From Streptomyces akebiae (GTDB lineage Bacteria; Actinomycetota; Actinomycetes; Streptomycetales; Streptomycetaceae): 64,000 nt of DNA. The notes below the pieces were generated by a model, which did not search any database, had not been told where the DNA came from, and saw only the letters and a program-made list of their open reading frames with translations. The stretch is taken from positions 1,550,001-1,614,000 of the forward strand of contig NZ_CP080647.1 of assembly GCF_019599145.1 (NCBI RefSeq), read 5' to 3'. The number at the start of each line of letters is the position of its first letter. Position 1 is the stretch's first letter. Position numbers and translations under genes: made by a program. Below, piece after piece: positions 1 to 64,000 of this stretch.

Positions 1-414
1 TCGGCCATCGCGCGCCGGGGGTTCGAGGAACTGGCGGGCCGGGGGGTCGCGGCGCTGGGGGACGGCACGGCGGGTCCGCGTGAGCAGATCGCGACGCTGG
101 GGCACGTGTACCTGGAGTTCGCGCTGACCAACCGCGGCATGCACGAGCTGATGTTCCGTCACGATCTGTTGGAAAGCAACGAGTTGGGGTTGCGCGACGC
201 CAGTCTCCCGATCTTCGCGCTGCTGGTGGATCTCGTCGGGCGGGCCCGGCCCGACGCCGACGCGCGGCTCGTCGCGGGCGCGCTGCTGGCGAACCTCTAC
301 GGCCTCGCCCAGCTGTGGACCTGGGGCAGCCTGCAACTCACCACCGAAGCGGACGACTTCGTACCCCTGCTGCGCACCGCGCTGGACGCGCATCTGGGGA
401 GCGAGGGCCGGTGA
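1..414 (+). CDS. TetR/AcrR-type transcriptional regulator, C-terminal part (5' cut by window)
   Basis: The reading frame is open from the first base, so the start and the DNA-binding helix-turn-helix lie outside the window. The visible 137 residues are all-helical and fit the ligand-binding C-terminal half of a TetR/AcrR repressor (for example the stretch YLEFALTNRGMHELMFRH). The stop overlaps the GTG of the following MFS exporter (GTGA). A TetR gene coupled to a drug-type exporter usually means local repression of that exporter by its substrate; this is inferred from context. Confidence 0.75.
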   Translation, partial: SAIARRGFEELAGRGVAALGDGTAGPREQIATLGHVYLEFALTNRGMHELMFRHDLLESNELGLRDASLPIFALLVDLVGRARPDADARLVAGALLANLYGLAQLWTWGSLQLTTEADDFVPLLRTALDAHLGSEGR

Positions 415-1871
415 CGGCACCCACGGCGCAGGCCGGGGTCGACCGGCACGGGACCGTCTCCGCGTCGCACCGCCGCCTCACCCTCGCGGGCAGTGTGCTC
501 GGCGCCGCGCTCGTCGCCCTCGACGGAACGGTGCTGACCATCGCCCAACCGACCCTGCGGCGCGACCTGGACGCTTCACTGACCGAGGTGCAGTGGACCA
601 GCACCGGATATCTGATCGCGGTGGCCGGGCTGTTGGTGTTCGCGGGGCGGCTGGGTGACCGGTTCGGCCATCGACGGGTGTTCGCCTGGGGTGTGCTGGG
701 GTTCGGCGCGGCCTCCGCCGGGATCGGGTTCGCGCCCGGTGTGGGCTGGGTGATCGGGTTGCGGGTGGTACAGGGCGTCTTCGGCGCGCTGCTGCAGCCC
801 GCCACGCTGGGCATGCTGCGGGCCGCGTTCCCGCCCGACCGGCTGGCCATGCCCATCGCGCTGCGGACCAGTGCCGTCGGGGTGGCGGTGGCGGCCGGTC
901 CGCTGGTCGGTGGTGTGCTCGTCGACCGGCTGGGCTGGCGGGCGGTGTTCTTCCTCAACGTCGTACCGGCGCTGATCATGGGCCTGCTGACGCTGGCGGT
1001 GCGCGCCCCCGGGGCCCGGCGGACGCGGTCGGCACCCGGGCCCCGCCTCGATCTGCCGGGCGCCACGCTGTTCGCCGTGGCCCTCGCGGCCCTCGTGCAC
1101 ACCCTGGTCGGGGTGCCGGAGCACGGCTGGACGGCCGCCGACGTGCTCGGTCTGTCGATCGCCGTCGGCGCGACGGCTGTCCTGGTCCGCCATGAACGGC
1201 GGACCAGGGACCCGTTGGTGCCGTCCGCCGTGCTGGGCTCGGCCACCGTGTGCGCGGCGCTGGGGGTGCTGGTGGCCGCCTCCGCGGCGATGCTGGGGGC
1301 CCTGTTCGTGTGCGGCTTCGTCCTCCAGGACGGGCTCGGCATGGATCCGCTGCGCACCAGCCTCGTCGCGCTGCCCGGCGGCGTGGCGATGGTGCTCGGG
1401 GCACCGCTGTCGCCCGTCCTGCTGCGCCGGTGGGGCGCCCGTGCGACGGCCCTCACGGGGACCGTGCTGCTCACCGCCGGTGTGCTGGCGCTGTCCCGGC
1501 TCGGCCCCGGAATGCCGACGGTACTGATCGGGGGCGGGTTCCTGCTGCTGGGGGCCGGGTTCGGCGCGCTGATGGTCACCGCGACCGCCGTCGTCGTACG
1601 GCACGCGCCGCAGGAGGCGGCCGGGGTTGCGGGCGGGCTCCAGCAGACCGCGATGAACGTCGGCCCGGCGCTCGGTGTGGCGGCCGCGACCACGCTCATG
1701 CCGCTCGGCACGGGTCCGGCGCTGCTGCTCCTGGCCGCCGTGGCCGCGACGGGTGCGCCTCTTGCCCTGCGAATGCCCCGACCCGCCCGCCCCGCGAGGG
1801 ATGGAACGCGATCAGTACGGAACGATGAAGACAAGAAGCGTGAAGGCGACGAGCATGATCGCGAGCCGTGA
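411..1871 (+). CDS. MFS drug exporter, DHA2 family (14 TM)
   Basis: This 486-residue polytopic membrane protein starts at a GTG overlapping the stop of the TetR gene. It carries the DHA2 signatures: LDGTVLTIAQPTL in the first membrane helix and motif A, GRLGDRFGHRRVF, in the loop after helix 2. Length and hydrophobicity fit the 14-helix drug:proton antiporters related to EmrB/QacA. The C-terminus ends in a charged cytosolic tail (DEDKKREGDEHDREP). Coupling to a TetR regulator supports export of a toxic compound; the substrate cannot be read from sequence. An in-frame upstream ATG at 315 would overlap the TetR coding region and is rejected. Confidence 0.9.
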   Translation: MTAPTAQAGVDRHGTVSASHRRLTLAGSVLGAALVALDGTVLTIAQPTLRRDLDASLTEVQWTSTGYLIAVAGLLVFAGRLGDRFGHRRVFAWGVLGFGAASAGIGFAPGVGWVIGLRVVQGVFGALLQPATLGMLRAAFPPDRLAMPIALRTSAVGVAVAAGPLVGGVLVDRLGWRAVFFLNVVPALIMGLLTLAVRAPGARRTRSAPGPRLDLPGATLFAVALAALVHTLVGVPEHGWTAADVLGLSIAVGATAVLVRHERRTRDPLVPSAVLGSATVCAALGVLVAASAAMLGALFVCGFVLQDGLGMDPLRTSLVALPGGVAMVLGAPLSPVLLRRWGARATALTGTVLLTAGVLALSRLGPGMPTVLIGGGFLLLGAGFGALMVTATAVVVRHAPQEAAGVAGGLQQTAMNVGPALGVAAATTLMPLGTGPALLLLAAVAATGAPLALRMPRPARPARDGTRSVRNDEDKKREGDEHDREP

Positions 1872-1896
1872 CCCGGGCCACCGGAGGAGAACCACC

Positions 1897-3123
1897 ATGG
1901 AACGACTGCGCCGAGAGGTCGAACCGCGCGAGGCCGGCCTCGACCCGAAGACCCTGGCCCGCCTGGACGAGTACCTCGCCCTTCAGGTCGACGAGGGCCG
2001 CCTGCCCGGCTACCTCCTCTCCCTCGCCCGCGGCGGTCGCGTCGCCCACCTCACGACGTACGGACTGCGCGACCGCGCGGCACGGCTGCCCGTCGAGACG
2101 GACACGCTGTGGCGGGTGTACTCCATGACCAAGCCGGTCACGTCCGTCGCCGCGCTGATATTGGTCGAGGAGGGACGGCTGTCGCTCTCCGACCCGGTCT
2201 CCCGCCACCTCCCGGAGTTCGCCGAACCCCGCGTGTACGAGTCCGGTGAGGGCACCGACGTCCGGACCCGGCCGGCACGGCGGCCCCTCCTCGTCCGCCA
2301 TCTGATGACCCACACCTCGGGCCTGACCTTCGGCTTCTACTACGACCACCCGGTGGACGCGCTCTACCGCGACGCGGGTCTGGAGAACTCCGTACGGCCC
2401 GGTGCCACCCTGGCGCAGACGATCGCGGAGTACGCGCGCCTGCCCCTGCAGTTCGAGCCGGGCGCGCAGTGGAACTACTCCGTCTCCACCAACGTCCTCG
2501 GCCGGATCGTCGAGGTGGTGTCGGGGCAGGACCTCGACGCGTTCTTCGCCGAGCGGATCCTCGGCCCGCTCGGCATGACGGACGCGGGCTTCCAGGTGAC
2601 CCCCGACCAGGCGGAGCGGCTCGCCGAGCTGTACGGGGAGCAGGAGGACGGCTCGATCGCGCCGGTGCCCGGTCTGCCGGTGCGCGGCCGGCCGCGTTTC
2701 CTGTCCGGCAGCGGCGGGATGGTCGCCACCGCCCGGGACTACCACCGGTTCGCCGAGTTCCTGCGGCGGCGCGGCGAACTCGACGGCGTACGGCTGCTGT
2801 CCCCCGAGTCCGTGGACATGATGGCCACGAACCAGCTGCCGGGCGGAGTCGACATCCACACGTACGGCAGCCCGTTCCACCGGCAACCGGGCAATGTGGG
2901 CGTCGGTTTCGGGCTCGGGGTGTCCGTCGTGATCGACCCCACCGTGACCGAGTCCCCCTCCTCCCTGGGGACGTTCGGCTGGACCGGGGCCGCGACGACG
3001 ATCTTCTGGGTGGATCCGCGGCGGGACCTGACGGTGCAGTTCATGACGCAGGTGCGGAGGCGGTCGTCGTTCTCGGTGTATCCGGAGTTGAAGCGATCGG
3101 TTCATGAGGCCGTGGTGGGCTGA
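1897..3123 (+). CDS. Serine hydrolase of the class C beta-lactamase / esterase family
   Basis: The 408-residue protein starts at ATG 1897 behind a GGAGGA ribosome site, 25 bases after the MFS gene, so the two are probably cotranscribed. It has the SxxK motif (S76-M-T-K79), a Tyr-Ser-Val at 194-196 in place of the YxN motif, the HTSGL segment near 139, and WTG near the C-terminus where beta-lactamases have KTG. This pattern is typical of the EstB-like esterase/transesterase branch rather than true beta-lactamases. There is no signal peptide, so it is probably cytosolic. The substrate is unknown. Confidence 0.85.
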   Translation: MERLRREVEPREAGLDPKTLARLDEYLALQVDEGRLPGYLLSLARGGRVAHLTTYGLRDRAARLPVETDTLWRVYSMTKPVTSVAALILVEEGRLSLSDPVSRHLPEFAEPRVYESGEGTDVRTRPARRPLLVRHLMTHTSGLTFGFYYDHPVDALYRDAGLENSVRPGATLAQTIAEYARLPLQFEPGAQWNYSVSTNVLGRIVEVVSGQDLDAFFAERILGPLGMTDAGFQVTPDQAERLAELYGEQEDGSIAPVPGLPVRGRPRFLSGSGGMVATARDYHRFAEFLRRRGELDGVRLLSPESVDMMATNQLPGGVDIHTYGSPFHRQPGNVGVGFGLGVSVVIDPTVTESPSSLGTFGWTGAATTIFWVDPRRDLTVQFMTQVRRRSSFSVYPELKRSVHEAVVG

Positions 3124-3157
3124 TCGTGGTCCGGATGCCGGCCGGTGGGGGCTTGTC

Positions 3158-3187
3158 GCGCGGTTCCCCGCGCCCCTCAAGGGGCGC
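3158..3187. terminator. Hairpin terminator carrying a dispersed GCGCgGTTCCCCGCGCCCCT-type repeat
   Basis: Perfect 7-bp stem GCGCCCC/GGGGCGC (3170-3176 and 3181-3187) with a TCAA loop, placed between two convergent genes. The left arm belongs to the 20-base motif GCGCGGTTCCCCGCGCCCCT, which recurs in inverted orientation at about 31622-31663. It most likely ends transcription from both sides. Confidence 0.65.
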
Positions 3188-3199
3188 TGCGCCTGGCCT

Positions 3200-4351
3200 C
3201 TAGTCGGTTCGCGCCGTGAACTCCACACCCGCCTCGGCCAGTTCGGCGAGCCAGGCCTGTGAGCGCTCCCCCGTCTCCGCCGCCCTGCACAACCCCGTCG
3301 GCAGTGAGCCGTCCAGGATGTGGCCCACCCCCAGGGCGAGGGGGCGGGACACCAGGCGGGCCATCGCGCTCTCCTCCTCGGTGCCGACGGCGTCGAGGAG
3401 GTAACGGCCGGACCACTCCTCGCCCGCGCCGGTGCGCACGTCGAGGGAGACGGCGAGGACGACGCGGTCGCGGTCGGCGTCGGTCGTCGGGTAGCGCGCC
3501 GCCAGGTCCTTCGCCAGCTCCGCGATGCTCCGGTCGTCGCCGCGTTCCAGTTCCGCGAAGACCGGGGCCCAGGCGGTGAGCCAGCCGTCGAGACGGAGGG
3601 TGCCGCGGACGAAGGTCCTCGGTGTCCAGGCCGCGGGCAGACCGTACTGGGCGACGAAGGGGACGCTGTCACGGTTGGGGTAGGCCTCGAAGGTCTCGCC
3701 GTCGACGACGTGGGCGCGGGTGGCCGTCCAGGGGCGGTCAGCCGTCCTCTCGGCACCGTCCTCGATGTAGCGGGCCGGTGAACGCAGGGCGCCCAGGACG
3801 CCGGCCGGGGCCCAGCTGAAGCGGTACCTGAAGTCGTTGGGGACGGCCGGGACCCCGCCGCAGTACGAGGTGAGGGTGTACGTGGCGGCGGTCTCCGGGC
3901 CGATCGCCCGGACGGCCCGGTCGATCAGGCTGTGCGCGAAGAGGTGGTCCACGCCCGGGTCCAGGCCGGCCTCGGTGAGGACGGTGACACCGGCGGCCTC
4001 GGCCGCCGGCACCTGGTCCAGGACCGCGTCGGACACATAGCTGGAGCAGGCGAAGTGGGCCCGCGCCCCGACGCAGGCGCCGAGCAGCGGGGCGTGGTCC
4101 GGCGCCGGGAGCATGGAGACCACCACGTCTCCCGGGGCGAGGTCCGCCACGAGCGCGGGCAGCGTGTACGCACGGGGCTCGGCCCGTCCCGTCAGCCCCC
4201 GTGCCGCCAGCGCCTGTTCGGCACGCTCCTCGGTGCGGTGCCACAGCCGCACCCGGGCGGCGGTGTCGCACAGCACCGCCAGGCCGCTGCCCGTGGACAG
4301 GCCGGCACCGACCCAGTGGACGGTACCGCTCGCGGGGACCACCTCGGTCAT
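3200..4351 (-). CDS. Saccharopine dehydrogenase-type reductase (Rossmann fold, C-terminal saccharopine domain)
   Basis: The 383-residue protein starts at ATG 4351 (MTEVVPASG) behind AGAAGGG. The N-terminus holds a nucleotide-binding fold (VHWVGAGLSTGSGLAVL) and the middle the family motifs VVSMLPAPDH and TEAGLDPGVDH, as in saccharopine reductases (Lys9-like) and related carboxynorspermidine or homospermidine synthases. It is the last gene of a leftward operon, seven bases after a second saccharopine-type enzyme. By family it would interconvert saccharopine and aminoadipate semialdehyde with glutamate; the true substrate may be another opine. Confidence 0.8.
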   Translation of the reverse strand: MTEVVPASGTVHWVGAGLSTGSGLAVLCDTAARVRLWHRTEERAEQALAARGLTGRAEPRAYTLPALVADLAPGDVVVSMLPAPDHAPLLGACVGARAHFACSSYVSDAVLDQVPAAEAAGVTVLTEAGLDPGVDHLFAHSLIDRAVRAIGPETAATYTLTSYCGGVPAVPNDFRYRFSWAPAGVLGALRSPARYIEDGAERTADRPWTATRAHVVDGETFEAYPNRDSVPFVAQYGLPAAWTPRTFVRGTLRLDGWLTAWAPVFAELERGDDRSIAELAKDLAARYPTTDADRDRVVLAVSLDVRTGAGEEWSGRYLLDAVGTEEESAMARLVSRPLALGVGHILDGSLPTGLCRAAETGERSQAWLAELAEAGVEFTARTD

Positions 4352-4358
4352 CGGGCAA

Positions 4359-5399
4359 CTACCCTTCTGTGAGGCCCAGTTCGTCGCTCGCCCTACGGAA
4401 TCGCTCCAGGCAGCGCCCCCACGCCCCACCCGTCTCGAAGTCCAGCAGCTGCGGCAGCAGCGCCGCCGAGAAGTCGGTGCTCGCCTCGCGGGGCAGCAGG
4501 GAGGGCAGGTTGTCGATGGCGATGAGATCGAGCGGGGGGTGTTCGCGCAACCGCCGTACCGGGCGGTCCCATTCGGTGGTCGTGTCGTAGACCGGCAGGA
4601 CGTTCATGGGCGAGCCGACGTCGACCGTGACGTCCGAGAGGGTACGGAGCCGGCGGTCCGGGTCGTCGAGGTCCTTGTCCGTCAGGAACGGCGGGACGGG
4701 GCTGGTCGTCAGGACGGTGTTGACCAGCAGCTCGTGGGCCAGCAGGGCCGGTCGGTCCAGGTCACGGGTCTCGGCCAGGTCCCAGCAGGTGGGCTCGACG
4801 CCGGCCTCGCCGAGCGCGACCCGCGCACCCCGTCCGCTGCGGCCCAGGGCGCCGATCACCAGCGCGGTCACCTCACCCCGGGACGCCCGGAGTTCGGCCT
4901 CCATCTCCTCCTTGGTCGTGGGGACGAGCGGGGCCCGGAGCGCGCCCCGGTGGTGGAGCACGGCGAGGGCCGCGCCCAGATAGCCCGCCCAGAAGCCGAA
5001 GGCGGCGAGCCTGCGGCCCTGGTCGTCCACCAGGTACTCCAGGTCGAGCAGCGCCCCGCCCCCGGCCGCGAACCTGCGCAGCAGCGCCTCGGCACCGGGC
5101 TGACCCTTGTAGGCGTGCCCGAAAAAGATATGACGATGCGTCAGTTCGGCTGGCTCGTCCGGCAGTTCCTTGAGGCCCACGATCACCGCCCGCGCCGATG
5201 CCGACACCCACGAGCCCGCCTCGGCGACCTGGCAGCCGGCCGCCTCGTACTCCTCCCCGGGGAAGATCCGCTGAGGGGAGTCCTCGACGGTGATCCGGAC
5301 ACCGCTCTCGACGAGCCGCCGGGCGTCGGACGGCACGATCGGGGTGCGCCGTTCGGTGGTGCGGGTCTCGTGGCGCAGCCACAAGTGGAGATCGGTCAT
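4359..5399 (-). CDS. Saccharopine dehydrogenase (lysine-forming type, Lys1-like)
   Basis: This 346-residue protein belongs to the alanine dehydrogenase/PNT-like fold used by L-lysine-forming saccharopine dehydrogenase. Visible family marks are the N-terminal RHETRTTERRTPIVP segment, IFFGHAYKGQ, the nucleotide-binding VIGALGRSGRGAR and the DNLPSLLP segment near the C-terminus. The ATG overlaps the TGA of the upstream oxidoreductase (ATGA). Together with the downstream reductase it could run lysine plus 2-oxoglutarate to saccharopine and on to aminoadipate semialdehyde. The pair makes a catabolic role likely in a bacterium, but direction is inferred. Confidence 0.85.
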   Translation of the reverse strand: MTDLHLWLRHETRTTERRTPIVPSDARRLVESGVRITVEDSPQRIFPGEEYEAAGCQVAEAGSWVSASARAVIVGLKELPDEPAELTHRHIFFGHAYKGQPGAEALLRRFAAGGGALLDLEYLVDDQGRRLAAFGFWAGYLGAALAVLHHRGALRAPLVPTTKEEMEAELRASRGEVTALVIGALGRSGRGARVALGEAGVEPTCWDLAETRDLDRPALLAHELLVNTVLTTSPVPPFLTDKDLDDPDRRLRTLSDVTVDVGSPMNVLPVYDTTTEWDRPVRRLREHPPLDLIAIDNLPSLLPREASTDFSAALLPQLLDFETGGAWGRCLERFRRASDELGLTEG

Positions 5400-6541
5400 A
5401 CGAGGTTGGCCTCCGGGCGCAACGCGTCGGCCGTGAACCGGTCGACGTTCAAGGGGCTGATGTCGACGAAGGGTACGCGGCCCAGGTACAGGTCGCGGAC
5501 CACCTCGCCGACCGCCGGGCCCTGGAGGAACCCGTGGCCGGAGAACCCGGTCGCGTACAGGAAGCGGGAGCAGGAACCGGCCTCGCCGATCAGGGCGTTG
5601 TGGTCCGGCGTGATCTCGTACAGGCCCGCCCAGCCGCCCGTGCGCCGCAGGTCGAGCAGGGCGGGGGCGCGGCGCCGCATGGCCTCGTACAGGCGGGGGA
5701 TCCAGCGGTCGTGGGTGTCGGTGGCGAAGCCGGGCCGTTCGTCGGGGTCGGACATGCCGACGAGGAGGCCGGGGCCCTCGGTGTGGAAGTAGAGGCTGCT
5801 GGTGAAGTCGATCGTCATGGGGAGGTGGGGCGGGAGGCCGGGGACCGGTTCGGTGACGGCGATCTGTCGGCGCAGGGGTTCCACCGGGAGGTCGACACCG
5901 ACCATGGCGCCGACGGACCGGGACCAGGCGCCGGCCGCGCACACGACCGTGTCGGTGACGATCCGCCCCTTGCTCGTGACCACCGCGGTGATGGTGTCCC
6001 GCCAGGTCTCGATACCCAGGACCTCGCAGTTGCGCAGCACGGTCGCCCCGTGGCGGCGGGCCCCGGCGGCGTAGCCGTGGACCACCGACTCGGGGGTGCA
6101 GTGCCCGTCGTCGGGCGAGAACGCGGCGGCCAGCAGGCCCTCGGTGGAGATCAGCGGGGAGAGCCGCCGGGCCTCTTCGGGGTCGACCATGCGGCTGGGC
6201 ACACCCAGATCGTTCTGGAGCTGGACCCCCGCCTCGAACTGGGCGACCTCGTCGGGGGTCGTCAGGAGGAAGAGGTAGCCGACGCGGTGCAGGCCGATGT
6301 CGTGGCCCAGCTCCTGCCGGAAGCGGCCGAACGCCTCCAGGCTCCGGGCGCCGAGCTGGATGTTGAGTTCGTCGGAGAACTGCGCGCGGACCCCGCCGGC
6401 GGCCCGCGCCGTCGATCCGGAGGCCAGTTCGTCGCGTTCGACGAGGACGACGTCGTCCACTCCGGCGGCGGCCAGGTGGTAGGCGATGCTCGTCCCGATG
6501 ACTCCTCCGCCGATGACGACGACCCGTGCGCTGCGGATCAC
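5396..6541 (-). CDS. FAD-dependent amine/amino-acid oxidoreductase (DAO family)
   Basis: The 381-residue protein starts with GTG at 6541. It opens with the FAD dinucleotide motif VVVIGGGVIGTSIAYHLA and a following VERD acidic residue, has the family segment GSTARAAGGVRAQFSDE, and ends with the GLYEITPDHNALIG and GFSGHGFLQGPAVGE motifs of the glycine/sarcosine oxidase (DAO) family. It is the first gene of a three-gene leftward operon with two saccharopine-type dehydrogenases. It may oxidise the secondary amine of saccharopine or a related opine or imino acid; the operon, not the sequence, suggests this. Confidence 0.85.
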   Translation of the reverse strand: MIRSARVVVIGGGVIGTSIAYHLAAAGVDDVVLVERDELASGSTARAAGGVRAQFSDELNIQLGARSLEAFGRFRQELGHDIGLHRVGYLFLLTTPDEVAQFEAGVQLQNDLGVPSRMVDPEEARRLSPLISTEGLLAAAFSPDDGHCTPESVVHGYAAGARRHGATVLRNCEVLGIETWRDTITAVVTSKGRIVTDTVVCAAGAWSRSVGAMVGVDLPVEPLRRQIAVTEPVPGLPPHLPMTIDFTSSLYFHTEGPGLLVGMSDPDERPGFATDTHDRWIPRLYEAMRRRAPALLDLRRTGGWAGLYEITPDHNALIGEAGSCSRFLYATGFSGHGFLQGPAVGEVVRDLYLGRVPFVDISPLNVDRFTADALRPEANLV

Positions 6542-6725
6542 GAACGCTCCCTTCGTCCGACCGTGGTCGCGATGCCCGACGGAGTCAGGTCTTCCACCCC
6601 GGGCGAACGTTCATGCGGGGCGCCCGGGTACTTGCCCGAAGGGGCAGGCGTACGGGCCTCCGGGCGGGCGCGGCGGCCGGTGTCGAAAGTCGTCTCCGGG
6701 ACGGCCGCCGCGCGGACCCCGGCGC

Positions 6726-7385
6726 TCAGGACGAGTGGACCACCGCGTCCAGGTGGGGCAGGTAGTGGTCGAGCCGCTCCCGCTTGGTGCGCAGGTAGGT
6801 GATGTTGTCCTCGCACGGGGTGATGAGCAGCGGCACCTGCTCGGAGACCTTGATGCCGTGGCGCAGCAGCGCCTCCCGCTTGCGCGGGTTGTTCGACATC
6901 AGCCGGACCGACCGTACGCCGAGGTCGTGCAGCATCTCGGCCGCCACCCGGTAGTCACGGGCGTCCACCGGCAGACCGAGGGCGAGGTTGGCCTCGACGG
7001 TGTCCAGACCCTCCGCCTGGAGCTTCATCGCCTGGAGCTTGGCGAGCAGGCCGATGCCGCGGCCCTCGTGACCGCGCAGATAGACGAGAATGCCGCGCCC
7101 CTCGGCGACTATCGCCCGCAGCGCGCTGTCGAGCTGCTCGCCGCATTCGCAGTGCTGCGAGCCGAACGCGTCACCGGTCAGGCACTCCGAGTGCAGCCGG
7201 ATGAGAATTCCCTCACCGCCGCTGATGTCGCCGTACACCAGCGCCACTTGTTCTTCGCCGCGGTCCTGGTCGAGATAACCTACGGCCTCGAAGTCGCCGT
7301 AGGTGGTGGGCAGAGGAGCGTTCACCACGCGTACGGCGCCGGAGGACTGGGCATTCGTGCCGAGTACACCAACATTTTCTGTCAT
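6726..7385 (-). CDS. ribA: GTP cyclohydrolase II paralogue, Tyr-to-Met type (probably FAPy-forming)
   Basis: The 219-residue protein has the GTP cyclohydrolase II zinc site (C68 in HSECLTGD, C79 and C81 in CECG) and the arginine loop EGRGIGL, so it should open the imidazole ring of GTP. Aligned with E. coli RibA, the Tyr105 position (KIRAYALQ) is Met120 here (KLQAMKLQ; codon 7026-7028). I recall that the S. coelicolor paralogue SCO6655 carries this Tyr-to-Met change and releases the formylated product FAPy rather than the deformylated pyrimidine. It is a single-domain protein without DHBP synthase, away from other riboflavin genes, and divergent from a creatininase-family gene. A specialised role outside riboflavin is likely. 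Confidence 0.85.
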   Translation of the reverse strand: MTENVGVLGTNAQSSGAVRVVNAPLPTTYGDFEAVGYLDQDRGEEQVALVYGDISGGEGILIRLHSECLTGDAFGSQHCECGEQLDSALRAIVAEGRGILVYLRGHEGRGIGLLAKLQAMKLQAEGLDTVEANLALGLPVDARDYRVAAEMLHDLGVRSVRLMSNNPRKREALLRHGIKVSEQVPLLITPCEDNITYLRTKRERLDHYLPHLDAVVHSS

Positions 7386-7463
7386 GATCTGGTTCCTATC
7401 TGGTGAGTCCTGACGTCATGCGAAAATGACGGAGCATCAGCAGAGACGAAAGGCCGTGAAAAG

Positions 7464-8255
7464 ATGAGCAGTTCGAGTCTTGTTCCGACGGACACCACCG
7501 CGGACGTCCGGGAGAGGGGGGCGGCGGCGGGGCGACAGGTCGCGGTGCTTCCGGTCGGCAGCTACGAGCAGCACGGTCCGTATCTGCCGCTGGCCACCGA
7601 CACGCTGGTCGCCTGCGCGATATCCCGGGAGATAGCCGCCGCGTACCCGGTGCACCTCCTGCCGCCCGTGACCATCGCCTGCTCGCACGAGCACGCGGCC
7701 TGGCCCGGCACCGTCAGCATCTCCGCGACGACGTTGCACGCGATGGTGAGCGACATCGCCGCCTCCCTGCGCCGGTCGGGCGTCGAGGCGCTGGTGGTGG
7801 TGAACGGCCACGGTGGGAATTACGTTCTGGGCAATGTCGTCCAGGAATCCACCGCGGCGGGACATCGAATGGCGCTTTTCCCGGCGATGGAGGACTGGGA
7901 CGCCGCCCGCGAACGGGCGGGCGTCCAGACCTCGTTGCTCAGTGATATGCATGCGGGAGAAATTGAGACCTCCATACTTCTGCATTGCCATCCCGAATTG
8001 GTCCGACCCGGTCACGAGACCACCGATTTCCTTGCCGACGACCGCCGTCATCTCCTCTCCCTCGGCATGTCGGCCTACACCGATTCCGGTGTCATCGGCC
8101 GTCCGTCCCTGGCATCCGCCGCGAAGGGGAAGGAGTTGCTGGCAGGGTTCGTGGAATCCTTCGGAGCGTACTTCTCGTTGGTCACCTCGGACGGCTGGGG
8201 CAAGGGTCCGGTTCCGACCGACGCCTCGCCCGACGCCTCCCCCGCGGGCGACTGA
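7464..8255 (+). CDS. Creatininase-family amidohydrolase (candidate FAPy deformylase)
   Basis: The 263-residue protein has the metal-binding creatininase signature: E35, H37 and D46 in GSYEQHGPYLPLATDT, H116 in NGHGGN and an acidic residue in HAGEIETS (E166 or E168). Family members hydrolyse cyclic or formyl amides: creatinine amidohydrolase, MftE of mycofactocin, and archaeal ArfB, which removes the formyl group of FAPy. It is divergent from the FAPy-type GTP cyclohydrolase II, with 78 bases between the starts, so deformylation of that enzyme's product is the best guess. The last 181 bases overlap the convergent membrane-protein gene. Confidence 0.85.
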   Translation: MSSSSLVPTDTTADVRERGAAAGRQVAVLPVGSYEQHGPYLPLATDTLVACAISREIAAAYPVHLLPPVTIACSHEHAAWPGTVSISATTLHAMVSDIAASLRRSGVEALVVVNGHGGNYVLGNVVQESTAAGHRMALFPAMEDWDAARERAGVQTSLLSDMHAGEIETSILLHCHPELVRPGHETTDFLADDRRHLLSLGMSAYTDSGVIGRPSLASAAKGKELLAGFVESFGAYFSLVTSDGWGKGPVPTDASPDASPAGD

Positions 8256-9700
8256 CGGCGGGCCCGCAGGGAGCCGTACCAGCGCGCGACGAGCACGAGG
8301 GCTCCCGGCAGGGCGGCCGCGAAGCTGAGCACACCGTAGACGACGGCCACGGTCAGCCCCTGCGAGGCGCCGAAGCCCGCGGCGCCGAAGGACCAGGCGG
8401 TGACGCCCTCCCTGGGGCCCCAGCCACCGACGTTGAGCGGCAGGCTCATCGCGATCAGGGCAAGCAGCGCGAGGGGCAGCAGTTCCAGCGGGGTGGCGGC
8501 GGAGCCGGCGACGTGCGCGGCGAGCAGGAACGTGGCCACGTATCCGGCCAGTACCGCCACGGACGAGATCAGCACGGCCGGCCCGCTGTCGCGGTTCAGC
8601 AGCACGCCTCGTGCCTCGGTGAGGACGGCCCTGATCCTGCGGCCCCGGCCCTTCGCGCCGGCGCTCGGCCTGCGGCCCATCCGGACCGCCGCCCAGATCG
8701 CGAGCGCGCCCAGCGCGGCGAGCGCCGTCACACCGGCCGCGTGGCGGGTCTGTTCCAGCACGGGAGACGGCAGCACCAGCAGGACCGTTACGCCCACGAC
8801 TGCCAGCACCAACTGGCCCGCGGTGCGCTCGATCACCACCGCGCGCACGCCCCGGCCCATGTCGCCGGAGCTCTGCCCGTGCCGCACCGCCCGGTGGACG
8901 TCGCCGAGGACACCGCCGGGCAGCGCCGCGTTGAGGAAGAGCGCCCGGTAGTAGTCCGCGACGGCCGGACCGAGCGGCAGCCCGAGCCCGAGCGACCGCG
9001 TCACCGCGCACCAGCGCCACGCGCTGAACACCGTCGTCAGCACGCCGATCCCGACCGCCGCCGCGAGCGTCCCGCCGTCGATCCGCCGCAGTCCGTCGAC
9101 GAACACGCCGGTGCCCATGCGCCAGAACACGACCGCGAGGATCGCCGTTCCGGCCAGGGTGCCGAAGTGGGTGCGCAGGACGCGGACGAACGTGGAGGCG
9201 GGCCGGGACGTGAGGGGGCGTTCCGGTGCCGCGGAGGGCACCGGGGTCGCCTCGGAGGACGCCGGGGCTGCCTGGGAAAGGGCCACCGCGGCCCCGACCC
9301 GGCTCCGGCCACCGGCCGATTCATGGGCCACCGGCACCGCGCCGGCCACGTCCGCCGCATCCACCGCGCCGGCCACGTCCACCGCGGGCGCTGTCGAGCC
9401 GGCGGTCCTCGGGGACCCGGTACGGCCGTACGGCGCGGCCGGGGGCGTCGCCGCCCCGTAGGCCCGGTCCGTGTGGGAAGCGGTCGTCGAGGCCGCGGCC
9501 TCCGGCGAACGCGTGCCCGCTGCCGCCGCCACGGACGGCGGTTCGGGTGAGCGCCCGCCGGGCGTGAGTGCGCGCACCCTCGCCCGCGCACCCGGCGTGC
9601 CCGCCTTCACTCGGGCCCGGACTCCGCGCGGGCGTACGCGTACGCGGTCCCCCGTCGCCGGTGGACGGGCCTCGACCGTCTCCTCCACGGGTGCCGTCAT
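8075..9700 (-). CDS. Flippase-like integral membrane protein (lysylphosphatidylglycerol synthase TM / UPF0104 family)
   Basis: The 541-residue protein starts at ATG 9700, overlapping the methyltransferase stop (ATGA). About 190 Ala/Pro/Thr-rich, probably disordered residues precede several membrane helices, beginning near THFGTLAGTAILAVVF. The family motif regions are RALFLNAALPGGVLGDVHRA, ERTAGQLVLAVV and the C-terminal SLPLNVGGWGPREG. Members of this fold are MprF-type transmembrane domains and suspected lipid or glycolipid flippases. As the last gene of the PTPS/glycosyltransferase/methyltransferase operon it may move the final product across the membrane. Its 3' end runs 181 bases into the opposing creatininase gene, unusual for a convergent pair. 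Confidence 0.8.
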   Translation of the reverse strand: MTAPVEETVEARPPATGDRVRVRPRGVRARVKAGTPGARARVRALTPGGRSPEPPSVAAAAGTRSPEAAASTTASHTDRAYGAATPPAAPYGRTGSPRTAGSTAPAVDVAGAVDAADVAGAVPVAHESAGGRSRVGAAVALSQAAPASSEATPVPSAAPERPLTSRPASTFVRVLRTHFGTLAGTAILAVVFWRMGTGVFVDGLRRIDGGTLAAAVGIGVLTTVFSAWRWCAVTRSLGLGLPLGPAVADYYRALFLNAALPGGVLGDVHRAVRHGQSSGDMGRGVRAVVIERTAGQLVLAVVGVTVLLVLPSPVLEQTRHAAGVTALAALGALAIWAAVRMGRRPSAGAKGRGRRIRAVLTEARGVLLNRDSGPAVLISSVAVLAGYVATFLLAAHVAGSAATPLELLPLALLALIAMSLPLNVGGWGPREGVTAWSFGAAGFGASQGLTVAVVYGVLSFAAALPGALVLVARWYGSLRARRQSPAGEASGEASVGTGPLPQPSEVTNEKYAPKDSTNPASNSFPFAADARDGRPMTPESV

Positions 9701-10731
9701 GAGGCTCCGCCCCTCGGTCGGGGCAGCGCCAGGAGGTCGCTGTGGTGCACGACGACGCGGAGTTCGCCGGCCTCGTTGGCCGCGAGGCGGTCGAGCAGGT
9801 AGGCGTCGGCGCGCTCGGTGAGTTCGGGGCGCTGTTCGCAGGCGGCACCGACCCAGCCGCGCAGCCACTCCTCGGTGAGGGCGGTGTGCCGGGTGTCGAG
9901 CTGCCAGGGGCTCGGGTGGACCCGGACCGTGGCGCCCTGCTGGGCGAACGCCTCACAGGCCATGGTGATCGCGTCCGGGCCGAGCAGATCACTCGCGCGC
10001 TGGTGGGCGTTGAACGCCTCGGCGATCTCGGCGTCCATGGGGTGCGCGGGGACGAGGTCCACACGGCCCACGACCGAGAGCGTCAGCAGCGCGGGCACTC
10101 CGGCGCCCGCGCAGGCCGCCGCGAGCCCCTCGATCTCCTCACGGGTGAGGACGTCGAGCAGCGCCGACGCCGTGACCAGCGAGGCACCGTCGAGGTCGGC
10201 CGCCGTCAGCCGCCCGATGTCACCGCGCCGCGTGGTGACCGTGACCGGGCTGCCGTCGGCGGCGGCGCGCGGCGCCCGCGCGACGGCCAGCCGCAGCAGG
10301 TTCGGGTCCTGGTCGTGCAGCACCCACCGCTGGGCACCGTCCAGCCGGGGCGCGAGCCAGCGGCCCATCGAGCCGGTGCCGCAGCCGAGGTCGTGCACGG
10401 TCAGCGCGATGGCACGACCGGGCAGGTTCGCGAGGCGGATCCGCAGCGGGTCCAGCAGATCCGCCGCACGGGCGTCCGCGTCCGCGCTCTCGCGCAACTC
10501 CAGCCACTGCGGCGCGTACTGATGGCCCTCGGGCGCCGGCGTGTCTCCCCCGCGTCCCGCCATGCTCAACGCCCCGCCGGCGGCGGGCCCGGCGGCGGGC
10601 GTGGTCCCACCGGCCGCGGCCGACCCCGCGGCGACCGGCGTACCCGGCGAGGGGCTCGCCCCCGTGGGCAGCGGTCCGCCCGTCGACAGCGGCCCGCCCG
10701 CGGACATGGTCATATCGGCAGAAGTGGTCAT
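9697..10731 (-). CDS. SAM-dependent class I methyltransferase
   Basis: The 344-residue protein begins at ATG 10731 ([11 protein letters not shown]), overlapping the glycosyltransferase stop. A low-complexity Gly/Ala/Pro segment of about 70 residues comes first, then a Rossmann methyltransferase with motif I VHDLGCGTGSMGRWL, the acidic end of strand 2 in VLHDQDPNLL, and motif II around GDIGRLTAADLDGASLVTASALLDVL. Substrate is unknown. Coupling to the glycosyltransferase and membrane protein suggests it decorates the same product. Confidence 0.85.
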   Translation of the reverse strand: MTTSADMTMSAGGPLSTGGPLPTGASPSPGTPVAAGSAAAGGTTPAAGPAAGGALSMAGRGGDTPAPEGHQYAPQWLELRESADADARAADLLDPLRIRLANLPGRAIALTVHDLGCGTGSMGRWLAPRLDGAQRWVLHDQDPNLLRLAVARAPRAAADGSPVTVTTRRGDIGRLTAADLDGASLVTASALLDVLTREEIEGLAAACAGAGVPALLTLSVVGRVDLVPAHPMDAEIAEAFNAHQRASDLLGPDAITMACEAFAQQGATVRVHPSPWQLDTRHTALTEEWLRGWVGAACEQRPELTERADAYLLDRLAANEAGELRVVVHHSDLLALPRPRGGAS

Positions 10732-11972
10732 GCGGCCCTCCGAGGTTCGTGCCGTAGCCGGCCCAGGACATGGGCGAGGCTGCGGGCCGTGGTCGCCCAC
10801 CCGTCCAGCGCGGCCCTGCGCCCGCGCGCCGCCGCCTTCAGCCGGCGCCGTACGTCGGCCTCCCCGAACCAGCCGCGCAGCTCCGCCGCGATGGCCGCGG
10901 GGTTCTCCGGCGGGACCAGGATGCCGGGCACGCCTCCGTCGGGGGCGCGGCCGACGGCCTCGGGGAGACCGCCGACGTCCGTGGCCAGGACGGGGATTCC
11001 ACGGGCGAGGGCTTCGGTGACCGCCATGCCGTACGTCTCGGCGTACGAGGTGAGGACCATGAGGTCGGCGGCGGCGTAACTGGCGTCGAGTTCCGCGCCC
11101 GCCTGCGGTCCGGCGAGGTGGAAGCGGTCCTCCAGGCCGAACTTCGCGATCAGCGAGCGGATGTGCTCGACGTACTCGGGCTCCTGGTCGAGGCCGCCGA
11201 CCAGTACGCAGCTCCAGCGCAGTTCGGTGACGGTCGCCAGGGCCTCCACCAGCCGGTGCTGCCCCTTGCGCGGGGTGACCGCGGCCACGCACAGCAGCCG
11301 GGAGACGCCGTCGGTGCCGGAGGCGAGGGGCGCGATGTCGGCGCCGGGGGCGGCGACATGGACCCGCTCGGGGGCGAGCCCGTGGTGTGACACGAGTCTG
11401 CGGACCGCCCACTCGCTGGTCGCGATCACGGCGGACACACCCCGCAGGGTGGTGCGCTCCTTGGCGTCGAGTTCGGCGGCGATTTCGGGCTCCAGGCCGG
11501 TCTCGTCGCCGAGCGGCAGATGCACCAGCACGGCCAGGCAGAGGCGTTCGGCCTCGGGCAGGATGATCTCGGGGACGCCGCAGGCGACCAGTCCGTCGAG
11601 GAGGACGACCGTGCCGTCGGGGAGCTCGCTCAGCGTACGGGCGAGTTCGGCGCGGGCCGTGTCACCCGGGCTCGGCCAGCTGCCGTCGATCGCGTGCTTG
11701 TGCACCTGCCAGCCGAAGCCGGGCAGATCGAGGCAGATCCGCCGGTCGTAGGCGTTGCCGCCGCTGGGCCGGGTGGGGTCGTCGACGCCACCCGGCATCA
11801 CGAAGTGCACGGAACGCAGCGACATGGGGATGATCGCGGCGTTCTTCAGTGCCGCGTTCTGCACGGGCACATAGCCGAGCCGCACTTGCTCTCCCCCGTC
11901 CGCCCGCACAGCGCTGCCGTATGCCTGGGCGGTGGTGCCGACGGCCGCCCGGTCGATGGTCACGTCGGTCAC
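10728..11972 (-). CDS. GT4-family glycosyltransferase
   Basis: The 414-residue protein starts with GTG 11972 and overlaps its upstream neighbour by four bases. It has the GT-B architecture: a C-terminal donor-binding domain with [28 protein letters not shown] and the EX7E-like segment [20 protein letters not shown] followed by DVGGLPE. GT4 enzymes transfer sugars from nucleotide sugars with retention. It is cotranscribed with a pterin-synthase-fold protein, so the acceptor may be a pterin, a pyrimidine or a lipid; the sequence does not decide. Confidence 0.88.
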
Positions 11973-12367
11973 AGGGCACGCTCGTAACTCGCCCAGGCGA
12001 TGTGCGACTCGTGCAGGGTGACCGTGAGGCCCGCGATGCCCTTGGCGTTCTCCCCGAGGGCGCCCTTGTGGATCCGCTCGGCGAGGCGGTCGGCGATCAC
12101 CTTGGCCAGGAACTCCGTGGAGGTGTTGGTGTGGGCGAAGGCGGGCTCGTTGTCGAGGTTGCGGTAGTTCAACTCGCTCACCACGGCACCGAGCTCCTGG
12201 GTGGCCAGCCCGATGTCTACGACGATGTTGTCGTCGTCCAGTTCGGCGCGCCGGAAGGTGGCGTCCACGAGGAACGTGGCGCCGTGCAGGCGCTGCGCGG
12301 GTCCGAAGACCTCCCCGCGGAAGCTGTGGGCGATCATGATGTGATCGCGAACGGTGATGCTGAACAA
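11969..12367 (-). CDS. 6-pyruvoyltetrahydropterin synthase / QueD homologue with replaced catalytic triad
   Basis: I chose the TTG at 12367 because GGAGGG sits seven bases before it and the protein then starts MFSITVRDH, like family members. The 132-residue T-fold protein keeps the zinc-type His14 and His28 and the substrate-anchoring Glu120 (LHESH). Against E. coli QueD, the catalytic Cys27 position is Ala24, the HxH zinc His33 is Ala30 (LHGATF), and the Asp70-His71 pair is Asn67-Tyr68. It should therefore not catalyse normal PTPS or carboxytetrahydropterin chemistry. It probably corresponds to S. coelicolor SCO6650, which I recall as a crystallised PTPS homologue. Confidence 0.85.
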
Positions 12368-12535
12368 CGGACGACCCTCCAGTGCGGTACGTCTGCCCCC
12401 GGGCCGGGGCATGCCGTGTAGTACGGCTGCTCCCTACCCGTTGTTCAGCCGAGTTTTCCGGTTTCTTCGGAGGTAATCGTTCCGTTCGGGCAGTTCAGGG
12501 GCGGTGGGGCGAAGCGGAACGCTCAACTCACTGGC

Positions 12536-13516
12536 TCACTCGACGTCGTAGCGCACCCGGTGGCACATCCCCGGCAGCTCTCCGCTCGCGAGCTTCGGCA
12601 GGACGTCCGGGAGTTCCTCGAAGGCGCATTCTCCGGTGACGAGGGCGTCGAAGCGGGCGTCGGCGAGGAGTTCGAGGGCGAGCGCCAGCCGGTCCGCGTA
12701 CGTACGTCCGACGCGTCCGGCCGGGGAGACGGTTCCCACCTGGCTGCTGCGGATGGTGAGCCGGCGTGAGTGGAAGGCCTCGCCGAGCGGCAGGGCGATC
12801 CGACGGTCGCCGTACCAGCTCAGCTCGATGACCGTGCCCTCGGCTGCGAGGAGTTCGAGGGAGCGTACGAGGCCCTGTTCGTTCGCGCTGGCGTGCACGA
12901 CGAGGTCGCACTCGCCGAGCGCCTCCTCGGGCAGCGCGAAGTCCACGCCGAGGGCGCGGGCGATGTCGGCGCGCGCCGGGTCCGCGTCGACGAGCTGGAC
13001 GCGCACGCCCGGGTAGCGCGCGAGGAGTGCGGCGACCGAGCAGCCGACCATGCCGCCGCCGACGACGGCGATCCGGTCCCCGATGAGGGGCGCGGCGTCC
13101 CACAGGGCGTTGACGGCGGTCTCCACGGTCCCGGCCAGGACGGCTCGTGCCGCCGGAACGGACTCCGGCACGACGGTGACGGCGCTCACCGGAACGACGT
13201 AGCGGCTCTGGTGCGGATACAGACAGAAGACGGTCCGTCCGACCAGTGCGTCGGGCCCCTCTTCCACCCGCCCGACGCTGAGATAGCCGTACTTCACGGG
13301 AGCGGGAAAGTCGCCCTCCTGGAAGGGCGCGCGCATGGCCGCGCGCTGGTTCTCGGGCACTCCGCCGCGGAACACGAGCGTCTCGGTGCCCCGGCTGACT
13401 CCTGAGTACAGCGCGCGGACCAGGACCTCCCCGTCGGCGGGTGCGGCGAGCGTCTCCTCACGGATCTCGCCGTGCCCGGGTGAGCGTAGCCAGAAGGCAT
13501 TGGCTGTCGGTTTCAT
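12536..13516 (-). CDS. Zinc-binding alcohol dehydrogenase-like oxidoreductase (MDR superfamily)
   Basis: The 326-residue protein starts at ATG 13516 behind a GGAG site. It is a medium-chain dehydrogenase with the NAD(P)-binding motif IAVVGGGMVGCSVAALLA followed by an acidic VDADP. The N-terminal catalytic part reads YSGVSRGTETLVFRGG and lacks the usual catalytic Cys and GHE motif, so zinc binding is doubtful despite the family name. The gene heads the leftward PTPS operon after a 168-base gap and is divergent from the CDP-alcohol phosphatidyltransferase. It probably oxidises or reduces a pathway intermediate. Confidence 0.82.
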   Translation of the reverse strand: MKPTANAFWLRSPGHGEIREETLAAPADGEVLVRALYSGVSRGTETLVFRGGVPENQRAAMRAPFQEGDFPAPVKYGYLSVGRVEEGPDALVGRTVFCLYPHQSRYVVPVSAVTVVPESVPAARAVLAGTVETAVNALWDAAPLIGDRIAVVGGGMVGCSVAALLARYPGVRVQLVDADPARADIARALGVDFALPEEALGECDLVVHASANEQGLVRSLELLAAEGTVIELSWYGDRRIALPLGEAFHSRRLTIRSSQVGTVSPAGRVGRTYADRLALALELLADARFDALVTGECAFEELPDVLPKLASGELPGMCHRVRYDVE

Positions 13517-13622
13517 GTGCGTCTCCGTGAACGGTCGAGCGGTCAGCCACGTACGCAGCGGTGGGAGTCGCGGACACGGTACGCGGCGATGATCCACTTG
13601 TCACACGTTCGGAAGGTATGCG

Positions 13623-14477
13623 GTGGCCCTGATCAACACATACGACGGCCGACTGTTGCTGTCGGAGACGACGGTGGGCGCGGGTGCCCAGGTGCTGCTC
13701 CTCGCCTTCCTGGGCACGGCGATCGGACTGGGCCCGGCGGGCTGGCTGACCGGACTGGCCTTCGGGCTCGCCACCTGGGCGGTCCTCAACCGCGCCCTGC
13801 TGCGCACCAGGACGCGTACCTTCGGCCCCGCCAACCGCGTCACGCTCGGCCGGGCGATACTCGTCGGCGCCGTCACCGCGCTGGTCGCCGACTCCTTCCA
13901 GAGCTCGCCGCCCGTCTCGCTCTTCGTCGGCCTGACCGCCGTGGCGCTGATCCTCGACGGCGTCGACGGCAAGGTGGCCCGCCGGACGGGGACGTCGACC
14001 GCGCTGGGCGCCCGCTTCGACATGGAGGTCGACGCGTTCCTGATCCTGGTGCTGAGCGTGTACGTCTCCATGTCGATGGGCCCGTGGGTACTGCTGATCG
14101 GTCTCATGCGGTACGTCTTCGTGGCCGCCGCGAAGGCCGCCCCGTGGCTGAACAACTCCCTGCCGCACAGCATGGCCCGCAAGACGGTCGCCGCCGTCCA
14201 GGGCGTGTTCCTGCTGGTCGCCGCCTCCGGTCTGCTGCCGTACGAGGCGGGCTTCGGCCTGGTCGCGCTGGCGCTGGGCTCGCTGCTCTGGTCGTTCGGG
14301 CGGGACATCGTCTGGCTGTTCCGCAACCGGGAGGGCCTCGGCGAGCAGGCGACGACGGCGACCGTGCACGAGCCGATGGCCCCGGTGACCGTGAACGAGA
14401 CGGTGACCGTGGCCATGGAGACGTCCGCCGAGCGCCGGGCGGGCGAGCGCCGGGCGGCCGAACTCGTCACGAGCTGA
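13623..14477 (+). CDS. CDP-alcohol phosphatidyltransferase
   Basis: The GTG start at 13623 has GGAAGG six bases before it. The 284-residue protein has several membrane helices and the diagnostic CDP-OH-P motif DGVDGKVARR followed by G(A)RFDMEVD, including all four aspartates. Such enzymes join a CDP-alcohol to a second alcohol in the membrane. About 50 C-terminal residues are a soluble Glu/Thr/Val-rich tail. It diverges from the zinc-type dehydrogenase (106 bases between starts). With the flippase-like protein it hints that the locus product is attached to, or built on, a phospholipid; its substrates are unknown. Confidence 0.88.
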   Translation: MALINTYDGRLLLSETTVGAGAQVLLLAFLGTAIGLGPAGWLTGLAFGLATWAVLNRALLRTRTRTFGPANRVTLGRAILVGAVTALVADSFQSSPPVSLFVGLTAVALILDGVDGKVARRTGTSTALGARFDMEVDAFLILVLSVYVSMSMGPWVLLIGLMRYVFVAAAKAAPWLNNSLPHSMARKTVAAVQGVFLLVAASGLLPYEAGFGLVALALGSLLWSFGRDIVWLFRNREGLGEQATTATVHEPMAPVTVNETVTVAMETSAERRAGERRAAELVTS

Positions 14478-14937
14478 CGGGGACCGGGCCGGGCGGTGCG
14501 GGAGCGGGTGGACACGGTCGGGGTCCACGACCGATGTACCGCCGTACGTTTCGGGCGGCTTGCGTTCTGGGCCGGTGTACGTTCGACCAACGCCGGCACC
14601 AGGCATGGGAGCACGGCGGAGCACCAGCCCTGGAGACGAAGGGGCAGGCGTCCGGGCCCGAGCTCAGAGACCGAGGCGGTCAGCCCGGCTCAGCCACATC
14701 GGAGTACGGCTCGACGAAGAGACAGAGATCCCCATTGCCTGCGTTCTCCACAGGCAGCCTGCTGCGTCCCACTCGTCCCCCTCCCTCCCCCTCCCTCCCC
14801 CGACCACCACTCCGCCGCACAGTATCCGCCTGCACCGGCGCCAAGCATCAGCCGAATGTGAGCGAGCGGACTCGCGCCTGGCCTGCCGGGGAAGAAATGA
14901 GTTGTCGTGACGCAGTCGGGCCGCGACACTCGCGACC
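14478..14937. other. 460-bp gene-free stretch with a polypyrimidine tract
   Basis: No convincing gene is present; open frames here have no recognisable protein character. The only notable element is the C-rich tract at 14777-14801. The distal half must hold the promoter of the phosphoribosyltransferase gene, but I cannot pick out clear -35/-10 boxes. Confidence 0.4.
14777..14801 (-). other. Potential G-quadruplex motif
   Basis: The plus strand is an uninterrupted C/T tract of five C, T, three C, T, five C, T, three C, T, five C. The minus strand therefore has five runs of three or more G with one-base A linkers, which meets the usual G3+N1-7 four-run rule with shortest possible loops. It lies 137 bases before the phosphoribosyltransferase start. 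Confidence 0.6.
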
Positions 14938-15477
14938 ATGACGGACCCAGCCCGGGACCTGACACTCAGCCACTTCCGGTGGATCGACGGCCACGCCGAT
15001 GTCTGGAAGATCTTCCGCGACCCGGACGCGCTGTCCGGCGTGGTCAGGGGGCTCGCGGCGACATTCGAGAGTGAAGGGATCACCGCTGTCTGCGGCATCG
15101 AGTCCCGGGGTTTCCTCCTTGGCGCCGCGGTCGCCCTTGAGCTCGGCGTCGGCTTCATCGCTGTACGCAAGCAGGACGGTCTGTTCCCCGGTGAGAAGAT
15201 CACCAGGCGGACGCCGCCCGACTACCGCCGTCTTCGCCATGAACTTCGCATTCAGCGCGCCTCGCTCACGGCAGGCGACCGGGTGCTGCTGGTCGACGAC
15301 TGGATCGAGACCGGCAGCCAAGCAGCCAGCGTCAAGTCCATGGTCGAAGAAGGCGGAAGTCGTTGGGGCGGTTGCGCTGTGATCGTCGACCAGACATCCG
15401 AGTCATGCCGCCGGAGGCTGGACGTGCGCGGCCTGGTCAGAGCGGCCGAGCTCCCCGTATGGAGCCCGCGGCGCTAG
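14938..15477 (+). CDS. Type I phosphoribosyltransferase (adenine-PRT-like)
   Basis: The 179-residue protein has the 13-residue PRPP-binding motif VLLVDDWIETGSQA near residues 118-131 and the apt-like hydrophobic segment CGIESRGFLLGAAVALELGVGF with the flexible loop RKQDGLFPGEK. It resembles adenine phosphoribosyltransferase but stands alone among unrelated genes, so it may act in salvage or on a regulatory target. The TAG stop lies inside a palindrome, CTAGGGG-A-CCCCTAG (15474-15488). A GNAT gene converges 24 bases away. Confidence 0.8.
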   Translation: MTDPARDLTLSHFRWIDGHADVWKIFRDPDALSGVVRGLAATFESEGITAVCGIESRGFLLGAAVALELGVGFIAVRKQDGLFPGEKITRRTPPDYRRLRHELRIQRASLTAGDRVLLVDDWIETGSQAASVKSMVEEGGSRWGGCAVIVDQTSESCRRRLDVRGLVRAAELPVWSPRR

Positions 15478-15501
15478 GGGACCCCTAGGGCGGCGGCATG
15501 C

Positions 15502-15972
15502 TCAGCTCAGCGTCAGGCGCACCAGGTCGATCTCCTCGTCACGGGCCCGGGCGAAGCACCGGCTCTTTCCGGTGACGACGAACCCGCACTTCTCCAGCAC
15601 GCGGATGGAGCCGGCGTTATCCGCGGCGGCATCGGCGTGCAGCGGCCGCGCGGGCTCCAGCTCGATCAGTTCGGCAAGGGCCGCGGTGGCAATGCCCTGG
15701 CCCCAATGGGTTCGCCCGATGACATACGTGACCTCGCGCTCCGACGGCGGACCGAAGACAGCGGCGTGCCCTGCTACAGCGCCGTCGGCGAGAACGGTTC
15801 GCAAGATCACGGACGGGTCCGAGCGCACCTTGGTCCAGTGCCGGTCGAAGTGGCCACGGTCGTAGTGATACTTCCGGGTCACAGCGGCCATCTGCCGCAA
15901 CTCGGAATCCGTCAGCTGCTGCCAGAAGATCGGCAGGTCACTGTCCTCAGGTTCGCGCAGGGATATGCCCAT
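15502..15972 (-). CDS. GNAT-family N-acetyltransferase
   Basis: The 156-residue protein begins MGISLREPEDSDLPIFW, a typical GNAT strand-1/helix-1 start. It has the acetyl-CoA loop region YVIGRTHWGQGIATAAL (motif A, GQGIA) and the C-terminal DNAGSIRVLEKCGFVVTGK motif B. It is a stand-alone gene; substrate unknown. Confidence 0.85.
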   Translation of the reverse strand: MGISLREPEDSDLPIFWQQLTDSELRQMAAVTRKYHYDRGHFDRHWTKVRSDPSVILRTVLADGAVAGHAAVFGPPSEREVTYVIGRTHWGQGIATAALAELIELEPARPLHADAAADNAGSIRVLEKCGFVVTGKSRCFARARDEEIDLVRLTLS

Positions 15973-16272
15973 GGGCGCAGTCTCACTCTCCAGATGATCG
16001 GTACCCGGGTAGCCGGCTCAGGCTAGGCCGAGGTCGCAGTTGCGGGACAGCCTTGAGCTGTGCCATCTCATGAGGTCGGCACCACAGGAGGTTCAGAGCA
16101 CAGAGCAACTTTCGGTGAGGGCGGAGACCCTCGCCGAGTGGCAGTCGGAGGCACCGGTCGTGGTCGCCGACGCAGGCCACGACGTCGGCGCGGCCGCGGG
16201 CAAGCAGTGGCACCCTCCCCCGGCCCCGCCCCCGGAACAGCCACACACAGCCCACAACCTGACGAAGCACTG
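15973..16272. other. 300-bp intergenic stretch
   Basis: Between the GNAT gene start and the LacI gene stop. I see no gene, RNA or clear repeat. It must contain the leftward GNAT promoter. Confidence 0.3.
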
Positions 16273-17313
16273 TCAACCGGTGACCGCACCGGCCCCCGGC
16301 GGCATGTTGTACGGCGTCACCACCTGGATCGCCGACGGGAGGAACGGGCCCTCGTCGGGCAGGGCCCGGTGGGCGCGCATGATCACCTGACAGGCGCGGC
16401 GGACGTCCTGGCGGAGGTCGTGGTGGAGCACGGCGGAGAGTCGGTGCTCGCGCAGCAGCCGGGTGTTGTCGTGGTCGAGGTCGTGGGCGACGAAGACGTG
16501 CGGCTCGCGGCCGAGCGCGGCGAAGGCGTCGAGCGTCGCGGTGTTGCCGCCGCCGATGGAGTAGACGGCGGCGATCCCCGGCTCCCGCTCCAGCGCGCCC
16601 AGGACGAGGTCCCGCTGGGTCGCGTCGAGGCCGTCGCTGTCGGTGACCTCCACGAGGGCCCGCTGCGGCGCGACCGCCCGCATCACCCCGCGGAACCCCA
16701 TCTCGCGCTCCTCCTCGTTGCGGTAGAAACTGCGGCTTATCGTCACCAGGACGGCGCCCGGCCGGTCGCCGAGCCACTGCCGGAGCAGATACGCGGCGGT
16801 CGCCCCGGCGGCCCGGTTGTCGATGCCGACGTACGCGCAGCGCGGGCTGTTCGGCAGGTCCGTCACGTAGGTGACCACCGGGACCCCGGCCGCGACCAGC
16901 CGTTCGACGGCGGCGGTGACCTCCGGAACGTCCGGCGCCTTGAGGATCACGCCCTGCGAGCCGCGCCGCCCGATCCGGTCGAGCACCCGCACCATCTCCG
17001 AGGCCGACCCCGTCTCCCGGAAGTGGAAGCGGGACCGCACGACCGCCGGGTGCAGGGACGGCAGCTCGGCCTCCAGCGCCTCGCGGACCGCCGTGGAGAA
17101 CCGGTCCGGGGTCTGCATCACGATGTCGACCATGAAAGTACGCCCGCCGATGCGCACCTGCGTCCGCTGCCGGTCCAGGTCCCTCACGGCCTGGTGCACC
17201 TCGCGGGCGGTGCTCTCCCGCACCCCTCCCCGGCCGTTGAGGACCCGGTCGACCGTGGCCTGGCTCAGCCCGGCCTGCCGGGCGATCTCACGGATCGTGT
17301 AAGGGTGCGCCAT
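16273..17313 (-). CDS. LacI-family transcriptional regulator
   Basis: The 346-residue protein starts at ATG 17313 with the LacI headpiece TIREIARQAGLSQATVDRVLNG at residues 5-26. A periplasmic-binding-protein-like sensor domain follows (VDIVMQTPDRFSTAV, AVYSIGGGNTATLDAF, VFVAHDLDHDN), of the type that binds a monosaccharide or cyclitol. It is divergent from an SDR and a Gfo/Idh/MocA dehydrogenase, which it probably controls. The upstream region has a tandem GTGGGCGACG repeat (about 17338-17358). Confidence 0.88.
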   Translation of the reverse strand: MAHPYTIREIARQAGLSQATVDRVLNGRGGVRESTAREVHQAVRDLDRQRTQVRIGGRTFMVDIVMQTPDRFSTAVREALEAELPSLHPAVVRSRFHFRETGSASEMVRVLDRIGRRGSQGVILKAPDVPEVTAAVERLVAAGVPVVTYVTDLPNSPRCAYVGIDNRAAGATAAYLLRQWLGDRPGAVLVTISRSFYRNEEEREMGFRGVMRAVAPQRALVEVTDSDGLDATQRDLVLGALEREPGIAAVYSIGGGNTATLDAFAALGREPHVFVAHDLDHDNTRLLREHRLSAVLHHDLRQDVRRACQVIMRAHRALPDEGPFLPSAIQVVTPYNMPPGAGAVTG

Positions 17314-17521
17314 GGCGGTGTGTCCTGGATCTCGATGGTGGGCGACGGTGGGCGACGGTGAACCGGATGATGGGTTTTTGATGGTCCGCTGCGGGTTGTA
17401 CGAGGGGGGCCGCGCCCCAAGACTGACAGAGGCGGCGGCGCTGTGGAAACCATGAAAGGCCCTACGACCAGACCGCCACAGGCCCCGGCACGACCCGCCG
17501 GTGCCGATCGAAAGGAAGACC

Positions 17522-18283
17522 ATGGCCCTACTGGAGGACAAAGTCGTCCTCGTCAACGGCGGCAGCCAGGGCGTCGGCGCGGGCGTCGTCCGGGCGGCCC
17601 TGCGCGAGGGCGCGACCGTCGCCTTCACCGGCCGCCGAGCCGAGGTCGGCGAGCGGCTCGCGGCGGACACCGGCGCGACGTTCGTCCAAGCGGACCTGAC
17701 GGATCCGGCGCAGGTGCGCGGCGCCGTGGAGCAGGTGATCGCCGCACACGGCCGGGTCGACAGCCTCGTCAACGCGGCCGGCCTGACCTCACGCGGCTCG
17801 CTCCTCGACACCTCTCCCGAACTGTTCGACGCTCACATCGCGATCAACCTGCGTGCCCCCTTCTTCGCCATGCAGGCCGTGGTCGAGCACCTGGTGGCCC
17901 GCACGGCGCCCGGCACGATCGTCAACATCGGCTCGAACTGCGCGCACGGCGGCCCGCCGCACCTGGCCCCGTACTCCGCCGCGAAGGCCGGCCTCGCGGG
18001 ACTCACCCGCAACGCCGCCCACGCCCACCGCTGGGACCGCGTCCGGATCAACGACCTCAACATCGGCTGGACGGAGACCGAGGGCGAGGACGCGATCCAG
18101 CGCGAGTTCCACGACGCGGACGACGACTGGCGGGAACGGGCCGCCGCGGGCCTCCCGATGGGCAAGCTCGGCCAGGTCGACGAGATCGCCGACTTCGTGG
18201 TCTTCCTCCTGTCCGACCGCAGCGGCGTGGTCACCGGTTCGGTGATCGACTGGGACCAGAACGTCGTCGGCGCCTCGGACTGA
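17522..18283 (+). CDS. Short-chain dehydrogenase/reductase
   Basis: ATG 17522 follows GAAAGGAAG. The 253-residue protein is a classical SDR: the cofactor motif NGGSQGVGAG near residue 14, NAAG in the middle, catalytic Ser-Tyr-Lys in the NIGS and YSAAKAG segments, and a C-terminal GSVIDWDQ typical of the family. It is followed 47 bases later by a Gfo/Idh dehydrogenase and preceded by a divergent LacI gene. It most likely oxidises a sugar or polyol in the same catabolic route. Confidence 0.88.
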   Translation: MALLEDKVVLVNGGSQGVGAGVVRAALREGATVAFTGRRAEVGERLAADTGATFVQADLTDPAQVRGAVEQVIAAHGRVDSLVNAAGLTSRGSLLDTSPELFDAHIAINLRAPFFAMQAVVEHLVARTAPGTIVNIGSNCAHGGPPHLAPYSAAKAGLAGLTRNAAHAHRWDRVRINDLNIGWTETEGEDAIQREFHDADDDWRERAAAGLPMGKLGQVDEIADFVVFLLSDRSGVVTGSVIDWDQNVVGASD

Positions 18284-18330
18284 CCTGCTTCCAACCTGTT
18301 TCATCTGCACTTTCGAAAGGGACACTCGTC

Positions 18331-19341
18331 ATGCGCATTGGCATCCTGGGGCTGGGCCGCATCGGCGCCTTCCACGCCGGGACTCTCGCCGGACTGGACG
18401 TCGTGGAGGAGCTGGTGGTCTCCGACCCGGTGGCCGCCGCGGCGCAGGCGGCCGGCGAGAAGTTCGGTGCCACCGTGGCCGACTCGCCCGAGGCGGTGTT
18501 CGCCTCCGGGATCGACGGTGTCGTGATCACCGCCGCCACCGACGCGCACCCGGGGCTGATCCTGGCCGCCGTCGAGGCGGGCGTCCCGGTGTTCTGCGAG
18601 AAGCCGGTGGCGAAGACGGTCGAGGAGAGCCTCACCGTGCTGCAGGCCGTGCGCGAGAGCGGCATCGAGGCCCAGATCGGCTTCAACCGCCGCTTCGACG
18701 CGGGCTGCGTGGCCGCCCGCGAGGCCGTCCTCAGCGGTGAGCTGGGCGCGCTGCACACCGTGCGGTCGACCACCCTCGACCCCGCCCCGCCGCCGGCGGC
18801 CTACGTCGCGGTGTCGGGCGGCATCTTCCGGGACTGCGCGGTGCACGACTTCGACGTGGTGCGCTGGGTGACGGGCCGCGAGGTCGTCGAGGTGTACGCG
18901 ACGGGCGGCAACAAGGGTGCGGACTACATCAAGGAGGCGGGTGACGTCGACACGGCGTCCGCGCTCCTCACCTTCGACGACGGCACCATCGGTGTCATCT
19001 CCAACACCCGTCACAACGCCCGGGGTTACGACGTCCGTCTGGAGGTCCACGGCATGCAGGACAGCATCGCCGCCGGCCTCGACACCCAGCTCCCGCTGCG
19101 CTCCGCCGAGCCGGGCGTCACCTTCCCGTCCGGCGTCCCGCACACCTTCTTCATGGACCGCTTCGCCCCCGCCTACCGCGCCGAACTCACCGCGTTCACC
19201 GAGGTCGTCGCCGGCACCCGCACCTCCCCCTGCACGGTCGCCGACGCCCTGGAGGCCAGCTGGATCGCCGAGGCGGCGACCCTGTCGGTGGCGGAGCACC
19301 GGCCGGTGCGGCTGGAGGAACTCCGCAAGGAAGCCCCCTGA
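18331..19341 (+). CDS. Gfo/Idh/MocA oxidoreductase, inositol 2-dehydrogenase-like
   Basis: The 336-residue protein starts at ATG 18331, with GAAAGGGA before it. The N-terminal Rossmann motif is GILGLGRIGAFHAG; the family EKPVAKT motif sits near residue 90 and the catalytic Asp/His segment is GIFRDCAVHDFDVVRW. Overall it looks like an IolG-type myo-inositol or scyllo-inositol dehydrogenase, although related sugars are possible. A 10-bp palindrome CTTTCGAAAG (18310-18319) overlaps the ribosome site and could be part of an operator for the divergent LacI regulator. Confidence 0.85.
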   Translation: MRIGILGLGRIGAFHAGTLAGLDVVEELVVSDPVAAAAQAAGEKFGATVADSPEAVFASGIDGVVITAATDAHPGLILAAVEAGVPVFCEKPVAKTVEESLTVLQAVRESGIEAQIGFNRRFDAGCVAAREAVLSGELGALHTVRSTTLDPAPPPAAYVAVSGGIFRDCAVHDFDVVRWVTGREVVEVYATGGNKGADYIKEAGDVDTASALLTFDDGTIGVISNTRHNARGYDVRLEVHGMQDSIAAGLDTQLPLRSAEPGVTFPSGVPHTFFMDRFAPAYRAELTAFTEVVAGTRTSPCTVADALEASWIAEAATLSVAEHRPVRLEELRKEAP

Positions 19342-19502
19342 CCGACCTGGGCCACGACAGAGGCGGGGCGCCGCGTCTACCGAGCGGCGCCCCGCCGTTC
19401 GTCCCGGCCGAGCGGCGCCCCATCGGGACGAACGACCTCACCGCCCGGCGACACGGTCCCGGCCTCGCCCCGGCGAGCGCCCCCTGATGGGCCGTCGGGC
19501 AG

Positions 19503-20522
19503 TCAGGCGCTGGCGCGGACGACCAGGCGGGTGGGCAGGATCAGCGGCGTGGGATCCCCGCCGTTGACGAGCGCGACGAGCATGCGGGCCATTTCGCGGC
19601 CCAGGGCCGTTATCGGCTGGTGGACGGTGGTGAGGGGCGGCTCGGCGATCCGGGCCACGGCCAGGTCGTCGAACCCGACCACGGCGACGTCGTCGGGGAC
19701 CGGCCGCCCCGCCTCCCGCAGGGTCCGCAGCGCCCCCGCCCCCATGTTGTCGTTGGCGGCGAACACCGCGTCGACCTCCGGGCGTTCCGCGAGCAGCTCG
19801 GCCATGACGGCGGCCCCGCCGGGCTCCGTGAAGTCGCCCTCGTGCGGCGGGAACGGCTCGTGGCCGGCGGCCAGCATGGCGTCCCGGTAGCCGCGGTACC
19901 GCGCGCGGCCCACTTCGGTGTCCAGCGGCCCGCAGATCGCGGCCACCCTGGTCCGGCCCAGGGAGAGCAGGTACTCGGTGGCCTCGCGCGCTCCCCCGGT
20001 GTTGTCGACGTCCACGTACCAGCGCGGGGCCGAACCGACGGGGCGGCCGCCGAACACCACCGGCATCTCCGCCTCCTCGGCCGTCCGCGTCAGCGGATCG
20101 TTCTCGCGCAGCGCCATCAGCATGACGCCGTCGGCGCCCTTGCCGCGCAGCAGTTCCTCCACCCGTCTGCGGCCCCGGTCGGTCGCGGCCAGGCACAGCA
20201 TCAGATGCAGGTCGGCCTCCTCCAGAGCGGCCGACGCCCCCACGATCACCTGGGCGAAGAACGGATCCGCGAAGATCGACGGGTCCTCTCCCGAGACGAC
20301 CAGCGCGGCCGCTCCCGTCTGCCGCGTGGCCAGCGCGCGGGCGGTCGGATTGGGCACGTAGCCGAGCTGCCGGACGGCCCGCTCGACGGCCTCGCGCTTC
20401 CCCCGGCTGACGTGCGGCGCGTTGTTGAGGACACGGGAGGCCACGGAGCGGGAGACGCCCGCGAGTTGGGCCACGGCGTCGAGCGTGGGCTGCCGACGCG
20501 GCGGATCGCCCGTCATGACCAT
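19503..20522 (-). CDS. LacI-family regulator (CebR-like class)
   Basis: I take ATG 20522 (MVMTGDPPRR), just after a GGGGGGAG site; the second ATG at 20516 is also possible. The 339-residue protein has the LacI headpiece TLDAVAQLAGVSRSVASRVLNN and an effector domain of the CcpA/PurR/CebR type (DGVMLMALRENDPL, VFAANDNMGAGALRTL, VAVVGFDDLAVARI). An imperfect operator-like palindrome (20546-20559) lies just before its own start and two perfect ones precede the divergent cellulase. Self-repression and cellobiose-responsive control of the cellulase are likely. Confidence 0.88.
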   Translation of the reverse strand: MVMTGDPPRRQPTLDAVAQLAGVSRSVASRVLNNAPHVSRGKREAVERAVRQLGYVPNPTARALATRQTGAAALVVSGEDPSIFADPFFAQVIVGASAALEEADLHLMLCLAATDRGRRRVEELLRGKGADGVMLMALRENDPLTRTAEEAEMPVVFGGRPVGSAPRWYVDVDNTGGAREATEYLLSLGRTRVAAICGPLDTEVGRARYRGYRDAMLAAGHEPFPPHEGDFTEPGGAAVMAELLAERPEVDAVFAANDNMGAGALRTLREAGRPVPDDVAVVGFDDLAVARIAEPPLTTVHQPITALGREMARMLVALVNGGDPTPLILPTRLVVRASA

Positions 20523-20545
20523 GTGTCTCCCCCCTGGCCGAAAAC

Positions 20546-20559
20546 TGGGAGCGCTTCCG
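20546..20559. promoter_or_regulatory. Imperfect CebR/LacI-type operator near the regulator start
   Basis: TGGGAGCGCTTCCG is a 14-base near-palindrome with the central AGCGCT of CebR boxes. It lies 24 bases upstream of the regulator's ATG, so it fits autoregulation. Confidence 0.6.
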
Positions 20560-20620
20560 GTCACAGGGACCGTAGAGCCTCGAAGTCGCCCTGTACAGAG
20601 GGAGATTCACACCTCGACTC

Positions 20621-20649
20621 TTGACAGCTCTACCGGTCAGCCACACGAT
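20621..20649 (+). promoter_or_regulatory. Predicted promoter of the GH6 cellulase gene
   Basis: TTGACA (20621-20626) and CACGAT (20644-20649) are 17 bases apart, matching a housekeeping sigma promoter pattern. The two downstream operators at 20691-20719 would then act as a roadblock in the leader. Confidence 0.5.
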
Positions 20650-20690
20650 ACCGACCACACCCCCTAGGTTCTCAGCATCACAGGCAGCAC

Positions 20691-20719
20691 TGGAAGCGCT
20701 TCCAATGGGAGCGCTCCCA
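20691..20719. promoter_or_regulatory. Tandem CebR-type operators upstream of the cellulase
   Basis: Two perfect 14-bp palindromes, TGGAAGCGCTTCCA (20691-20704) and TGGGAGCGCTCCCA (20706-20719), are separated by one base. The second equals the known Streptomyces CebR operator consensus. They sit about 100 bases before the cellulase ATG. Confidence 0.85.
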
Positions 20720-20817
20720 CCTCTCTGGGCACGTCGAACCACCGCACTTCCTCAGCGCGTCGCACGCTCGGGACGAGAACGTGCGACGCATCCCTGCCAG
20801 GAATCCGAGGTGATGTC

Positions 20818-21783
20818 ATGCGCCGCAGGCTCCGCGCCCTGATGGCAGCGCTCTGCTCTCTGCCGCTCGCGCTCGCCGCCGCCCCGTCCGCCCATGCCGC
20901 CGACCCGACGACCATGACCAGCGGGTTCTACGTGGACCCCGACTCCAGCGCGAAGCGGTGGGTGGCCGCCAACCCCGGTGACGGCCGGGCGTCCGCGATC
21001 AACGCCTCCATCGCCAACACCCCGACGGCCCGCTGGTTCGGCTCCTGGAGCGGGGCCATAGGCACCGCCACGAGCGCCTACGCGGGCGCCGCGGACAGCC
21101 GCGACAAGCTGCCCCTGCTCGTCGCGTACAACATCTACAACCGCGACTACTGCGGCGGGCACTCCGCGGGCGGGGCCTCCTCGCCGTCGGCCTACGCGAG
21201 CTGGATCGCCCAGTTCGCGGGCGGGATCGGCAACCGCCCGGCCCTGGTGATCCTGGAACCGGACTCCCTCGGGGACTACGGCTGCATGAACCAGGCGCAG
21301 ATCGCCGAGCGTCAGGCCATGCTCGGCGGCGCCCTCTCCCAGTTCAACCGCCAGGCCCCCAACACCTGGGTCTACATGGACGCCGGCAACCCCGCCTGGA
21401 CGGACGCGGCGACCATGGCCCGGCGCCTGCACGAGGCCGGCGTCCGGCAGGCCCACGGCTTCTCGCTCAACGTCTCCAACTACCTCACCACCGCCGAGAA
21501 CACCGCCTACGGCAACGCGGTCAACAGTCAACTCAGCGCCCGCTACGGCTACACCAAGCCCTTCGTCGTGGACACCAGCCGCAACGGCAACGGCTCCAAC
21601 GGCCAGTGGTGCAACCCCTCGGGCCGCCGCATCGGTCCCGCCACCCAGATCGGCGGCGGCGCCGAGATGCTGTTGTGGATCAAGGTTCCGGGCGAGTCGG
21701 ACGGCAACTGCGGTGTGGGATCCGGCTCCTCGGCCGGTCAGTTCCTGCCCGAGGTCGCCTACAAGATGATCTACGGCTACTGA
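20818..21783 (+). CDS. Secreted GH6 endoglucanase (cellulase)
   Basis: The 321-residue protein has an N-terminal signal peptide (RRRLR, hydrophobic core, cleavage probably after AHA at residue 27). The catalytic domain shows the GH6 landmarks: D110 in YNRDYCGGHSAGG, D149 in LEPDSLGD (predicted general acid), D252 in VDTSRNG and D295 in LWIKVPGESDG. Cys112/Cys156 and Cys265/Cys298 can form the two usual disulfides. There is no cellulose-binding module or linker, so it is a minimal catalytic-domain endoglucanase. CebR-type operators upstream point to cellobiose induction. Confidence 0.95.
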   Translation: MRRRLRALMAALCSLPLALAAAPSAHAADPTTMTSGFYVDPDSSAKRWVAANPGDGRASAINASIANTPTARWFGSWSGAIGTATSAYAGAADSRDKLPLLVAYNIYNRDYCGGHSAGGASSPSAYASWIAQFAGGIGNRPALVILEPDSLGDYGCMNQAQIAERQAMLGGALSQFNRQAPNTWVYMDAGNPAWTDAATMARRLHEAGVRQAHGFSLNVSNYLTTAENTAYGNAVNSQLSARYGYTKPFVVDTSRNGNGSNGQWCNPSGRRIGPATQIGGGAEMLLWIKVPGESDGNCGVGSGSSAGQFLPEVAYKMIYGY

Positions 21784-21815
21784 ACCACGGCCACCGACCC
21801 ACTGATCCAGGACTC

Positions 21816-21853
21816 CCGTGGCCCGGTTCGCTCGCTCCGCGACCGGGCCACGG
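21816..21853. terminator. Bidirectional hairpin terminator
   Basis: Perfect 12-bp stem CCGTGGCCCGGT/ACCGGGCCACGG with a 14-base loop lies between the convergent cellulase and 91-residue hypothetical genes. Confidence 0.75.
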
Positions 21854-21861
21854 TCTCGGGA

Positions 21862-22137
21862 TCAGCCCGGAGAGGTCTCCTCCAGCTTCTCGAAGAAGAA
21901 CTCGTGCTTCAGGAAGGAGACGTCGTACTCGTGGCCGGACCGGGGCGGCAGCAGCTGCGACGCCTGGAGGAGGCGCCACCCGTCGAGCAGCGCGTCGAGC
22001 CCCGTCGGGTAGGGCGGCTCGTCGCTGTCTCCCGCCGTCGGACGGGTCCGGCCGGTCCCGTCGTACCGGGACCAGCCCACGACCGGGGAGTCGAGCGCCG
22101 AGGTCGACAGATACAGGACCAGGACCTGTTGCCTCAT
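21862..22137 (-). CDS. Small protein of unknown function downstream of PhyH
   Basis: The 91-residue protein (MRQQVLVLYLSTSALDSPVV start) overlaps the PhyH stop by four bases (ATGA), which supports a real gene. It is soluble, with no membrane or signal segment, and ends in an aromatic/acidic KHEFFFEKLEETSPG tail. I do not recognise a domain. Coupled translation suggests a role linked to the oxygenase. Confidence 0.7.
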   Translation of the reverse strand: MRQQVLVLYLSTSALDSPVVGWSRYDGTGRTRPTAGDSDEPPYPTGLDALLDGWRLLQASQLLPPRSGHEYDVSFLKHEFFFEKLEETSPG

Positions 22138-22952
22138 GCGTGACTCCTCAGGGCGGGCCGGTTGCTGACGCGTGTGACCCAGTACTCGACGTCGAACGAC
22201 TCGTCACCGGTCAGGGCCCGCCACAGCAGGACCCGGTTGTAGATCTCCAGTCGGCCGGTGGCCTGCTCGTACCACGGGAAGTGGGTGTCCAGCTCCGCCG
22301 TGACGGCCGGGTCGTGCAGGTCGGTGGTGTCCCAGAGGCGCACCTGCGGCACGGTCGGGTTGAGGCGCAGTTTGTACATGAAGCGGCGGCGCGCGGTGTC
22401 GTTGCGGCGGCCGCCGTGCCAGATGCCGTGGTGCACGAGGACGACCGTGCCGGCCGGGCAGGTCAGCCGGGTCTGCCCCCGCAGGTTCTGGACGCGGCCG
22501 ATGTCCGTCTCGTTGATCCGGCGCAGATGGCTGCCGGGCACGCTGAGGGTGCCGCCCATCTCGGCGGTCACCTCGTGCGGGTAGTACATGAGCTGGATGT
22601 CGAAGGCGTCCGGCCGTACGTCGATGATCGCGTCCGCGTGAAGGTCCTGCGCGTGACCCTCGTGGGGCTCGCGGACGTGCACGGCGTGGTGGTCGACGGT
22701 CGGTTCGGGTCCGACCAGACTCTCCACGGCACCGGCGACGACCGGCAGTTCGAGCAGCGCGTGGACGAAGGTGTCGGGCGGGAAGGCCGCGCTCAGCGGG
22801 GTGCCGTACGGCACTCCCGGCAGGCCCTCGGCCAGCGCGGTGACGGCCCGTTCGTTGATGTTCTGCGGCACCACCCCGTCCAGGCGCAGGAATCCCTGCG
22901 CGACGAAGCGGGCCACCTGAACCGAGGTCAGGAGGTGCTTGCTGGTTGGCAT
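22134..22952 (-). CDS. Phytanoyl-CoA dioxygenase (PhyH) family oxygenase
   Basis: The 272-residue protein starts at ATG 22952. It carries the iron-binding H-x-D in QDLHADAII and the distal His in VHHGIWHGGRRN with a following Arg for 2-oxoglutarate, as in Fe(II)/2OG PhyH enzymes. SVPGSH in the middle is also typical. It probably hydroxylates a small molecule in the cytosol. The short partner gene downstream is its only neighbour with coupled translation. Confidence 0.85.
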   Translation of the reverse strand: MPTSKHLLTSVQVARFVAQGFLRLDGVVPQNINERAVTALAEGLPGVPYGTPLSAAFPPDTFVHALLELPVVAGAVESLVGPEPTVDHHAVHVREPHEGHAQDLHADAIIDVRPDAFDIQLMYYPHEVTAEMGGTLSVPGSHLRRINETDIGRVQNLRGQTRLTCPAGTVVLVHHGIWHGGRRNDTARRRFMYKLRLNPTVPQVRLWDTTDLHDPAVTAELDTHFPWYEQATGRLEIYNRVLLWRALTGDESFDVEYWVTRVSNRPALRSHA

Positions 22953-23073
22953 ACGACGAACGTACGGACCCCACCCCGCCCTGTAGTGGGCTGAAATCTT
23001 CCTGTGGTGGTCCATTTCCGTGACCGGTGCGGCCGGTGGGCGCTCCCCAGCGGGAGGCGCCCACCGCCGTGGT

Positions 23074-23286
23074 CTACGCGGTGAGGCCCGCCTGCCGGCG
23101 CCCCTCGTGTCCCACGAACCCCACGAACCGCGACCACTCCTCACGTCCGACCGCGAAGTGAGGAAGCGCCAGGTCCTTGGAGTCCCGTACGCACACGGCC
23201 TGCCGGGTGACGGCGACTTCGACGCAGTCGTCACCCTGACTGCCGCTGTAGCTTGACTTGAACCACGCCAGTTCCGTCGTGCTCAT
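23074..23286 (-). CDS. DUF397 protein
   Basis: The 70-residue protein contains the DUF397 core: WFKSSYSGSQGDDCVEVA, then VCVRDSKD and W. Its ATG overlaps the stop of the XRE regulator (ATGA). In Streptomyces such DUF397 proteins pair with the neighbouring DUF5753 regulator, in some cases as toxin-antitoxin-like or developmental (WhiJ-type) modules. Confidence 0.92.
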   Translation of the reverse strand: MSTTELAWFKSSYSGSQGDDCVEVAVTRQAVCVRDSKDLALPHFAVGREEWSRFVGFVGHEGRRQAGLTA

Positions 23287-24173
23287 AGGTCCAGATCCCC
23301 TCGGAGTCGCTCCAGCAGCGCCCGCGAATCCCTGGCATTCAGGGCCTGCGAGCGCAGTGTGTCATAGCGCTGGTGGAGCAGGCTCACCTCTTTCGAGTCG
23401 GAGATCAGACGGCCGTTCTGCTGGCCTTCTGAGTACGCGAGCCGCTGCCCCTGCGGCGTCTCCAGCAGTCGCACCGGCCCGTCCAGACACGCGTGCAACC
23501 CGGCCTCCAACGGCACGATCTGGAGCGTCACATTGCGCGGCGCGCTCAGCTCCAGCACGTGGTCGAACAGCCCTCGCATCCGCGCGTCGTCCCCGAACCG
23601 CCGCCGGAACACATGCTCCTCGACGATGAAGCTGAACGGTGTCGTCGGCCGCTCGAACAGCATCCGCTGACGCTCCATCCGGCGGTCCATGAAGCTGTCC
23701 AGCTGGTCGTCCGGGGTCACCGGGACGGTCCCCTCGAAGACCGCCCGCGCGTAGTCCCGCGACTGCAACAGGCCCGGGACCAGCCTGCATTCGTATGTGC
23801 ACAGACTCACCGCGACCCGCTCCAGCCGGGCCCACTGGCGGAACCAGGCCGCGAGGCCCACGTCTCCCCGCCCTCGCGTCACATACTGCGACGACTTGCG
23901 CAACGCCCCGGTGTCCCCCAGCAGTTCGTCGGCCCGCTCCACGTAGTTCGCGTCCGGCATCCGGCGCCCCTGCTCCACCGATTCCACCGTGTGCCGGGAG
24001 AAGCGGACGAGATCCGCGAACTCGGCCCGGCTGTACCCGGCGTGCTCGCGGAGCGCCTGTGTCACGGCGCCCCACGTCCGCAGACTGTCCGAGGGGTCGG
24101 GTTCGCGGTCCACCACCGTCCCCTCGTCGGCCAGTACCTCGTCGTAGTCGTTGCCCATGCCGCCGCCCGTCAT
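23283..24173 (-). CDS. XRE-family regulator with DUF5753 domain
   Basis: I chose ATG 24173 because GGAGG lies nine bases before it; ATG 24158 is an alternative. The helix-turn-helix covers about residues 40-75 (QALREHAGYSRAEFADLVRF, SVEQGRRMPD) and the DUF5753 domain the rest (YECRLVPGLLQSRDYARAVF, FSFIVEEHVFRRRFGDD, PRNVTLQIVPLEAGLHACLD). It is translationally coupled to the DUF397 gene. WhiJ-like regulators of this class bind near their own partner gene. Confidence 0.92.
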   Translation of the reverse strand: MTGGGMGNDYDEVLADEGTVVDREPDPSDSLRTWGAVTQALREHAGYSRAEFADLVRFSRHTVESVEQGRRMPDANYVERADELLGDTGALRKSSQYVTRGRGDVGLAAWFRQWARLERVAVSLCTYECRLVPGLLQSRDYARAVFEGTVPVTPDDQLDSFMDRRMERQRMLFERPTTPFSFIVEEHVFRRRFGDDARMRGLFDHVLELSAPRNVTLQIVPLEAGLHACLDGPVRLLETPQGQRLAYSEGQQNGRLISDSKEVSLLHQRYDTLRSQALNARDSRALLERLRGDLDL

Positions 24174-24345
24174 CCGCGGCCACCTCCGGTCTTCGTGCGC
24201 TGTGGCCCCCATGCCCCGACGGCACCCAGCGTGACGGGAAGGTGTGCGTACTGTCCACAGAATGTGCCCGTACGCTGACGCAGCGTACGGGCCGGGCGAC
24301 GCCTGTGCCGGTGGCCGCCCCCCGACGGTCACCGGCATGAGGCTG

Positions 24346-25227
24346 TCAGGAGATGGGCGGCACGTCCTTGCAGTCGGGTACGCCCGCCAGCCAGGCCGGG
24401 CCCTTGATGTAGATGTTGGTGACCCAGGCCCTGTAGTCCGGCAGGTAGGACCAGACGTCGTTCTCGTAGCCCTCCGCCTTCACCAGCTCCGCGTGCTTCT
24501 GGCAGTACACACGGATGGTGGTCGAGTACGGGAAGGCGTAGACGCGGCGGGCGCCGATGCTGGGCAGGGCCTTGGTCCAGACGCCGGTGCCCCAGGTCTG
24601 GTGGATGTGGCCGGTGGGCTCACCGGTGTTGACGCGGACGGCGCCGAAGTAGGTGCTGCCCAGGCGGACGTCGCTCACCATCAGCTTGGTGCCGGACTGC
24701 CTGGCCTCGACCATCTTGCCGGCCCCGAGGTAGATGGCGATGTGCTGCATGTCCGTCGAGTCCTTGCCGTAGGCGAGGAGATCGCCGGGCAGCAGCGGGG
24801 CGAGGCCCTGGGCGGCGGTGAAGCGGGCGGCGGCGCGGTGCGTGTAGAACTGCTGGCTGGCGACGCCGTTGAGGATGTCCGTGCCGCCGGTGGCCTGGGC
24901 GTACGCGTACCGGACGAGGCCGGAGCAGTCGAACCCGCGCCGCTCGGGGTCGTGTTCGCTGGCCGGGTCGGTCGGGTCGACCTGCCCGTACGTGGCGCCG
25001 GGCTGGGCGCCGTGGCCGCCGCCCCAGGTGTACCAGGTGCCGGCGGCGACCTCGGCGCAGGCGGCGGCGATCGCCCGCTCGGCCGCGGCGGAGGCGCCGG
25101 ACGCGAGGGGGCGGCAGTCGCCGGCGGCGGGAGCGGCCGGTGCCGCCGAGGCCGTGGACACCGGCGCCCAGAAGAGCAGGGCCATGAGGGCGATCAGTGT
25201 GCGGATGACATTGGTCCGGCTCACCAT
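24346..25227 (-). CDS. Secreted NlpC/P60 cell-wall hydrolase
   Basis: The 293-residue protein has an N-terminal hydrophobic signal (LIALMALLFWAPVSTASA, cleavage near residue 28). The NlpC/P60 domain has the nucleophile Cys101 in FDCSGLVRYAY and His162 in MQHIAIYLG, with LLPGDLLAYGK between them. Around 100 further residues (aromatic, WTKALPSIGARRVYAF) form an extra C-terminal part I do not recognise. It should cleave peptide bonds of peptidoglycan stems outside the membrane. Confidence 0.85.
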   Translation of the reverse strand: MVSRTNVIRTLIALMALLFWAPVSTASAAPAAPAAGDCRPLASGASAAAERAIAAACAEVAAGTWYTWGGGHGAQPGATYGQVDPTDPASEHDPERRGFDCSGLVRYAYAQATGGTDILNGVASQQFYTHRAAARFTAAQGLAPLLPGDLLAYGKDSTDMQHIAIYLGAGKMVEARQSGTKLMVSDVRLGSTYFGAVRVNTGEPTGHIHQTWGTGVWTKALPSIGARRVYAFPYSTTIRVYCQKHAELVKAEGYENDVWSYLPDYRAWVTNIYIKGPAWLAGVPDCKDVPPIS

Positions 25228-25272
25228 GCCGGAACCCCCGTTTCCTGTTGGTCTGGTTGGTCTCGATGAATC

Positions 25273-25308
25273 GGTGGTGGTCGGGCAGCAGCCTGGCCGA
25301 CCACCACC
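25273..25308. terminator. Long hairpin, likely terminator of the WD40 gene
   Basis: Two 16-base arms (25273-25288 and 25293-25308) pair with one mismatch around a CAGC loop. The hairpin lies downstream of the leftward nSTAND-WD40 gene and upstream of the NlpC gene. Confidence 0.65.
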
Positions 25309-25421
25309 CCGCTCGTCGAGATCCAGGTGTAGCCCCGTCCCACCGGGCAACGGGAAACACTTGGGAAACCCCCTCCGAGCAGGGCGGTTGCCGAGCGGAA
25401 GGGATCGGCCCCGTGTCTCGC

Positions 25422-28400
25422 TCAGCGACGCCCGCACGCTGACGGGTCGGCCGGGACGGGAACCCCGGGCAGCAGTGCCGCGCGCTCCTCGGGGCCTATG
25501 CCGGCGCGCAACCGGCAGATGTCCGCCAGCCGGGCGCCGGGGTCGAGGTCCCACAGCCGTACGGTGCCGTCGGTGCTGCTGCTGGCCACGGTCCGCCCGT
25601 CGGGGGCGAAGTCCACGCCCCACACCGCGTTCGTATGACCGGTGAGCGTCGCCCACGACCGCCGCCCGGCTACGTCCCACAGGCGTACCGTACGGTCGTT
25701 GCCGCTGCTGACGAGGGTGCGACCGTCCGGGCTGAAGTCCACACCGCGTACCGCGCCCGAGTGGCCGCTCAGGGCGGTCTCGAAACGGCGGTCGTGGACA
25801 TCCCACAGGCGTACGGTCCCGTCGTTGCCGCTGCTGGCGAGGGTGCGGCCGTCCGGGCTGAAGGCCACGCCCCGCACGGCGCCCGAGTGGCCGGTCAGCG
25901 CGGCGAGTTCGCGGCGTCCGGAGACGTCCCACAGCCGCACGGTCAGATCGTCGCCGGCGCCGGCGAGGGTGCGGCCGTCGGGGCTGAACGCGACATCGTT
26001 GACGAAGTCCTTGTGACCAGCGAGAACGGCGAACTGTCGGCGCTTCGCCACGTCCCACAGGCGCACCGTGTGGTCGGCGCCCGCCGACGCGAGGGTCCGC
26101 CCATCGGGTGAGAAGGAGACGGAGAAGACCTGCCCTCTGTGTCCGGTCAGCTTCTTCAGCGCCTCGTGCTCCGCGACGTCCCACAGCCGGACCGTGCCGT
26201 CGGAGCCGGCCGACGCGAGGGTCCGGCCGTCGGGCGAGAAGGCCACCGAGAACACGGTCTCGGTGTGCCCTTCCAGCGCCGTCACGAGGGCGTGCGTCCG
26301 CGCGTCCCACAGCCGTACGGTGTGGTCGGCGTCGGCGGTGGCCAGCAGTTTCCCGTCAGGGCTGTAGGCGGTCTGCCAGACCTCCGTGAACGGACGCGAC
26401 GTCAGGACCGCCCCGCTCAGGTCCCACAGGACGGCGGACTGGTCGAACCCGGCCGTGGCCAGCAGGGCGCCGTCGGAGGTGACGGCCACCCCGAGGACGT
26501 AGTCGGTGTGACCGGCGAGGACCAGGGTCTGCCGGCCGCTGCGCACGTCCCACAGCCGGGTCGTCCCGTCACCGACCGCGCCGACGACCGTCTCTCCGTC
26601 CGGGGTGAAGGCGACGTCGTTGATGTCGTCGCTGCTTCCCGCGAACGTGTCGGTCAGCCGTCTGTCGTCGAGGTCCCACAGCCGTACCGTCCGGTCGACG
26701 CCGGCGGAGGCCACCGTGCTCCCGTCGGGCGAGAAGGCGACGCCCAGCACCTCGTCGGAATGCCCCTTGAGGGCGTCGACGGACCGGGCCCGGTCGGTGT
26801 CCCAGAGCCGTACGGCCCGGTCGCCGCCGGCGGAGACGAGCGTCCGCCCGTCGGGGGCGTAGGCCAGCGCGTTGATGTCGCCCCTGTGTCCGGGGAGGGC
26901 CGCGGAGAGCCGGGGGGTGGGCCCGGTGTCCCACAGGTGAACGGTCCCGTCGGCGGCGGCGACGGCGAGTCTCCTGCCACGCGGGTCGAAGGCGACAGCC
27001 CGCGCGCCCTCGGTGGCGTCGGAGAGCACCGCCGTCCGCTGATGCCCGGCGGCGCTCCACAGGGTCACGGGCCCGTCGGTGGACGTGACCGCGAGCGTAC
27101 GGCCGTCGGCGCTGAAGGCCACCGAGCGCACGCGCCCCGGCACCGTGAACCGGGCGAGGACGCGGCGGCCGTCGGCCGTGCTGCGCAGGACGACCGTGCC
27201 GTCGGAACTGGCCGTCGCGAGGCTGCGGTCGTCGGGTGCGAAGGCGACCGCGTTGACCGGGCCGCGGTGCCCGTCGAGGCGGGCGGAGAAGGGCTGCGAC
27301 TGGGTGCTGAGCAGGGCACCGCGGGCCTCGGCGGTGGGCGCGGTCCGGTAGGCCTCCTCCGCGAGGAGCATCGACGCCTCCGGGCGGCCTCCGGCGAGGG
27401 ACACGGAGCGGGCGGCGAGGGCCTGGGAGCGGGCGACCCGCTCCTGGTCGAGGGCGCCCTCGCGCTGCTGGTAGGCGAGCCCTCCGGCGGTGACGGCCAG
27501 GCCCAGCAGTACGGCGAGTGTGGCGAGCATGGACTGTCTCAGCCGTACCTGTCGTCTGGCCTGTCTGCGGCGCCCGTCCTCCTCGGCCTGACTGGCCCTC
27601 AGGAACGCCTCCTCGTCGGGCCCGAGTCTGCTCCAGCCGTCCGATTCGTCGGCCCACGCCCGCACGGTGTCGAGACGGGTGCCCCGGTAGAGGGCGGACG
27701 GGTCGCGCCGCTCGCGCTCCCATTCACCGGCCGCGTGCGAGAGCTGCTGGTGGAGCAGGAGGCCCGCCCGGTCGGCGTGGATCCAGCCGCGGAGCCGGGG
27801 CCAGGCGTGCAGCAGCGCCTCGTGGGTGATCTCGACGGTGTCGCTGTCCATGGTGATGAGCCGGGCCCGGACGAAGGCGTCGAGCGCGGCGGCGGCCCCG
27901 TCCGCGTCGCCGAGCCGTGCCATCAGGGCGTCCCGGCTCATCCGGCGGCGGGTCGCCCCGGCCCCGTCCATGACGAGCACCAGCCGGGACAGGATGCGTC
28001 GGATCGTCTTCTGCTCGGCGGGGTACAGCCGCGCGAACACGTTCTCCGCGGTGCGGGCGACCGCCCCCTGGATGCCGCCGGCCCGTTCGTACCCGTCGAC
28101 GGTCAGCGCGGAGTCCCGCCGGCGCTGCCAGGTGGCGAGCAGTGCGTGGGAGACCAGCGGGAGCGCGCCGGAGGGTGTCTCGTCGGAGCCGACCGCGGAA
28201 CCCCCGGGGCCCGTGTCCGGGTCGTCGCGGAGTCCCGCGTCCCGTAACAGCAGCGGGACCAGGCCGGGTTCGAGGGTGAGCCCCGCGAGCTCCGCCGGGC
28301 GGGTGATGGACTCCCGTAGTTCCGCCACGGTCATCGGGGACAGGACGAACAGTCCGTCGGTGAGGACGGGGGCCAGCTCGGGCAGGCCCAGACAGCTGCC

Positions 28401-29330
28401 GGTGAAGTCGGCGCGGACACCGAGCACCACGACGGCGGGCGGGTGCGGACTCCGCGTAGGCCGGGAGGTGGCGAGGGCGCACAGCACGCGGACGAAGGAG
28501 CGGCGTTCGCCCTCGTCCGCGCAGAGCGTGAACAGTTCCTCGAACTGGTCGACGATCAGGACCGGTCGGGCCGGTGGGGGCCGTCGCTCGCCGGGGAGCG
28601 GTGGCGAGGCGTCCGACCTGGCCCTCACGGCGCCGAACAGGGCGTCCGGGTCGTCCCGTACCTCGGCGGCGGTGACCCCGAGGTCGCTGCCCAGCACCTT
28701 CGCGGTGCGTTCCAGCAGCTCGTCCAGGGGGCGCGCGGTGGGGGTGAGCTGGACCACCGGCCAGCGGTCGGCGCCCGGCATGGGGAGGTCGCCGCGTCTG
28801 AGTGCCGGGACGAGACCGGCGTTGAGCAGTGACGACTTGCCCGCGCCGGACGGGGCGGCGAGCAACAGCGGCCCGCTGCCGACCCGTTCGAAGATCCGCT
28901 CCACCAGTGCGGCCGTGGCCTGCTCGCGGCCGAAGAACCACTCCCCGTCCTCAGGGGTGAACGCCGACAGGCCGCGGTAGGGGCAGGTCTCGGCGGACTG
29001 CCGCTCGGCGGGGTCGGCGTCGGGTCCCGGGTCGCCGTCACGCGGCGGGGCCTGCCGCACCAGCCGCAGCAACTCCCCGTCGGCGCGCAGCACTTGGTCG
29101 CACAGCCGGGCGACATCGACGGTCGGCCGCTTGGCGCCGGTCTCGATCTTGCTGAGGTAGCCCTTGCTGTAATGGGTCCGGCGGGCGAGATCGGTGAGCG
29201 ACATTCCGCGTTCCTGCCGGAGCCGCCGCAGTTGGGCCGGGAAGGGCGGCGTGGTCAGCGCGTCCCCGTCCCGTCCGTGGCGAGGGTCTGCTTGCTGTCC
29301 GTGCTGCGGGTCCCCCAAGGTGTCCCCCAA
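25422..29330 (-). CDS. XRE-nSTAND-TM-WD40 multidomain protein (14 blades)
   Basis: About 1300 residues. Domains in order: XRE helix-turn-helix (about 31-90, MSLTDLARRTHYSKGYLSKI); nSTAND NTPase with Walker A APSGAGKSS (159-167) and Walker B VLIVDQFEELF (near 250); one membrane helix near 600-620 (MLATLAVLLGLAVTAGGLAY); and fourteen WD40 repeats to the end, enough for two seven-blade propellers. The start is uncertain: a TTG at 29330 gives this frame, but TTG 29318 or a start nearer the HTH is possible. Such proteins are common in Streptomyces and resemble NLR-like sensors with DNA-binding heads; function unknown. Confidence 0.85.
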   Translation of the reverse strand: MGDTLGDPQHGQQADPRHGRDGDALTTPPFPAQLRRLRQERGMSLTDLARRTHYSKGYLSKIETGAKRPTVDVARLCDQVLRADGELLRLVRQAPPRDGDPGPDADPAERQSAETCPYRGLSAFTPEDGEWFFGREQATAALVERIFERVGSGPLLLAAPSGAGKSSLLNAGLVPALRRGDLPMPGADRWPVVQLTPTARPLDELLERTAKVLGSDLGVTAAEVRDDPDALFGAVRARSDASPPLPGERRPPPARPVLIVDQFEELFTLCADEGERRSFVRVLCALATSRPTRSPHPPAVVVLGVRADFTGSCLGLPELAPVLTDGLFVLSPMTVAELRESITRPAELAGLTLEPGLVPLLLRDAGLRDDPDTGPGGSAVGSDETPSGALPLVSHALLATWQRRRDSALTVDGYERAGGIQGAVARTAENVFARLYPAEQKTIRRILSRLVLVMDGAGATRRRMSRDALMARLGDADGAAAALDAFVRARLITMDSDTVEITHEALLHAWPRLRGWIHADRAGLLLHQQLSHAAGEWERERRDPSALYRGTRLDTVRAWADESDGWSRLGPDEEAFLRASQAEEDGRRRQARRQVRLRQSMLATLAVLLGLAVTAGGLAYQQREGALDQERVARSQALAARSVSLAGGRPEASMLLAEEAYRTAPTAEARGALLSTQSQPFSARLDGHRGPVNAVAFAPDDRSLATASSDGTVVLRSTADGRRVLARFTVPGRVRSVAFSADGRTLAVTSTDGPVTLWSAAGHQRTAVLSDATEGARAVAFDPRGRRLAVAAADGTVHLWDTGPTPRLSAALPGHRGDINALAYAPDGRTLVSAGGDRAVRLWDTDRARSVDALKGHSDEVLGVAFSPDGSTVASAGVDRTVRLWDLDDRRLTDTFAGSSDDINDVAFTPDGETVVGAVGDGTTRLWDVRSGRQTLVLAGHTDYVLGVAVTSDGALLATAGFDQSAVLWDLSGAVLTSRPFTEVWQTAYSPDGKLLATADADHTVRLWDARTHALVTALEGHTETVFSVAFSPDGRTLASAGSDGTVRLWDVAEHEALKKLTGHRGQVFSVSFSPDGRTLASAGADHTVRLWDVAKRRQFAVLAGHKDFVNDVAFSPDGRTLAGAGDDLTVRLWDVSGRRELAALTGHSGAVRGVAFSPDGRTLASSGNDGTVRLWDVHDRRFETALSGHSGAVRGVDFSPDGRTLVSSGNDRTVRLWDVAGRRSWATLTGHTNAVWGVDFAPDGRTVASSSTDGTVRLWDLDPGARLADICRLRAGIGPEERAALLPGVPVPADPSACGRR
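25545..27285 (-). repeat. Tandem WD40-coding repeats
   Basis: Fourteen units of roughly 123-126 bases code for the WD40 blades. The units nearest the 3' end of the gene (25545-26320) are very alike, with the recurring coding core FSPDGRTLAS and TVRLWDV, while the first three are degenerate. This suggests recent internal duplication of the C-terminal blades. Confidence 0.8.
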
Positions 29331-29479
29331 GGCAGTGCGGCCGTGAGACGGCGGATGCCCAGGTTACTGCCGGGTCGGCGGGGGCGGCCAAGTCTTTCAC
29401 CCGTAGTGGCGAAATCACCGACGTCCGGAACCGCGGGCAGCCGGTTCCGGACGTCGTCTGGCGGACGCTCTGCGGGGCG

Positions 29480-29848
29480 CTACGGACGGAGGACGATCGA
29501 GTTGATGGGCGTGAGGTTGCGGTAGAAGGCGTGCCCCGCCGGGATGGTCTCGATGCAGTCCCCGCCGTTGTACTGCTTGCACAGGTCCGCGAGGGCGCCG
29601 CCGTACTGGTTGTTGTAGACCCAGTGGTACCCGACCTGGTTGCTCAGGTTGTGGGCCTGGTAGCTGTAGTACACGTTGGTCGGGTGCGGGTTGTCGCGCG
29701 GTTCGACGCCCTGGCCATAGATGCAGACCGCGCCGTACGGGCAGCCGTCCCAGGTGTCCGCCGGCTTGGCCTCGGCCGTGCCGCTGAGCGCCACCACCAC
29801 GGCCGCCGAGGTCAGGAACGCGGCGGCGCCGCGGATCATGTTGCGCAT
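29480..29848 (-). CDS. Small secreted protein, peptidase-inhibitor-I36-like
   Basis: ATG 29848 follows AAGGGGG. The 122-residue protein has a signal peptide (MRNMIRGAAAFLTSAAVVVALSG... start, cleavage probably after AEA) and a mature part of about 95 residues with four cysteines (CPYGAVC and LCKQYNGGDC). The CPYGAVCIY segment resembles the small secreted peptidase-inhibitor I36-like proteins of actinomycetes, but the match is short. Extracellular; function unproven. Confidence 0.65.
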   Translation of the reverse strand: MRNMIRGAAAFLTSAAVVVALSGTAEAKPADTWDGCPYGAVCIYGQGVEPRDNPHPTNVYYSYQAHNLSNQVGYHWVYNNQYGGALADLCKQYNGGDCIETIPAGHAFYRNLTPINSIVLRP

Positions 29849-30107
29849 GTTTCCCCCTTGCTGATTGTCACTCTTGCCGGGTCTCACTGGCCGTTGACTC
29901 CGAAGCCAGGATCGCCGTCCCTCGTTCCGGGATCGACGGGTTTCCTGTTGCCCGCCGGGGGCGCGAGCGGGAAACACGGTGCGACCAGGGGTGTTTCGGG
30001 ACGGAAGGCAACCCCCGGGGTCGTCCGCGGGAGCGCGGGCGAGGCACAGCAACGTCACAGAGGCCTCCAAGCGGAATCACCCTTCGCAGAAACCCCTGCG
30101 CAACCCA

Positions 30108-30136
30108 TTGACGTGCACATACCCCCCTCCTATCTT
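30108..30136 (+). promoter_or_regulatory. Predicted promoter of the GH43 gene
   Basis: TTGACG (30108-30113) and TATCTT (30131-30136) are 17 bases apart, a good housekeeping-type promoter. Transcription would start near 30143, which favours a coding start at 30213 or 30225 rather than the ATG at 30156. Confidence 0.6.
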
Positions 30137-30212
30137 CTGACCGAAGTTCCGCACGATGTGCGACATACCGAACAAAACAATATCCTCACGCCTCAGGGCA
30201 GTTCACGCAGAA

Positions 30213-31595
30213 ATGGGACGAGCGTTGAACAGAACCCTCAGGGCGGTCCTCGCCCTCCTCACCTCGGTGGCCGCCCTCCTGGGGCTCACCACCGCCTTCG
30301 CCGGCGCGGCCGGAGCCGCCCACCCGCCGGCGGGACAGGCGACGCGGTACACCATGACCGCGTTCACCAACAGCAGCGAGTCGAACATGTACGTCTACGA
30401 CTCACCCGACGCGACGGGGTTCACCCTCCGCAAGGGCCCGGCGTACACCCCGCCCTCCGGCCTGATCCGTGACCCCAGCATCTTCAAGCACACGGACGGC
30501 TACTACTACCTGACCTACACCACCCGCACCTGGTCGGCGCTCTCCACCACCATCGGCTTCGCCCGCTCCACCGACCGCCTCAACTGGACCTTCCTCTACG
30601 ACTACACGGTCCCGATCAGCGGTCTGCAGCGCGCCTGGGCGCCGGAGTGGTTCGTCGACAGCAACGGCAGCGTCAACATCATCCTGTCCGCGTCGATCGC
30701 GGCCGACGGAGAGTGGATCTTCAAGCCGTACAAGCTGACGGCGACGAACTCCTCCCTCACCGCCTGGTCCGCCCCGACCGTGCTCTCCGGCATCGGCCCC
30801 AACTACATCGACACCTTCGTCGTCAAGATCGGCTCCACCTACCACGCGTTCACCAAGAACGAGACGACGAAGTACATCGAGTACGCCACCGCCTCCAGCC
30901 TCACCGGCCCGTACACCATCCGGAAGACCGGCAACTGGGCGGGCTTCGGCTCCGGCATGGAGGGCCCGGCGCTGGTCCAGCTCGACAACGGCGGCTGGCG
31001 CATCTACTACGACGCCTACGGCGCCGGGCAGTACTGGTACAGCGACAGCTACGACAACTTCGCCACCTGGTCGACCCCGACGCAGCTCCCGGGCCTCACC
31101 GGCTTCGTACGCCATCTGACGGTCCTCAAGGAGACCGTCTCCGGCGGCGTCACGCTCCCCACCAACACCACCCGCTCCCTCCAGTCCGTCAACTACACGG
31201 GCCGCTACACCGTGGCCCGCTCCGACAACCTCGGCTACGTGGACCCGGTGACGTCCTCCAGCACCACCGCCGTCAAGCAGAGCGCGACCTTCACCGTCGT
31301 GCCCGGCCTCGCGGACGCCAACTGCTACTCCTTCCGCAACTCCGCCGGCCGCTATCTGCGGCACTGGGACTACCGGATCCGCTTCGACACGGACGACGGC
31401 ACGACCGTCTTCGACAAGGACGCGACGTACTGCGCCCGTCCGGGCACGACCTCCGGCTCGGTCCGCCTGGAGTCCTACAACTACCCGGGCCGCTACATCC
31501 GCCACTACAACTACGAGCTGCGCCTGGACATCTACCAGGCCACGGACACCTTCCGCGCCGACAGCTCCTTCACGGCCGTGAGCCCCTGGGCCTAG
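30213..31595 (+). CDS. Secreted GH43-type glycoside hydrolase with AbfB (CBM42) domain
   Basis: The signal peptide (LNRTLRAVLALLTSVAALLG) supports a start at ATG 30213 or TTG 30225; the earlier ATG 30156 has no ribosome site. The five-blade catalytic domain shows RDPSIFKHTDGYYYLTY (Asp base) and MEGPALVQL (Glu acid), as in GH43 enzymes acting on arabinan or xylan side chains. The last 140 residues are an AbfB beta-trefoil (SLQSVNYTGRYTVARSDNLG, YRIRFDTDDGTTVFDKDATY, RLESYNYPGRYIRHYNYELR), which binds arabinofuranose. Extracellular; most likely an arabinofuranosidase or arabinanase. Confidence 0.88.
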   Translation: MGRALNRTLRAVLALLTSVAALLGLTTAFAGAAGAAHPPAGQATRYTMTAFTNSSESNMYVYDSPDATGFTLRKGPAYTPPSGLIRDPSIFKHTDGYYYLTYTTRTWSALSTTIGFARSTDRLNWTFLYDYTVPISGLQRAWAPEWFVDSNGSVNIILSASIAADGEWIFKPYKLTATNSSLTAWSAPTVLSGIGPNYIDTFVVKIGSTYHAFTKNETTKYIEYATASSLTGPYTIRKTGNWAGFGSGMEGPALVQLDNGGWRIYYDAYGAGQYWYSDSYDNFATWSTPTQLPGLTGFVRHLTVLKETVSGGVTLPTNTTRSLQSVNYTGRYTVARSDNLGYVDPVTSSSTTAVKQSATFTVVPGLADANCYSFRNSAGRYLRHWDYRIRFDTDDGTTVFDKDATYCARPGTTSGSVRLESYNYPGRYIRHYNYELRLDIYQATDTFRADSSFTAVSPWA

Positions 31596-31606
31596 CGACG
31601 AAAGAA

Positions 31607-31663
31607 CCCCGCGCCCCGTCAGGGGCGCGGGGAACTGAGCCCCATCAGGGGCGCGGGGAACTG
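31607..31663. terminator. GC hairpin terminator plus repeated GGGGCGCGGGGAACTG units
   Basis: A perfect 11-bp stem CCCCGCGCCCC/GGGGCGCGGGG with GTCA loop (31607-31632) follows the GH43 stop, and the right arm motif AGGGGCGCGGGGAACTG is repeated once at about 31647-31663. It is the same element, inverted, as at 3158-3177. It separates convergent genes. Confidence 0.7.
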
Positions 31664-31822
31664 CGCGAGAACCCCCACGATCCCGCACCCGAACAACGCA
31701 CCGAAGGCGGGGTCGAAGGGGCGGCAGCCCCTGGAGGACGGGACGGGTAGGGGCGGCGGGGGCGAAAAACCCCACGCGCACCCCCACCCGGCCCCCCACC
31801 CGCCGACGGCAGCGGCCCTACC

Positions 31823-33901
31823 TCACCGCTCACTCACCACCGCACCCGGCGCCCGCACATACCCGGCCGGCCGCGCCGTGAACGTCCCCCGCCCCTGCGT
31901 ACGGCTGCGCAACCGCGTCGCATACCCGAACAGTTCGCCCAACGGCACGGTCGCGGTGACGACCACCGACCCGCCCCGGGCCACGGAGTCCGACACCCGC
32001 CCCCGCCGCGCGGCGAGATCCCCGAGCACCCCACCCACGGCATCCGCGGGCACGGTGACCGTGACATCGGCGACGGGCTCCAGGACCCCCATCACCCCGA
32101 CGCGCATGGCCTCCCGCAGCGCGAACCGCCCCGCCGTGCGGAACGCCATCTCCGAGGAGTCCTTGGAGTGGGTCGCCCCGTCGACCAGGGTGACACTCAC
32201 CCCGGTCACCGGATGCCCACCGAGCGGCCCCTCGGCGAGCGCGTCACGACAGCCCGCCTCGACCGCGCGGACGTACTCCTGGGGCACCCGGCCGCCGACG
32301 ACGGCCGAACGGAACACGAAGCCGGTGGCGGCAGCGTCGCCCTCCGCCTCCAGAGGTGCCACGTCCAGCACGACATGGGCGAACTGCCCCGCCCCGCCGT
32401 CCTGTTTGACGTGCCGGAAGACCAGCCCGGTCACCCCCTGGACGACGGTCTCGCGATAGGCCACACGAGGCCGGCCGACGGCGACGTCGAGCCCATGGCT
32501 CTGCCGGACCTTCTCCACGGCGACCTCCAGATGCAGTTCGCCCATGCCGGACAGAAGGGTCTGCCCGGTCTCGGGGTCGGTCCGTACGACCAGCGAGGGG
32601 TCCTCCTCGGCGAGCCGTGCGAGGGCCGTGGCGAGCCGGTCGGTGTCGGTGCTCCGCCGTGCCTCGACGGCCACCGACACCACCGGGTCGGCGACGGAGG
32701 GCGGTTCGAGGAGCAGCGGCGCCGCCGGGTCGCACAGCGTCGTACCCGCGCGGGCGGACTTCAGCCCGACCACCGCGACGATGTCCCCGGCCACGGCCCG
32801 CTCCAGTTCGGCGTGCCGGTCGGCCTGGACCCGCAGGATCCGGCCGATCCGCTCGGTGCGGCGTGTCCCCGCGTCCAGCACGGTGTCCCCCTTCCGGATC
32901 GTCCCCGAGTACAGCCTCACGTACGTCAACCTCCCCGTGGCCGTGGCGCTCACCTTGAACGCCAGGGCCGCGACCGGGGCCTGCGCCTCGGTCGCCCGCT
33001 CCTGCTCCGTCCCGTCGTGCGTGCCGCGTACGGGCGGCACGTCCAGGGGCGACGGCAGATACGCCACCACCGCGTCGAGCAGCGGTTCGATGCCACGGTT
33101 GCGGTAGGCGGAGCCGCAGAGCACGACCACTCCCTCGCCCGTGCGGGTGAGGTCGCGCAGTGCGGCGGCCAGCGTCCGCGCGGAGAGCGCGCCCTGCGCG
33201 CAGAACTCCTCCAGCGCCGCCGGATGCAGTTCCGCCACCGCCTCCTCCAGGCGCCGCCGACGCCGCTCGGCCTCGTCCCTCAGGTCGTCCGGGACCGGCC
33301 CCTCCGCGACCGTGTCGGAACCGTCCGCCCACACCAGCGCCCGCATGCGCGGCAGATCCACCACACCGACGAAGCCGTCCTCCGTACCGATCGGCCACTG
33401 CACCACCAGCGGCGCCGGATGGAGCCGCTGCCGGATCGACTCGACCGCCGTGTCCAGGTCGGCGCCCGCGCGGTCCAGCTTGTTGACGAAAGCGATACGC
33501 GGTACGCCGTGCCGGTCGGCCTGGCGCCACACCGACTCGCTCTGCGGCTCGACGCCCGCGACCGCGTCGAACACGGCGATCGCGCCGTCGAGCACCCTGA
33601 GCGAGCGCTCCACCTCGTCGGCGAAGTCGACGTGGCCGGGGGTGTCGATCAGGTTGATCCGATGTCCGTCCCAGGCACAGCTCACGGCCGCCGCGAAGAT
33701 GGTGATGCCGCGATCGCGCTCCTGTGGGTCGAAGTCGGTGACGGTGGTGCCGTCGTGGACCTCTCCGCGCTTGTGCGTGGTCCCGGTGGCGTACAGGAAC
33801 CGCTCGGTGACGGTGGTCTTGCCGGCGTCGACATGGGCGAGGATGCCCAGGTTGCGGACGGCGTGCAGAGGGTTGGCGATGGTGTCGACGTTGCTGCGCA
33901 T
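31823..33901 (-). CDS. Elongation factor G paralogue (translational GTPase)
   Basis: The 692-residue protein has a full EF-G layout. G1 is AHVDAGKTT (22-30), the switch region ends RDRGITI, G3 is DTPGHVDF and G4 is NKLD, followed by domain II, the domain III segment LSGMGELHLEVAVEKV, domain IV YRETVV, and domain V. It is not next to rpsL/rpsG/tuf, so it is the secondary EF-G of the type found as a lone gene in Streptomyces. It may act as a condition-specific or antibiotic-related translocase or ribosome-protection factor; sequence is closer to EF-G than to Tet(M)/Otr(A). Confidence 0.88.
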   Translation of the reverse strand: MRSNVDTIANPLHAVRNLGILAHVDAGKTTVTERFLYATGTTHKRGEVHDGTTVTDFDPQERDRGITIFAAAVSCAWDGHRINLIDTPGHVDFADEVERSLRVLDGAIAVFDAVAGVEPQSESVWRQADRHGVPRIAFVNKLDRAGADLDTAVESIRQRLHPAPLVVQWPIGTEDGFVGVVDLPRMRALVWADGSDTVAEGPVPDDLRDEAERRRRRLEEAVAELHPAALEEFCAQGALSARTLAAALRDLTRTGEGVVVLCGSAYRNRGIEPLLDAVVAYLPSPLDVPPVRGTHDGTEQERATEAQAPVAALAFKVSATATGRLTYVRLYSGTIRKGDTVLDAGTRRTERIGRILRVQADRHAELERAVAGDIVAVVGLKSARAGTTLCDPAAPLLLEPPSVADPVVSVAVEARRSTDTDRLATALARLAEEDPSLVVRTDPETGQTLLSGMGELHLEVAVEKVRQSHGLDVAVGRPRVAYRETVVQGVTGLVFRHVKQDGGAGQFAHVVLDVAPLEAEGDAAATGFVFRSAVVGGRVPQEYVRAVEAGCRDALAEGPLGGHPVTGVSVTLVDGATHSKDSSEMAFRTAGRFALREAMRVGVMGVLEPVADVTVTVPADAVGGVLGDLAARRGRVSDSVARGGSVVVTATVPLGELFGYATRLRSRTQGRGTFTARPAGYVRAPGAVVSER

Positions 33902-34280
33902 GGCCCGTGGCCTTTCAGCTGAGCTGTTTCGGGGCAGCGCGATTCCCGTGCGGGCACGACGGACGGCGAAGGCACGCGGGAGGCACGGAGCTGTCGCTCC
34001 GGCACACGCGTGGCTTCGGGATCAGGCGTTCGTCACGGGCATCCGGTACCGGCCGCGCAGCGGGCACCGGACGGACGAGGACACGAGGATCACCTCGTAC
34101 CGGGAACGGGGAACGACGACAGCGGTGCGGTCACACACGGCCGGGCTCCCCTCGATCGGTCTGCGTCCACTCGTCAGGACGCGCGCGCCGCGGTGTCGTG
34201 CGGCGCGCGATGTGTGGCGATTCTAGGGAAGCGGACGCAGACGGGGCACCGCATTTTTTTCAGCGGACCGCGGCAGCGCC
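33902..34280. other. 380-bp leader region upstream of the EF-G paralogue
   Basis: No gene is recognised. A T7 tract at 34254-34260 (plus strand) and a minus-strand TAGAAT hexamer (34220-34225) that could be a -10 box for the EF-G gene are visible, but no matching -35 was found. A long leader here would leave room for attenuation. Confidence 0.3.
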
Positions 34281-35255
34281 TCAGTGCTTCCGGGAGCGGC
34301 CGTGGGGATGCGGAAGGTGATGCGGTTCGTGGAGGTACCAGTAGCGACCGACGAGGGCGCCGCCGAAGACGACGAAGCCGACCCCGATGAGCCAGGACGT
34401 CACGATCAGGACGGTGCCGACCGACCCGTACGAGGCCGCGTTGCTCACGATGAGCGGGGAGAACACCAGGTAGGAGAACAGGCGCAGGCCGCCCAGGCCC
34501 ACCACCGTGGCGACGGCGCCCGGCAGGAGCGCCCGCCAGGAGATCCGGCCGCCGAGCAGGAAACGCTGTCCCCACCAGAAGAAGAGCACGCCGAGCAGCG
34601 CGGACAGCACGAGCCGGGCCCATGAACGCAGGGTTCCCGACCCCAGGAGCGCGGCGCTCTGCGCTTCGGCGAAGAGGTAGGCCGTCAGAGCGACCAGCCA
34701 CACCGCGCGTCGCCATACGGTGTGCCAGCGCCCGGCCGGCAGGTCCCAGACCTTCTCGTAACCGGTCTGGACGCTGCCCGCGAAGGTCACGCCGAAGACC
34801 GCGAGCAGCACCACGCTCAGGACACTGAGCGTGCTCAGGACCTTGCGGGGTGCGGAGAAGAGGTCCTGCACGGCGTCGGCGGAACGCCCGGACAGGCCCA
34901 TGCCGTCGACGATCCACAGGGCGAAGCCCCGTTCCTGGATGGGGGCGGCCGCCGCGACCACGATCAGCAGCGGGGCGAACGTCACCAGTCCCAGCGCCGC
35001 GAAGCCCATGGCCCGGTGCATCAGCTCCACTTCCCTGCCGCGCTGCCATACGCGCGTGGCCCTGATGTGGAGGAAGCGGCGCAGTTTCGTCGAGCGATGC
35101 CCGCGGCTGCCGGGGCGGCTCCTCTTCCCGCGTCTGCGGGGCCGGCCGTCCCCCAGGGGAACCGGAGCGTCGGACGACCCCGAGGAAGGCGGAACACCCG
35201 GTGAACCGGATGGCTCGGATGGCTCGGGCTGGCCCGGCGGTCCGACGGGTTTCAT
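34281..35255 (-). CDS. YihY/BrkB-family integral membrane protein
   Basis: I start at ATG 35255 (MKPVGPPGQPEPSE). About 75 Pro/Ser/Arg-rich residues precede six or so membrane helices (GLVTFAPLLIVVAAAAP, VLSVVLLAVFGVTF, RLVLSALLGVLFFWWG, SYGSVGTVLIVTSWL). The layout fits the YihY/YhjD/BrkB family of inner-membrane proteins. The C-terminus is His-rich (HEPHHLPHPHGRSRKH). Function unknown; frames further upstream are open but look non-coding. Confidence 0.78.
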   Translation of the reverse strand: MKPVGPPGQPEPSEPSGSPGVPPSSGSSDAPVPLGDGRPRRRGKRSRPGSRGHRSTKLRRFLHIRATRVWQRGREVELMHRAMGFAALGLVTFAPLLIVVAAAAPIQERGFALWIVDGMGLSGRSADAVQDLFSAPRKVLSTLSVLSVVLLAVFGVTFAGSVQTGYEKVWDLPAGRWHTVWRRAVWLVALTAYLFAEAQSAALLGSGTLRSWARLVLSALLGVLFFWWGQRFLLGGRISWRALLPGAVATVVGLGGLRLFSYLVFSPLIVSNAASYGSVGTVLIVTSWLIGVGFVVFGGALVGRYWYLHEPHHLPHPHGRSRKH

Positions 35256-35668
35256 GGGTTCCGCCAGGGCTCTACAGGTCCGACGGTCCGGCGGGGCGGA
35301 CGAGCCGGACGGCGCTGCCGCCCCACCCCTGGCCGAGCGGGCAGCGACGAACCCGCGGCGGCGGTGGCACCACCCCATGGCACATGCGTGGTCACCTCGT
35401 CCTGTTCCTCCGCACCGGCATGGAGGGTCGTCCCCGCACCAGGCCCGCCCGTACGTCACGGGTGGCTGCTTCCAGCGTGCCCCACCGACCCCGGATGTGC
35501 GACCGGCTGAGCGGCCCCGCCACCCGGCGGAAGGGGCACGACGCCTCGGACCCCTGCGCCTCCCCGTCGATTCCGCCCGGCATCCGCAACCGTGGTGCAA
35601 AATGGCGCGTCTTCGACCCTGTTGGCCGTGCGTGCGGCCCTGCGAAGCGGATAAAGGGGGAACCTACG
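35256..35668. other. 413-bp divergent intergenic region
   Basis: Lies between the leftward YihY-like gene and the rightward lipoprotein gene. It is expected to hold both promoters. I see no gene or strong repeat; the proline-rich open frames crossing it lack family features. Confidence 0.3.
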
Positions 35669-36385
35669 GTGAATCGAACCGAGAGATGGGCGAGACGGGG
35701 AACGCAGCTGATTGCCACCCTCGCCCTGGTGTCGGCCGCGGTGGGATGCAAGGACACGGCGAGCGGCGGGGAGAGCTCGGCATCGAAGTCCCCGAAGCCT
35801 GCCGCTTCCTCGAAGAAACCCGACAGCGGCTCGGTCAAGGACGACGGAAAAGAATCGGCCAAGGAGTCGCCGGACTCTTCGAAGAAGCCGGGCGGCAAGG
35901 GCTCAGCGGGTGCGCTGACCTGCGATCAGCTGCGCAACGCCGAGCTGCAGAACTCCTCCATGCGGCTGCCCGACGCCCCCGAGGGGACCGTCGTCGCCTT
36001 CACAGACGGACGATGGGAAGGCGACGGTGTGGTGATCGAGCTGCAGCCGCAGTGCGGAATCGGGGACATGACAGGTGACCCGGCGGCGGACGCCGTGGCC
36101 GCCATCAAGGTCACCACAGGGGGCACGGGCAAGTTCTACGGCCTCGTCACCTGGCGCAACGACGCCGGGACGCCGGTACCGGCCGCCGCTGTCTCGCTCG
36201 GCGACCGTACGCCGGTGGTCTCGATCGACATCTCGGCGCCCGAGAGGCAGGCGACGGTCGTCTACCTCACCCGCGGCGACTCGGAACCGACGGCCGTGGT
36301 GACACTCCGGCGAACCGCCGTCTACCGGGTGACGGAGCCCGCCATGGTCGAACTCCACCACAGCGACGCCCCGTACACGCCGTGA
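35669..36385 (+). CDS. Probable lipoprotein / DUF4232-like secreted protein
   Basis: GTG 35669 follows AAAGGGGGAA. The 238-residue protein has an N-terminal export signal (RRGTQLIATLALVSAAVGC) ending in a Cys that fits a loose lipobox. A Ser/Lys/Gly-rich linker of about 60 residues is followed by a beta-rich domain of about 150 residues with two cysteines (LTCDQLRN, ELQPQCGIGD). That domain layout resembles the DUF4232 lipoproteins common in actinobacteria, but I am not certain. It is exported and probably membrane-anchored. Confidence 0.7.
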   Translation: MNRTERWARRGTQLIATLALVSAAVGCKDTASGGESSASKSPKPAASSKKPDSGSVKDDGKESAKESPDSSKKPGGKGSAGALTCDQLRNAELQNSSMRLPDAPEGTVVAFTDGRWEGDGVVIELQPQCGIGDMTGDPAADAVAAIKVTTGGTGKFYGLVTWRNDAGTPVPAAAVSLGDRTPVVSIDISAPERQATVVYLTRGDSEPTAVVTLRRTAVYRVTEPAMVELHHSDAPYTP

Positions 36386-36391
36386 GGCCGG

Positions 36392-36429
36392 TGGGGTGAG
36401 TCCGGAGAGATGGGGTGAGTCCAGAGAGA
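36392..36429. repeat. 19-bp tandem duplication
   Basis: TGGGGTGAGTCCGGAGAGA (36392-36410) is followed directly by TGGGGTGAGTCCAGAGAGA (36411-36429), one mismatch. It lies just downstream of the lipoprotein gene, at the left edge of the defence island. Confidence 0.85.
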
Positions 36430-36490
36430 TCGGCGGGGCCGGCTCGACGTTTTCCGGGACGGACCGAGCGGGCCCCGGCGGCAGCGAAGA

Positions 36491-36520
36491 ACCCCACCGA
36501 CCGGAACCGGTCGATGGGGT
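36491..36520. terminator. Near-perfect inverted repeat after the lipoprotein gene
   Basis: Arms of 14 bases with one mismatch around an AA centre (ACCCCACCGACCGG / CCGGTCGATGGGGT). It can form a strong hairpin and is placed to terminate the lipoprotein transcript; a two-base centre also suits a protein-binding palindrome. Confidence 0.5.
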
Positions 36521-36903
36521 CGATGTCGATCTCTGTGGTATGTGGTGGGACGTTCACGAGATCCCTTGACCAGGCACAAGAGAGCCAATTGATGTTGAGG
36601 TTCCCGCGAGCCGCAAGATCATCCCCCGAGAATATGCACACGCAATTTTTTTGATGGGATGCGCTTGTGCCCCTGAGGTGGCTCGTCCGCCCAGCTTCCG
36701 TGCAGGCACTCTCTGCGTCTCGCAGGTCGCAGGCAGCATGAGCTGGAGAGTCCCATGCCCGATTGCACCTTGGACCAAGCTAGGCCGGTCGCAACGGCCA
36801 GCATCACCCTCAGTTACGCCGACCGCGTGGCCGTAGGCCATCATCGCGTTCGAGGTCGGGCAACCCCGCACCCGGCACCATGTGAGTGCGAGCGCGTCTA
36901 CAC
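36521..36903. other. 383-bp gene-free, less GC-rich stretch
   Basis: No gene is recognised. The stretch around 36560-36870 is visibly poorer in GC than the flanks, with a T7 tract at 36646-36652. The composition change marks the left boundary of the island. I found no tRNA or obvious attachment repeat. Confidence 0.35.
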
Positions 36904-38211
36904 CTACGCGGACAGCGCAGGGAACACGACCACCGAGCCGTCCTTACTGCGGGCAATCTCAATCGCCACGTCTGTCGTGCGGCTATTGACCGTGACGCCG
37001 TCGCCCAGCTTGCGAATCCGGTTTGCCGCGCGCATCAGGCGATCGACTTCACCGGTCGTGAAGACGGGCCGCAGACCTTGCGGACCTGCCAGCTCCAGCG
37101 CCGACAAGCGTTCCAGGACACCGGCAATGCTCGACTCCAGTTCGTCGAGGCGCTGCTGGTCGCGCTTGAGCTCGCGGGTAAAGTTCTCGAACAAGTTGTC
37201 AGGGTTGTCCTGGGCATGCTCGACAGCCTGCAGGACGACGACCCGCCGCTTCAGCGCAATGGCCAGGGCAGCGAGTTCGAGGTGGGCACGGAACATGCCG
37301 CCATACTCGTCGACGCCGGGGAACGACTTGGCCAGCGTGCTGATCTCTACGGACTTGCCCTCGGGCAGCTTGTCGAGTGCGCTCTGCCACCGGGCGAGGC
37401 GGCGGTCAGCGGCGCCCAGCGCCGTGTTGATGGCGTGCACTGCCGAGTCCAGTCCCAGGGAGACTCCGAGCTTGCCCTGGTCGAGCAGAATGGCGGTGGC
37501 TTTGTCGATGGCATCGCGGCAGCCGTCGAGTTCGCTGTGCTCCTCTTCGAGCTTCTGTTCGTGCAGCTGCTCCAGCAGTTCTGTGATGTGCTCGATAGCC
37601 TGCTGGCGCTTGTAGTCGGCATGCGCGCTCACGCCCACCGCTACGGCCATGAGCACGAGCGGCGCGGCCACGGTGAGCGCCGCGCTGCCGGCGGCCGCGA
37701 CACCGGCTGTCGCACCGGCTCCGCCGACCGCGCCTGCTGCCGCCGCTTTACCGACTGGCACGAACGTCGCATTGGCGGCGATGCCCGTCGAGTTCATGAG
37801 TGCACTGTGGATGCCACCGGCCGCCGCCTTCGACGCCATCGGGCGAACGATGCCCTGACCAAACTGGGCGGCGACCTTCGCCGGAACCACCATGCGATAG
37901 AGGTTTTCGCCGGCAGCAGTCGCCCTGGCCGCTGTAAGGGAAGTTCGGGTCGTTTGCGTGATGAACTGTGACAGGTGCTGCGCCAGGGGACTCGCGGCAT
38001 CGAGCGGGATACCTCGGCTGCGGTCGAGCTTGTCGGGCAGCGGATGCACCTCAAGTGTGGCGATCGGCGCGGCGGCCAGGGCGGCCAGCACCCCGCGCAG
38101 TTCAGCCAGGCGCTCAGCCGTCATCGGCTCGTTTCCGGCTATTGCCGGCACCCGGACGTCACCGGTCGCCAGCGTCCACACCGGAACGGCTGCCTTGCGA
38201 TCGTCCGTCAT
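36904..38211 (-). CDS. Unknown helical protein with a central hydrophobic segment
   Basis: ATG 38211 follows AAGGGGGAG. The 435-residue protein has no family I recognise. Residues 1-150 are mixed helical. Residues 155-196 form a long Ala/Gly/Val-rich hydrophobic stretch (AGAVGGAGATAGVAAAGSAA then LTVAAPLVLMAVAVGVSA) that could be a membrane hairpin. The remaining 240 residues are helical and coiled-coil-like (EHITELLEQLHEQKLEEEHS, RELKRDQQRLDELESSIAGV). It is the next gene after the Hsp70, on the same strand but 504 bases away with its own ribosome site. A membrane-acting effector of the upstream system is one guess. Confidence 0.65.
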   Translation of the reverse strand: MTDDRKAAVPVWTLATGDVRVPAIAGNEPMTAERLAELRGVLAALAAAPIATLEVHPLPDKLDRSRGIPLDAASPLAQHLSQFITQTTRTSLTAARATAAGENLYRMVVPAKVAAQFGQGIVRPMASKAAAGGIHSALMNSTGIAANATFVPVGKAAAAGAVGGAGATAGVAAAGSAALTVAAPLVLMAVAVGVSAHADYKRQQAIEHITELLEQLHEQKLEEEHSELDGCRDAIDKATAILLDQGKLGVSLGLDSAVHAINTALGAADRRLARWQSALDKLPEGKSVEISTLAKSFPGVDEYGGMFRAHLELAALAIALKRRVVVLQAVEHAQDNPDNLFENFTRELKRDQQRLDELESSIAGVLERLSALELAGPQGLRPVFTTGEVDRLMRAANRIRKLGDGVTVNSRTTDVAIEIARSKDGSVVVFPALSA

Positions 38212-38715
38212 CGTCTCCCCCTTGTGTTCCAAAAACAGCGGCTGCCGCCCGACATGAACGGCATGAACCTCGTTTATGCAGCTACGGGCTCTGTCTCCCC
38301 GTGAACTGACGATCTCACAACGTAGGGGCGGCGCCCACACATGCAACGGTGGCCGGGACCGGCGGATCGTGGTGCGGGCCAGCGAGACCGATTTGTGGGA
38401 GGACCAGATCACGTCGGTCGAGTTCGGCCGACGCATCCGCAAGCCGGAGCTGATCGACAGGGCAGACGAGGTGCTGAGCGCGGGCGGCGTCCTGCGGGGG
38501 CGTTCGAAGGTGGCGGTCTCGCGTCGAGTGATCTCGTCCTGACAGAGGACTTGAAAGAAGTCGAGATGGTCCAGTTCGCCGCCGGGGGCCTGGGCAAGGC
38601 GGGCGTCCAGGCCACCGGCGGCCAGCGACAGGATCCGCTGGCCCCCGCTATCTGCCGCAACAGTGGAGCGCGCTCTGGCGCACCCGCAATTCACCCACCA
38701 AAGTGCAGAGGCTGG
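38212..38715. other. 504-bp gap between Hsp70 and the hydrophobic-segment protein
   Basis: No intact gene. It contains the regulator remnant at 38414-38500 on the plus strand. The minus-strand frame of the downstream gene stays open through the gap but looks non-coding (Ser/Arg/Pro-rich). Confidence 0.4.
38414..38500 (+). pseudogene. Remnant of an XRE/DUF5753 regulator (HTH region)
   Basis: The plus-strand frame reads SVEFGRRIRKPELIDRADEV then LSAGGVLRG, which lines up with ASIEQGRRIPQARFIERADEVLGAGGLL of the intact regulator at 62434-63270. Only this piece of the helix-turn-helix end is left and the frame stops soon after, so it is a decayed fragment. Confidence 0.55.
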
Positions 38716-40479
38716 TCAAAGTCCCCCCGTCACCAAGCCCTGCGGCTCGCCGTTGATCGTCACGGCCGGGTCGGCCTCCACTACGCGCACGGACATGTCG
38801 ATCGGTGCGGGGCGGGCGTTGGCCGTTTCGGCTGCCGAGAGGTGCCGGACGGTGGAGGAGCCGTCGGCGAACGGGCGGACGGTATGGGCCAGGAGGCGGG
38901 TCAGCTCATCGTCGAGACCGTGCTGCAGTGGGGTGCCGTCGGGTCCGAAGGAGTCGATCTCCCGCTCGGCAAGCACCACGCCGGTCTCCGCGTGGGTGGC
39001 GGTGAAGCGCAGGATGCCGCTCTCGTTGTAGCGGAACTTGATCTCGATCTTGTTCCGCCGGCTGTCCTGTTCGCGCGTGGGGAGATCCACCTCGATGTTG
39101 GCCAGGGGGAAGGCACGGTCGCTGTCAGCCGAGTAGCCGACCTCCCCTTCGATCACCGTCACGCGCACGGACGAAGCGCCCGGCATGTTCGGGTAGAAGG
39201 TGGACGAACCCTCCGCGGGGAGCGTGGCATTGCGTCGGATGATGGCGCGAAAGCCCTTCTGTTCGCCCGCGCTGACGGCCGTGCCCAGGTCGTAGCTGGT
39301 CACGAGGGAGAAGTCTCTGTCGTCGCCGAGTTCGCCATCCAGGGAGGCCGCGTAGATAGCGGCGCCTCGGGCGACGGCGGTCATGGGCCGGCACAGGCCG
39401 CTGTCGACGATGCGGTCGTGCCCGAGGAGCTCGCCCAGCGCGTGACGCACCTGGGGGATCTGCGAGGTGCCGCCGATCATCAGCACGGAGTCGATGTCGT
39501 CCGCGGTGATGGCGAGGTCTTCCAGAGCCTGCTGGACCGGCTCCAGGGCTCGGGTGATGAGCGCGCTGATCGCCTCGGTGTACTCGGCCGCGGTGATCCT
39601 CACCTCACGCCTCGAGATCGAGGGGGCGAGGCCGACCGGGAGGTCGAAGAAGAGCGCGCCGTCCATCGGCACGGAGGACAAGGCGATCTTCGTCAGTTCG
39701 ACCGAACGGCGCCACCGGCGTTTTTCGGCCTTGGTGAGCTGGTCCGCGGTCAGGCCGATCTTCTGCTGGATCAGCTTGGCCAGCGCGTTGTCGAACTCCA
39801 GGCCGCCCAGGGCGGTGATGCCGCGGGAGGTCTGCTCCTCGAAGAGGCCGTCGTCGTACTCCAGGACGGTGACGTCGATGGTACCGCCGCCCCAGTCGAA
39901 GACGAGGAAACGGCCCGGGATCGGGACGTCGCGGACGTATGAGATCGCAGCCGCTGTGGGCTCGTTGAGGAGGGCCCGGACCTTCACTCCGCCGAGCGCT
40001 GCCGCCGCGCGGGTGCGGTAGCGGGCGCCACCTGTGGCGTTGGCGGGGACGGTGACGACCGCGTCGGAGAGGTCGAGCAGTTGGGCGGAGACGCCTTCCT
40101 TCATACGGCTGAAGAGGGAGGCGGCTGCGACCGTGCTGTGGAATGTCTCCGATCCGACCCAGACGTGGTGCTCCTCGAGCTGGGCCGCGGCCTCGGAGCC
40201 GTCGGTGTCGCCGCTGTCCCTCTCGGCACCGGAGCGGGTGCCGAGCATCCGCTTCACGGCGTCGAGCGGCTGGCTGGTGCCGGTCTTCGCCTCCCAGCCG
40301 AAGCAGAGGGTGCGCTGGAGGTCGCGGACGGACAGCACGGAGGGGAAGAGCTGCTCGAATTCCGGTTGACGCCATTGGGATGGCACGTTGTCACTGTCGA
40401 TCGGCAGCACCTCGGTGGTGTGCCCGTTCCAGCGAGCAACAACCGAGTTACTCGTACCGAAGTCGATGCCAAAACTCAT
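38716..40479 (-). CDS. Hsp70-family chaperone (DnaK-like), last gene of the helicase operon
   Basis: The 587-residue protein has the Hsp70 ATPase motifs: phosphate-1 GIDFGTSNSVVA (residues 4-15), RALLNEPTAAAISYV, phosphate-2 VFDWGGGTIDVTVLEYDDG, and adenosine motif VLMIGGTSQIPQV. A substrate-binding beta domain follows (SYDLGTAVSAGEQKGFRAII, NATLPAEGSSTFYPN), then a helical end that is shorter than the full DnaK lid. Its ATG overlaps the stop of the GrpE-like gene. It is clearly divergent from housekeeping DnaK and is probably dedicated to the products of this operon. Confidence 0.92.
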   Translation of the reverse strand: MSFGIDFGTSNSVVARWNGHTTEVLPIDSDNVPSQWRQPEFEQLFPSVLSVRDLQRTLCFGWEAKTGTSQPLDAVKRMLGTRSGAERDSGDTDGSEAAAQLEEHHVWVGSETFHSTVAAASLFSRMKEGVSAQLLDLSDAVVTVPANATGGARYRTRAAAALGGVKVRALLNEPTAAAISYVRDVPIPGRFLVFDWGGGTIDVTVLEYDDGLFEEQTSRGITALGGLEFDNALAKLIQQKIGLTADQLTKAEKRRWRRSVELTKIALSSVPMDGALFFDLPVGLAPSISRREVRITAAEYTEAISALITRALEPVQQALEDLAITADDIDSVLMIGGTSQIPQVRHALGELLGHDRIVDSGLCRPMTAVARGAAIYAASLDGELGDDRDFSLVTSYDLGTAVSAGEQKGFRAIIRRNATLPAEGSSTFYPNMPGASSVRVTVIEGEVGYSADSDRAFPLANIEVDLPTREQDSRRNKIEIKFRYNESGILRFTATHAETGVVLAEREIDSFGPDGTPLQHGLDDELTRLLAHTVRPFADGSSTVRHLSAAETANARPAPIDMSVRVVEADPAVTINGEPQGLVTGGL

Positions 40480-41462
40480 CGTGTGCCTCTCTGGTTCATC
40501 TGCTTGCTGGCCGCAGCGCGCAACGACTGCCGATAACTCGTCTTCTTCTGCGCACGACCGCCTGTCGTCATGTCCTGCGAACCAGTTGGAGACCAGGAAC
40601 CGCCACGCGATCCCTCCTCGGGAACGTGCCGATCGCCACTTTCTTGAGGCTCCTGCCGAACACCAGATGTCTGACCCCGATGAATCTTCTTCCTGTGCGG
40701 AGAATCATCAGGCCCCCCATTGAGATCCTTCTTCTGCTTGCCACCCGCCTCCGTGTGCGTGGCTCTGCGCCTCTGCCCCGGCTTCATCTTTTCCGCTGCG
40801 GGTACCGGCGATGAGTTCTTGGGAACGGCTTTGAGCCACCCACGCTCGACAAGCTTTCCGGATTCCTTGTCGACGTAAGCCGGCGCCGCAACTTCATATG
40901 CAACCGGTCCAGAGCTCATTGCCCCAGGTGGATCTTCCACCACATTGAACATTGAATGATCATCGGCCTTCCCGATAATCTCCAAGCCGGCCCGCGACAA
41001 CTCGTGATCGATCCGCGCCAATACGATCCTCAGGCTCTTGGACTCCAGAGTCTGACGGTGGATCGCAGCCAACTGAGCCAAGTGCATTTGGCGGGTCCTC
41101 ATTCCCTCCATCACACCGCTCCGCACAGAATCGGAAATTTGAGGAAGGACACGCCTCATCAACTCAGCCCGGATGACACCGACAGGATCACCCTCTGCCC
41201 CATTGCTTCCAAGAAGGGTGCCCAAGGTCTCAGCCATGCGCTCCAGTTCCTCTTCCACTGCGGGCAGGAGTGAGTCGTTGATGGACTTGAGGATCGTTGG
41301 CGCATCCAGAGCTCCCGCTGCAAGCTTAGGGATGTCGCTGGCGGTGAACTTCCAGGGTTGCATGTCAGCCGCTTTGGGTTCGTCATTTCCGGAATACGGT
41401 TCCTGACCTGCAAAAGATGCGCGCTTTTTCCGGGCTTCGCGCGCCCTGCGACCTTTAGTCAC
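40476..41462 (-). CDS. GrpE-like protein (putative Hsp70 nucleotide-exchange partner)
   Basis: The GTG start overlaps the upstream stop (GTGA). The 328-residue protein has an N-terminal basic tip, long helices (about 45-155, with EEELERMAETLGTLLG and ISDSVRSGVMEGMRTRQMHL), then a segment at about 155-214 that follows the GrpE beta-domain pattern (GLEIIGKADDHSMFNVVED, GPVAYEVAAPAYVDKESGKL, GWLKAVPK). The last 110 residues are charged and disordered. Lying next to an Hsp70, a GrpE role fits well but rests on topology, not strong identity. Base composition is clearly less GC-rich than in neighbouring genes. Confidence 0.6.
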   Translation of the reverse strand: MTKGRRAREARKKRASFAGQEPYSGNDEPKAADMQPWKFTASDIPKLAAGALDAPTILKSINDSLLPAVEEELERMAETLGTLLGSNGAEGDPVGVIRAELMRRVLPQISDSVRSGVMEGMRTRQMHLAQLAAIHRQTLESKSLRIVLARIDHELSRAGLEIIGKADDHSMFNVVEDPPGAMSSGPVAYEVAAPAYVDKESGKLVERGWLKAVPKNSSPVPAAEKMKPGQRRRATHTEAGGKQKKDLNGGPDDSPHRKKIHRGQTSGVRQEPQESGDRHVPEEGSRGGSWSPTGSQDMTTGGRAQKKTSYRQSLRAAASKQMNQRGTR

Positions 41463-43204
41463 GATGTACCGCTCTCCGGATCTTCAAGGGCTGCGATCTC
41501 TTCAGCAGCCAAGGAAAGGCGTTCCGTCGCCCTGGTGATTATTTCTCGGGCCGCCTCGGTGCGAGACCACGCGCGGTCGCTGTCCGTGGGCGGCTCGGTG
41601 AGCCTCTGCAAGGGCTCGGGCGGAAGTTCCAGCCGCGGGCTCGTGCCGAGGGGGTCCTTCCAGCGGTGCGGGGCGAGCGGGACGGTGAACGAGGGTACTT
41701 CCTGCTCCTCCCGCTCGGCCTTCTCGATCACGTCCTTGGCCCAGTTGATTCGGACACGGCCGCTGTCGTCGAGCTCCTTCCGCAGCGCTCGCCATGCCTT
41801 CTTCCAGTCGTCCGCCCCGTCCGGCACGCCGAGCACCAGATGCGGGTTGAGCGGCTGCCCGCGTTCACCGAGGGGCCGGTCTTTCAGGAAGCTCCGATTC
41901 TTCCGCAGCGCGGCCACGGCACCTCCGCCGAGCTGGTCCGGCACGGGGGGACGGCCTTCCGCGTCCTGCTCCAGGAGTTTGAGGGACTCGGTCACCTCCT
42001 GGTCGGCACGCAAGTAGGCCTGAACGTTCTGGGCCTCCCAGCGCACCGGCTGTGAGTGGTGCCGGAGCCTCGCGGCCATGGTGAGTGCCGCCTTCCTACG
42101 CTGTTCCGCCGTCTCTTCGTCCCCGCGGAGGAGGGCACGGTGCATCTGCCGCACGGCCCTCACCAGGGTCCGCACGCCGATCCAGCCGTTGAATCTCTTG
42201 TTGCTCGTACTGTGCACGCTGGGGTGTATCCGCTCCAGGAGAACCCACAGTCGCTCGTCGGCGACGAGGTCGTCCGGCACCTCTCGGGTGCGCCGCACCT
42301 CGCGCAGGGCGTCGAGAAGCTTCTGCGTCGGCGGCAGGAGGTCGGTCCACTCCTCGGTGATCGCTTTGACGTCGTTGGCCCGCAGCCTGACCAGCAGGCG
42401 CCAGTCCTGCGGCCAGTCAGGGCCGGGTTCCGTTCCCGAGCCCGCCTCCCGGCGCTCCCGTTCGAGGGGCCAGGCCAACAGGTCCATCTCCTCGTCGGTG
42501 AGGGACGCCGGGTCCAGGCGGGCGCGGAAGTAGGCGGCACGGGAGGTGCCGTCACGCTCGGGGACCGCGCCGATCCACTCCTCGTCGATGTAGTCGTCGA
42601 GGAGCGGCCGGGGAAGCTTCACCAGGAGTGCCCTCTGCCGGGGAGCCGACAGGTTGGTCTCCGTCAGGCGCCGGTCGTCCTGGTAGATCTGCCACATACT
42701 GCCCGGCTCGCCCAGGAGCGGCAGCGGCTTGTCGTCCAACAGGGCGCGGGCGCGGTCGTCGAGCCGTCCGTCGAAGACGTCCAGCCCATGGTCTTGTGCC
42801 ATCGCGAGCAGGGAGACGCCCGAGACCGGATCTTCCTGCCGGGACGCTGCGTCGGCCGCGGCCCGCGCCAGCTTCCGCGCGGAAAGCGTCCTGGGCTCCG
42901 TCTTCAGTGCGTCGGGCAGCACCAGTTGAGCGAAGGAGCGGGCGCGCTCCCAGGCATGTCGGTCGGTGAATCCTTCGGGGACCGGCGGGGGCATGGCCGG
43001 TTCCGGTTCCGGCTGCTTCTGCGGCGGAACGACCGGAGCCGGGCCGCCCGCGCCTTCCGCGCTCTGCGGGACTCTCCCGGCGGTCCGGTCCTGGGCCCGG
43101 CGGGCCTGCAGAAGGGCGAGGCGGCGGGCTATCTCGCGCTGCCGCAGCTCCTCCCGGTGGGCCTGCTCGTCGTGGCCCGCTCCCAGCGGGATTCCTGACG
43201 TCAT
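41459..43204 (-). CDS. Unknown protein with a degenerate J-like domain (no HPD)
   Basis: The 581-residue protein starts at ATG 43204, overlapping the helicase stop by one base (TGATG). The N-terminus has a helical Arg/Gln-rich segment and a Pro-rich linker; the middle is helical and unfamiliar. At about 451-501 the sequence NPHLVLGVPDGADDWKKAWR and ALRKELDDSGRVRINWAKDV follows the J-domain pattern (NP..vLGV..gA....kkAyr.L), but the HPD that triggers Hsp70 ATPase reads DDS. With Hsp70 and a GrpE-like protein downstream it looks like the client adaptor of a private chaperone machine. Confidence 0.6.
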   Translation of the reverse strand: MTSGIPLGAGHDEQAHREELRQREIARRLALLQARRAQDRTAGRVPQSAEGAGGPAPVVPPQKQPEPEPAMPPPVPEGFTDRHAWERARSFAQLVLPDALKTEPRTLSARKLARAAADAASRQEDPVSGVSLLAMAQDHGLDVFDGRLDDRARALLDDKPLPLLGEPGSMWQIYQDDRRLTETNLSAPRQRALLVKLPRPLLDDYIDEEWIGAVPERDGTSRAAYFRARLDPASLTDEEMDLLAWPLERERREAGSGTEPGPDWPQDWRLLVRLRANDVKAITEEWTDLLPPTQKLLDALREVRRTREVPDDLVADERLWVLLERIHPSVHSTSNKRFNGWIGVRTLVRAVRQMHRALLRGDEETAEQRRKAALTMAARLRHHSQPVRWEAQNVQAYLRADQEVTESLKLLEQDAEGRPPVPDQLGGGAVAALRKNRSFLKDRPLGERGQPLNPHLVLGVPDGADDWKKAWRALRKELDDSGRVRINWAKDVIEKAEREEQEVPSFTVPLAPHRWKDPLGTSPRLELPPEPLQRLTEPPTDSDRAWSRTEAAREIITRATERLSLAAEEIAALEDPESGTS

Positions 43205-46200
43205 CAGATCTCCTCCGCGAAGATGTGCACCTGCTCGATCACCGCGGCAGGGGTCCGGTCCAGACTGTAGGAGTCGGCGAAGGCGATTTTGGTGGCGAGG
43301 CCTCCATCACGGACCTCGTAGCGCAGGGCCCGCAGCCGTTCGTTCCCGCATTCATCGGCGGCGGACTCCAGAGGATGCTTGACGGCGACCGCGACGGGCT
43401 CGCCTGTGAAGTCCGACGTGAAGAGCGCCACCGGTCCGACAGCGGTCTCCTTCAGACTGACGTTGGGCTCCTCGTCCGCCCAGCCCTTCAGCAGGACGGC
43501 GTGTTCGTTCGGATCGATCTGCAGTTTCCGACCGCGCAGGGCGTCGGTGAGATCGCGGGCGAGCCGCCAGTCGTACAGCGGGTGGAGGCGCATGTTGGCG
43601 TAGTCGCGCAGGCAGGCGTAGCAGGAGCTGCGGCAGTTCAGCGCATGGCGGTCGGCCTCCAGGTCGTGCACGTAGCGGTCGACAGCCTGGAGGAACTCCT
43701 CGATGTGGTCCTGCGAACCGAGGTAGGTGCTGAAGCCCGCTCCGTTGTCGAGGCTGTCCGCCAGGTAGGCCATGACCGGAGCTGCCACCGGGGCGTCCGA
43801 GCCGTGGATGCCGCTGAGGAGTTCCTCCGGCTGCACGTCCAGGTGCGGGGCGGCGGCACGGCGGAGCAGGGCCGCGAGCGAGTACCAGGCGGCGCGCCGC
43901 CCGTGGTAGGCCTCGGGGAAGCCGTCGATCTGCTGGGACTTCGAGATGTCGAAGCGGAGGCCCCGGATCGTGTCGAGGGCGCCCTTGGCTCCGATGAAGA
44001 GCATGTCGGTGTGCTGGGTGGCGCCGAGGGCGATCTCCAGGTCGGCCTCCGCCTTGGGGCTGTCCAGCGCCAGGTATCCGCGCCACGGGCCGGTGTTCTT
44101 GACGAACCTGAAGAGCTTTCCGGCGTTGGTGTTGACGATGTAGCGGTCGCCGCTGCCGGTGTGGACGACCATCCAGTCGTCGGCGGCACGGTGGATGCGC
44201 GGGGCGGTCTTCTCCAGGTCGGTGGCGGTACGCGCGCTGGTGGCGTTGGAGCCGAGCTCCCGGTAGCCGTCGTAGTCTCGTGCTTCGTGGGCAGCCCGGA
44301 AGCCTGCGGGCTCCCGGAAGGGGACGGCCCTGTAGTACTTGCTCTCCGCGCCACAGGCGGGGCAGGTGCCGGCGCTCCCGGTTTCCGGGTCGACGACGGC
44401 CTGCGGGTCCACGTGGGAGCAGATCCGGCACATGGCGACCAACTGTTCCGGTCCGAAGGGGTCTTCGGCGGCCTGGAGTCCGCGGCCGCTCGGCACGAGG
44501 GAGACCACTCCCCTGGAACGGAGCAGGCGGCCGTCCTGCGGGGTTTCGCTGCCCGGTGCGAACTTGCTGAGGGCGACGGCCAGGTCGCGATTGACGGAGT
44601 CGGCCGGCGGCCAGGGGAAGGTCTTCTGCGGGATGCTCCGGTAGAGGAGGCGGGAGCGGGTCGGGAAGCCGAACATCGGCAGAAGGCCCGCCTCCGCCAG
44701 ACGCTGGCTGAGGTCGGGGTGGCCGACCGTCCGAGTCGCCACCTCGTCGACCTGAGCGAGGAGTTCGCCGATGACGGATACCGGGTCGAGGGCGGCGACG
44801 TTCTCCGGTGTTCCGTTCCGGAGTGCGGCGGCAGCGGCCCTGATGCGCTCCGAATGTTCGGCGATCCAGCGGCGGACGGCGCCACGGTGCGTCGGCCAGT
44901 CGGCGGCGAGGCCGAACTGTCCGTGAACGTTGGTCGTCATGTCCGGCCCCTTCCGGCGGTCCTCCGGCTGCAGGGGCTCGAAAGCCTGGCGCAGGACCTC
45001 TCCCAGCAGGACCCGGCGGAAGACGGAAACCATGCCGAGGACCAGGTAGGGCGGCGGAGTCGGATCGTTGGTGATCGCTTCCGGTCGAGCGAAGTAGTGC
45101 TCGTCGTGGCTGCGGCCACGGCAGACGGTGAGAGCTACGGCGACCGGGCTGTTGCGTCGGCCCGCACGCCCCACGCGCTGCTGGTAGTTGAAGCGCGTGG
45201 GCGGCATGTTCGCCATGATCACGGTGTTGAGGGGGCCGATGTCGACCCCGGCCTCCATGGTCGTGGTCACGGAGAGCAGTTCCAGGCCGTCCGCCTGCGG
45301 AACGTCGTTGTCGCCGAGGAAGACGTCCTGGAAGAGGCTCTGCCGACGCTGGGCCTCCAACCGGTCCGTCTGGCCGGTCAGTTCCGCGGTTCGCAGGGGG
45401 AAGTCACCGGTGCGGTGGGCGGCCTTCCAGGCGTAGTAGTCGTCTTCGAGGACTCCGTCGTACTGCTGAGGCACGGCGGGCAGCGGAGTCTGGCACTTGG
45501 TGCACAGCCCCGCGCCCGGGTGAAGGTGCGGCCGGTGGCAGGAACGGCACGTCCATGTCTTGTTCTCGCCGGGGCGGAGTGCCACCTTCTCCGGCTTGAT
45601 GACGTAGTCGACCACGGCGTCCTTCCACACGCCGCGTACCCGGTCCTCGATGGTCTGCAGATCGGTGCCCTGACGTTCGGCCACCTGCGTCCAGAAACGC
45701 TTCAGGGGCGCGGGCGGCCTTTGCAGCGAGGCCCGTATCCGGGTGAAGCGCCGCATCAGGCCGAGAATCCGCAGGCTGGCACGCGCCACGGCCTGGTCGC
45801 TGTCCGGGCCGATCTCCAAGGGTGAGCGGTCGTCGCGCAGGCAGAGCCAGCCGAGTCCGAGCGATTCGAAGTCACGGCCGCCGCCGGAGAAGAGGCTGCC
45901 GATGGTCTCGAGGCGGAGGCGGGAACGGATGCGGCTGAGGAGATCCTCCTGCGCCTGGGTCTCCGTCACCGCTGCCCGATCCCGTTCCCAGTTGTAGAGC
46001 GCGGTCCAGGGCTGTCCAGCCGAGGTCTGCTGGAGCGAGGCCGCGGGACCGGCGGGATTGGTGCCGTACTTCAGCAGCATGCCTTCGAGGTCGGAGGCGA
46101 GGTCGTCCAGGGAGGGCAGTTCGGAGAACTTCCGCTCCAGGTCCGGCAGGAGTTCCGGTTCCGCGTCGAGGTCGTCGGTGAGGATCGCCTTCAGGCGTCC

Positions 46201-48669
46201 CCAGTCCGCCGGGTCGCGGTCCCGCATCCGTGCCACGGCTGCGCGGGCAGCCGCACGATCGACCGGCTCACCGGCGTAGTGGCCCTTCACCGTCTGAAGG
46301 TCTCCGAAGGGATCCCCCTGGCTCTCGACGGCCTGGGCGCTGAGCAGGCGGAGAAGGTCCTGGTGGTGGCGGAGGGCAAGACCGCTGGCGAGTTCGGAGG
46401 CGTCGTCACGGCTGTCGGAGAAGGCGATCGCCTTGCGCCGGCCATCGGGAAGGTGGCCGAGCGCTTCGGTCACCAACACCTGGTTGATCTTGTAGAAGCC
46501 GGTGCGCATCCGTCGGACCGGCGCGTTGCGCAGCCGGTCAGGCGATTCCAGCGGGACGAAACGGCCGTCCCTGTCGTACTTGATCTCCCAGTCGTCGCCG
46601 CAGGCGGGGCAGCGGGTGGGGAAGGCCTGCAGCCGGGCCGGGTCGTAGGCCGGCTTCCTGCCCTCCTTGTCCAGGGGCACGGAGATGTGGAACGACCATC
46701 CCGTGTGCTGGACGTCCCGGTTCTCCAGGCGGCCGGTGGCGGGCTGGTAGGCGCTGCGACGGAACGCGAACTCGACCTGTGGGCCGCCGTCGGACAGGCC
46801 CGCGTGCCAACTGGGGTCATCGAGGCCGAGGCCCTTGGTGCGCGGCCAGTACACGATGTAGTTCGCCGCGGTGGGTGCGCCGCTGGCCTCGTCGGGGAGC
46901 AGGTCCAGGTCCGGGAAGTCGGTGTGGAGTGCACCGGTGAACTTGCGCCGCTGGGTGTCCTTGGGGCTGGCGTACCCGCCGAGCATGAGGTCGCCGCAGG
47001 CCTGGCAGGAGAGAAGCTCCAGCACGCGGGCGCCGCAGGTGCAGCGGGAGGTGGGCTCGGCGAAGAGCCGGCCGACCCGGCGTTCGGGACCGTGCTCCAC
47101 GGGGATGTGGGGGCAGTTCGGGTCCGAGCAGGCCCAGATGCCCTCGATGTTCCGGAAGAAGAAGTGGGCCCGGAGCTGAGGAAGTTCGGCGTCCTGCGCG
47201 CAGCCGAGTATGCGCAGCACGCCGTGCAGAGCGTCCAGACGCTGTTCCTTCGGGACGCCCGGGAAGAGACTTGCCGCCAGTTCGGGGGCGGGCAGAGCAC
47301 GAGACCTGCCGCCCGGAGTGAGTGCGCGCTGGAGCGCCGGACCGAGGCCGGTCTCCCGTGCCACGGTGACGGCTTCGTCCTGGGTGACGGGAGCCTTCGC
47401 GGCCTGCGTGAGGCGTTCGGTGTGGGCGGCGAGGTCACCCTCGCCGTGGGTCTCCCTCGCCTTTCCGGGGATGATCACGCGGCGGGAGCCGGGCAGGGCG
47501 AAGAACCCGTCGAGGAAGTCGTCGTCCCGGCCCGCCTCCAGGGAGGCGGAGGCTGCGAGCACTCTCAGCTTCTCGGGGTTCTTGTCGAGGCCGAGACGGT
47601 GGCGGAGGTTGCGCAGCAGGTACGCCACCTCGGTGCCGGCCGTACCGCGGTACATGTGGAGCTCGTCGAGGATCAGGGTGAGGCGGGCGCCGGGGGTCTG
47701 CTCCAGCCACTTCCTCGTGGCACTGAAGATGTGCTCCTCCTGCTTGCGGAGCAGCATGATGTTCAGCATCGAGTAGTTGGTGATCATGATGTCCGGTGGC
47801 GCGGCCTGCATGTCCCAGCGGGCGTGCATCTCCGCTCCGCCGAGGCGCGGGATGAAGGGTCGCAGCTCCTCGTCGAGCGTCTCGTCGGCCTTGTGCTGCC
47901 GTTCCTGGACCTCTCGCAGGTACTGCCGGAGACGGAAGGTCGCCGGCTCGGAATCGCGGCTGCCGGAGACAGGGGTGGCTCCGGTGTAGCGGCCGAAGTA
48001 GAAGCGGTGTCCGTTGCGCTTCCGGTCCAGCCAGGCGTGGGCCTCACGGCTGTCCAGCGATTTCCGCAGCCGGACCAACTGGTCGTCGGCGAGGGCGTTG
48101 GTGGGATAGAGAATCAGCACGCGCATGGCCGCGGGATGCCCGTGCTCGTTCTGTCGGCTGGGCACGTGGTCGCCGTCCCCCTGCCACCATTCCCGCTGCA
48201 CCGCACGGGTGCCCTGCCAGTGGGCGGACTCGGCGACCAGGTCGGCGAGGACGGGCAGCAGGAAGGACTCCGTCTTGCCGGAACCGGTGCCCGCGGTGAC
48301 CACGAAGTCCTTGCCCTCGCAGGCGGCGACCAAGGCGTCGTGCTGATGCTGGTAGAGGCTGGTCACGCCGTCGGGGAGGGTGAAGCGGGCGAAATCGGCC
48401 GCGTCGGGGTGTGCCCCTGCTTCCGCGAAGGACTCCGCGATGCTGACGCCCCGGGAGGCGTACTGCGGTCGCAGCTCGATCAGCGGGTCGCGCCACGCCC
48501 CGTTGTCCCGGTCCAGCAGGTTGCGCCGTTCCTCCATGACGGAAGGATCGTCGACGCTGAAGGGGGTGTCGTAATAGCGGAACAGCGCGCTGCGCAGGTC
48601 GTCGAAGGTGCCCATGACGTCCTGGACATCCGTGTTCGTCACCGCCGTTGTCCGCTGTTCCGCGCTCAC
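43204..48669 (-). CDS. Giant DEAD/DEAH-type helicase with C-terminal DUF1998/MZB cysteine block (DruE/MrfA-like)
   Basis: GTG 48669 overlaps the upstream stop (GTGA); 1821 residues. The superfamily-2 motifs are LYQHQHDAL (105-113), AGTGSGKTE (126-134), LYPTNALADD, DELH (335-338), ASASLEAG, TTTMEAGVDIG and QQRVGRAGRR (near 1160). Four Cys clusters (CSDPNCPH/CTCGARVLELLSCQACG, CPACGDDWEIKY, CRSCHRPHLHPGAGLCTKC, CRICSH...CPACGAESKYY) look like zinc ribbons. The end carries CRSSCYACLRDYANMRLHPL (near 1680), the DUF1998/MZB signature shared by MrfA repair helicases, DrmB and DruE. Size and layout are closest to DruE of Druantia, but none of the Druantia partners I know is recognisable. Confidence 0.88.
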   Translation of the reverse strand: MSAEQRTTAVTNTDVQDVMGTFDDLRSALFRYYDTPFSVDDPSVMEERRNLLDRDNGAWRDPLIELRPQYASRGVSIAESFAEAGAHPDAADFARFTLPDGVTSLYQHQHDALVAACEGKDFVVTAGTGSGKTESFLLPVLADLVAESAHWQGTRAVQREWWQGDGDHVPSRQNEHGHPAAMRVLILYPTNALADDQLVRLRKSLDSREAHAWLDRKRNGHRFYFGRYTGATPVSGSRDSEPATFRLRQYLREVQERQHKADETLDEELRPFIPRLGGAEMHARWDMQAAPPDIMITNYSMLNIMLLRKQEEHIFSATRKWLEQTPGARLTLILDELHMYRGTAGTEVAYLLRNLRHRLGLDKNPEKLRVLAASASLEAGRDDDFLDGFFALPGSRRVIIPGKARETHGEGDLAAHTERLTQAAKAPVTQDEAVTVARETGLGPALQRALTPGGRSRALPAPELAASLFPGVPKEQRLDALHGVLRILGCAQDAELPQLRAHFFFRNIEGIWACSDPNCPHIPVEHGPERRVGRLFAEPTSRCTCGARVLELLSCQACGDLMLGGYASPKDTQRRKFTGALHTDFPDLDLLPDEASGAPTAANYIVYWPRTKGLGLDDPSWHAGLSDGGPQVEFAFRRSAYQPATGRLENRDVQHTGWSFHISVPLDKEGRKPAYDPARLQAFPTRCPACGDDWEIKYDRDGRFVPLESPDRLRNAPVRRMRTGFYKINQVLVTEALGHLPDGRRKAIAFSDSRDDASELASGLALRHHQDLLRLLSAQAVESQGDPFGDLQTVKGHYAGEPVDRAAARAAVARMRDRDPADWGRLKAILTDDLDAEPELLPDLERKFSELPSLDDLASDLEGMLLKYGTNPAGPAASLQQTSAGQPWTALYNWERDRAAVTETQAQEDLLSRIRSRLRLETIGSLFSGGGRDFESLGLGWLCLRDDRSPLEIGPDSDQAVARASLRILGLMRRFTRIRASLQRPPAPLKRFWTQVAERQGTDLQTIEDRVRGVWKDAVVDYVIKPEKVALRPGENKTWTCRSCHRPHLHPGAGLCTKCQTPLPAVPQQYDGVLEDDYYAWKAAHRTGDFPLRTAELTGQTDRLEAQRRQSLFQDVFLGDNDVPQADGLELLSVTTTMEAGVDIGPLNTVIMANMPPTRFNYQQRVGRAGRRNSPVAVALTVCRGRSHDEHYFARPEAITNDPTPPPYLVLGMVSVFRRVLLGEVLRQAFEPLQPEDRRKGPDMTTNVHGQFGLAADWPTHRGAVRRWIAEHSERIRAAAAALRNGTPENVAALDPVSVIGELLAQVDEVATRTVGHPDLSQRLAEAGLLPMFGFPTRSRLLYRSIPQKTFPWPPADSVNRDLAVALSKFAPGSETPQDGRLLRSRGVVSLVPSGRGLQAAEDPFGPEQLVAMCRICSHVDPQAVVDPETGSAGTCPACGAESKYYRAVPFREPAGFRAAHEARDYDGYRELGSNATSARTATDLEKTAPRIHRAADDWMVVHTGSGDRYIVNTNAGKLFRFVKNTGPWRGYLALDSPKAEADLEIALGATQHTDMLFIGAKGALDTIRGLRFDISKSQQIDGFPEAYHGRRAAWYSLAALLRRAAAPHLDVQPEELLSGIHGSDAPVAAPVMAYLADSLDNGAGFSTYLGSQDHIEEFLQAVDRYVHDLEADRHALNCRSSCYACLRDYANMRLHPLYDWRLARDLTDALRGRKLQIDPNEHAVLLKGWADEEPNVSLKETAVGPVALFTSDFTGEPVAVAVKHPLESAADECGNERLRALRYEVRDGGLATKIAFADSYSLDRTPAAVIEQVHIFAEEI

Positions 48670-49658
48670 TCGGTCCTCCCGACGGTGGCCGCCACCTGTC
48701 GCGGCATGGTCTCCAGGTTCTGCTGCAGCGAGGCCGCGATCGCCTCGGCGAGCGCCCTCGGCACGTTGTCGTACGCGCGGGTCTGCGCCTGCTTGCCCGT
48801 CGAGGGCGGGAAGCCGCTGCACAGGACGACCGCGCGCTCATGCAGGGCGGGCAGTGGCGCGTACCGGTCGACGAAGAGTCGGCCCAGGCCGGCGCGTCCC
48901 TTGCCGGATTCCGGCCGCCAGCGCATCGCGCCGGTGCGGTGGCGGGCGAGCTCCAGGTAGATGCCCGTCTCGCGTTCCACCGCGTGGAAGACGCCGTTGC
49001 GACGGACGCGGGTCAGGCGGGCGTAGTCGGCTCCGCGCCACCGGTACAGGCCGTCCTCGTCGTCCCGTGCCACGGGGACGAACCGTTGGCGGCGCAACTC
49101 GTACTTCTCCAGCGTGTCGGCGGTGCTCCCACCGGGCGGTGCGGACTCGGGGCCCGGTGCCGCCTGCGGGAGCAGTTCCATCAACTGCAGGGCGGCGCAG
49201 GGGACGTAGCGGGCCCCGAAGAACTCCGCCGCTTCCCACAGGATCCGCGGGTCCTCGTACTGGAACAGGAGGGTGTCGGGCAGCGGAGCCTCACCTGCCC
49301 CCGGCCGGTGAGGGACGGCGATCAGTTCCATCCACTCCTGCGCCGCCTCCTCGACGCGCATACTGATCCGCGCGGTGCGCGCGCCGGTCAGCACGGCGAG
49401 CCCGTCGGCGTGGGGCAGTCTGGTCAGCACCGGCGGGGCGACCGACCAGCGGTCGACGCGCAGGTCCACGTCGATGAAGCCGAGGGCTGCGACCTTGCGC
49501 ATCCAGTCCCAGTCGGCGTACTCCGCCAGCTCCAGGCCCCATGCCTGGGCCTGGTTGCGGACACCGTCGCGCAGTGCGGACGCCTTGCCGCTGCGGCTCT
49601 CGCTCAGCCAGCGCAGGAGGATCCCGCCGAACTCGGTGCTGCTCATCGGTCCCGTCAT
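48666..49658 (-). CDS. Unknown protein, second gene of the helicase operon
   Basis: ATG 49658 overlaps the upstream stop (ATGA) and the end overlaps the helicase GTG. The 330-residue protein has a winged-helix-like piece near residues 40-80 (DWDWMRKVAALGFIDVDLRV, RWSVAPPVLTRLP) and a mixed middle (YEDPRILWEAAEFFGARYVP). The C-terminus ends in a long helix (RALAEAIAASLQQNLETMPR). I recognise no enzyme motif. Position and coupling suggest a helicase-associated DNA- or protein-binding subunit. Confidence 0.8.
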   Translation of the reverse strand: MTGPMSSTEFGGILLRWLSESRSGKASALRDGVRNQAQAWGLELAEYADWDWMRKVAALGFIDVDLRVDRWSVAPPVLTRLPHADGLAVLTGARTARISMRVEEAAQEWMELIAVPHRPGAGEAPLPDTLLFQYEDPRILWEAAEFFGARYVPCAALQLMELLPQAAPGPESAPPGGSTADTLEKYELRRQRFVPVARDDEDGLYRWRGADYARLTRVRRNGVFHAVERETGIYLELARHRTGAMRWRPESGKGRAGLGRLFVDRYAPLPALHERAVVLCSGFPPSTGKQAQTRAYDNVPRALAEAIAASLQQNLETMPRQVAATVGRTE

Positions 49659-51715
49659 CGGTCCAGCTCCTTCGCTGCCTGCACGTACGCGGCCCACGAG
49701 AGGTCGACGGACGCCTGCTGGGCGTTGAGGACGGCGCGGGTCCAGGCCCGCGGGTTGCCGGCGGTCTTCGGCTTCGGTGTTCCGGGGTTCACCGGGCGGC
49801 CTTTCCAGCGTCCGCTCCGGCGCTCCAGGAGCCAGCCGCCGATGCCGTGGAAGTCGGCCTCGAAGCGGAGCGGGGCGGGGGTGTCGGCAAGACGTTCTGC
49901 CCACCAGTCCGGTTGTTCCGGGGCCTCCAACGTCCACAGTCGACCGTCGGCCGCCGCGAACAGGACCTCGTCCGCGTCACGACGGCACAGCTCCATCGCT
50001 GCTGTCGCGTCATGGGTGGTGGCGCCCGTGCAGTCGGCACCGGTGATGCCGGTCGACAGGGTCTGCTCGACGAGAAGAGAGGGCGACTCCGAGGCCTTGC
50101 CGTCCACGACGGTGAAGCCACAGACCTTGGTCATCCTCGGTTCGACGACGGCCTGGTCCGCAGTGGCGAAGCCGACTTCGGCGCCTGCGTAGCTCACCGT
50201 GTGGCGGCCCGGCTCCAGCCGGAGCACGGCCAGGGGGACGGGGCGGCCCGCGGCGATCCTCTTCCTGAGCTCGGGCCGCTCCTCTCCGTCGATCAGGAGG
50301 GTGCCCGTGCCTTCCACAGCGTCCGGGAGGACCACCTGCGGCTCGCCTCCCCGCAGATACAGGTGGGGATCGAGCGAGGGCGCGAGCTTCAGACCGCCCT
50401 CGAGGCGGAGCTTGAACTGGGCCGGGGGCTGCAGGAGGCCGACCGCGCCCTGGACCTCCCGGAGCGCCCGACGCAGGGTGACCGCGTCGTCGAAGGTGAC
50501 GGGCTTGTGCAGGGACCAGCCCTGCGGCACCCAGGCCAGCTTGCTGGTGTCGGCGCTCCGGCCGGTGGTCGCGGCCTTGTCCAACAGCCGCTGCACGTCC
50601 CGCTGCGCACTCGGGGCGGCGAGCACCACGTGCGCCTCTCCCGGGCGGAAGCCGTCGGTGCCGGCCCAGACACCGAGCACGTCGTCCCGCGCGAGCACCA
50701 GGACGGAGGAGGAGGGGCGGCTGAGCACCAAGTTGTCCCCGTCGCGGCGGATACCCCGGGTGAGGGTGTCCGCGCTCGGGGCGGGCAGGCCCGTCACCTC
50801 ATAGTAGGCGGTGTCGCCGAGCTGATCGAGGACGACGCCGTCCTTGAGCTCGATGCGCTTCTTCTGCTCCGCGGAGCGCAGGCGCGCTACCCACCTGAGA
50901 CGGCCCGCGTCCAGCCGCACCAGCAGTTCGACCCGGGTGACACCGGTGGGCACCAGCGCGTCCGAACCGTCCCAGGAAGCGGCGTAGTTGCCGATCAGCT
51001 CGGCGAGGAAGGGGCGGAACTCGTCCTCCTGCAGAGCGTTGCGGAAGCCCTTGGAGAAGTGCTGCTCCATGCCCCGGATCTCGATCTGGGCCAGCAGCGT
51101 CTCCCCCGGCAGCGGCCAGGTCGTGCCGTGTTCCCGCAACGACCGGAAGAGCTTCGACAGGAAGGACCGGTCGGCGCCGCTGAGGAGCGACTGGGACTGG
51201 GCGAACCCGATCATGCTTCGGTTGGAGGGCAGGTCGGCCGGGGCGGGAAGGGTGCAGAGTCCCCGCGCGCCCTTCTGGCTGTGCTGCCAGGAGGCCAGCA
51301 CCTGCCACATGCGGGAGATAGGCTCGTACTGCTGGCTGCCCAGTCGCTTCTCGTCGCCGGTCAACAACTCGGAGAAGCGGGCGTGGTAGGCGGTGGCCCG
51401 GTGGTTCCGGTCGTTCACCATCCGGGATGCGGCGATCACCGAGCAGGCCAGCAGCGGCAGGAAGGCGGGCACGCCGTCCTTGTCCTGCTGCCACATGCGC
51501 CAGCGGTAGTCCTCCAGCGCACGGTACGGTTCCTCGGTCCCCAACCGCAGGAACCTGCCCACGCACTGGGCAAGGGGCTCTTCCATGCCGTGTCCGTGCC
51601 TGAGCTCCTGCTCCACTTCGTCGTCGATGTAGAACAGCGTCGGGTGGCCGACGTGCTGTCGTCCGAAGAACTCCTCGGCCAGCACTTCCTGCCACGCCTG
51701 ATAAGAATGGTCCAC
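49655..51715 (-). CDS. Unknown large protein, first gene of the helicase operon
   Basis: I chose GTG 51715 (VDHSYQAWQEVLAEEFFG) because GGGGA sits just before it; the frame stays open upstream to about 51838 but that part is poor in coding character. The 686-residue protein has a helical N-terminal third (DDEVEQELRHGHGMEEPLAQ), a middle rich in beta strands, and a C-terminal third with WWAERLADTPAPLRFEADFH. No known domain is visible to me. It is coupled to the second gene by an ATGA overlap. Confidence 0.8.
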   Translation of the reverse strand: MDHSYQAWQEVLAEEFFGRQHVGHPTLFYIDDEVEQELRHGHGMEEPLAQCVGRFLRLGTEEPYRALEDYRWRMWQQDKDGVPAFLPLLACSVIAASRMVNDRNHRATAYHARFSELLTGDEKRLGSQQYEPISRMWQVLASWQHSQKGARGLCTLPAPADLPSNRSMIGFAQSQSLLSGADRSFLSKLFRSLREHGTTWPLPGETLLAQIEIRGMEQHFSKGFRNALQEDEFRPFLAELIGNYAASWDGSDALVPTGVTRVELLVRLDAGRLRWVARLRSAEQKKRIELKDGVVLDQLGDTAYYEVTGLPAPSADTLTRGIRRDGDNLVLSRPSSSVLVLARDDVLGVWAGTDGFRPGEAHVVLAAPSAQRDVQRLLDKAATTGRSADTSKLAWVPQGWSLHKPVTFDDAVTLRRALREVQGAVGLLQPPAQFKLRLEGGLKLAPSLDPHLYLRGGEPQVVLPDAVEGTGTLLIDGEERPELRKRIAAGRPVPLAVLRLEPGRHTVSYAGAEVGFATADQAVVEPRMTKVCGFTVVDGKASESPSLLVEQTLSTGITGADCTGATTHDATAAMELCRRDADEVLFAAADGRLWTLEAPEQPDWWAERLADTPAPLRFEADFHGIGGWLLERRSGRWKGRPVNPGTPKPKTAGNPRAWTRAVLNAQQASVDLSWAAYVQAAKELDR

Positions 51716-52167
51716 TCTGTCCCCAAAAGAGAGGTTCCAATGCCCTGTTCGTGAACTCCCCGGCACGGAACGGTCTTCCGCGTCACTCTGAACCCGCCAC
51801 TGACAACGGGTCACTGCCGAACGCCCTCTCAGGCGCACCCTCTACTGACCGCTGCCCGACATAACCCGACGGCGCCCGACACGCATAGACCTCGCACTCA
51901 TCCCCCACCGTTTCCACGAGCGTCCCCTGCAATGCTCGCACGACCACCCGGAAGGCATGGCCAAAACCTCACCAAGAGTGATGCATTTGAAGCGGTCACA
52001 GCCCCCACCGCGAGCCCCCAGGAAAACCAATTGATTTACCCTACAACCAAAGGTTCCCTGCCGAGGAACGGGTGGTATGTCTGACCGTCCCGATCTCCTT
52101 GAGGATCACCTTTACCCACGCTGGGCCGTGGAGGTTTCGATCCATGGCTCCCTGACCGGGTGAGTCC
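51716..52167. other. 452-bp upstream region of the helicase operon
   Basis: It must hold the leftward operon promoter. Composition drops in GC toward 52020-52150. No gene, tRNA or clear promoter pair was recognised. Confidence 0.3.
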
Positions 52168-52683
52168 TCAGATGTTCTCGCATCTCCCCGTGATTTCTGA
52201 ACGGGCTTGATCAAAAAGCCAGTTGAAGTCGCCCCTTAAGCAGTTCCCTTCGTCGAGTGCTGTGAGGGCATGAAGAGGAATGGATTCAGGCAGAGGCCGA
52301 CAAGGGGCCGGACCGGGACCCGAGCGAGCGCCGGATCCGCGCCTCCTCCTTCCGGGCGACGGCCGTCGCAGCCGCTCCGGGGACTGTGTCGAGAGCTCCG
52401 CACGCCGGACAGCCCCGCGAGCGAGGACATCGGCGTGGGCGATGGCGATGGCGATGGCGATGGGACCGGCGAGCGAAGGAGGTTCCAAGGCCACGGCAAA
52501 CTCAGGAGCGCAGATCCCGTTCATTCGCGCCAGGACGGCCTCCTGCAGGGCGGTGAAGTCGTCGGCGATGCGACGGGTCAGCTCTGTGTGCTCGGCGATC
52601 GTCACGAATGGGCCTTCCAGACCGAGAGGGGTGACCGGGACGGGGCCTTCGTGCTTCAGCCGACCAGCTTCCACTCCTGGCAC
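52168..52683 (-). CDS. Doubtful small open frame, possibly a decayed gene
   Basis: A 171-residue frame whose first third looks protein-like (TIAEHTELTRRIADDFTALQ, EAVLARMN) but whose second half turns into Arg/Pro/Ser-rich sequence. An (AI)n run coded by a hexanucleotide repeat lies between. It overlaps the neighbouring gene's 3' end. Either a remnant or not a gene. Confidence 0.25.
   Translation of the reverse strand: MPGVEAGRLKHEGPVPVTPLGLEGPFVTIAEHTELTRRIADDFTALQEAVLARMNGICAPEFAVALEPPSLAGPIAIAIAIAHADVLARGAVRRAELSTQSPERLRRPSPGRRRRGSGARSGPGPAPCRPLPESIPLHALTALDEGNCLRGDFNWLFDQARSEITGRCENI
52438..52462. repeat. GGCGAT hexanucleotide microsatellite
   Basis: Four consecutive GGCGAT units plus GG. 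Such a repeat can slip, but it changes length in multiples of two codons and lies in a doubtful frame. Confidence 0.8.
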
Positions 52684-53228
52684 CGGTTGGTCTTGAAGTA
52701 CTCGCCGCTATTGAGCGTCACGCGCCCCGGGCCGTCGAGGTTGTTGTTGGCGATGATGGAGCCGAACTCGCCGCTGGCGTCCTTGGCGCGCTCCCAGTAG
52801 CAGCCCCACTCGTCGTCGGGCCCGGCGGTCTTGTAGGTGCCGGCCTTGATGTCCTCACCGACGAGGTACTCCCCCTCACCGGAGAAGCTGGCCGCCGGCC
52901 CGGACTTGTGCGTCTTCTTCGGCTTGGCGGTCACCGTCTTGGTCACCGTCGGCGCGGGCTTGGGGTCGGCGGCCGTCGCGGTCTCGGTGACGGTGACCGT
53001 GGGGCTGGGGGCGGCCTTCACTCCGACCGTCGCCTTGCCGGTGTTGTCGGCGGAACCGTCGCTCGAACCGATCCCGACGCCGACGAACAGCGAGACCAGA
53101 GCGACAGCGCCGTACTTCAGCCGTCTCTTGCGGCGCTCACCCTGGCCCCCTCCGTGCGGCGCGGCGAGGCCGGTGAAGCCCTGCGGGTCGTAGCCGGGCT
53201 GCTGGGGGGCGGGCTGCTGGAAGGTCAT
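52656..53228 (-). CDS. Membrane-anchored protein with a small extracytoplasmic domain
   Basis: ATG 53228 has GGAG eight bases before it. The 190-residue protein has a Pro/Gln/Gly-rich cytosolic start, a positively charged anchor ERRKRRLKYG followed by one membrane helix (AVALVSLFVGVGIGSS), a Thr/Pro/Lys-rich linker, and a compact domain (YLVGEDIKAGTYKTAGPDDE, CYWERAKD..., CQEW) with two cysteines. This C-terminal module recurs in many actinobacterial surface proteins of unknown role. It diverges from the methylase gene. Confidence 0.8.
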   Translation of the reverse strand: MTFQQPAPQQPGYDPQGFTGLAAPHGGGQGERRKRRLKYGAVALVSLFVGVGIGSSDGSADNTGKATVGVKAAPSPTVTVTETATAADPKPAPTVTKTVTAKPKKTHKSGPAASFSGEGEYLVGEDIKAGTYKTAGPDDEWGCYWERAKDASGEFGSIIANNNLDGPGRVTLNSGEYFKTNRCQEWKLVG

Positions 53229-53355
53229 GGCGTTCTCCGTTCCACGGGTCGGCGCGGCAGGCCGAAAGGGGCGGCAGGGCAGCCCGCAGGAAGAAGGCCT
53301 GCAGACGGCCACTTCCGGCGGAAGCACACCCAGGTAAGCAGTCGGTTGAAAGCAC

Positions 53356-53394
53356 TGTCAAACAGATTGACAGATTTGACGGGTGCTGTAGGTT
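53356..53394 (+). promoter_or_regulatory. Promoter with overlapping inverted repeat upstream of the N6-methylase
   Basis: TTGACA (53367-53372) and TAGGTT (53389-53394) are 16 bases apart. The -35 box is the right arm of TGTCAA-ACAGA-TTGACA (53356-53372), so a regulator bound there would block the promoter. Transcription would begin near 53401, just before the ATG at 53432. The methylase's own helix-turn-helix is a candidate binder. Confidence 0.55.
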
Positions 53395-53431
53395 GTTGAC
53401 GTCCGCTTCCGAGAGGCCCAGGACCGCACCC

Positions 53432-55651
53432 ATGCCCCAGCCATCCGCGTCACCCGCCCAGGTGACCGCCGCCGAGATCTCCCGCATCGCGGGCGTCACG
53501 CGCGCCACGGTCAGCAACTGGCGCCGTCGGCACGACGACTTCCCGACGCCGTCCGGCGGCACGGACAGCAGCCCGCTGTACGACCTGGAGGCCGTGCGCG
53601 CCTGGCTCGCCTCCCGCGGGCACACCTCGGCCGCGAGCCCGTCGGAGGAACTGCGCACGACGCTGCGCCTGCACGCACAGGACGGCGGCGGCACACCGGA
53701 GGACCTGTTGCTGCTCGTCCTCGCCGCGGCAGGCCGCTCACCGGAGGAGCTGACCGCCGCCGTACGACTGCCGGACGCGGACCTCGCGACCCGCGCGCAG
53801 CGGGACGCGGCCGCAGCAGCCGACGCCGTACCGACCGCGGAGGCCGTCCGTTACGAGCCGGGCGACGCGCCGGTGCTGCGCGCGCTGTACGCGTGTGTAC
53901 GCGACGAAGGCGGCCAGGCCGCGCTGGCCGTGCTCGCGGAACGGGAACTGGAGGACAGCGCCGCCTCCGGCGCCTACCAGACCCCCGCACCACTCGCCGA
54001 CCTGCTCGCCCGCCTGATCCCCGGCTCCCCCGCCCGCGTCCTCGACCCGGCCTGCGGCAGCGGCACCCTCCTGGCAGCCGCCGCCCGCCAGGGCGCGAGC
54101 GAGCTGTACGGCCAGGACACACTTCCCGTGCAGGCCCGCCGCAGCGCCGTGAGCCTGATGCTGACCGCCCCCGACGCCACAGTCACCGTCCACGCCGCCG
54201 ACAGCCTCCGCGCCGACGCCTTCCCCGGCCTCCTCGCCGACGCCGTCCTGTGCAACCCGCCCTTCGGCGACCGCGACTGGGGCCACGACGAACTTGCCTA
54301 CGACCCCCGCTGGGCCTACGGCGTACCGCCCCGCGCCGAATCGGAACTGGCCTGGGTACAGCACGCCCTCTCCCACCTCACTCCCGGCGGCCATGCCGCC
54401 CTGCTCCTCCCGCCGGCCACCGCAGGCCGCTCGTCGGGCCGCCGTGTACGGGCAGAACTCGTCCGCAGCGGCGCCCTGCGCGCCGTGATCGCCCTGCCGC
54501 CCGGCGCGTCGGTACCCCTGCACGTCGGCCTCCAGATCTGGGTGCTGCAACGGCCCGAACCGGGCGGCCCGGAACGCAAGTCGGCCCTGTTCGTCGACAC
54601 GGCGGCGGATGCGGCGACGGCGGCCGGACACGGCGGGACGACGACGGTGAGCGCGCGGACGCGGGGCGGAAGCAGGTCCGTCGCCCCGGATTGGGAGGGA
54701 ATCACTGCGCGCGCGCTGGACGCCTGGCGAGCGTTCACGGAGAGCCCGGACACGTTCGAGGGCGAGCCCGGCGTCGCGCACGCCGTCGGCGTGGTGGACC
54801 TGCTCGACGACGTGGTCGACCTGACGCCGACGCGACTCGTACGGGCGTCACGGGCCGAGGTCGACCCGGCGGAACTGTCGGCCGAGGTCGACACCACCCG
54901 CCGGGATCTCGTCGAGGCCGCGAGGTCCCTCGGGCGGACGGCCGGTCAGGAGACCTGGAGCGCCGCAGGCGTCACGACCCGCCAGTGGCGGACGGCGACC
55001 GCGTCCGACCTCACGCGCGGCGGGGCGCTCACCCTGCTGCGGAATCTGCCGGACAGCGTGCGCACCCGCGCGCAGGCCGCGGGCGGCGGGACCGGCGGGG
55101 GCGGGAGGCCCGAGACGCGGCCGGTGCTCACCGGCTCCGACATCGCGACCGGGTCAGGTCCCACCGGGGACCCGATGGGCCTGTACGACGACACGGCACC
55201 CGTGATCGCCGTCGGCGACGTGCTCGTACGGGCGGTCGCCAGCGCGGAAGGCCCGATGGCCCGGGTGGCGGAAGAGGCGGACGCCGGCGCGCTGCTCGGC
55301 CCCCACGTCCACCTCTTCCGGCCGGACCCGGCACGCCTGGACCCCTGGTTCCTCGCGGGGTTCCTGGGCGCGGAGGAGAACATTGCGGGCGCGTCGACCG
55401 GCAGCACGGTCCTGACGGTCAGCCCGGGCCGGCTGCGGGTGCCGCTGCTGCCGCTGGAGGAACAGCGGCGATACGGGGAGGCGTTCCGGCACGTGCACGA
55501 ACTGCGGGCGGAGGCCCAGCGGGCGACACGGCTGGCAGAGCAGACGGCACGGCTGCTGGCGGGCGGGCTCACGGGCGGCCAATTGCTGCCGTCACGGGAG
55601 CCGGCGGGCGCGGCGGAGGCGGGCGGACGGGGTGGCGATTCGCCCCATTAG
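53432..55651 (+). CDS. N6-adenine DNA methyltransferase with N-terminal HTH and specificity-like C-terminus
   Basis: The 739-residue protein starts at ATG 53432. A helix-turn-helix covers residues 10-60 (TAAEISRIAGVTRATVSNWR). The gamma-type adenine methylase core has DPACGSGTLLAAA (near 205) and the catalytic NPPFGDRDW (near 274). The C-terminal 180 residues resemble an HsdS target-recognition half with the LPLLPLEEQRRYGEAF segment and a following long helix. It is thus a one-polypeptide M-S protein without its own nuclease; the type I hsd operon starts 128 bases later on the same strand. It could be an orphan methylase or part of the same defence island. Confidence 0.85.
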   Translation: MPQPSASPAQVTAAEISRIAGVTRATVSNWRRRHDDFPTPSGGTDSSPLYDLEAVRAWLASRGHTSAASPSEELRTTLRLHAQDGGGTPEDLLLLVLAAAGRSPEELTAAVRLPDADLATRAQRDAAAAADAVPTAEAVRYEPGDAPVLRALYACVRDEGGQAALAVLAERELEDSAASGAYQTPAPLADLLARLIPGSPARVLDPACGSGTLLAAAARQGASELYGQDTLPVQARRSAVSLMLTAPDATVTVHAADSLRADAFPGLLADAVLCNPPFGDRDWGHDELAYDPRWAYGVPPRAESELAWVQHALSHLTPGGHAALLLPPATAGRSSGRRVRAELVRSGALRAVIALPPGASVPLHVGLQIWVLQRPEPGGPERKSALFVDTAADAATAAGHGGTTTVSARTRGGSRSVAPDWEGITARALDAWRAFTESPDTFEGEPGVAHAVGVVDLLDDVVDLTPTRLVRASRAEVDPAELSAEVDTTRRDLVEAARSLGRTAGQETWSAAGVTTRQWRTATASDLTRGGALTLLRNLPDSVRTRAQAAGGGTGGGGRPETRPVLTGSDIATGSGPTGDPMGLYDDTAPVIAVGDVLVRAVASAEGPMARVAEEADAGALLGPHVHLFRPDPARLDPWFLAGFLGAEENIAGASTGSTVLTVSPGRLRVPLLPLEEQRRYGEAFRHVHELRAEAQRATRLAEQTARLLAGGLTGGQLLPSREPAGAAEAGGRGGDSPH

Positions 55652-55779
55652 GCACATGGCCTCTCACACATAGACCACACTTGTCGGACCGTCCTGGTCG
55701 GTCGGCCGGCCGATCGACTCGGCTGGGCTAGGCCCGGGCGGTGGGGTTGGGACATTTCGGAAGGAATCCGGGGATTTAG

Positions 55780-57771
55780 TTGAACAGCAGCAAGCACACG
55801 GAGTTGGCGAACCACGCGTGGTCCGTCGCCGACCTCCTGCGGGGGGACTACAAGCAGTCCGACTACGGCAAGGTCATCCTGCCGTTCACGGTGCTGCGGC
55901 GGCTGGAGTGTGTGCTCGAACCCACGCGCCAGAAGGTCGCGGAGACCGTGGCGCAGTTCGAGGGCCAGGACATCGTCGCGGACAAGTTCCTCCGCAAAGC
56001 CTCCGGCCACTCCTTCTACAACACCTCCACGCTCACCCTGAAGCAGATCGCGAACGACCCGCAGAACGCGGCACAGAACCTCATGGTGTACGTGGGGGCC
56101 TTCTCCGACAACGCGCGGGGTGTGCTGGACCGCTTCGAGTTCGCGCAGCAGATCAAGCGGCTGGACAGCGCCGGGCTGCTCTACCAGGTCATCGGCAAGT
56201 TCACGGACCTGGACCTGCGCCCCGAGGTCGTGCCCAACCACAACATGGGCTACATCTTCGAGGAGTTGATCCGCCGCTTCGCCGAGCAGTCGAACGAGAC
56301 GGCCGGTGAGCACTTCACGCCGCGTGAGGTCATCCAGCTCATGGTGCGGCTGCTCGTCGCGCCGGACGGGGATGCGTTGCAGTTGCCGGGTGCGGTGCGC
56401 ACGGTCCTCGACCCGGCCTGCGGCACGGGCGGCATGCTCTCCGCGATGGACGACCTGATCAAGGAGCTCAACCCGGACGCCACGGTGGAGGTGTACGGGC
56501 AGGAGCTCAACCCCGAGTCTTGGGCGATCTGCCGGTCCGACCTCATGATCAAGGGCCAGGACCCGGAGAACATCGCCTTCGGCAACTCCTTCTCCGACGA
56601 CGGGCACGCCCGGAAGTCCTTCGACTACATGCTGGCCAACCCGCCGTTCGGCGTGGAGTGGAAGAAGGTCAAGGAGGAGGTCGAGGCCGAGCACAAGTCG
56701 CTGGGCGAGGCCGGCCGCTTCGGGGCGGGGCTGCCGCGCATCAACGACGGGTCGCTGCTGTTCCTCCAGCACATGATCTCGAAGATGAAGCCGGTGGATG
56801 TGAACGGCGGGGGCGGTTCGCGCCTCGCCATCGTCTTCAACGGCTCGCCCCTGTTCACGGGCGCGGCCGGCTCGGGCGAGTCGGAGATCCGCCGCTGGAT
56901 CCTGGAGAACGACTGGCTTGAGGGCATCGTCGCCCTGCCGGACCAGCTCTTCTACAACACCGGCATCTCGACGTACTTCTGGATCCTGACCAACCGCAAG
57001 AGCCCGGACCACAAGGGCAAGGTCGTACTGCTGGACGCCCGCGACCAGTGGCAGAAGATGCGCAAGTCGCTGGGCGACAAGCGCAAGGCGCTGGGCAAGG
57101 ACCACATCGCGACGGTGGTCAAGCTGTACGGCGAGGCCCTGGCGGTGGCGGGGGACGCGGAGCACCCGCTGCACGGCAAGGTGAAGGTCTTCGCCAACGA
57201 GGACTTCGGCTACCAGCGGATCACGGTGGAGCGTCCCCTGAAGCTGCGGTTCGAGGTGACTGAGGAGACGCTGGCGGCACTAGAGGCATCCAAGGCCATT
57301 CAGAAGCTCCCGCAGGCTCCGGCCCTGGCGGACGCCTTCAAGTCCCTGATGGGGTCGAGCTGGGACACGAAGCAGGAAGCATGGCTCGCGTTGAAGGACG
57401 CGGTGGTCCAGGCCGGCGGGACGTGGCCGACGGGGGCGCCATTCAACAAGGCGCTGCGTGAGGTTGTCGGGGTGCGGGACCCGGAGGGCGAGGTGCAGCG
57501 CGTCAAGGGCGAGCCTGAGCCGGACGCGGAGCTTCGGGACTTCGAGAACGTGCCGTTGGGTGAGGACGTCGAGGAGTACCTGGAGCGGGAGGTCCACCCG
57601 CATGTGCCGGATGCGTGGATCGACCACGGAAAGACGAAGATCGGGTACGAGATTCCGTTCACGCGGCACTTCTATGTGTACGAGCCGCCGCGACCGCTGG
57701 CAGAGATCGACGCAGAGTTGAAGGCGCTAGAGGCGGAGATTCAGGAGCTGCTGGGGGAGGTCACGGAATGA
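55780..57771 (+). CDS. hsdM: Type I restriction-modification methyltransferase subunit HsdM
   Basis: The frame begins with TTG 55780. The 663-residue protein has the N-terminal HsdM helical domain (LANHAWSVADLLRGDYKQSD), GEHFTPREVIQLMV before the SAM motif DPACGTGGML (near 210), and the catalytic NPPFGVEW (near 286). It methylates adenine together with HsdS. Its stop overlaps the hsdS start (ATGA). About 120 C-terminal residues extend beyond the minimal subunit and end in a helical coiled-coil. Confidence 0.95.
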   Translation: MNSSKHTELANHAWSVADLLRGDYKQSDYGKVILPFTVLRRLECVLEPTRQKVAETVAQFEGQDIVADKFLRKASGHSFYNTSTLTLKQIANDPQNAAQNLMVYVGAFSDNARGVLDRFEFAQQIKRLDSAGLLYQVIGKFTDLDLRPEVVPNHNMGYIFEELIRRFAEQSNETAGEHFTPREVIQLMVRLLVAPDGDALQLPGAVRTVLDPACGTGGMLSAMDDLIKELNPDATVEVYGQELNPESWAICRSDLMIKGQDPENIAFGNSFSDDGHARKSFDYMLANPPFGVEWKKVKEEVEAEHKSLGEAGRFGAGLPRINDGSLLFLQHMISKMKPVDVNGGGGSRLAIVFNGSPLFTGAAGSGESEIRRWILENDWLEGIVALPDQLFYNTGISTYFWILTNRKSPDHKGKVVLLDARDQWQKMRKSLGDKRKALGKDHIATVVKLYGEALAVAGDAEHPLHGKVKVFANEDFGYQRITVERPLKLRFEVTEETLAALEASKAIQKLPQAPALADAFKSLMGSSWDTKQEAWLALKDAVVQAGGTWPTGAPFNKALREVVGVRDPEGEVQRVKGEPEPDAELRDFENVPLGEDVEEYLEREVHPHVPDAWIDHGKTKIGYEIPFTRHFYVYEPPRPLAEIDAELKALEAEIQELLGEVTE

Positions 57772-59018
57772 AAGCCATTCCTGCTCTGGGCGGTGGTCCC
57801 TCTCATTGGACCGTGGAACGCGCCAAGTGGTTGCTGAGCCGTCGGCGCAGGGGCATACGGCCGGAAGACGGAATCGTGACGGCCTTCCGCGACGGACAGG
57901 TAACCCTTCGAGAGAACCGGCGCACTGAGGGCTTCACGAACGCCATTCAGGAAATCGGATACCAGGGGATCCGCAAGGGTGACCTCGTGGTACATGGCAT
58001 GGACGGCTTCGCCGGTGCCATCGGCGTCGCGGACTCCGACGGCAAGGCATCACCAGTGGTGCACGCCTACACGCCGAACGGGAATGTTGACGCGCGGTAC
58101 ATGGCATACACCCTGCGCACCATGGCTCTGAGCGGCTACATCACCACCCTGGCGAAGGGCATTCGGGAACGCTCGACCGCCTTCGACGCGCCCACGTTGG
58201 CCAACGTCCAGTTGCCGGTACCGCCTTTGCGGGAACAGCGCCGCATCGCTGACTTCCTCGACGCCGAGACCGCTCGCATCGACGAGGTGTCCCAGCGCTT
58301 CCGTCGGCTTTCCGATCTCGCCCAGGAACGTGTCCGAGCCATAATTGACAGCGCCTTCGCGGAATGTGGGAATGAATCCCGCGTTCCGGTATCGGCTGTC
58401 TGTCGTGCCATCGTCGACTGCGTGAATAAGACGGCTCCGGTATCAGCCGAGACCACTCCGTACAAGATGATCAGGACATCGAACATCCGAAACGGCGAGG
58501 TGGACCTGACCAACACCTTCTCCGTGGAGAAGGAGGTCTTCACCGAGTGGAACCGACGTGGCACACCTCGATCCGGTGACATTCTTTTCACCCGTGAGGC
58601 CCCATTGGGTCAGGTTGGAATGCTGCGCAGCGATGAAAAGGTCTTCCTCGGACAGCGTATTATGCTCTATCGGGCGAATGAATCGCGTATCAGGAAGGAA
58701 CTCCTTCTCTTCAACTTCCTGGGTTCTCACATGAATCGCCAGCTACGTACGCTCGGGGCCGGGTCACTTCATGAGCACATGCGTGTCGGTGACGGCCTCA
58801 AGCTTCTGGTCTTCTGTCCGCCGCTGGGTCAGCAGGATGCGCTGGTCATGCAGATTCAGGAAGGCAGGGATGCCAGCCTCCGACTCTTTGACCTGGCGCA
58901 GAAACAGCTAGCCCTGCTCAGCGAGCGCCGTCAAGCCCTCATCGTCGCCGCCGTAACCGGCCAGTTTGACGTAACCACCGCTAGCGGCCGCAACGTAACC
59001 GAAGGAGTCACCGTATGA
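57768..59018 (+). CDS. hsdS: Type I restriction-modification specificity subunit HsdS
   Basis: The 416-residue protein has the two-fold HsdS layout: first target-recognition domain ending LPVPPLREQRRIADFLDAET (near 145-165), a conserved helix, a second target-recognition domain (SNIRNGEVDLTNTF, GDILFTREAPLGQVGML) and a closing helix with LFDLAQKQLALLSERRQALI. It selects the split recognition sequence for both methylation and cleavage. The second target domain (about 58300-58900) is clearly less GC-rich than the rest of the operon, as expected for swapped recognition domains. Confidence 0.95.
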   Translation: MKAIPALGGGPSHWTVERAKWLLSRRRRGIRPEDGIVTAFRDGQVTLRENRRTEGFTNAIQEIGYQGIRKGDLVVHGMDGFAGAIGVADSDGKASPVVHAYTPNGNVDARYMAYTLRTMALSGYITTLAKGIRERSTAFDAPTLANVQLPVPPLREQRRIADFLDAETARIDEVSQRFRRLSDLAQERVRAIIDSAFAECGNESRVPVSAVCRAIVDCVNKTAPVSAETTPYKMIRTSNIRNGEVDLTNTFSVEKEVFTEWNRRGTPRSGDILFTREAPLGQVGMLRSDEKVFLGQRIMLYRANESRIRKELLLFNFLGSHMNRQLRTLGAGSLHEHMRVGDGLKLLVFCPPLGQQDALVMQIQEGRDASLRLFDLAQKQLALLSERRQALIVAAVTGQFDVTTASGRNVTEGVTV

Positions 59019-62000
59019 GCCCCGTGCACAACGAGTCCTCCTTCGGGTCGGCCATCGTCGCCGCGCTGTGCGAGCGAGGTTGGCGGGAGGCGAACCCTGA
59101 GGACTACCGACCCGACCTTGGGCTCGACACCAACGAACTGTTCACCTTCATCGGCGCCACGCAGCCCGACGAGTGGAACGAACTGCTCACCGTCTACGGC
59201 GGCAACCCCAACGAGGCGCAGCGCGGCTTCGCTCAGCGGCTTGACCGGGCCATCGCCGATGACGGGCTGCTGCACGTCCTCCGCAGCGGCGTCAAGGACC
59301 GCGGTGTGCGCCTCCGCGTCGCCTACTTCAAGCCCAACCTCATCTCCGCCGACTCCGTCCTCGACGGATACCGGGCCAACCGTCTCACCGTCGTCCGGGA
59401 ACTCCCCTACGCCACCAAGCAGGCCGACTGGGGTCACCGGCTCGACCTGACCCTGTTCCTCAACGGCATCCCGGTCGCCACGGCCGAGTTGAAGAACCCA
59501 CTGACTGGGCAAGGGGTCGAGCAGGCCAAGGAGCAGTACCGGACCGACCGCGACCCGACCGAGCTGATCTTCACGCGGCGCGTCATCGCCAACTTCGCCG
59601 TCGACCCGGACCTGGTCTTCGTCACCACGCAACTGCGCGGCAAGAGCACCCAGTTCCTGCCGTTCAACACCGGCTCGAACGGCCCCGGCCAGCCCGGCGG
59701 AGCCGGGAACCCTGCGCCCACGGCCCACGGCACGTACGCCACCTCCTACCTGTGGGAACAGGTCTGGCAGCGGGACAACTGGCTCGACCTGCTCCAGCGT
59801 TTCGTGCACCAGCAGAAACACAAGACGCCCGGCGGTGGCACCACCAAGTCGACGATCTTCCCCCGCTTCCACCAGTGGGACGTGGTCCGGAAGCTCACCG
59901 CGCACGCGTCCGTACACGGCGCCGGCCAGAACTACCTGGTGATGGCCTCCGCCGGCTCCGGCAAGTCGAATACCATCGGCTGGCTGGCCCACCGCCTCAG
60001 CGACCTGCACGCCCGCACGGATCCGCACTCCCTCCGGCCCGACGCCCTCGCCGACGGCCGCATCAAGCCCGGCGAGCCCGTCTTCGACAAGGTCATCGTC
60101 ATCACCGACCGCCGCGCGCTGGACGCCCAGCTCTCGGCGACGGTCGGCAGCTTCTCGCAGACGGACGGCCTGGTCGTGAAGGTCGACGAGAAGCACGGGG
60201 CGAAGAGCGAGCAGCTCGCCCGCGCCCTCTCCCGGGACACCGGGAAGATCGTCACGGTCACCCTGCACTCGTTCCCGGCCCTGCTGGACTACATCAAGCG
60301 CAACCCGACCGAGATCAAGGGCAGCCGCTTCGCGATCATCGTCGACGAGGCTCACTCCTCCCAGTCCGGCGACGCCGCCACCGCCGTGAAGTCCGCCTTG
60401 CGCGACCTCGGCCTGGACGCCGACTCGGACGACGAGGGCGCGACCACGGTCACCCTGGACGACCAGCTGAAGGCCAAGGCGGTGGCACGCTCCCGGGCCG
60501 GCAACCTCTCCTACTTCGCCTTCACCGCCACCCCCAAGTCCAAGACGCTCGAACTCTTCGGCACGGAAGACGTGGAGAACGGCAAGACCGTCTACCGGCC
60601 CTTCCACACCTACTCCATGCGCCAGGCCATCGAGGAGGGCTTCATCCTCGACCCACTGCGCAACTACGTCACCTACGACACCTACTGGAAGCTCGCGAAC
60701 CTCAACCACGACGAGAAGGAGGTCGACCCCTCCAAGGCCAACAGCCTGCTCGCCCGGTTCGCGCTCATGCACGAGCACACGGTGTCCCAGCACGCCCAGG
60801 TGATCGTCGAGCACTTCGTCCACCACACCCGCGGCCGGCTCGGCGGACGCGCGAAGGCCATGGTGGTCACGGCCTCCCGCCTCTCCGCCGTGCAGATGGG
60901 CCGCGCCATCCGCAGTTACATCGCCGACCGCGACTACGACACCAAGTACCCGGACGTCGGTGTCCTGGTCGCCTTCTCCGGGACCCTCACCATCGACGGT
61001 GAGGAGACCACCGAGAGCAAGGAGAACGGCGGTCTCTCGGAGAGCGCGCTGCCGAAGGCGTTCGGCTACACCCGCGCCGACGACAAGGCCGCGAAGGCGG
61101 GCGGCAAGGGACGGCAGCAGGAGTACCGGATCCTGGTCGTCGCCGAGAAGTACCAGACCGGCTTCGACCAGCCGCTCCTCACGACGATGTACGTCAACAA
61201 GACGCTGACCGGCATCGCCGCCGTGCAGACCCTCTCGCGCCTCAACCGCACCGCTGAACGCAAGTCCCAGGCCGACCTCGCCGTCCTGGACTTCGTCAAC
61301 GACGCCGAGGACATCAGGGAAGCGTTCCGCCCGTACTTCGAGGAGGCGCAGACCCTGCCCTCCGACCCGAACCTCCTGTACTCGGCCCAGAGCCGCGTCA
61401 TGTCCGCACCGATCATCTCGGAGCAGGACATGGACGAGTTCGTCGCCGCGTACTTCGAGGCGCAGGAGAAGGCGGGCGGCTCGCAGTCCAAGTGGGAGAA
61501 GCTGCACGCCGAGTTGTACCGGCTCCTGTCCCCCGCCGTCACCCGCGTCACCCACCTCCTGGAGAGCGACGAAGAGGACGACGTCGAAGCCGCCGAGGAC
61601 TTCCGGGCCAACCTCAACGACTACGTCCGCAAGTACGGCTTCCTCGCGCAGATCGTGCCCTACCAGGACGCCGAGTTGGAGCGCCTGTACCTCTACGGCC
61701 GCTACCTGCTCAACCGGCTCCCCCGCCTCGCGGACGGCGGAGTGGACATAGGTGAGGTGGACCTGAGCCACCTGCGCGTCGAGAAGACCGGCGAGTACGA
61801 CGTGTCCCTCAACCCGGAGGGCCCCGCCGAGCTCAAGGGCTTCGGGGACGGGGCGGGCGGCGCGAAGGACTCCGAGAAGTCCCTGCTGTCCGAGCTGATC
61901 GAGAAGTTCAACGCCAAGTTCGGCACGGAGTTCACCGAGGAGGACGTCCTCCCGGCCTTCAACGCCACCAAGAAGGACCCGAAGGTCCGGGCCGCCGCCC

Positions 62001-62200
62001 TCGTCAACGACGAGGAGAACTTCGGCATCGTCTTCGACAAGAAGTTCGAGGAGAACATGATGGATCATGTCTCCACCATCGACAGCCTCGGTAAGCGGTA
62101 CTTCGGCACGGACCGTGACTTCAAGTCCAACCTCGACCGCAGCGCCCGCCGCGCGGCCTGGCGGATGATCCGCCGGGAGGAGGGGCTGGAGGATATCTGA
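59015..62200 (+). CDS. hsdR: Type I restriction endonuclease subunit HsdR
   Basis: The 1061-residue protein starts at an ATG overlapping the hsdS stop. The N-terminal nuclease domain carries the PD-(D/E)XK residues in HRLDLTLFLNGIPVATAELK (about 145-163). The translocase has Walker A ASAGSGKSNTIG (near 310), DEAH in IVDEAHSSQSG (near 445), FTATPKSKT, and a second RecA domain with LVVAEKYQTGFDQP and LSRLNRT. The C-terminal region is helical and binds the methylase in known enzymes. All catalytic motifs look intact, so the system is probably active. Confidence 0.95.
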   Translation: MSPVHNESSFGSAIVAALCERGWREANPEDYRPDLGLDTNELFTFIGATQPDEWNELLTVYGGNPNEAQRGFAQRLDRAIADDGLLHVLRSGVKDRGVRLRVAYFKPNLISADSVLDGYRANRLTVVRELPYATKQADWGHRLDLTLFLNGIPVATAELKNPLTGQGVEQAKEQYRTDRDPTELIFTRRVIANFAVDPDLVFVTTQLRGKSTQFLPFNTGSNGPGQPGGAGNPAPTAHGTYATSYLWEQVWQRDNWLDLLQRFVHQQKHKTPGGGTTKSTIFPRFHQWDVVRKLTAHASVHGAGQNYLVMASAGSGKSNTIGWLAHRLSDLHARTDPHSLRPDALADGRIKPGEPVFDKVIVITDRRALDAQLSATVGSFSQTDGLVVKVDEKHGAKSEQLARALSRDTGKIVTVTLHSFPALLDYIKRNPTEIKGSRFAIIVDEAHSSQSGDAATAVKSALRDLGLDADSDDEGATTVTLDDQLKAKAVARSRAGNLSYFAFTATPKSKTLELFGTEDVENGKTVYRPFHTYSMRQAIEEGFILDPLRNYVTYDTYWKLANLNHDEKEVDPSKANSLLARFALMHEHTVSQHAQVIVEHFVHHTRGRLGGRAKAMVVTASRLSAVQMGRAIRSYIADRDYDTKYPDVGVLVAFSGTLTIDGEETTESKENGGLSESALPKAFGYTRADDKAAKAGGKGRQQEYRILVVAEKYQTGFDQPLLTTMYVNKTLTGIAAVQTLSRLNRTAERKSQADLAVLDFVNDAEDIREAFRPYFEEAQTLPSDPNLLYSAQSRVMSAPIISEQDMDEFVAAYFEAQEKAGGSQSKWEKLHAELYRLLSPAVTRVTHLLESDEEDDVEAAEDFRANLNDYVRKYGFLAQIVPYQDAELERLYLYGRYLLNRLPRLADGGVDIGEVDLSHLRVEKTGEYDVSLNPEGPAELKGFGDGAGGAKDSEKSLLSELIEKFNAKFGTEFTEEDVLPAFNATKKDPKVRAAALVNDEENFGIVFDKKFEENMMDHVSTIDSLGKRYFGTDRDFKSNLDRSARRAAWRMIRREEGLEDI

Positions 62201-62207
62201 CATGCTC

Positions 62208-62238
62208 GGGGCTCGGAGCGACGCGCGCACCGAGCCCC
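62208..62238. terminator. Terminator hairpin after hsdR
   Basis: Perfect 9-bp stem GGGGCTCGG/CCGAGCCCC with a 13-base loop between the convergent hsdR and DUF397 genes. Confidence 0.7.
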
Positions 62239-62254
62239 AGCAGTTTCAGTCAGT

Positions 62255-62437
62255 TCAGCGTCGTGCGGTCATCCGCACAAAGTCGGCCCATGCGTCGGCC
62301 CCGAAGGACAGTCTGGCTTCCGTCGGTCGCTTGGAGTCACGTACCCAGATGGCTCCGCTCGTCTCGGCAACCTCGATGCACTCGCCGCCCTCCGCGCCGC
62401 TGTAGCTGCTCTTGCGCCACGACTCACCCGTGTTCAT
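62255..62437 (-). CDS. DUF397 protein
   Basis: The 60-residue protein has WRKSSYSGAEGGECIEVAE and IWVRDSK, the DUF397 signature. It overlaps the XRE gene stop by four bases (ATGA). This is the second XRE/DUF397 pair in the window. Confidence 0.92.
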   Translation of the reverse strand: MNTGESWRKSSYSGAEGGECIEVAETSGAIWVRDSKRPTEARLSFGADAWADFVRMTARR

Positions 62438-63270
62438 AGCTCTCCCAGCACCTTCTCTACGAATCCCAGGGACTCTCGCGGAGTGAGAGCCTGACTTCGG
62501 ATGATCCCATAACGTGCTGAGATGGACCGTACTTCGTCCCGGTCGCTGACCAGGATGCTGCGTCCTTGTACTTCCAGGTACGCGATCTGGTCACCCCGCC
62601 TCGGGGTGATCAACGTGAAGGGGCCGTCCACGCCGGCGTTGTCCTCGCGGTCGTTCGGCATGACCTGGATCTCCACGTTGCGTTTCTGCCCGGTCAGTAG
62701 GACGTTTTCGAGGACACCGCGCAGAACCGGCGTACCGCCGAAGGGTTTACGGAGCACGGCCTCTTCGATGACAAAGCTCATGAGAGGTGCTGGCCAGCGG
62801 CTCAAGATCTCTTGGCGTGACAGCCTCGCTGCGACTCGCTGTTCCATTGTGTCTTCGTCCAGTAGCGGTCGCCGCATGGCGAGGAGAGCACGCGTGTACT
62901 CCTCGGTCTGCAGAAGCCCGGGGATCGCCTGTACCGCGTACAGGAAGAGTTCGTGCGCATCGGCCTCCAACCTCGCCGCGTCCCGGAAGAACACCGGATA
63001 CTGAGCCCGCCCCACCTCCTCCTTCAACGCCGTGAGCAACCCTCCCGCCCCCAGCACCTCATCCGCCCGCTCAATGAACCGGGCCTGCGGGATCCGCCTC
63101 CCCTGCTCGATCGACGCCACGGTGTCCGCCGAGTAGCCGACCCGCTTGCCGAACTCCGCCCGGTCCATCCCCGCCCGGACCCGCAGCAGCTTCAACTGCC
63201 GCCCGAACGCGGTCACCACGCCCGTGCCCGGCTCGTCCTCCGGCCGCTTCTGCCGCTGCTCCGCTTCCAT
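62434..63270 (-). CDS. XRE-family regulator with DUF5753 domain
   Basis: I use ATG 63270 (MEAEQRQKRP); GTGs at 63279 and 63285 are equally possible because no start has a convincing ribosome site. The protein of about 278 residues has an XRE helix-turn-helix (LKLLRVRAGMDRAEFGKRVG, SIEQGRRIPQ) and the DUF5753 sensor/partner domain (AIPGLLQTEEYTRALLAMRR, MSFVIEEAVLRKPFGG, NVEIQVMPNDRED). It is coupled to DUF397 and borders the restriction operon. A fragment of a similar gene survives at 38414-38500. Confidence 0.9.
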   Translation of the reverse strand: MEAEQRQKRPEDEPGTGVVTAFGRQLKLLRVRAGMDRAEFGKRVGYSADTVASIEQGRRIPQARFIERADEVLGAGGLLTALKEEVGRAQYPVFFRDAARLEADAHELFLYAVQAIPGLLQTEEYTRALLAMRRPLLDEDTMEQRVAARLSRQEILSRWPAPLMSFVIEEAVLRKPFGGTPVLRGVLENVLLTGQKRNVEIQVMPNDREDNAGVDGPFTLITPRRGDQIAYLEVQGRSILVSDRDEVRSISARYGIIRSQALTPRESLGFVEKVLGEL

Positions 63271-63602
63271 GTCCCTCACGGTCACCGCCCTGCCCACCTC
63301 TTGCCGCACCTCGCCGGACACAGGGGTCGAGCCCGCCCCGATGGGTTAACGCCGTGGCATCACCACAGGTCACGCCACGCCCAGGGGCCGACGCGCCGCC
63401 CGCCGTGCCCGCGGTGGCCAGGCTTGGTGAGCACCGCTTCCGGCACAGACTGCTGCGCGCGCCGCGCAGACGGGCGGCAACATGAGCTCTCCCTTTCGCG
63501 CCCTTTCGCGGCGGGCCCTGTCCCGTCACACTGGGGGCGCTCGGCACCGGTTCGGCCCCTGCTCTCGGGCGGGAAAGGCACTGCTTGGGGGGAGCAAGTT
63601 TC
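63271..63602. other. 332-bp divergent intergenic region
   Basis: Between the XRE gene and the rightward Cys-rich gene. It should hold both promoters; no clear boxes were seen. The only strong signal is the GGGGGGAG ribosome site at 63587-63594 for the next gene. Confidence 0.35.
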
Positions 63603-64000
63603 GTGGTGGCACCCAACGATCCGTCCGACGACGAGGTGCGTGCGGCGCTCAGCGCCTTCCTGGCACGCGGCCGGAGCAGGCGTCTTGGCGCGGCCCCTGC
63701 GGATTTCCACCTCACCCGCCTGCACCTGCTTGAAGGCACCGTCACCCGGCGCGTCGAGCAACGCACCGAGGGGACACAGCACGAGCCCGGCGCCGTCGAC
63801 CTCTCGGAGCGACCGGTGTACGACGTGCTGGAAAACTACAAGCTGAGCCCGCACGAGAAGCCCGGAGACCGGCCGCTCGACCTGGTCAAGCGCGGCACGG
63901 TGCATCTCCGGTCCTGTGACTGCGGCAACGGCCGGCGCCGGTGTGCCGACTGCAACGGCATGAAGTACCGCCCGTGCGAGCCCGCCCGCGTATGCACCGT
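63603..64000 (+). CDS. Hypothetical protein with Cys-rich zinc-finger-like region (3' cut by window)
   Basis: GTG 63603 follows GGAG by eight bases; the frame (VVAPNDPSDDEVRAALSAFL) is open to the window end, 132 residues visible. An N-terminal helical region is followed by PVYDVLENYKLSP and then a cysteine cluster SCDCGNGRRRCADCNGMKYR with more cysteines after it, like a DnaJ-type or zinc-ribbon fold. I do not recognise the family. The gene is complete at its start only. Confidence 0.65.
   Translation, partial: MVAPNDPSDDEVRAALSAFLARGRSRRLGAAPADFHLTRLHLLEGTVTRRVEQRTEGTQHEPGAVDLSERPVYDVLENYKLSPHEKPGDRPLDLVKRGTVHLRSCDCGNGRRRCADCNGMKYRPCEPARVCT

Follow-up and report, generated by a model that had tools for sequence, protein, structure and literature searches.

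Druantia type IV was named in 2021 by PADLOC and was proposed from gene clusters (PMC8565338). The main text of that paper names no chaperone genes, and no mechanism for the system was found in the literature searched. In Druantia type III, the proposed sensor DruH is described as much more divergent than DruE (PMC13192584). Proteins of the Hsp70 cycle do figure in accounts of other conflict systems: HSP70, GrpE and DnaJ-fused proteins are predicted in GAP1-N2 GTPase conflict systems, some of them actinobacterial (PMC7159879), and Hsp70-like proteins, proposed to bind RNA, are described in CoCoNuTs (PMC11090510). Furthermore, the chaperone CmdC of CmdTAC is reported to sense a capsid protein (PMC11618068), and sensing by bNACHT25 to be mediated by the host DnaJ (PMC12169576).

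The window analysed here, a stretch of 64,000 nucleotides from Streptomyces akebiae (contig NZ_CP080647.1), contains six leftward frames within positions 38716-51715. The druF4 gene (49655..51715, minus strand) encodes a protein of 686 aa if the start is GTG 51715, the frame being open from 51838; its product matches the PADLOC model DruF4 with 353.8 bits (E=3.9e-106), the DruF2 models being close at 337.5 bits. It is accompanied by druL4 (48666..49658, minus strand; 330 aa from ATG 49658), whose match to DruL4 (304.8 bits, E=1.7e-91) shows that DruL is present in the cluster, and by druE4 (43204..48669, minus strand; 1821 aa from GTG 48669). The latter encodes a YprA/DruE-type SF2 helicase with Pfam DEAD and Helicase_C domains, for which DruE4 is the best model (2178.5 bits, vs. 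1723.6 for DruE2 and 590.2 for DruE1). The remaining genes, all on the minus strand, encode a J-like protein, Jl (41459..43204; 581 aa), a GrpE-like protein, GrpEl (40476..41462; 328 aa), and an Hsp70 (38716..40479; 587 aa). The sequence-only reading had described a six-gene operon with overlapping junctions, and all five junctions indeed overlap, at ATGA (from 49658), GTGA (48669), TGATG (43206), GTGA (41462) and ATGA (40479). Since the frames overlap, the six genes are probably co-transcribed.

Thus, the same DruE, DruF and DruL homologues as in Druantia type IV are clustered here. The operon had earlier been taken for an undescribed defence system that includes two unknown proteins. These two proteins are DruF and DruL, and an undescribed helicase system is ruled out by the matches of DruF, DruL and DruE to the PADLOC models for type IV (PMC8565338). 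The type II genes druM and druG are not listed by PADLOC for the six operon proteins, for DruE among the best 25 of 35 matches. With respect to DISARM, the helicase is only weakly DrmA-like (37.5 bits), and the DISARM models of PADLOC find nothing in the remaining five proteins. The earlier designation of the helicase as DruE-type stands, but its DUF1998 label found no counterpart in Pfam, where DUF1998/MZB (PF09369) has no match in the protein at E<=1; in a search of the organism's own genome, PF09369 was found in three places only, all away from the operon. By eye, the helicase motifs GTGSGKT, DELH and QRVGRAGR can be recognized in the DruE translation, as can a cysteine motif, C-x3-C-x2-C-LRDY, which we take to be a pattern resembling that of DUF1998/MZB. 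Antiphage activity of the operon is predicted from homology.

The core was known already, and what appears to be new is the presence of a chaperone trio in a Druantia type IV operon: none of Jl, GrpEl and Hsp70 matches a PADLOC model, and no paper describing the trio with Druantia was found. Hsp70 matches Pfam HSP70 (PF00012; 212.5 bits, E=1.2e-62). Aligned with two DnaKs of the host itself, it shows a complete nucleotide-binding domain and SBD-beta followed by a short C-terminal tail, and the helical lid (SBD-alpha) is absent. Residues D6, K76, E173, D195, T200 and D202, which correspond to the ATPase residues of DnaK, align with those of host DnaK and are invariant in all six sequences compared. 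Matches to Hsp70 were found in 35 phage records, all at <60% identity.

The other two labels, J-like and GrpE-like, which were also given earlier, rest on weak profile similarity. Neither Jl nor GrpEl has a library match over the cut-off. In profile-profile comparison (hhalign), Jl scores 30-33 against J domains, a score reached by none of 150 column shuffles (largest ~20), but no more than 24 columns (helices I-II) are aligned, at a probability of 51%. The HPD motif of J domains normally triggers hydrolysis by Hsp70. It is absent from all 26 J-like segments located among 28 Jl proteins, which include four repeat records (the simple pattern missed two of the 28); in the window, this degenerate segment lies at about residues 452-497. 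Against solved structures, Jl gave one chance-level match (E=1.4), and no match to it was found in plasmids or in viral contigs. Together with the low identity of the phage Hsp70 matches, this led to rejection of the idea that the module is carried by phages, plasmids or viruses. GrpEl, which has no match to Pfam PF01025 and none among solved structures, scores 31.6 against GrpE, vs. a maximum of 20.0 for shuffles (0 of 150 reaching the score) and 21.0 for the reversed profile, with an hhalign probability of 30%; locus L073, of zero length, was left out of this comparison.

GrpE is the nucleotide-exchange factor that resets Hsp70. The gene for GrpEl, of which the window has a class A allele whose C-terminal tail is variable, appears to be swapped as a precise cassette between operons that are otherwise ~90% identical. 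At its start, identity drops from 85-98% to ~38-74%, and it rises again at the start of hsp70, within 60 bases. Between classes, dS amounts to 1.90 in GrpEl, which is near saturation, vs. ~0.25-0.33 in the other five genes. Among the 17 close loci, mean identity is 66% for GrpEl vs. 92% for DruE, although the values for DruF, DruL and DruE are approximate as their frames carried 5' extensions. A dN/dS of 0.22-0.36 gives no gene-wide sign of positive selection on GrpEl. Its exchange as a unit between strains is a hint, though no proof, of a role for the chaperone machine in sensing infection.

In one lineage, Jl, GrpEl and Hsp70 belong to the Druantia type IV system. The 20 trio-bearing loci form one clade in the DruE tree (SH-aLRT 100), which supports the proposal of a defence-type operon that is centred on a DruE-type helicase and inherited together with an Hsp70 set. 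The DruE and Hsp70 trees are midpoint-rooted, with long branches flagged as unsure; the DruE tree and distances exclude L036 as well as four repeat rows (L022, L023, L024 and L041) and retain both of the near-identical L025 and L044, and the Hsp70 tree was calculated without L060. In the named Jl loci, GrpEl and Hsp70 follow Jl and a DruE sequence precedes it in 16 of 16 cases, with DruF and DruL in 15. Gene order persists where identity has fallen to 30-60% (L025), and it also holds in a different genus (L068). Distances of Jl follow those of DruE closely (Spearman 0.95, 20 loci), whereas GrpEl and Hsp70 track DruE less (0.76-0.77 for all pairs, 0.38-0.41 for close pairs). In the 17 close loci out of the 20, purifying selection acts on each of the six genes (dN/dS 0.12-0.36), Hsp70 having the lowest value. 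At L036, an intact-looking trio lies beside a druE cut on its 5' side, without druF and druL.

The trio and the core can also be found apart. A sister Druantia type IV lineage (L017-L020) has no trio, so that the core need not be controlled by a chaperone, and in three of its four loci a gene for a PIN_8 nuclease follows druE. Its DruE is ~48% identical and of similar size. Conversely, in a related trio an NYN RNase domain is fused to Hsp70. This divergent form occurs without a Druantia helicase at L067, as well as at L060, which lies at a contig end, and it is found elsewhere beside other DruE-like helicases, which shows that the module is portable. Over the phylum, the Jl profile matched in two of 396 genomes with three candidates scored per genome, so that divergent copies may have been missed and the number of trios lacking DruE may be too low. 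The window's Hsp70 contains no NYN domain in Pfam; its conserved tail is a candidate remnant of one, an idea based on one alignment. Neither the loci lacking the trio, nor the trio lacking DruE, nor the identity of the core with a named system affects the association of trio and Druantia inside the clade.

That no described antiphage system carries an Hsp70 machine, as had been supposed, is too strong in view of the GAP1-N2 predictions and the CoCoNuTs, but the known cases differ from the present one. By their description, GAP1-N2 systems are centred on GTPases and FNIII-repeat proteins (PMC7159879); at E<=1 in Pfam, none of the six proteins here has a GTPase or FNIII domain. Type III CoCoNuTs, too, are restriction-type defence operons with an Hsp70-like subunit, CnuD, but this subunit is described as a fusion with or a partner of McrBC homologues and as having a degenerate Walker A-like motif (PMC11090510), whereas the compared ATPase residues are intact here and Pfam shows no McrB-like GTPase or McrC-like partner among the six proteins at E<=1. 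The likeness to CmdTAC is one of mechanism only: a chaperone encoded in the operon senses a phage protein and releases an effector. In the published account, CmdC is not called an Hsp70 and the effector is an mRNA ADP-ribosyltransferase (PMC11618068). Druantia type III combines a DruE core with a more divergent second component proposed as sensor, and GrpEl is similarly divergent here; that system, unlike the present one, has DruH and a nuclease-active DruE (PMC13192584). The "J-like" region of DruH is ruled out as a relative of Jl, as the term there refers to phage-baseplate J and not to the J domain of DnaJ (PMC13192584).

Our preferred reading, to which we give somewhat less than an even chance as a whole, is that the operon represents a Druantia type IV variant equipped with chaperones, in which the lineage-specific Jl-GrpEl-Hsp70 module acts as an infection-responsive switch on the Druantia effector; for this variant, identity, gene order and co-inheritance are direct observations. 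The lidless Hsp70, with its ATPase residues kept, would keep either the DruE/DruF/DruL assembly or a single subunit restrained through Jl, a putative J-like adaptor lacking HPD. Phage proteins produced during infection would compete for this chaperone, or they would change nucleotide exchange via the variable, exchangeable GrpEl, and DruE would thereby be released onto phage DNA intermediates. For the related trio, the Hsp70-fused NYN RNase would take the place of DruE as output. The association in one clade with its kept gene order and purifying selection, the intact ATPase residues, the Hsp70-NYN fusions, and the precedents of CmdC, bNACHT25 with DnaJ and the divergence of DruH, as published, count for such a switch. 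The Druantia type IV loci lacking the trio, the trio beside a cut druE at L036, the looser tracking of DruE by GrpEl and Hsp70 and the weak profile similarity behind the J-like and GrpE-like labels count against it. The exchange of GrpEl is a further point in favour, but allele exchange can also arise without sensing.

The main competing explanation, that the trio senses nothing and serves in the folding, assembly or protection of the complex formed by the 1821-aa DruE, appears less probable. The very large size of DruE would fit such a role, as would the close correlation between Jl and DruE distances, expected for a client-specific adaptor, and the strong constraint on Hsp70. However, the DruE proteins of the sister lineage manage without a trio, the lid is absent from Hsp70 by alignment, the related trio brings an RNase domain of its own and can occur where there is no DruE, and the exchange of GrpEl alleles would be left unexplained. 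Another view is that the trio is an independent defence module whose RNase domain has been lost and which has no more than a transcript in common with Druantia. The Hsp70-NYN trio without Druantia and the retention of the trio at L036 speak for it, and the L067 Jl has roughly as many relatives as the window's Jl (127 vs. 133 proteins, 8000 candidates scored in each search). Yet, the fixed order in a single clade of 20 loci, the overlapping frames in the window, the lack of an NYN domain in its Hsp70 and purifying selection on all three trio genes make this unlikely. Still less credible is an RNA-directed role, in which Hsp70, like CnuD, would be a nucleic-acid-binding rather than an ATP-cycling subunit. 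NYN and PIN_8 nucleases do recur around the module and in the sister lineage, and the CoCoNuT Hsp70-like subunits are proposed RNA binders, but the intact ATPase residues, as opposed to the degenerate motif of CnuD, and the lack of McrB- or McrC-type domains argue against it (PMC11090510).

If the switch exists, an Hsp70 cycle would be built into nucleic-acid-targeting immunity with the exchange factor as its variable part, and detection of viruses would rest on what they do to protein handling, not on their DNA. Druantia type IV would gain a regulatory half, and the shared module would link Druantia to RNase-type systems. More speculatively, and we consider this doubtful, Jl-GrpEl-Hsp70 might be a portable actinomycete Hsp70 immune sensor with Druantia IV, an NYN RNase and perhaps other DruE-like helicases as outputs, and GrpEl an exchange factor turned into a recognition module, interchangeable like HsdS, the specificity subunit of type I restriction.

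An actual type I restriction-modification cassette adjoins the operon on the plus strand, as had been noticed. It consists of genes for an N6 DNA methyltransferase (53393..55651; Pfam N6_Mtase; PADLOC MTase_I PDLC03037, 902 bits), HsdM (55780..57771; N6_Mtase and HsdM_N), HsdS (57615..59018; Methylase_S; the true start is probably further in) and HsdR (59015..62200; SWI2_SNF2, HSDR_N and T1R_D3-like). The methylase, earlier considered an orphan, thus heads this cassette, and its membership of the Druantia operon is ruled out because four stretches that lack the operon (L171-L174) contain the same cassette. In L173, the place of hsdS is taken by a frame that the query does not match; in L174, the match to HsdS is broken into separate pieces.

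The six genes in frames running leftward (- strand) from 51715 down to 38716 form an operon in which all five junctions overlap, as the sequence-only reading had proposed when it described overlaps of 1-4 bases. Its suggestion of an undescribed system does not hold for the core, as the first three genes match the PADLOC models DruF4 (354 bits), DruL4 (305 bits), and DruE4 (2178 bits). Since Druantia type IV is defined in PADLOC by DruE with DruF and with DruL replacing the type II genes druM and druG (PMC8565338), the core is of a known type. The remaining genes encode a J-like protein, a GrpE-like protein, and an Hsp70. The hsp70 gene is adjoined by a 596-aa frame of unknown function (36904-38694), of which a 440-residue stretch is 78% identical to a frame elsewhere in the same genome, at 2.55 Mb (L125, 5755-7074), near one of three places with an MZB helicase.

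The DruE4 model matched in 13 of 246 genomes of the genus (E ≤ 1e-100). All six genes are present in order in six of these (the genome of the window, G172, G043, G240, G181, and G179), a distant DruE is found alone in three, and in G072, G145, G047, and G128, DruF-DruL-DruE are present with no tblastn match to the trio within 20 kb. Across the phylum, the model matched in 6 of 396 genomes (threshold 1e-150); the window's own genome and G571 carry all six genes, and no trio was found in the stretches fetched from the other four. A scan of genome contigs with the J-like protein yielded 16 loci, all from Streptomyces, several of them from strains already among the genus genomes. In all 16, DruE sequence precedes the J-like gene and the GrpE-like and Hsp70 genes follow it; DruF and DruL are also present in 15. 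The exception, L036, has kept only DruE residues 279-1872, and its upstream sequence is unrelated. The operon also occurs in another genus of the family (L068), with 48-73% identity.

In a midpoint-rooted tree of 31 DruE proteins, the 20 loci with the trio, two of them nearly identical, form one clade (SH-aLRT 100), and a trio-free lineage (L017-L020) is its sister; a single gain of the trio suffices to explain the distribution. The operon combines a Druantia type IV core with an Hsp70 module that is inherited together with it and maintained by selection. In three of the four sister loci, DruE is followed by a gene for a PIN_8 nuclease (PF18476, E 3.5e-54 to 2e-58; L018 13257-14681, L019 13084-14544, L020 12830-14272), directly in the slot held by the chaperone trio in the window. 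The L018 copy, the single one tried, has no PADLOC match. At that slot, the fourth locus, L017, has a frame for an AspBHI-like restriction enzyme on the opposite strand. No description of Druantia IV combined with such a trio was found in the titles, abstracts, and passages covered on Druantia, on Hsp70 or chaperones in phage defense, and on NYN with HSP70, a literature accessible mostly without subscription papers and supplements, and the main text of a 2025 survey of YprA contains neither "Hsp70" nor "chaperone" (PMC12458937).

Druantia is not the only setting of the trio, because trios whose Hsp70 is fused at its C terminus to an NYN RNase domain occur without DruE or beside other DruE-like helicases. 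One of these, a complete trio (G684; L067, 7485-11977; PF11977, E = 1.6e-6), has no DruE match in 20 kb. The other (L156, 7464-12495; PF11977, E = 2.6e-8), in G708 from a different family of the order, is convergent with a helicase resembling DruE1/DruE3 (about 610 bits), with a second DruE-like frame and a UvrD-like helicase gene (12767-14884) nearby. The latter's product is 48% identical to that of a gene by the trio of L068 (12584-14791), and a third genome has a relative at a distance of about 16 kb from the trio (L181, 2-1210). Neither Hsp70-NYN protein has a PADLOC match, and this kind of trio looks like a separate RNase module. Relatives of the J-like protein of L067 number 127, those with names stemming from Streptomyces, Kitasatospora, and Actinacidiphila, vs. 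133 for that of the window, with 8000 candidates scored in each search; both figures count J-like proteins rather than trios, and the 120 listed for each have no protein in common. A search for Hsp70 in 61 genomes of the family revealed, besides the Druantia type and DnaK-like matches of about 30-35%, two proteins with 42-44% identity, in G661 and G650. The copy in G661 is decayed (L059); in G650, the Hsp70 gene lies near a contig end, preceded by divergent J-like and GrpE-like genes and with its frame interrupted by a stop (L060). Another stretch (L157, 1057-10748) encodes an Hsp70 29% identical to that of the window, accompanied by a small J-like frame and by a protein of TIR-like appearance by eye, and is possibly another Hsp70-based conflict locus.

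None of the three accessory proteins of the window matches any PADLOC model, and the Hsp70 alone exceeds the cut-off of a Pfam model. It scores far below the NCBIfam cut-offs for DnaK and HscA (at best 215 vs. 620 bits). The other two labels were assessed by profile-profile comparison with J domains and GrpE proteins of actinomycete genomes. The J-like protein scored 30-33 across 24 columns (hhalign probability 51%) and the GrpE-like protein about 32 (30%). Since these scores exceed those of reversed profiles (12 and 21, respectively) and of column-shuffled controls (0 of 150 for each reached the score; maximum about 20), both labels have remote, not strong, similarity support. An HPD motif is absent from the J-like segment in all 26 proteins where this was located by a simple pattern (of 28, including four repeat records). 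The Hsp70 retains six ATPase residues of DnaK, which are invariant in 6 of 6 and line up with two host DnaKs; in the alignment with these, no helical lid is visible, a short tail standing at the end instead. In a tree of 26 Hsp70s, in which long branches were flagged, the Druantia Hsp70s cluster apart from DnaKs together with the Hsp70-NYN of L067 and with that of L146, which is the same gene as in L156. The host, by its closest relatives probably a Streptomyces, has in its genome three DnaK-like genes besides the Druantia Hsp70, 78-100% identical to the main DnaK (L122 2471-4312, L123 3560-5452, and L135), and a second GrpE adjoins the one located at about 80 kb.

Across 17 close loci, the proteins have a mean identity of 86% for DruF, 85% for DruL, 92% for DruE, 83% for the J-like protein, 93% for Hsp70, and 66% for the GrpE-like protein. 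The latter falls into class A (the window, L033, and L039; third-position GC 0.57-0.63) and class B (the other 14; 0.75-0.86). When the window is compared with three loci of class B, DNA identity is 85-98% at the end of the J-like gene, drops to 38-74% from the start of the GrpE-like gene, and recovers at the start of hsp70, with breakpoints at most 60 bases from both ends of the GrpE-like gene. Between classes, dS is 1.90, near saturation, in this gene vs. about 0.25-0.33 in the other five; dN/dS is 0.12-0.36 across all six. Of 142 GrpE-like proteins found, the 120 listed comprise, by discriminating segments, 24 of class A, 93 of class B, and three of class B whose tail is that of class A. 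The variation looks like old alleles that recombination has shifted as a cassette the size of the gene, and is no evidence for positive selection. The exchange pattern resembles that of a specificity subunit, such as the HsdS of the neighboring restriction-modification cassette, which shows 29-40% identity where HsdM and HsdR show 76-94%.

The Hsp70 module may act as a switch, which would keep the helicase complex restrained and respond to infection, with the GrpE-like protein as its putative variable input. Indirect backing comes from the related module with its own RNase, from the chaperone-dependent sensing known for CmdTAC and bNACHT25 and from Druantia III, where the proposed sensor is the more divergent partner, as the GrpE-like protein is here. 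The strongest rival is that the trio serves the assembly of the very large DruE, a role that is weakened by the trio-free relatives of DruE and by the missing lid of the Hsp70.

The methylase next to the operon had been read as an orphan, but forms one type I cassette with HsdM-HsdS-HsdR, in which this extra N6 methyltransferase is the first gene (53393-62200 in the window; also L171-L175 and L177-L179); four stretches (L171-L174) have it without the six-gene operon. All four parts matched in eight genomes, including that of the window; in a ninth (L173), HsdS is unmatched, and its source, G072, carries a Druantia IV without the trio on a separate contig. In the window, G172, G181, and G641, the cassette adjoins the operon in divergent orientation. 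In G043, it stands at the beginning of a different contig; only its methylase is present in the stretch from G571; G240 has a partial copy on the opposite side of the operon; and the closest relative of the methylase is far from the operon in both G179 and G702.
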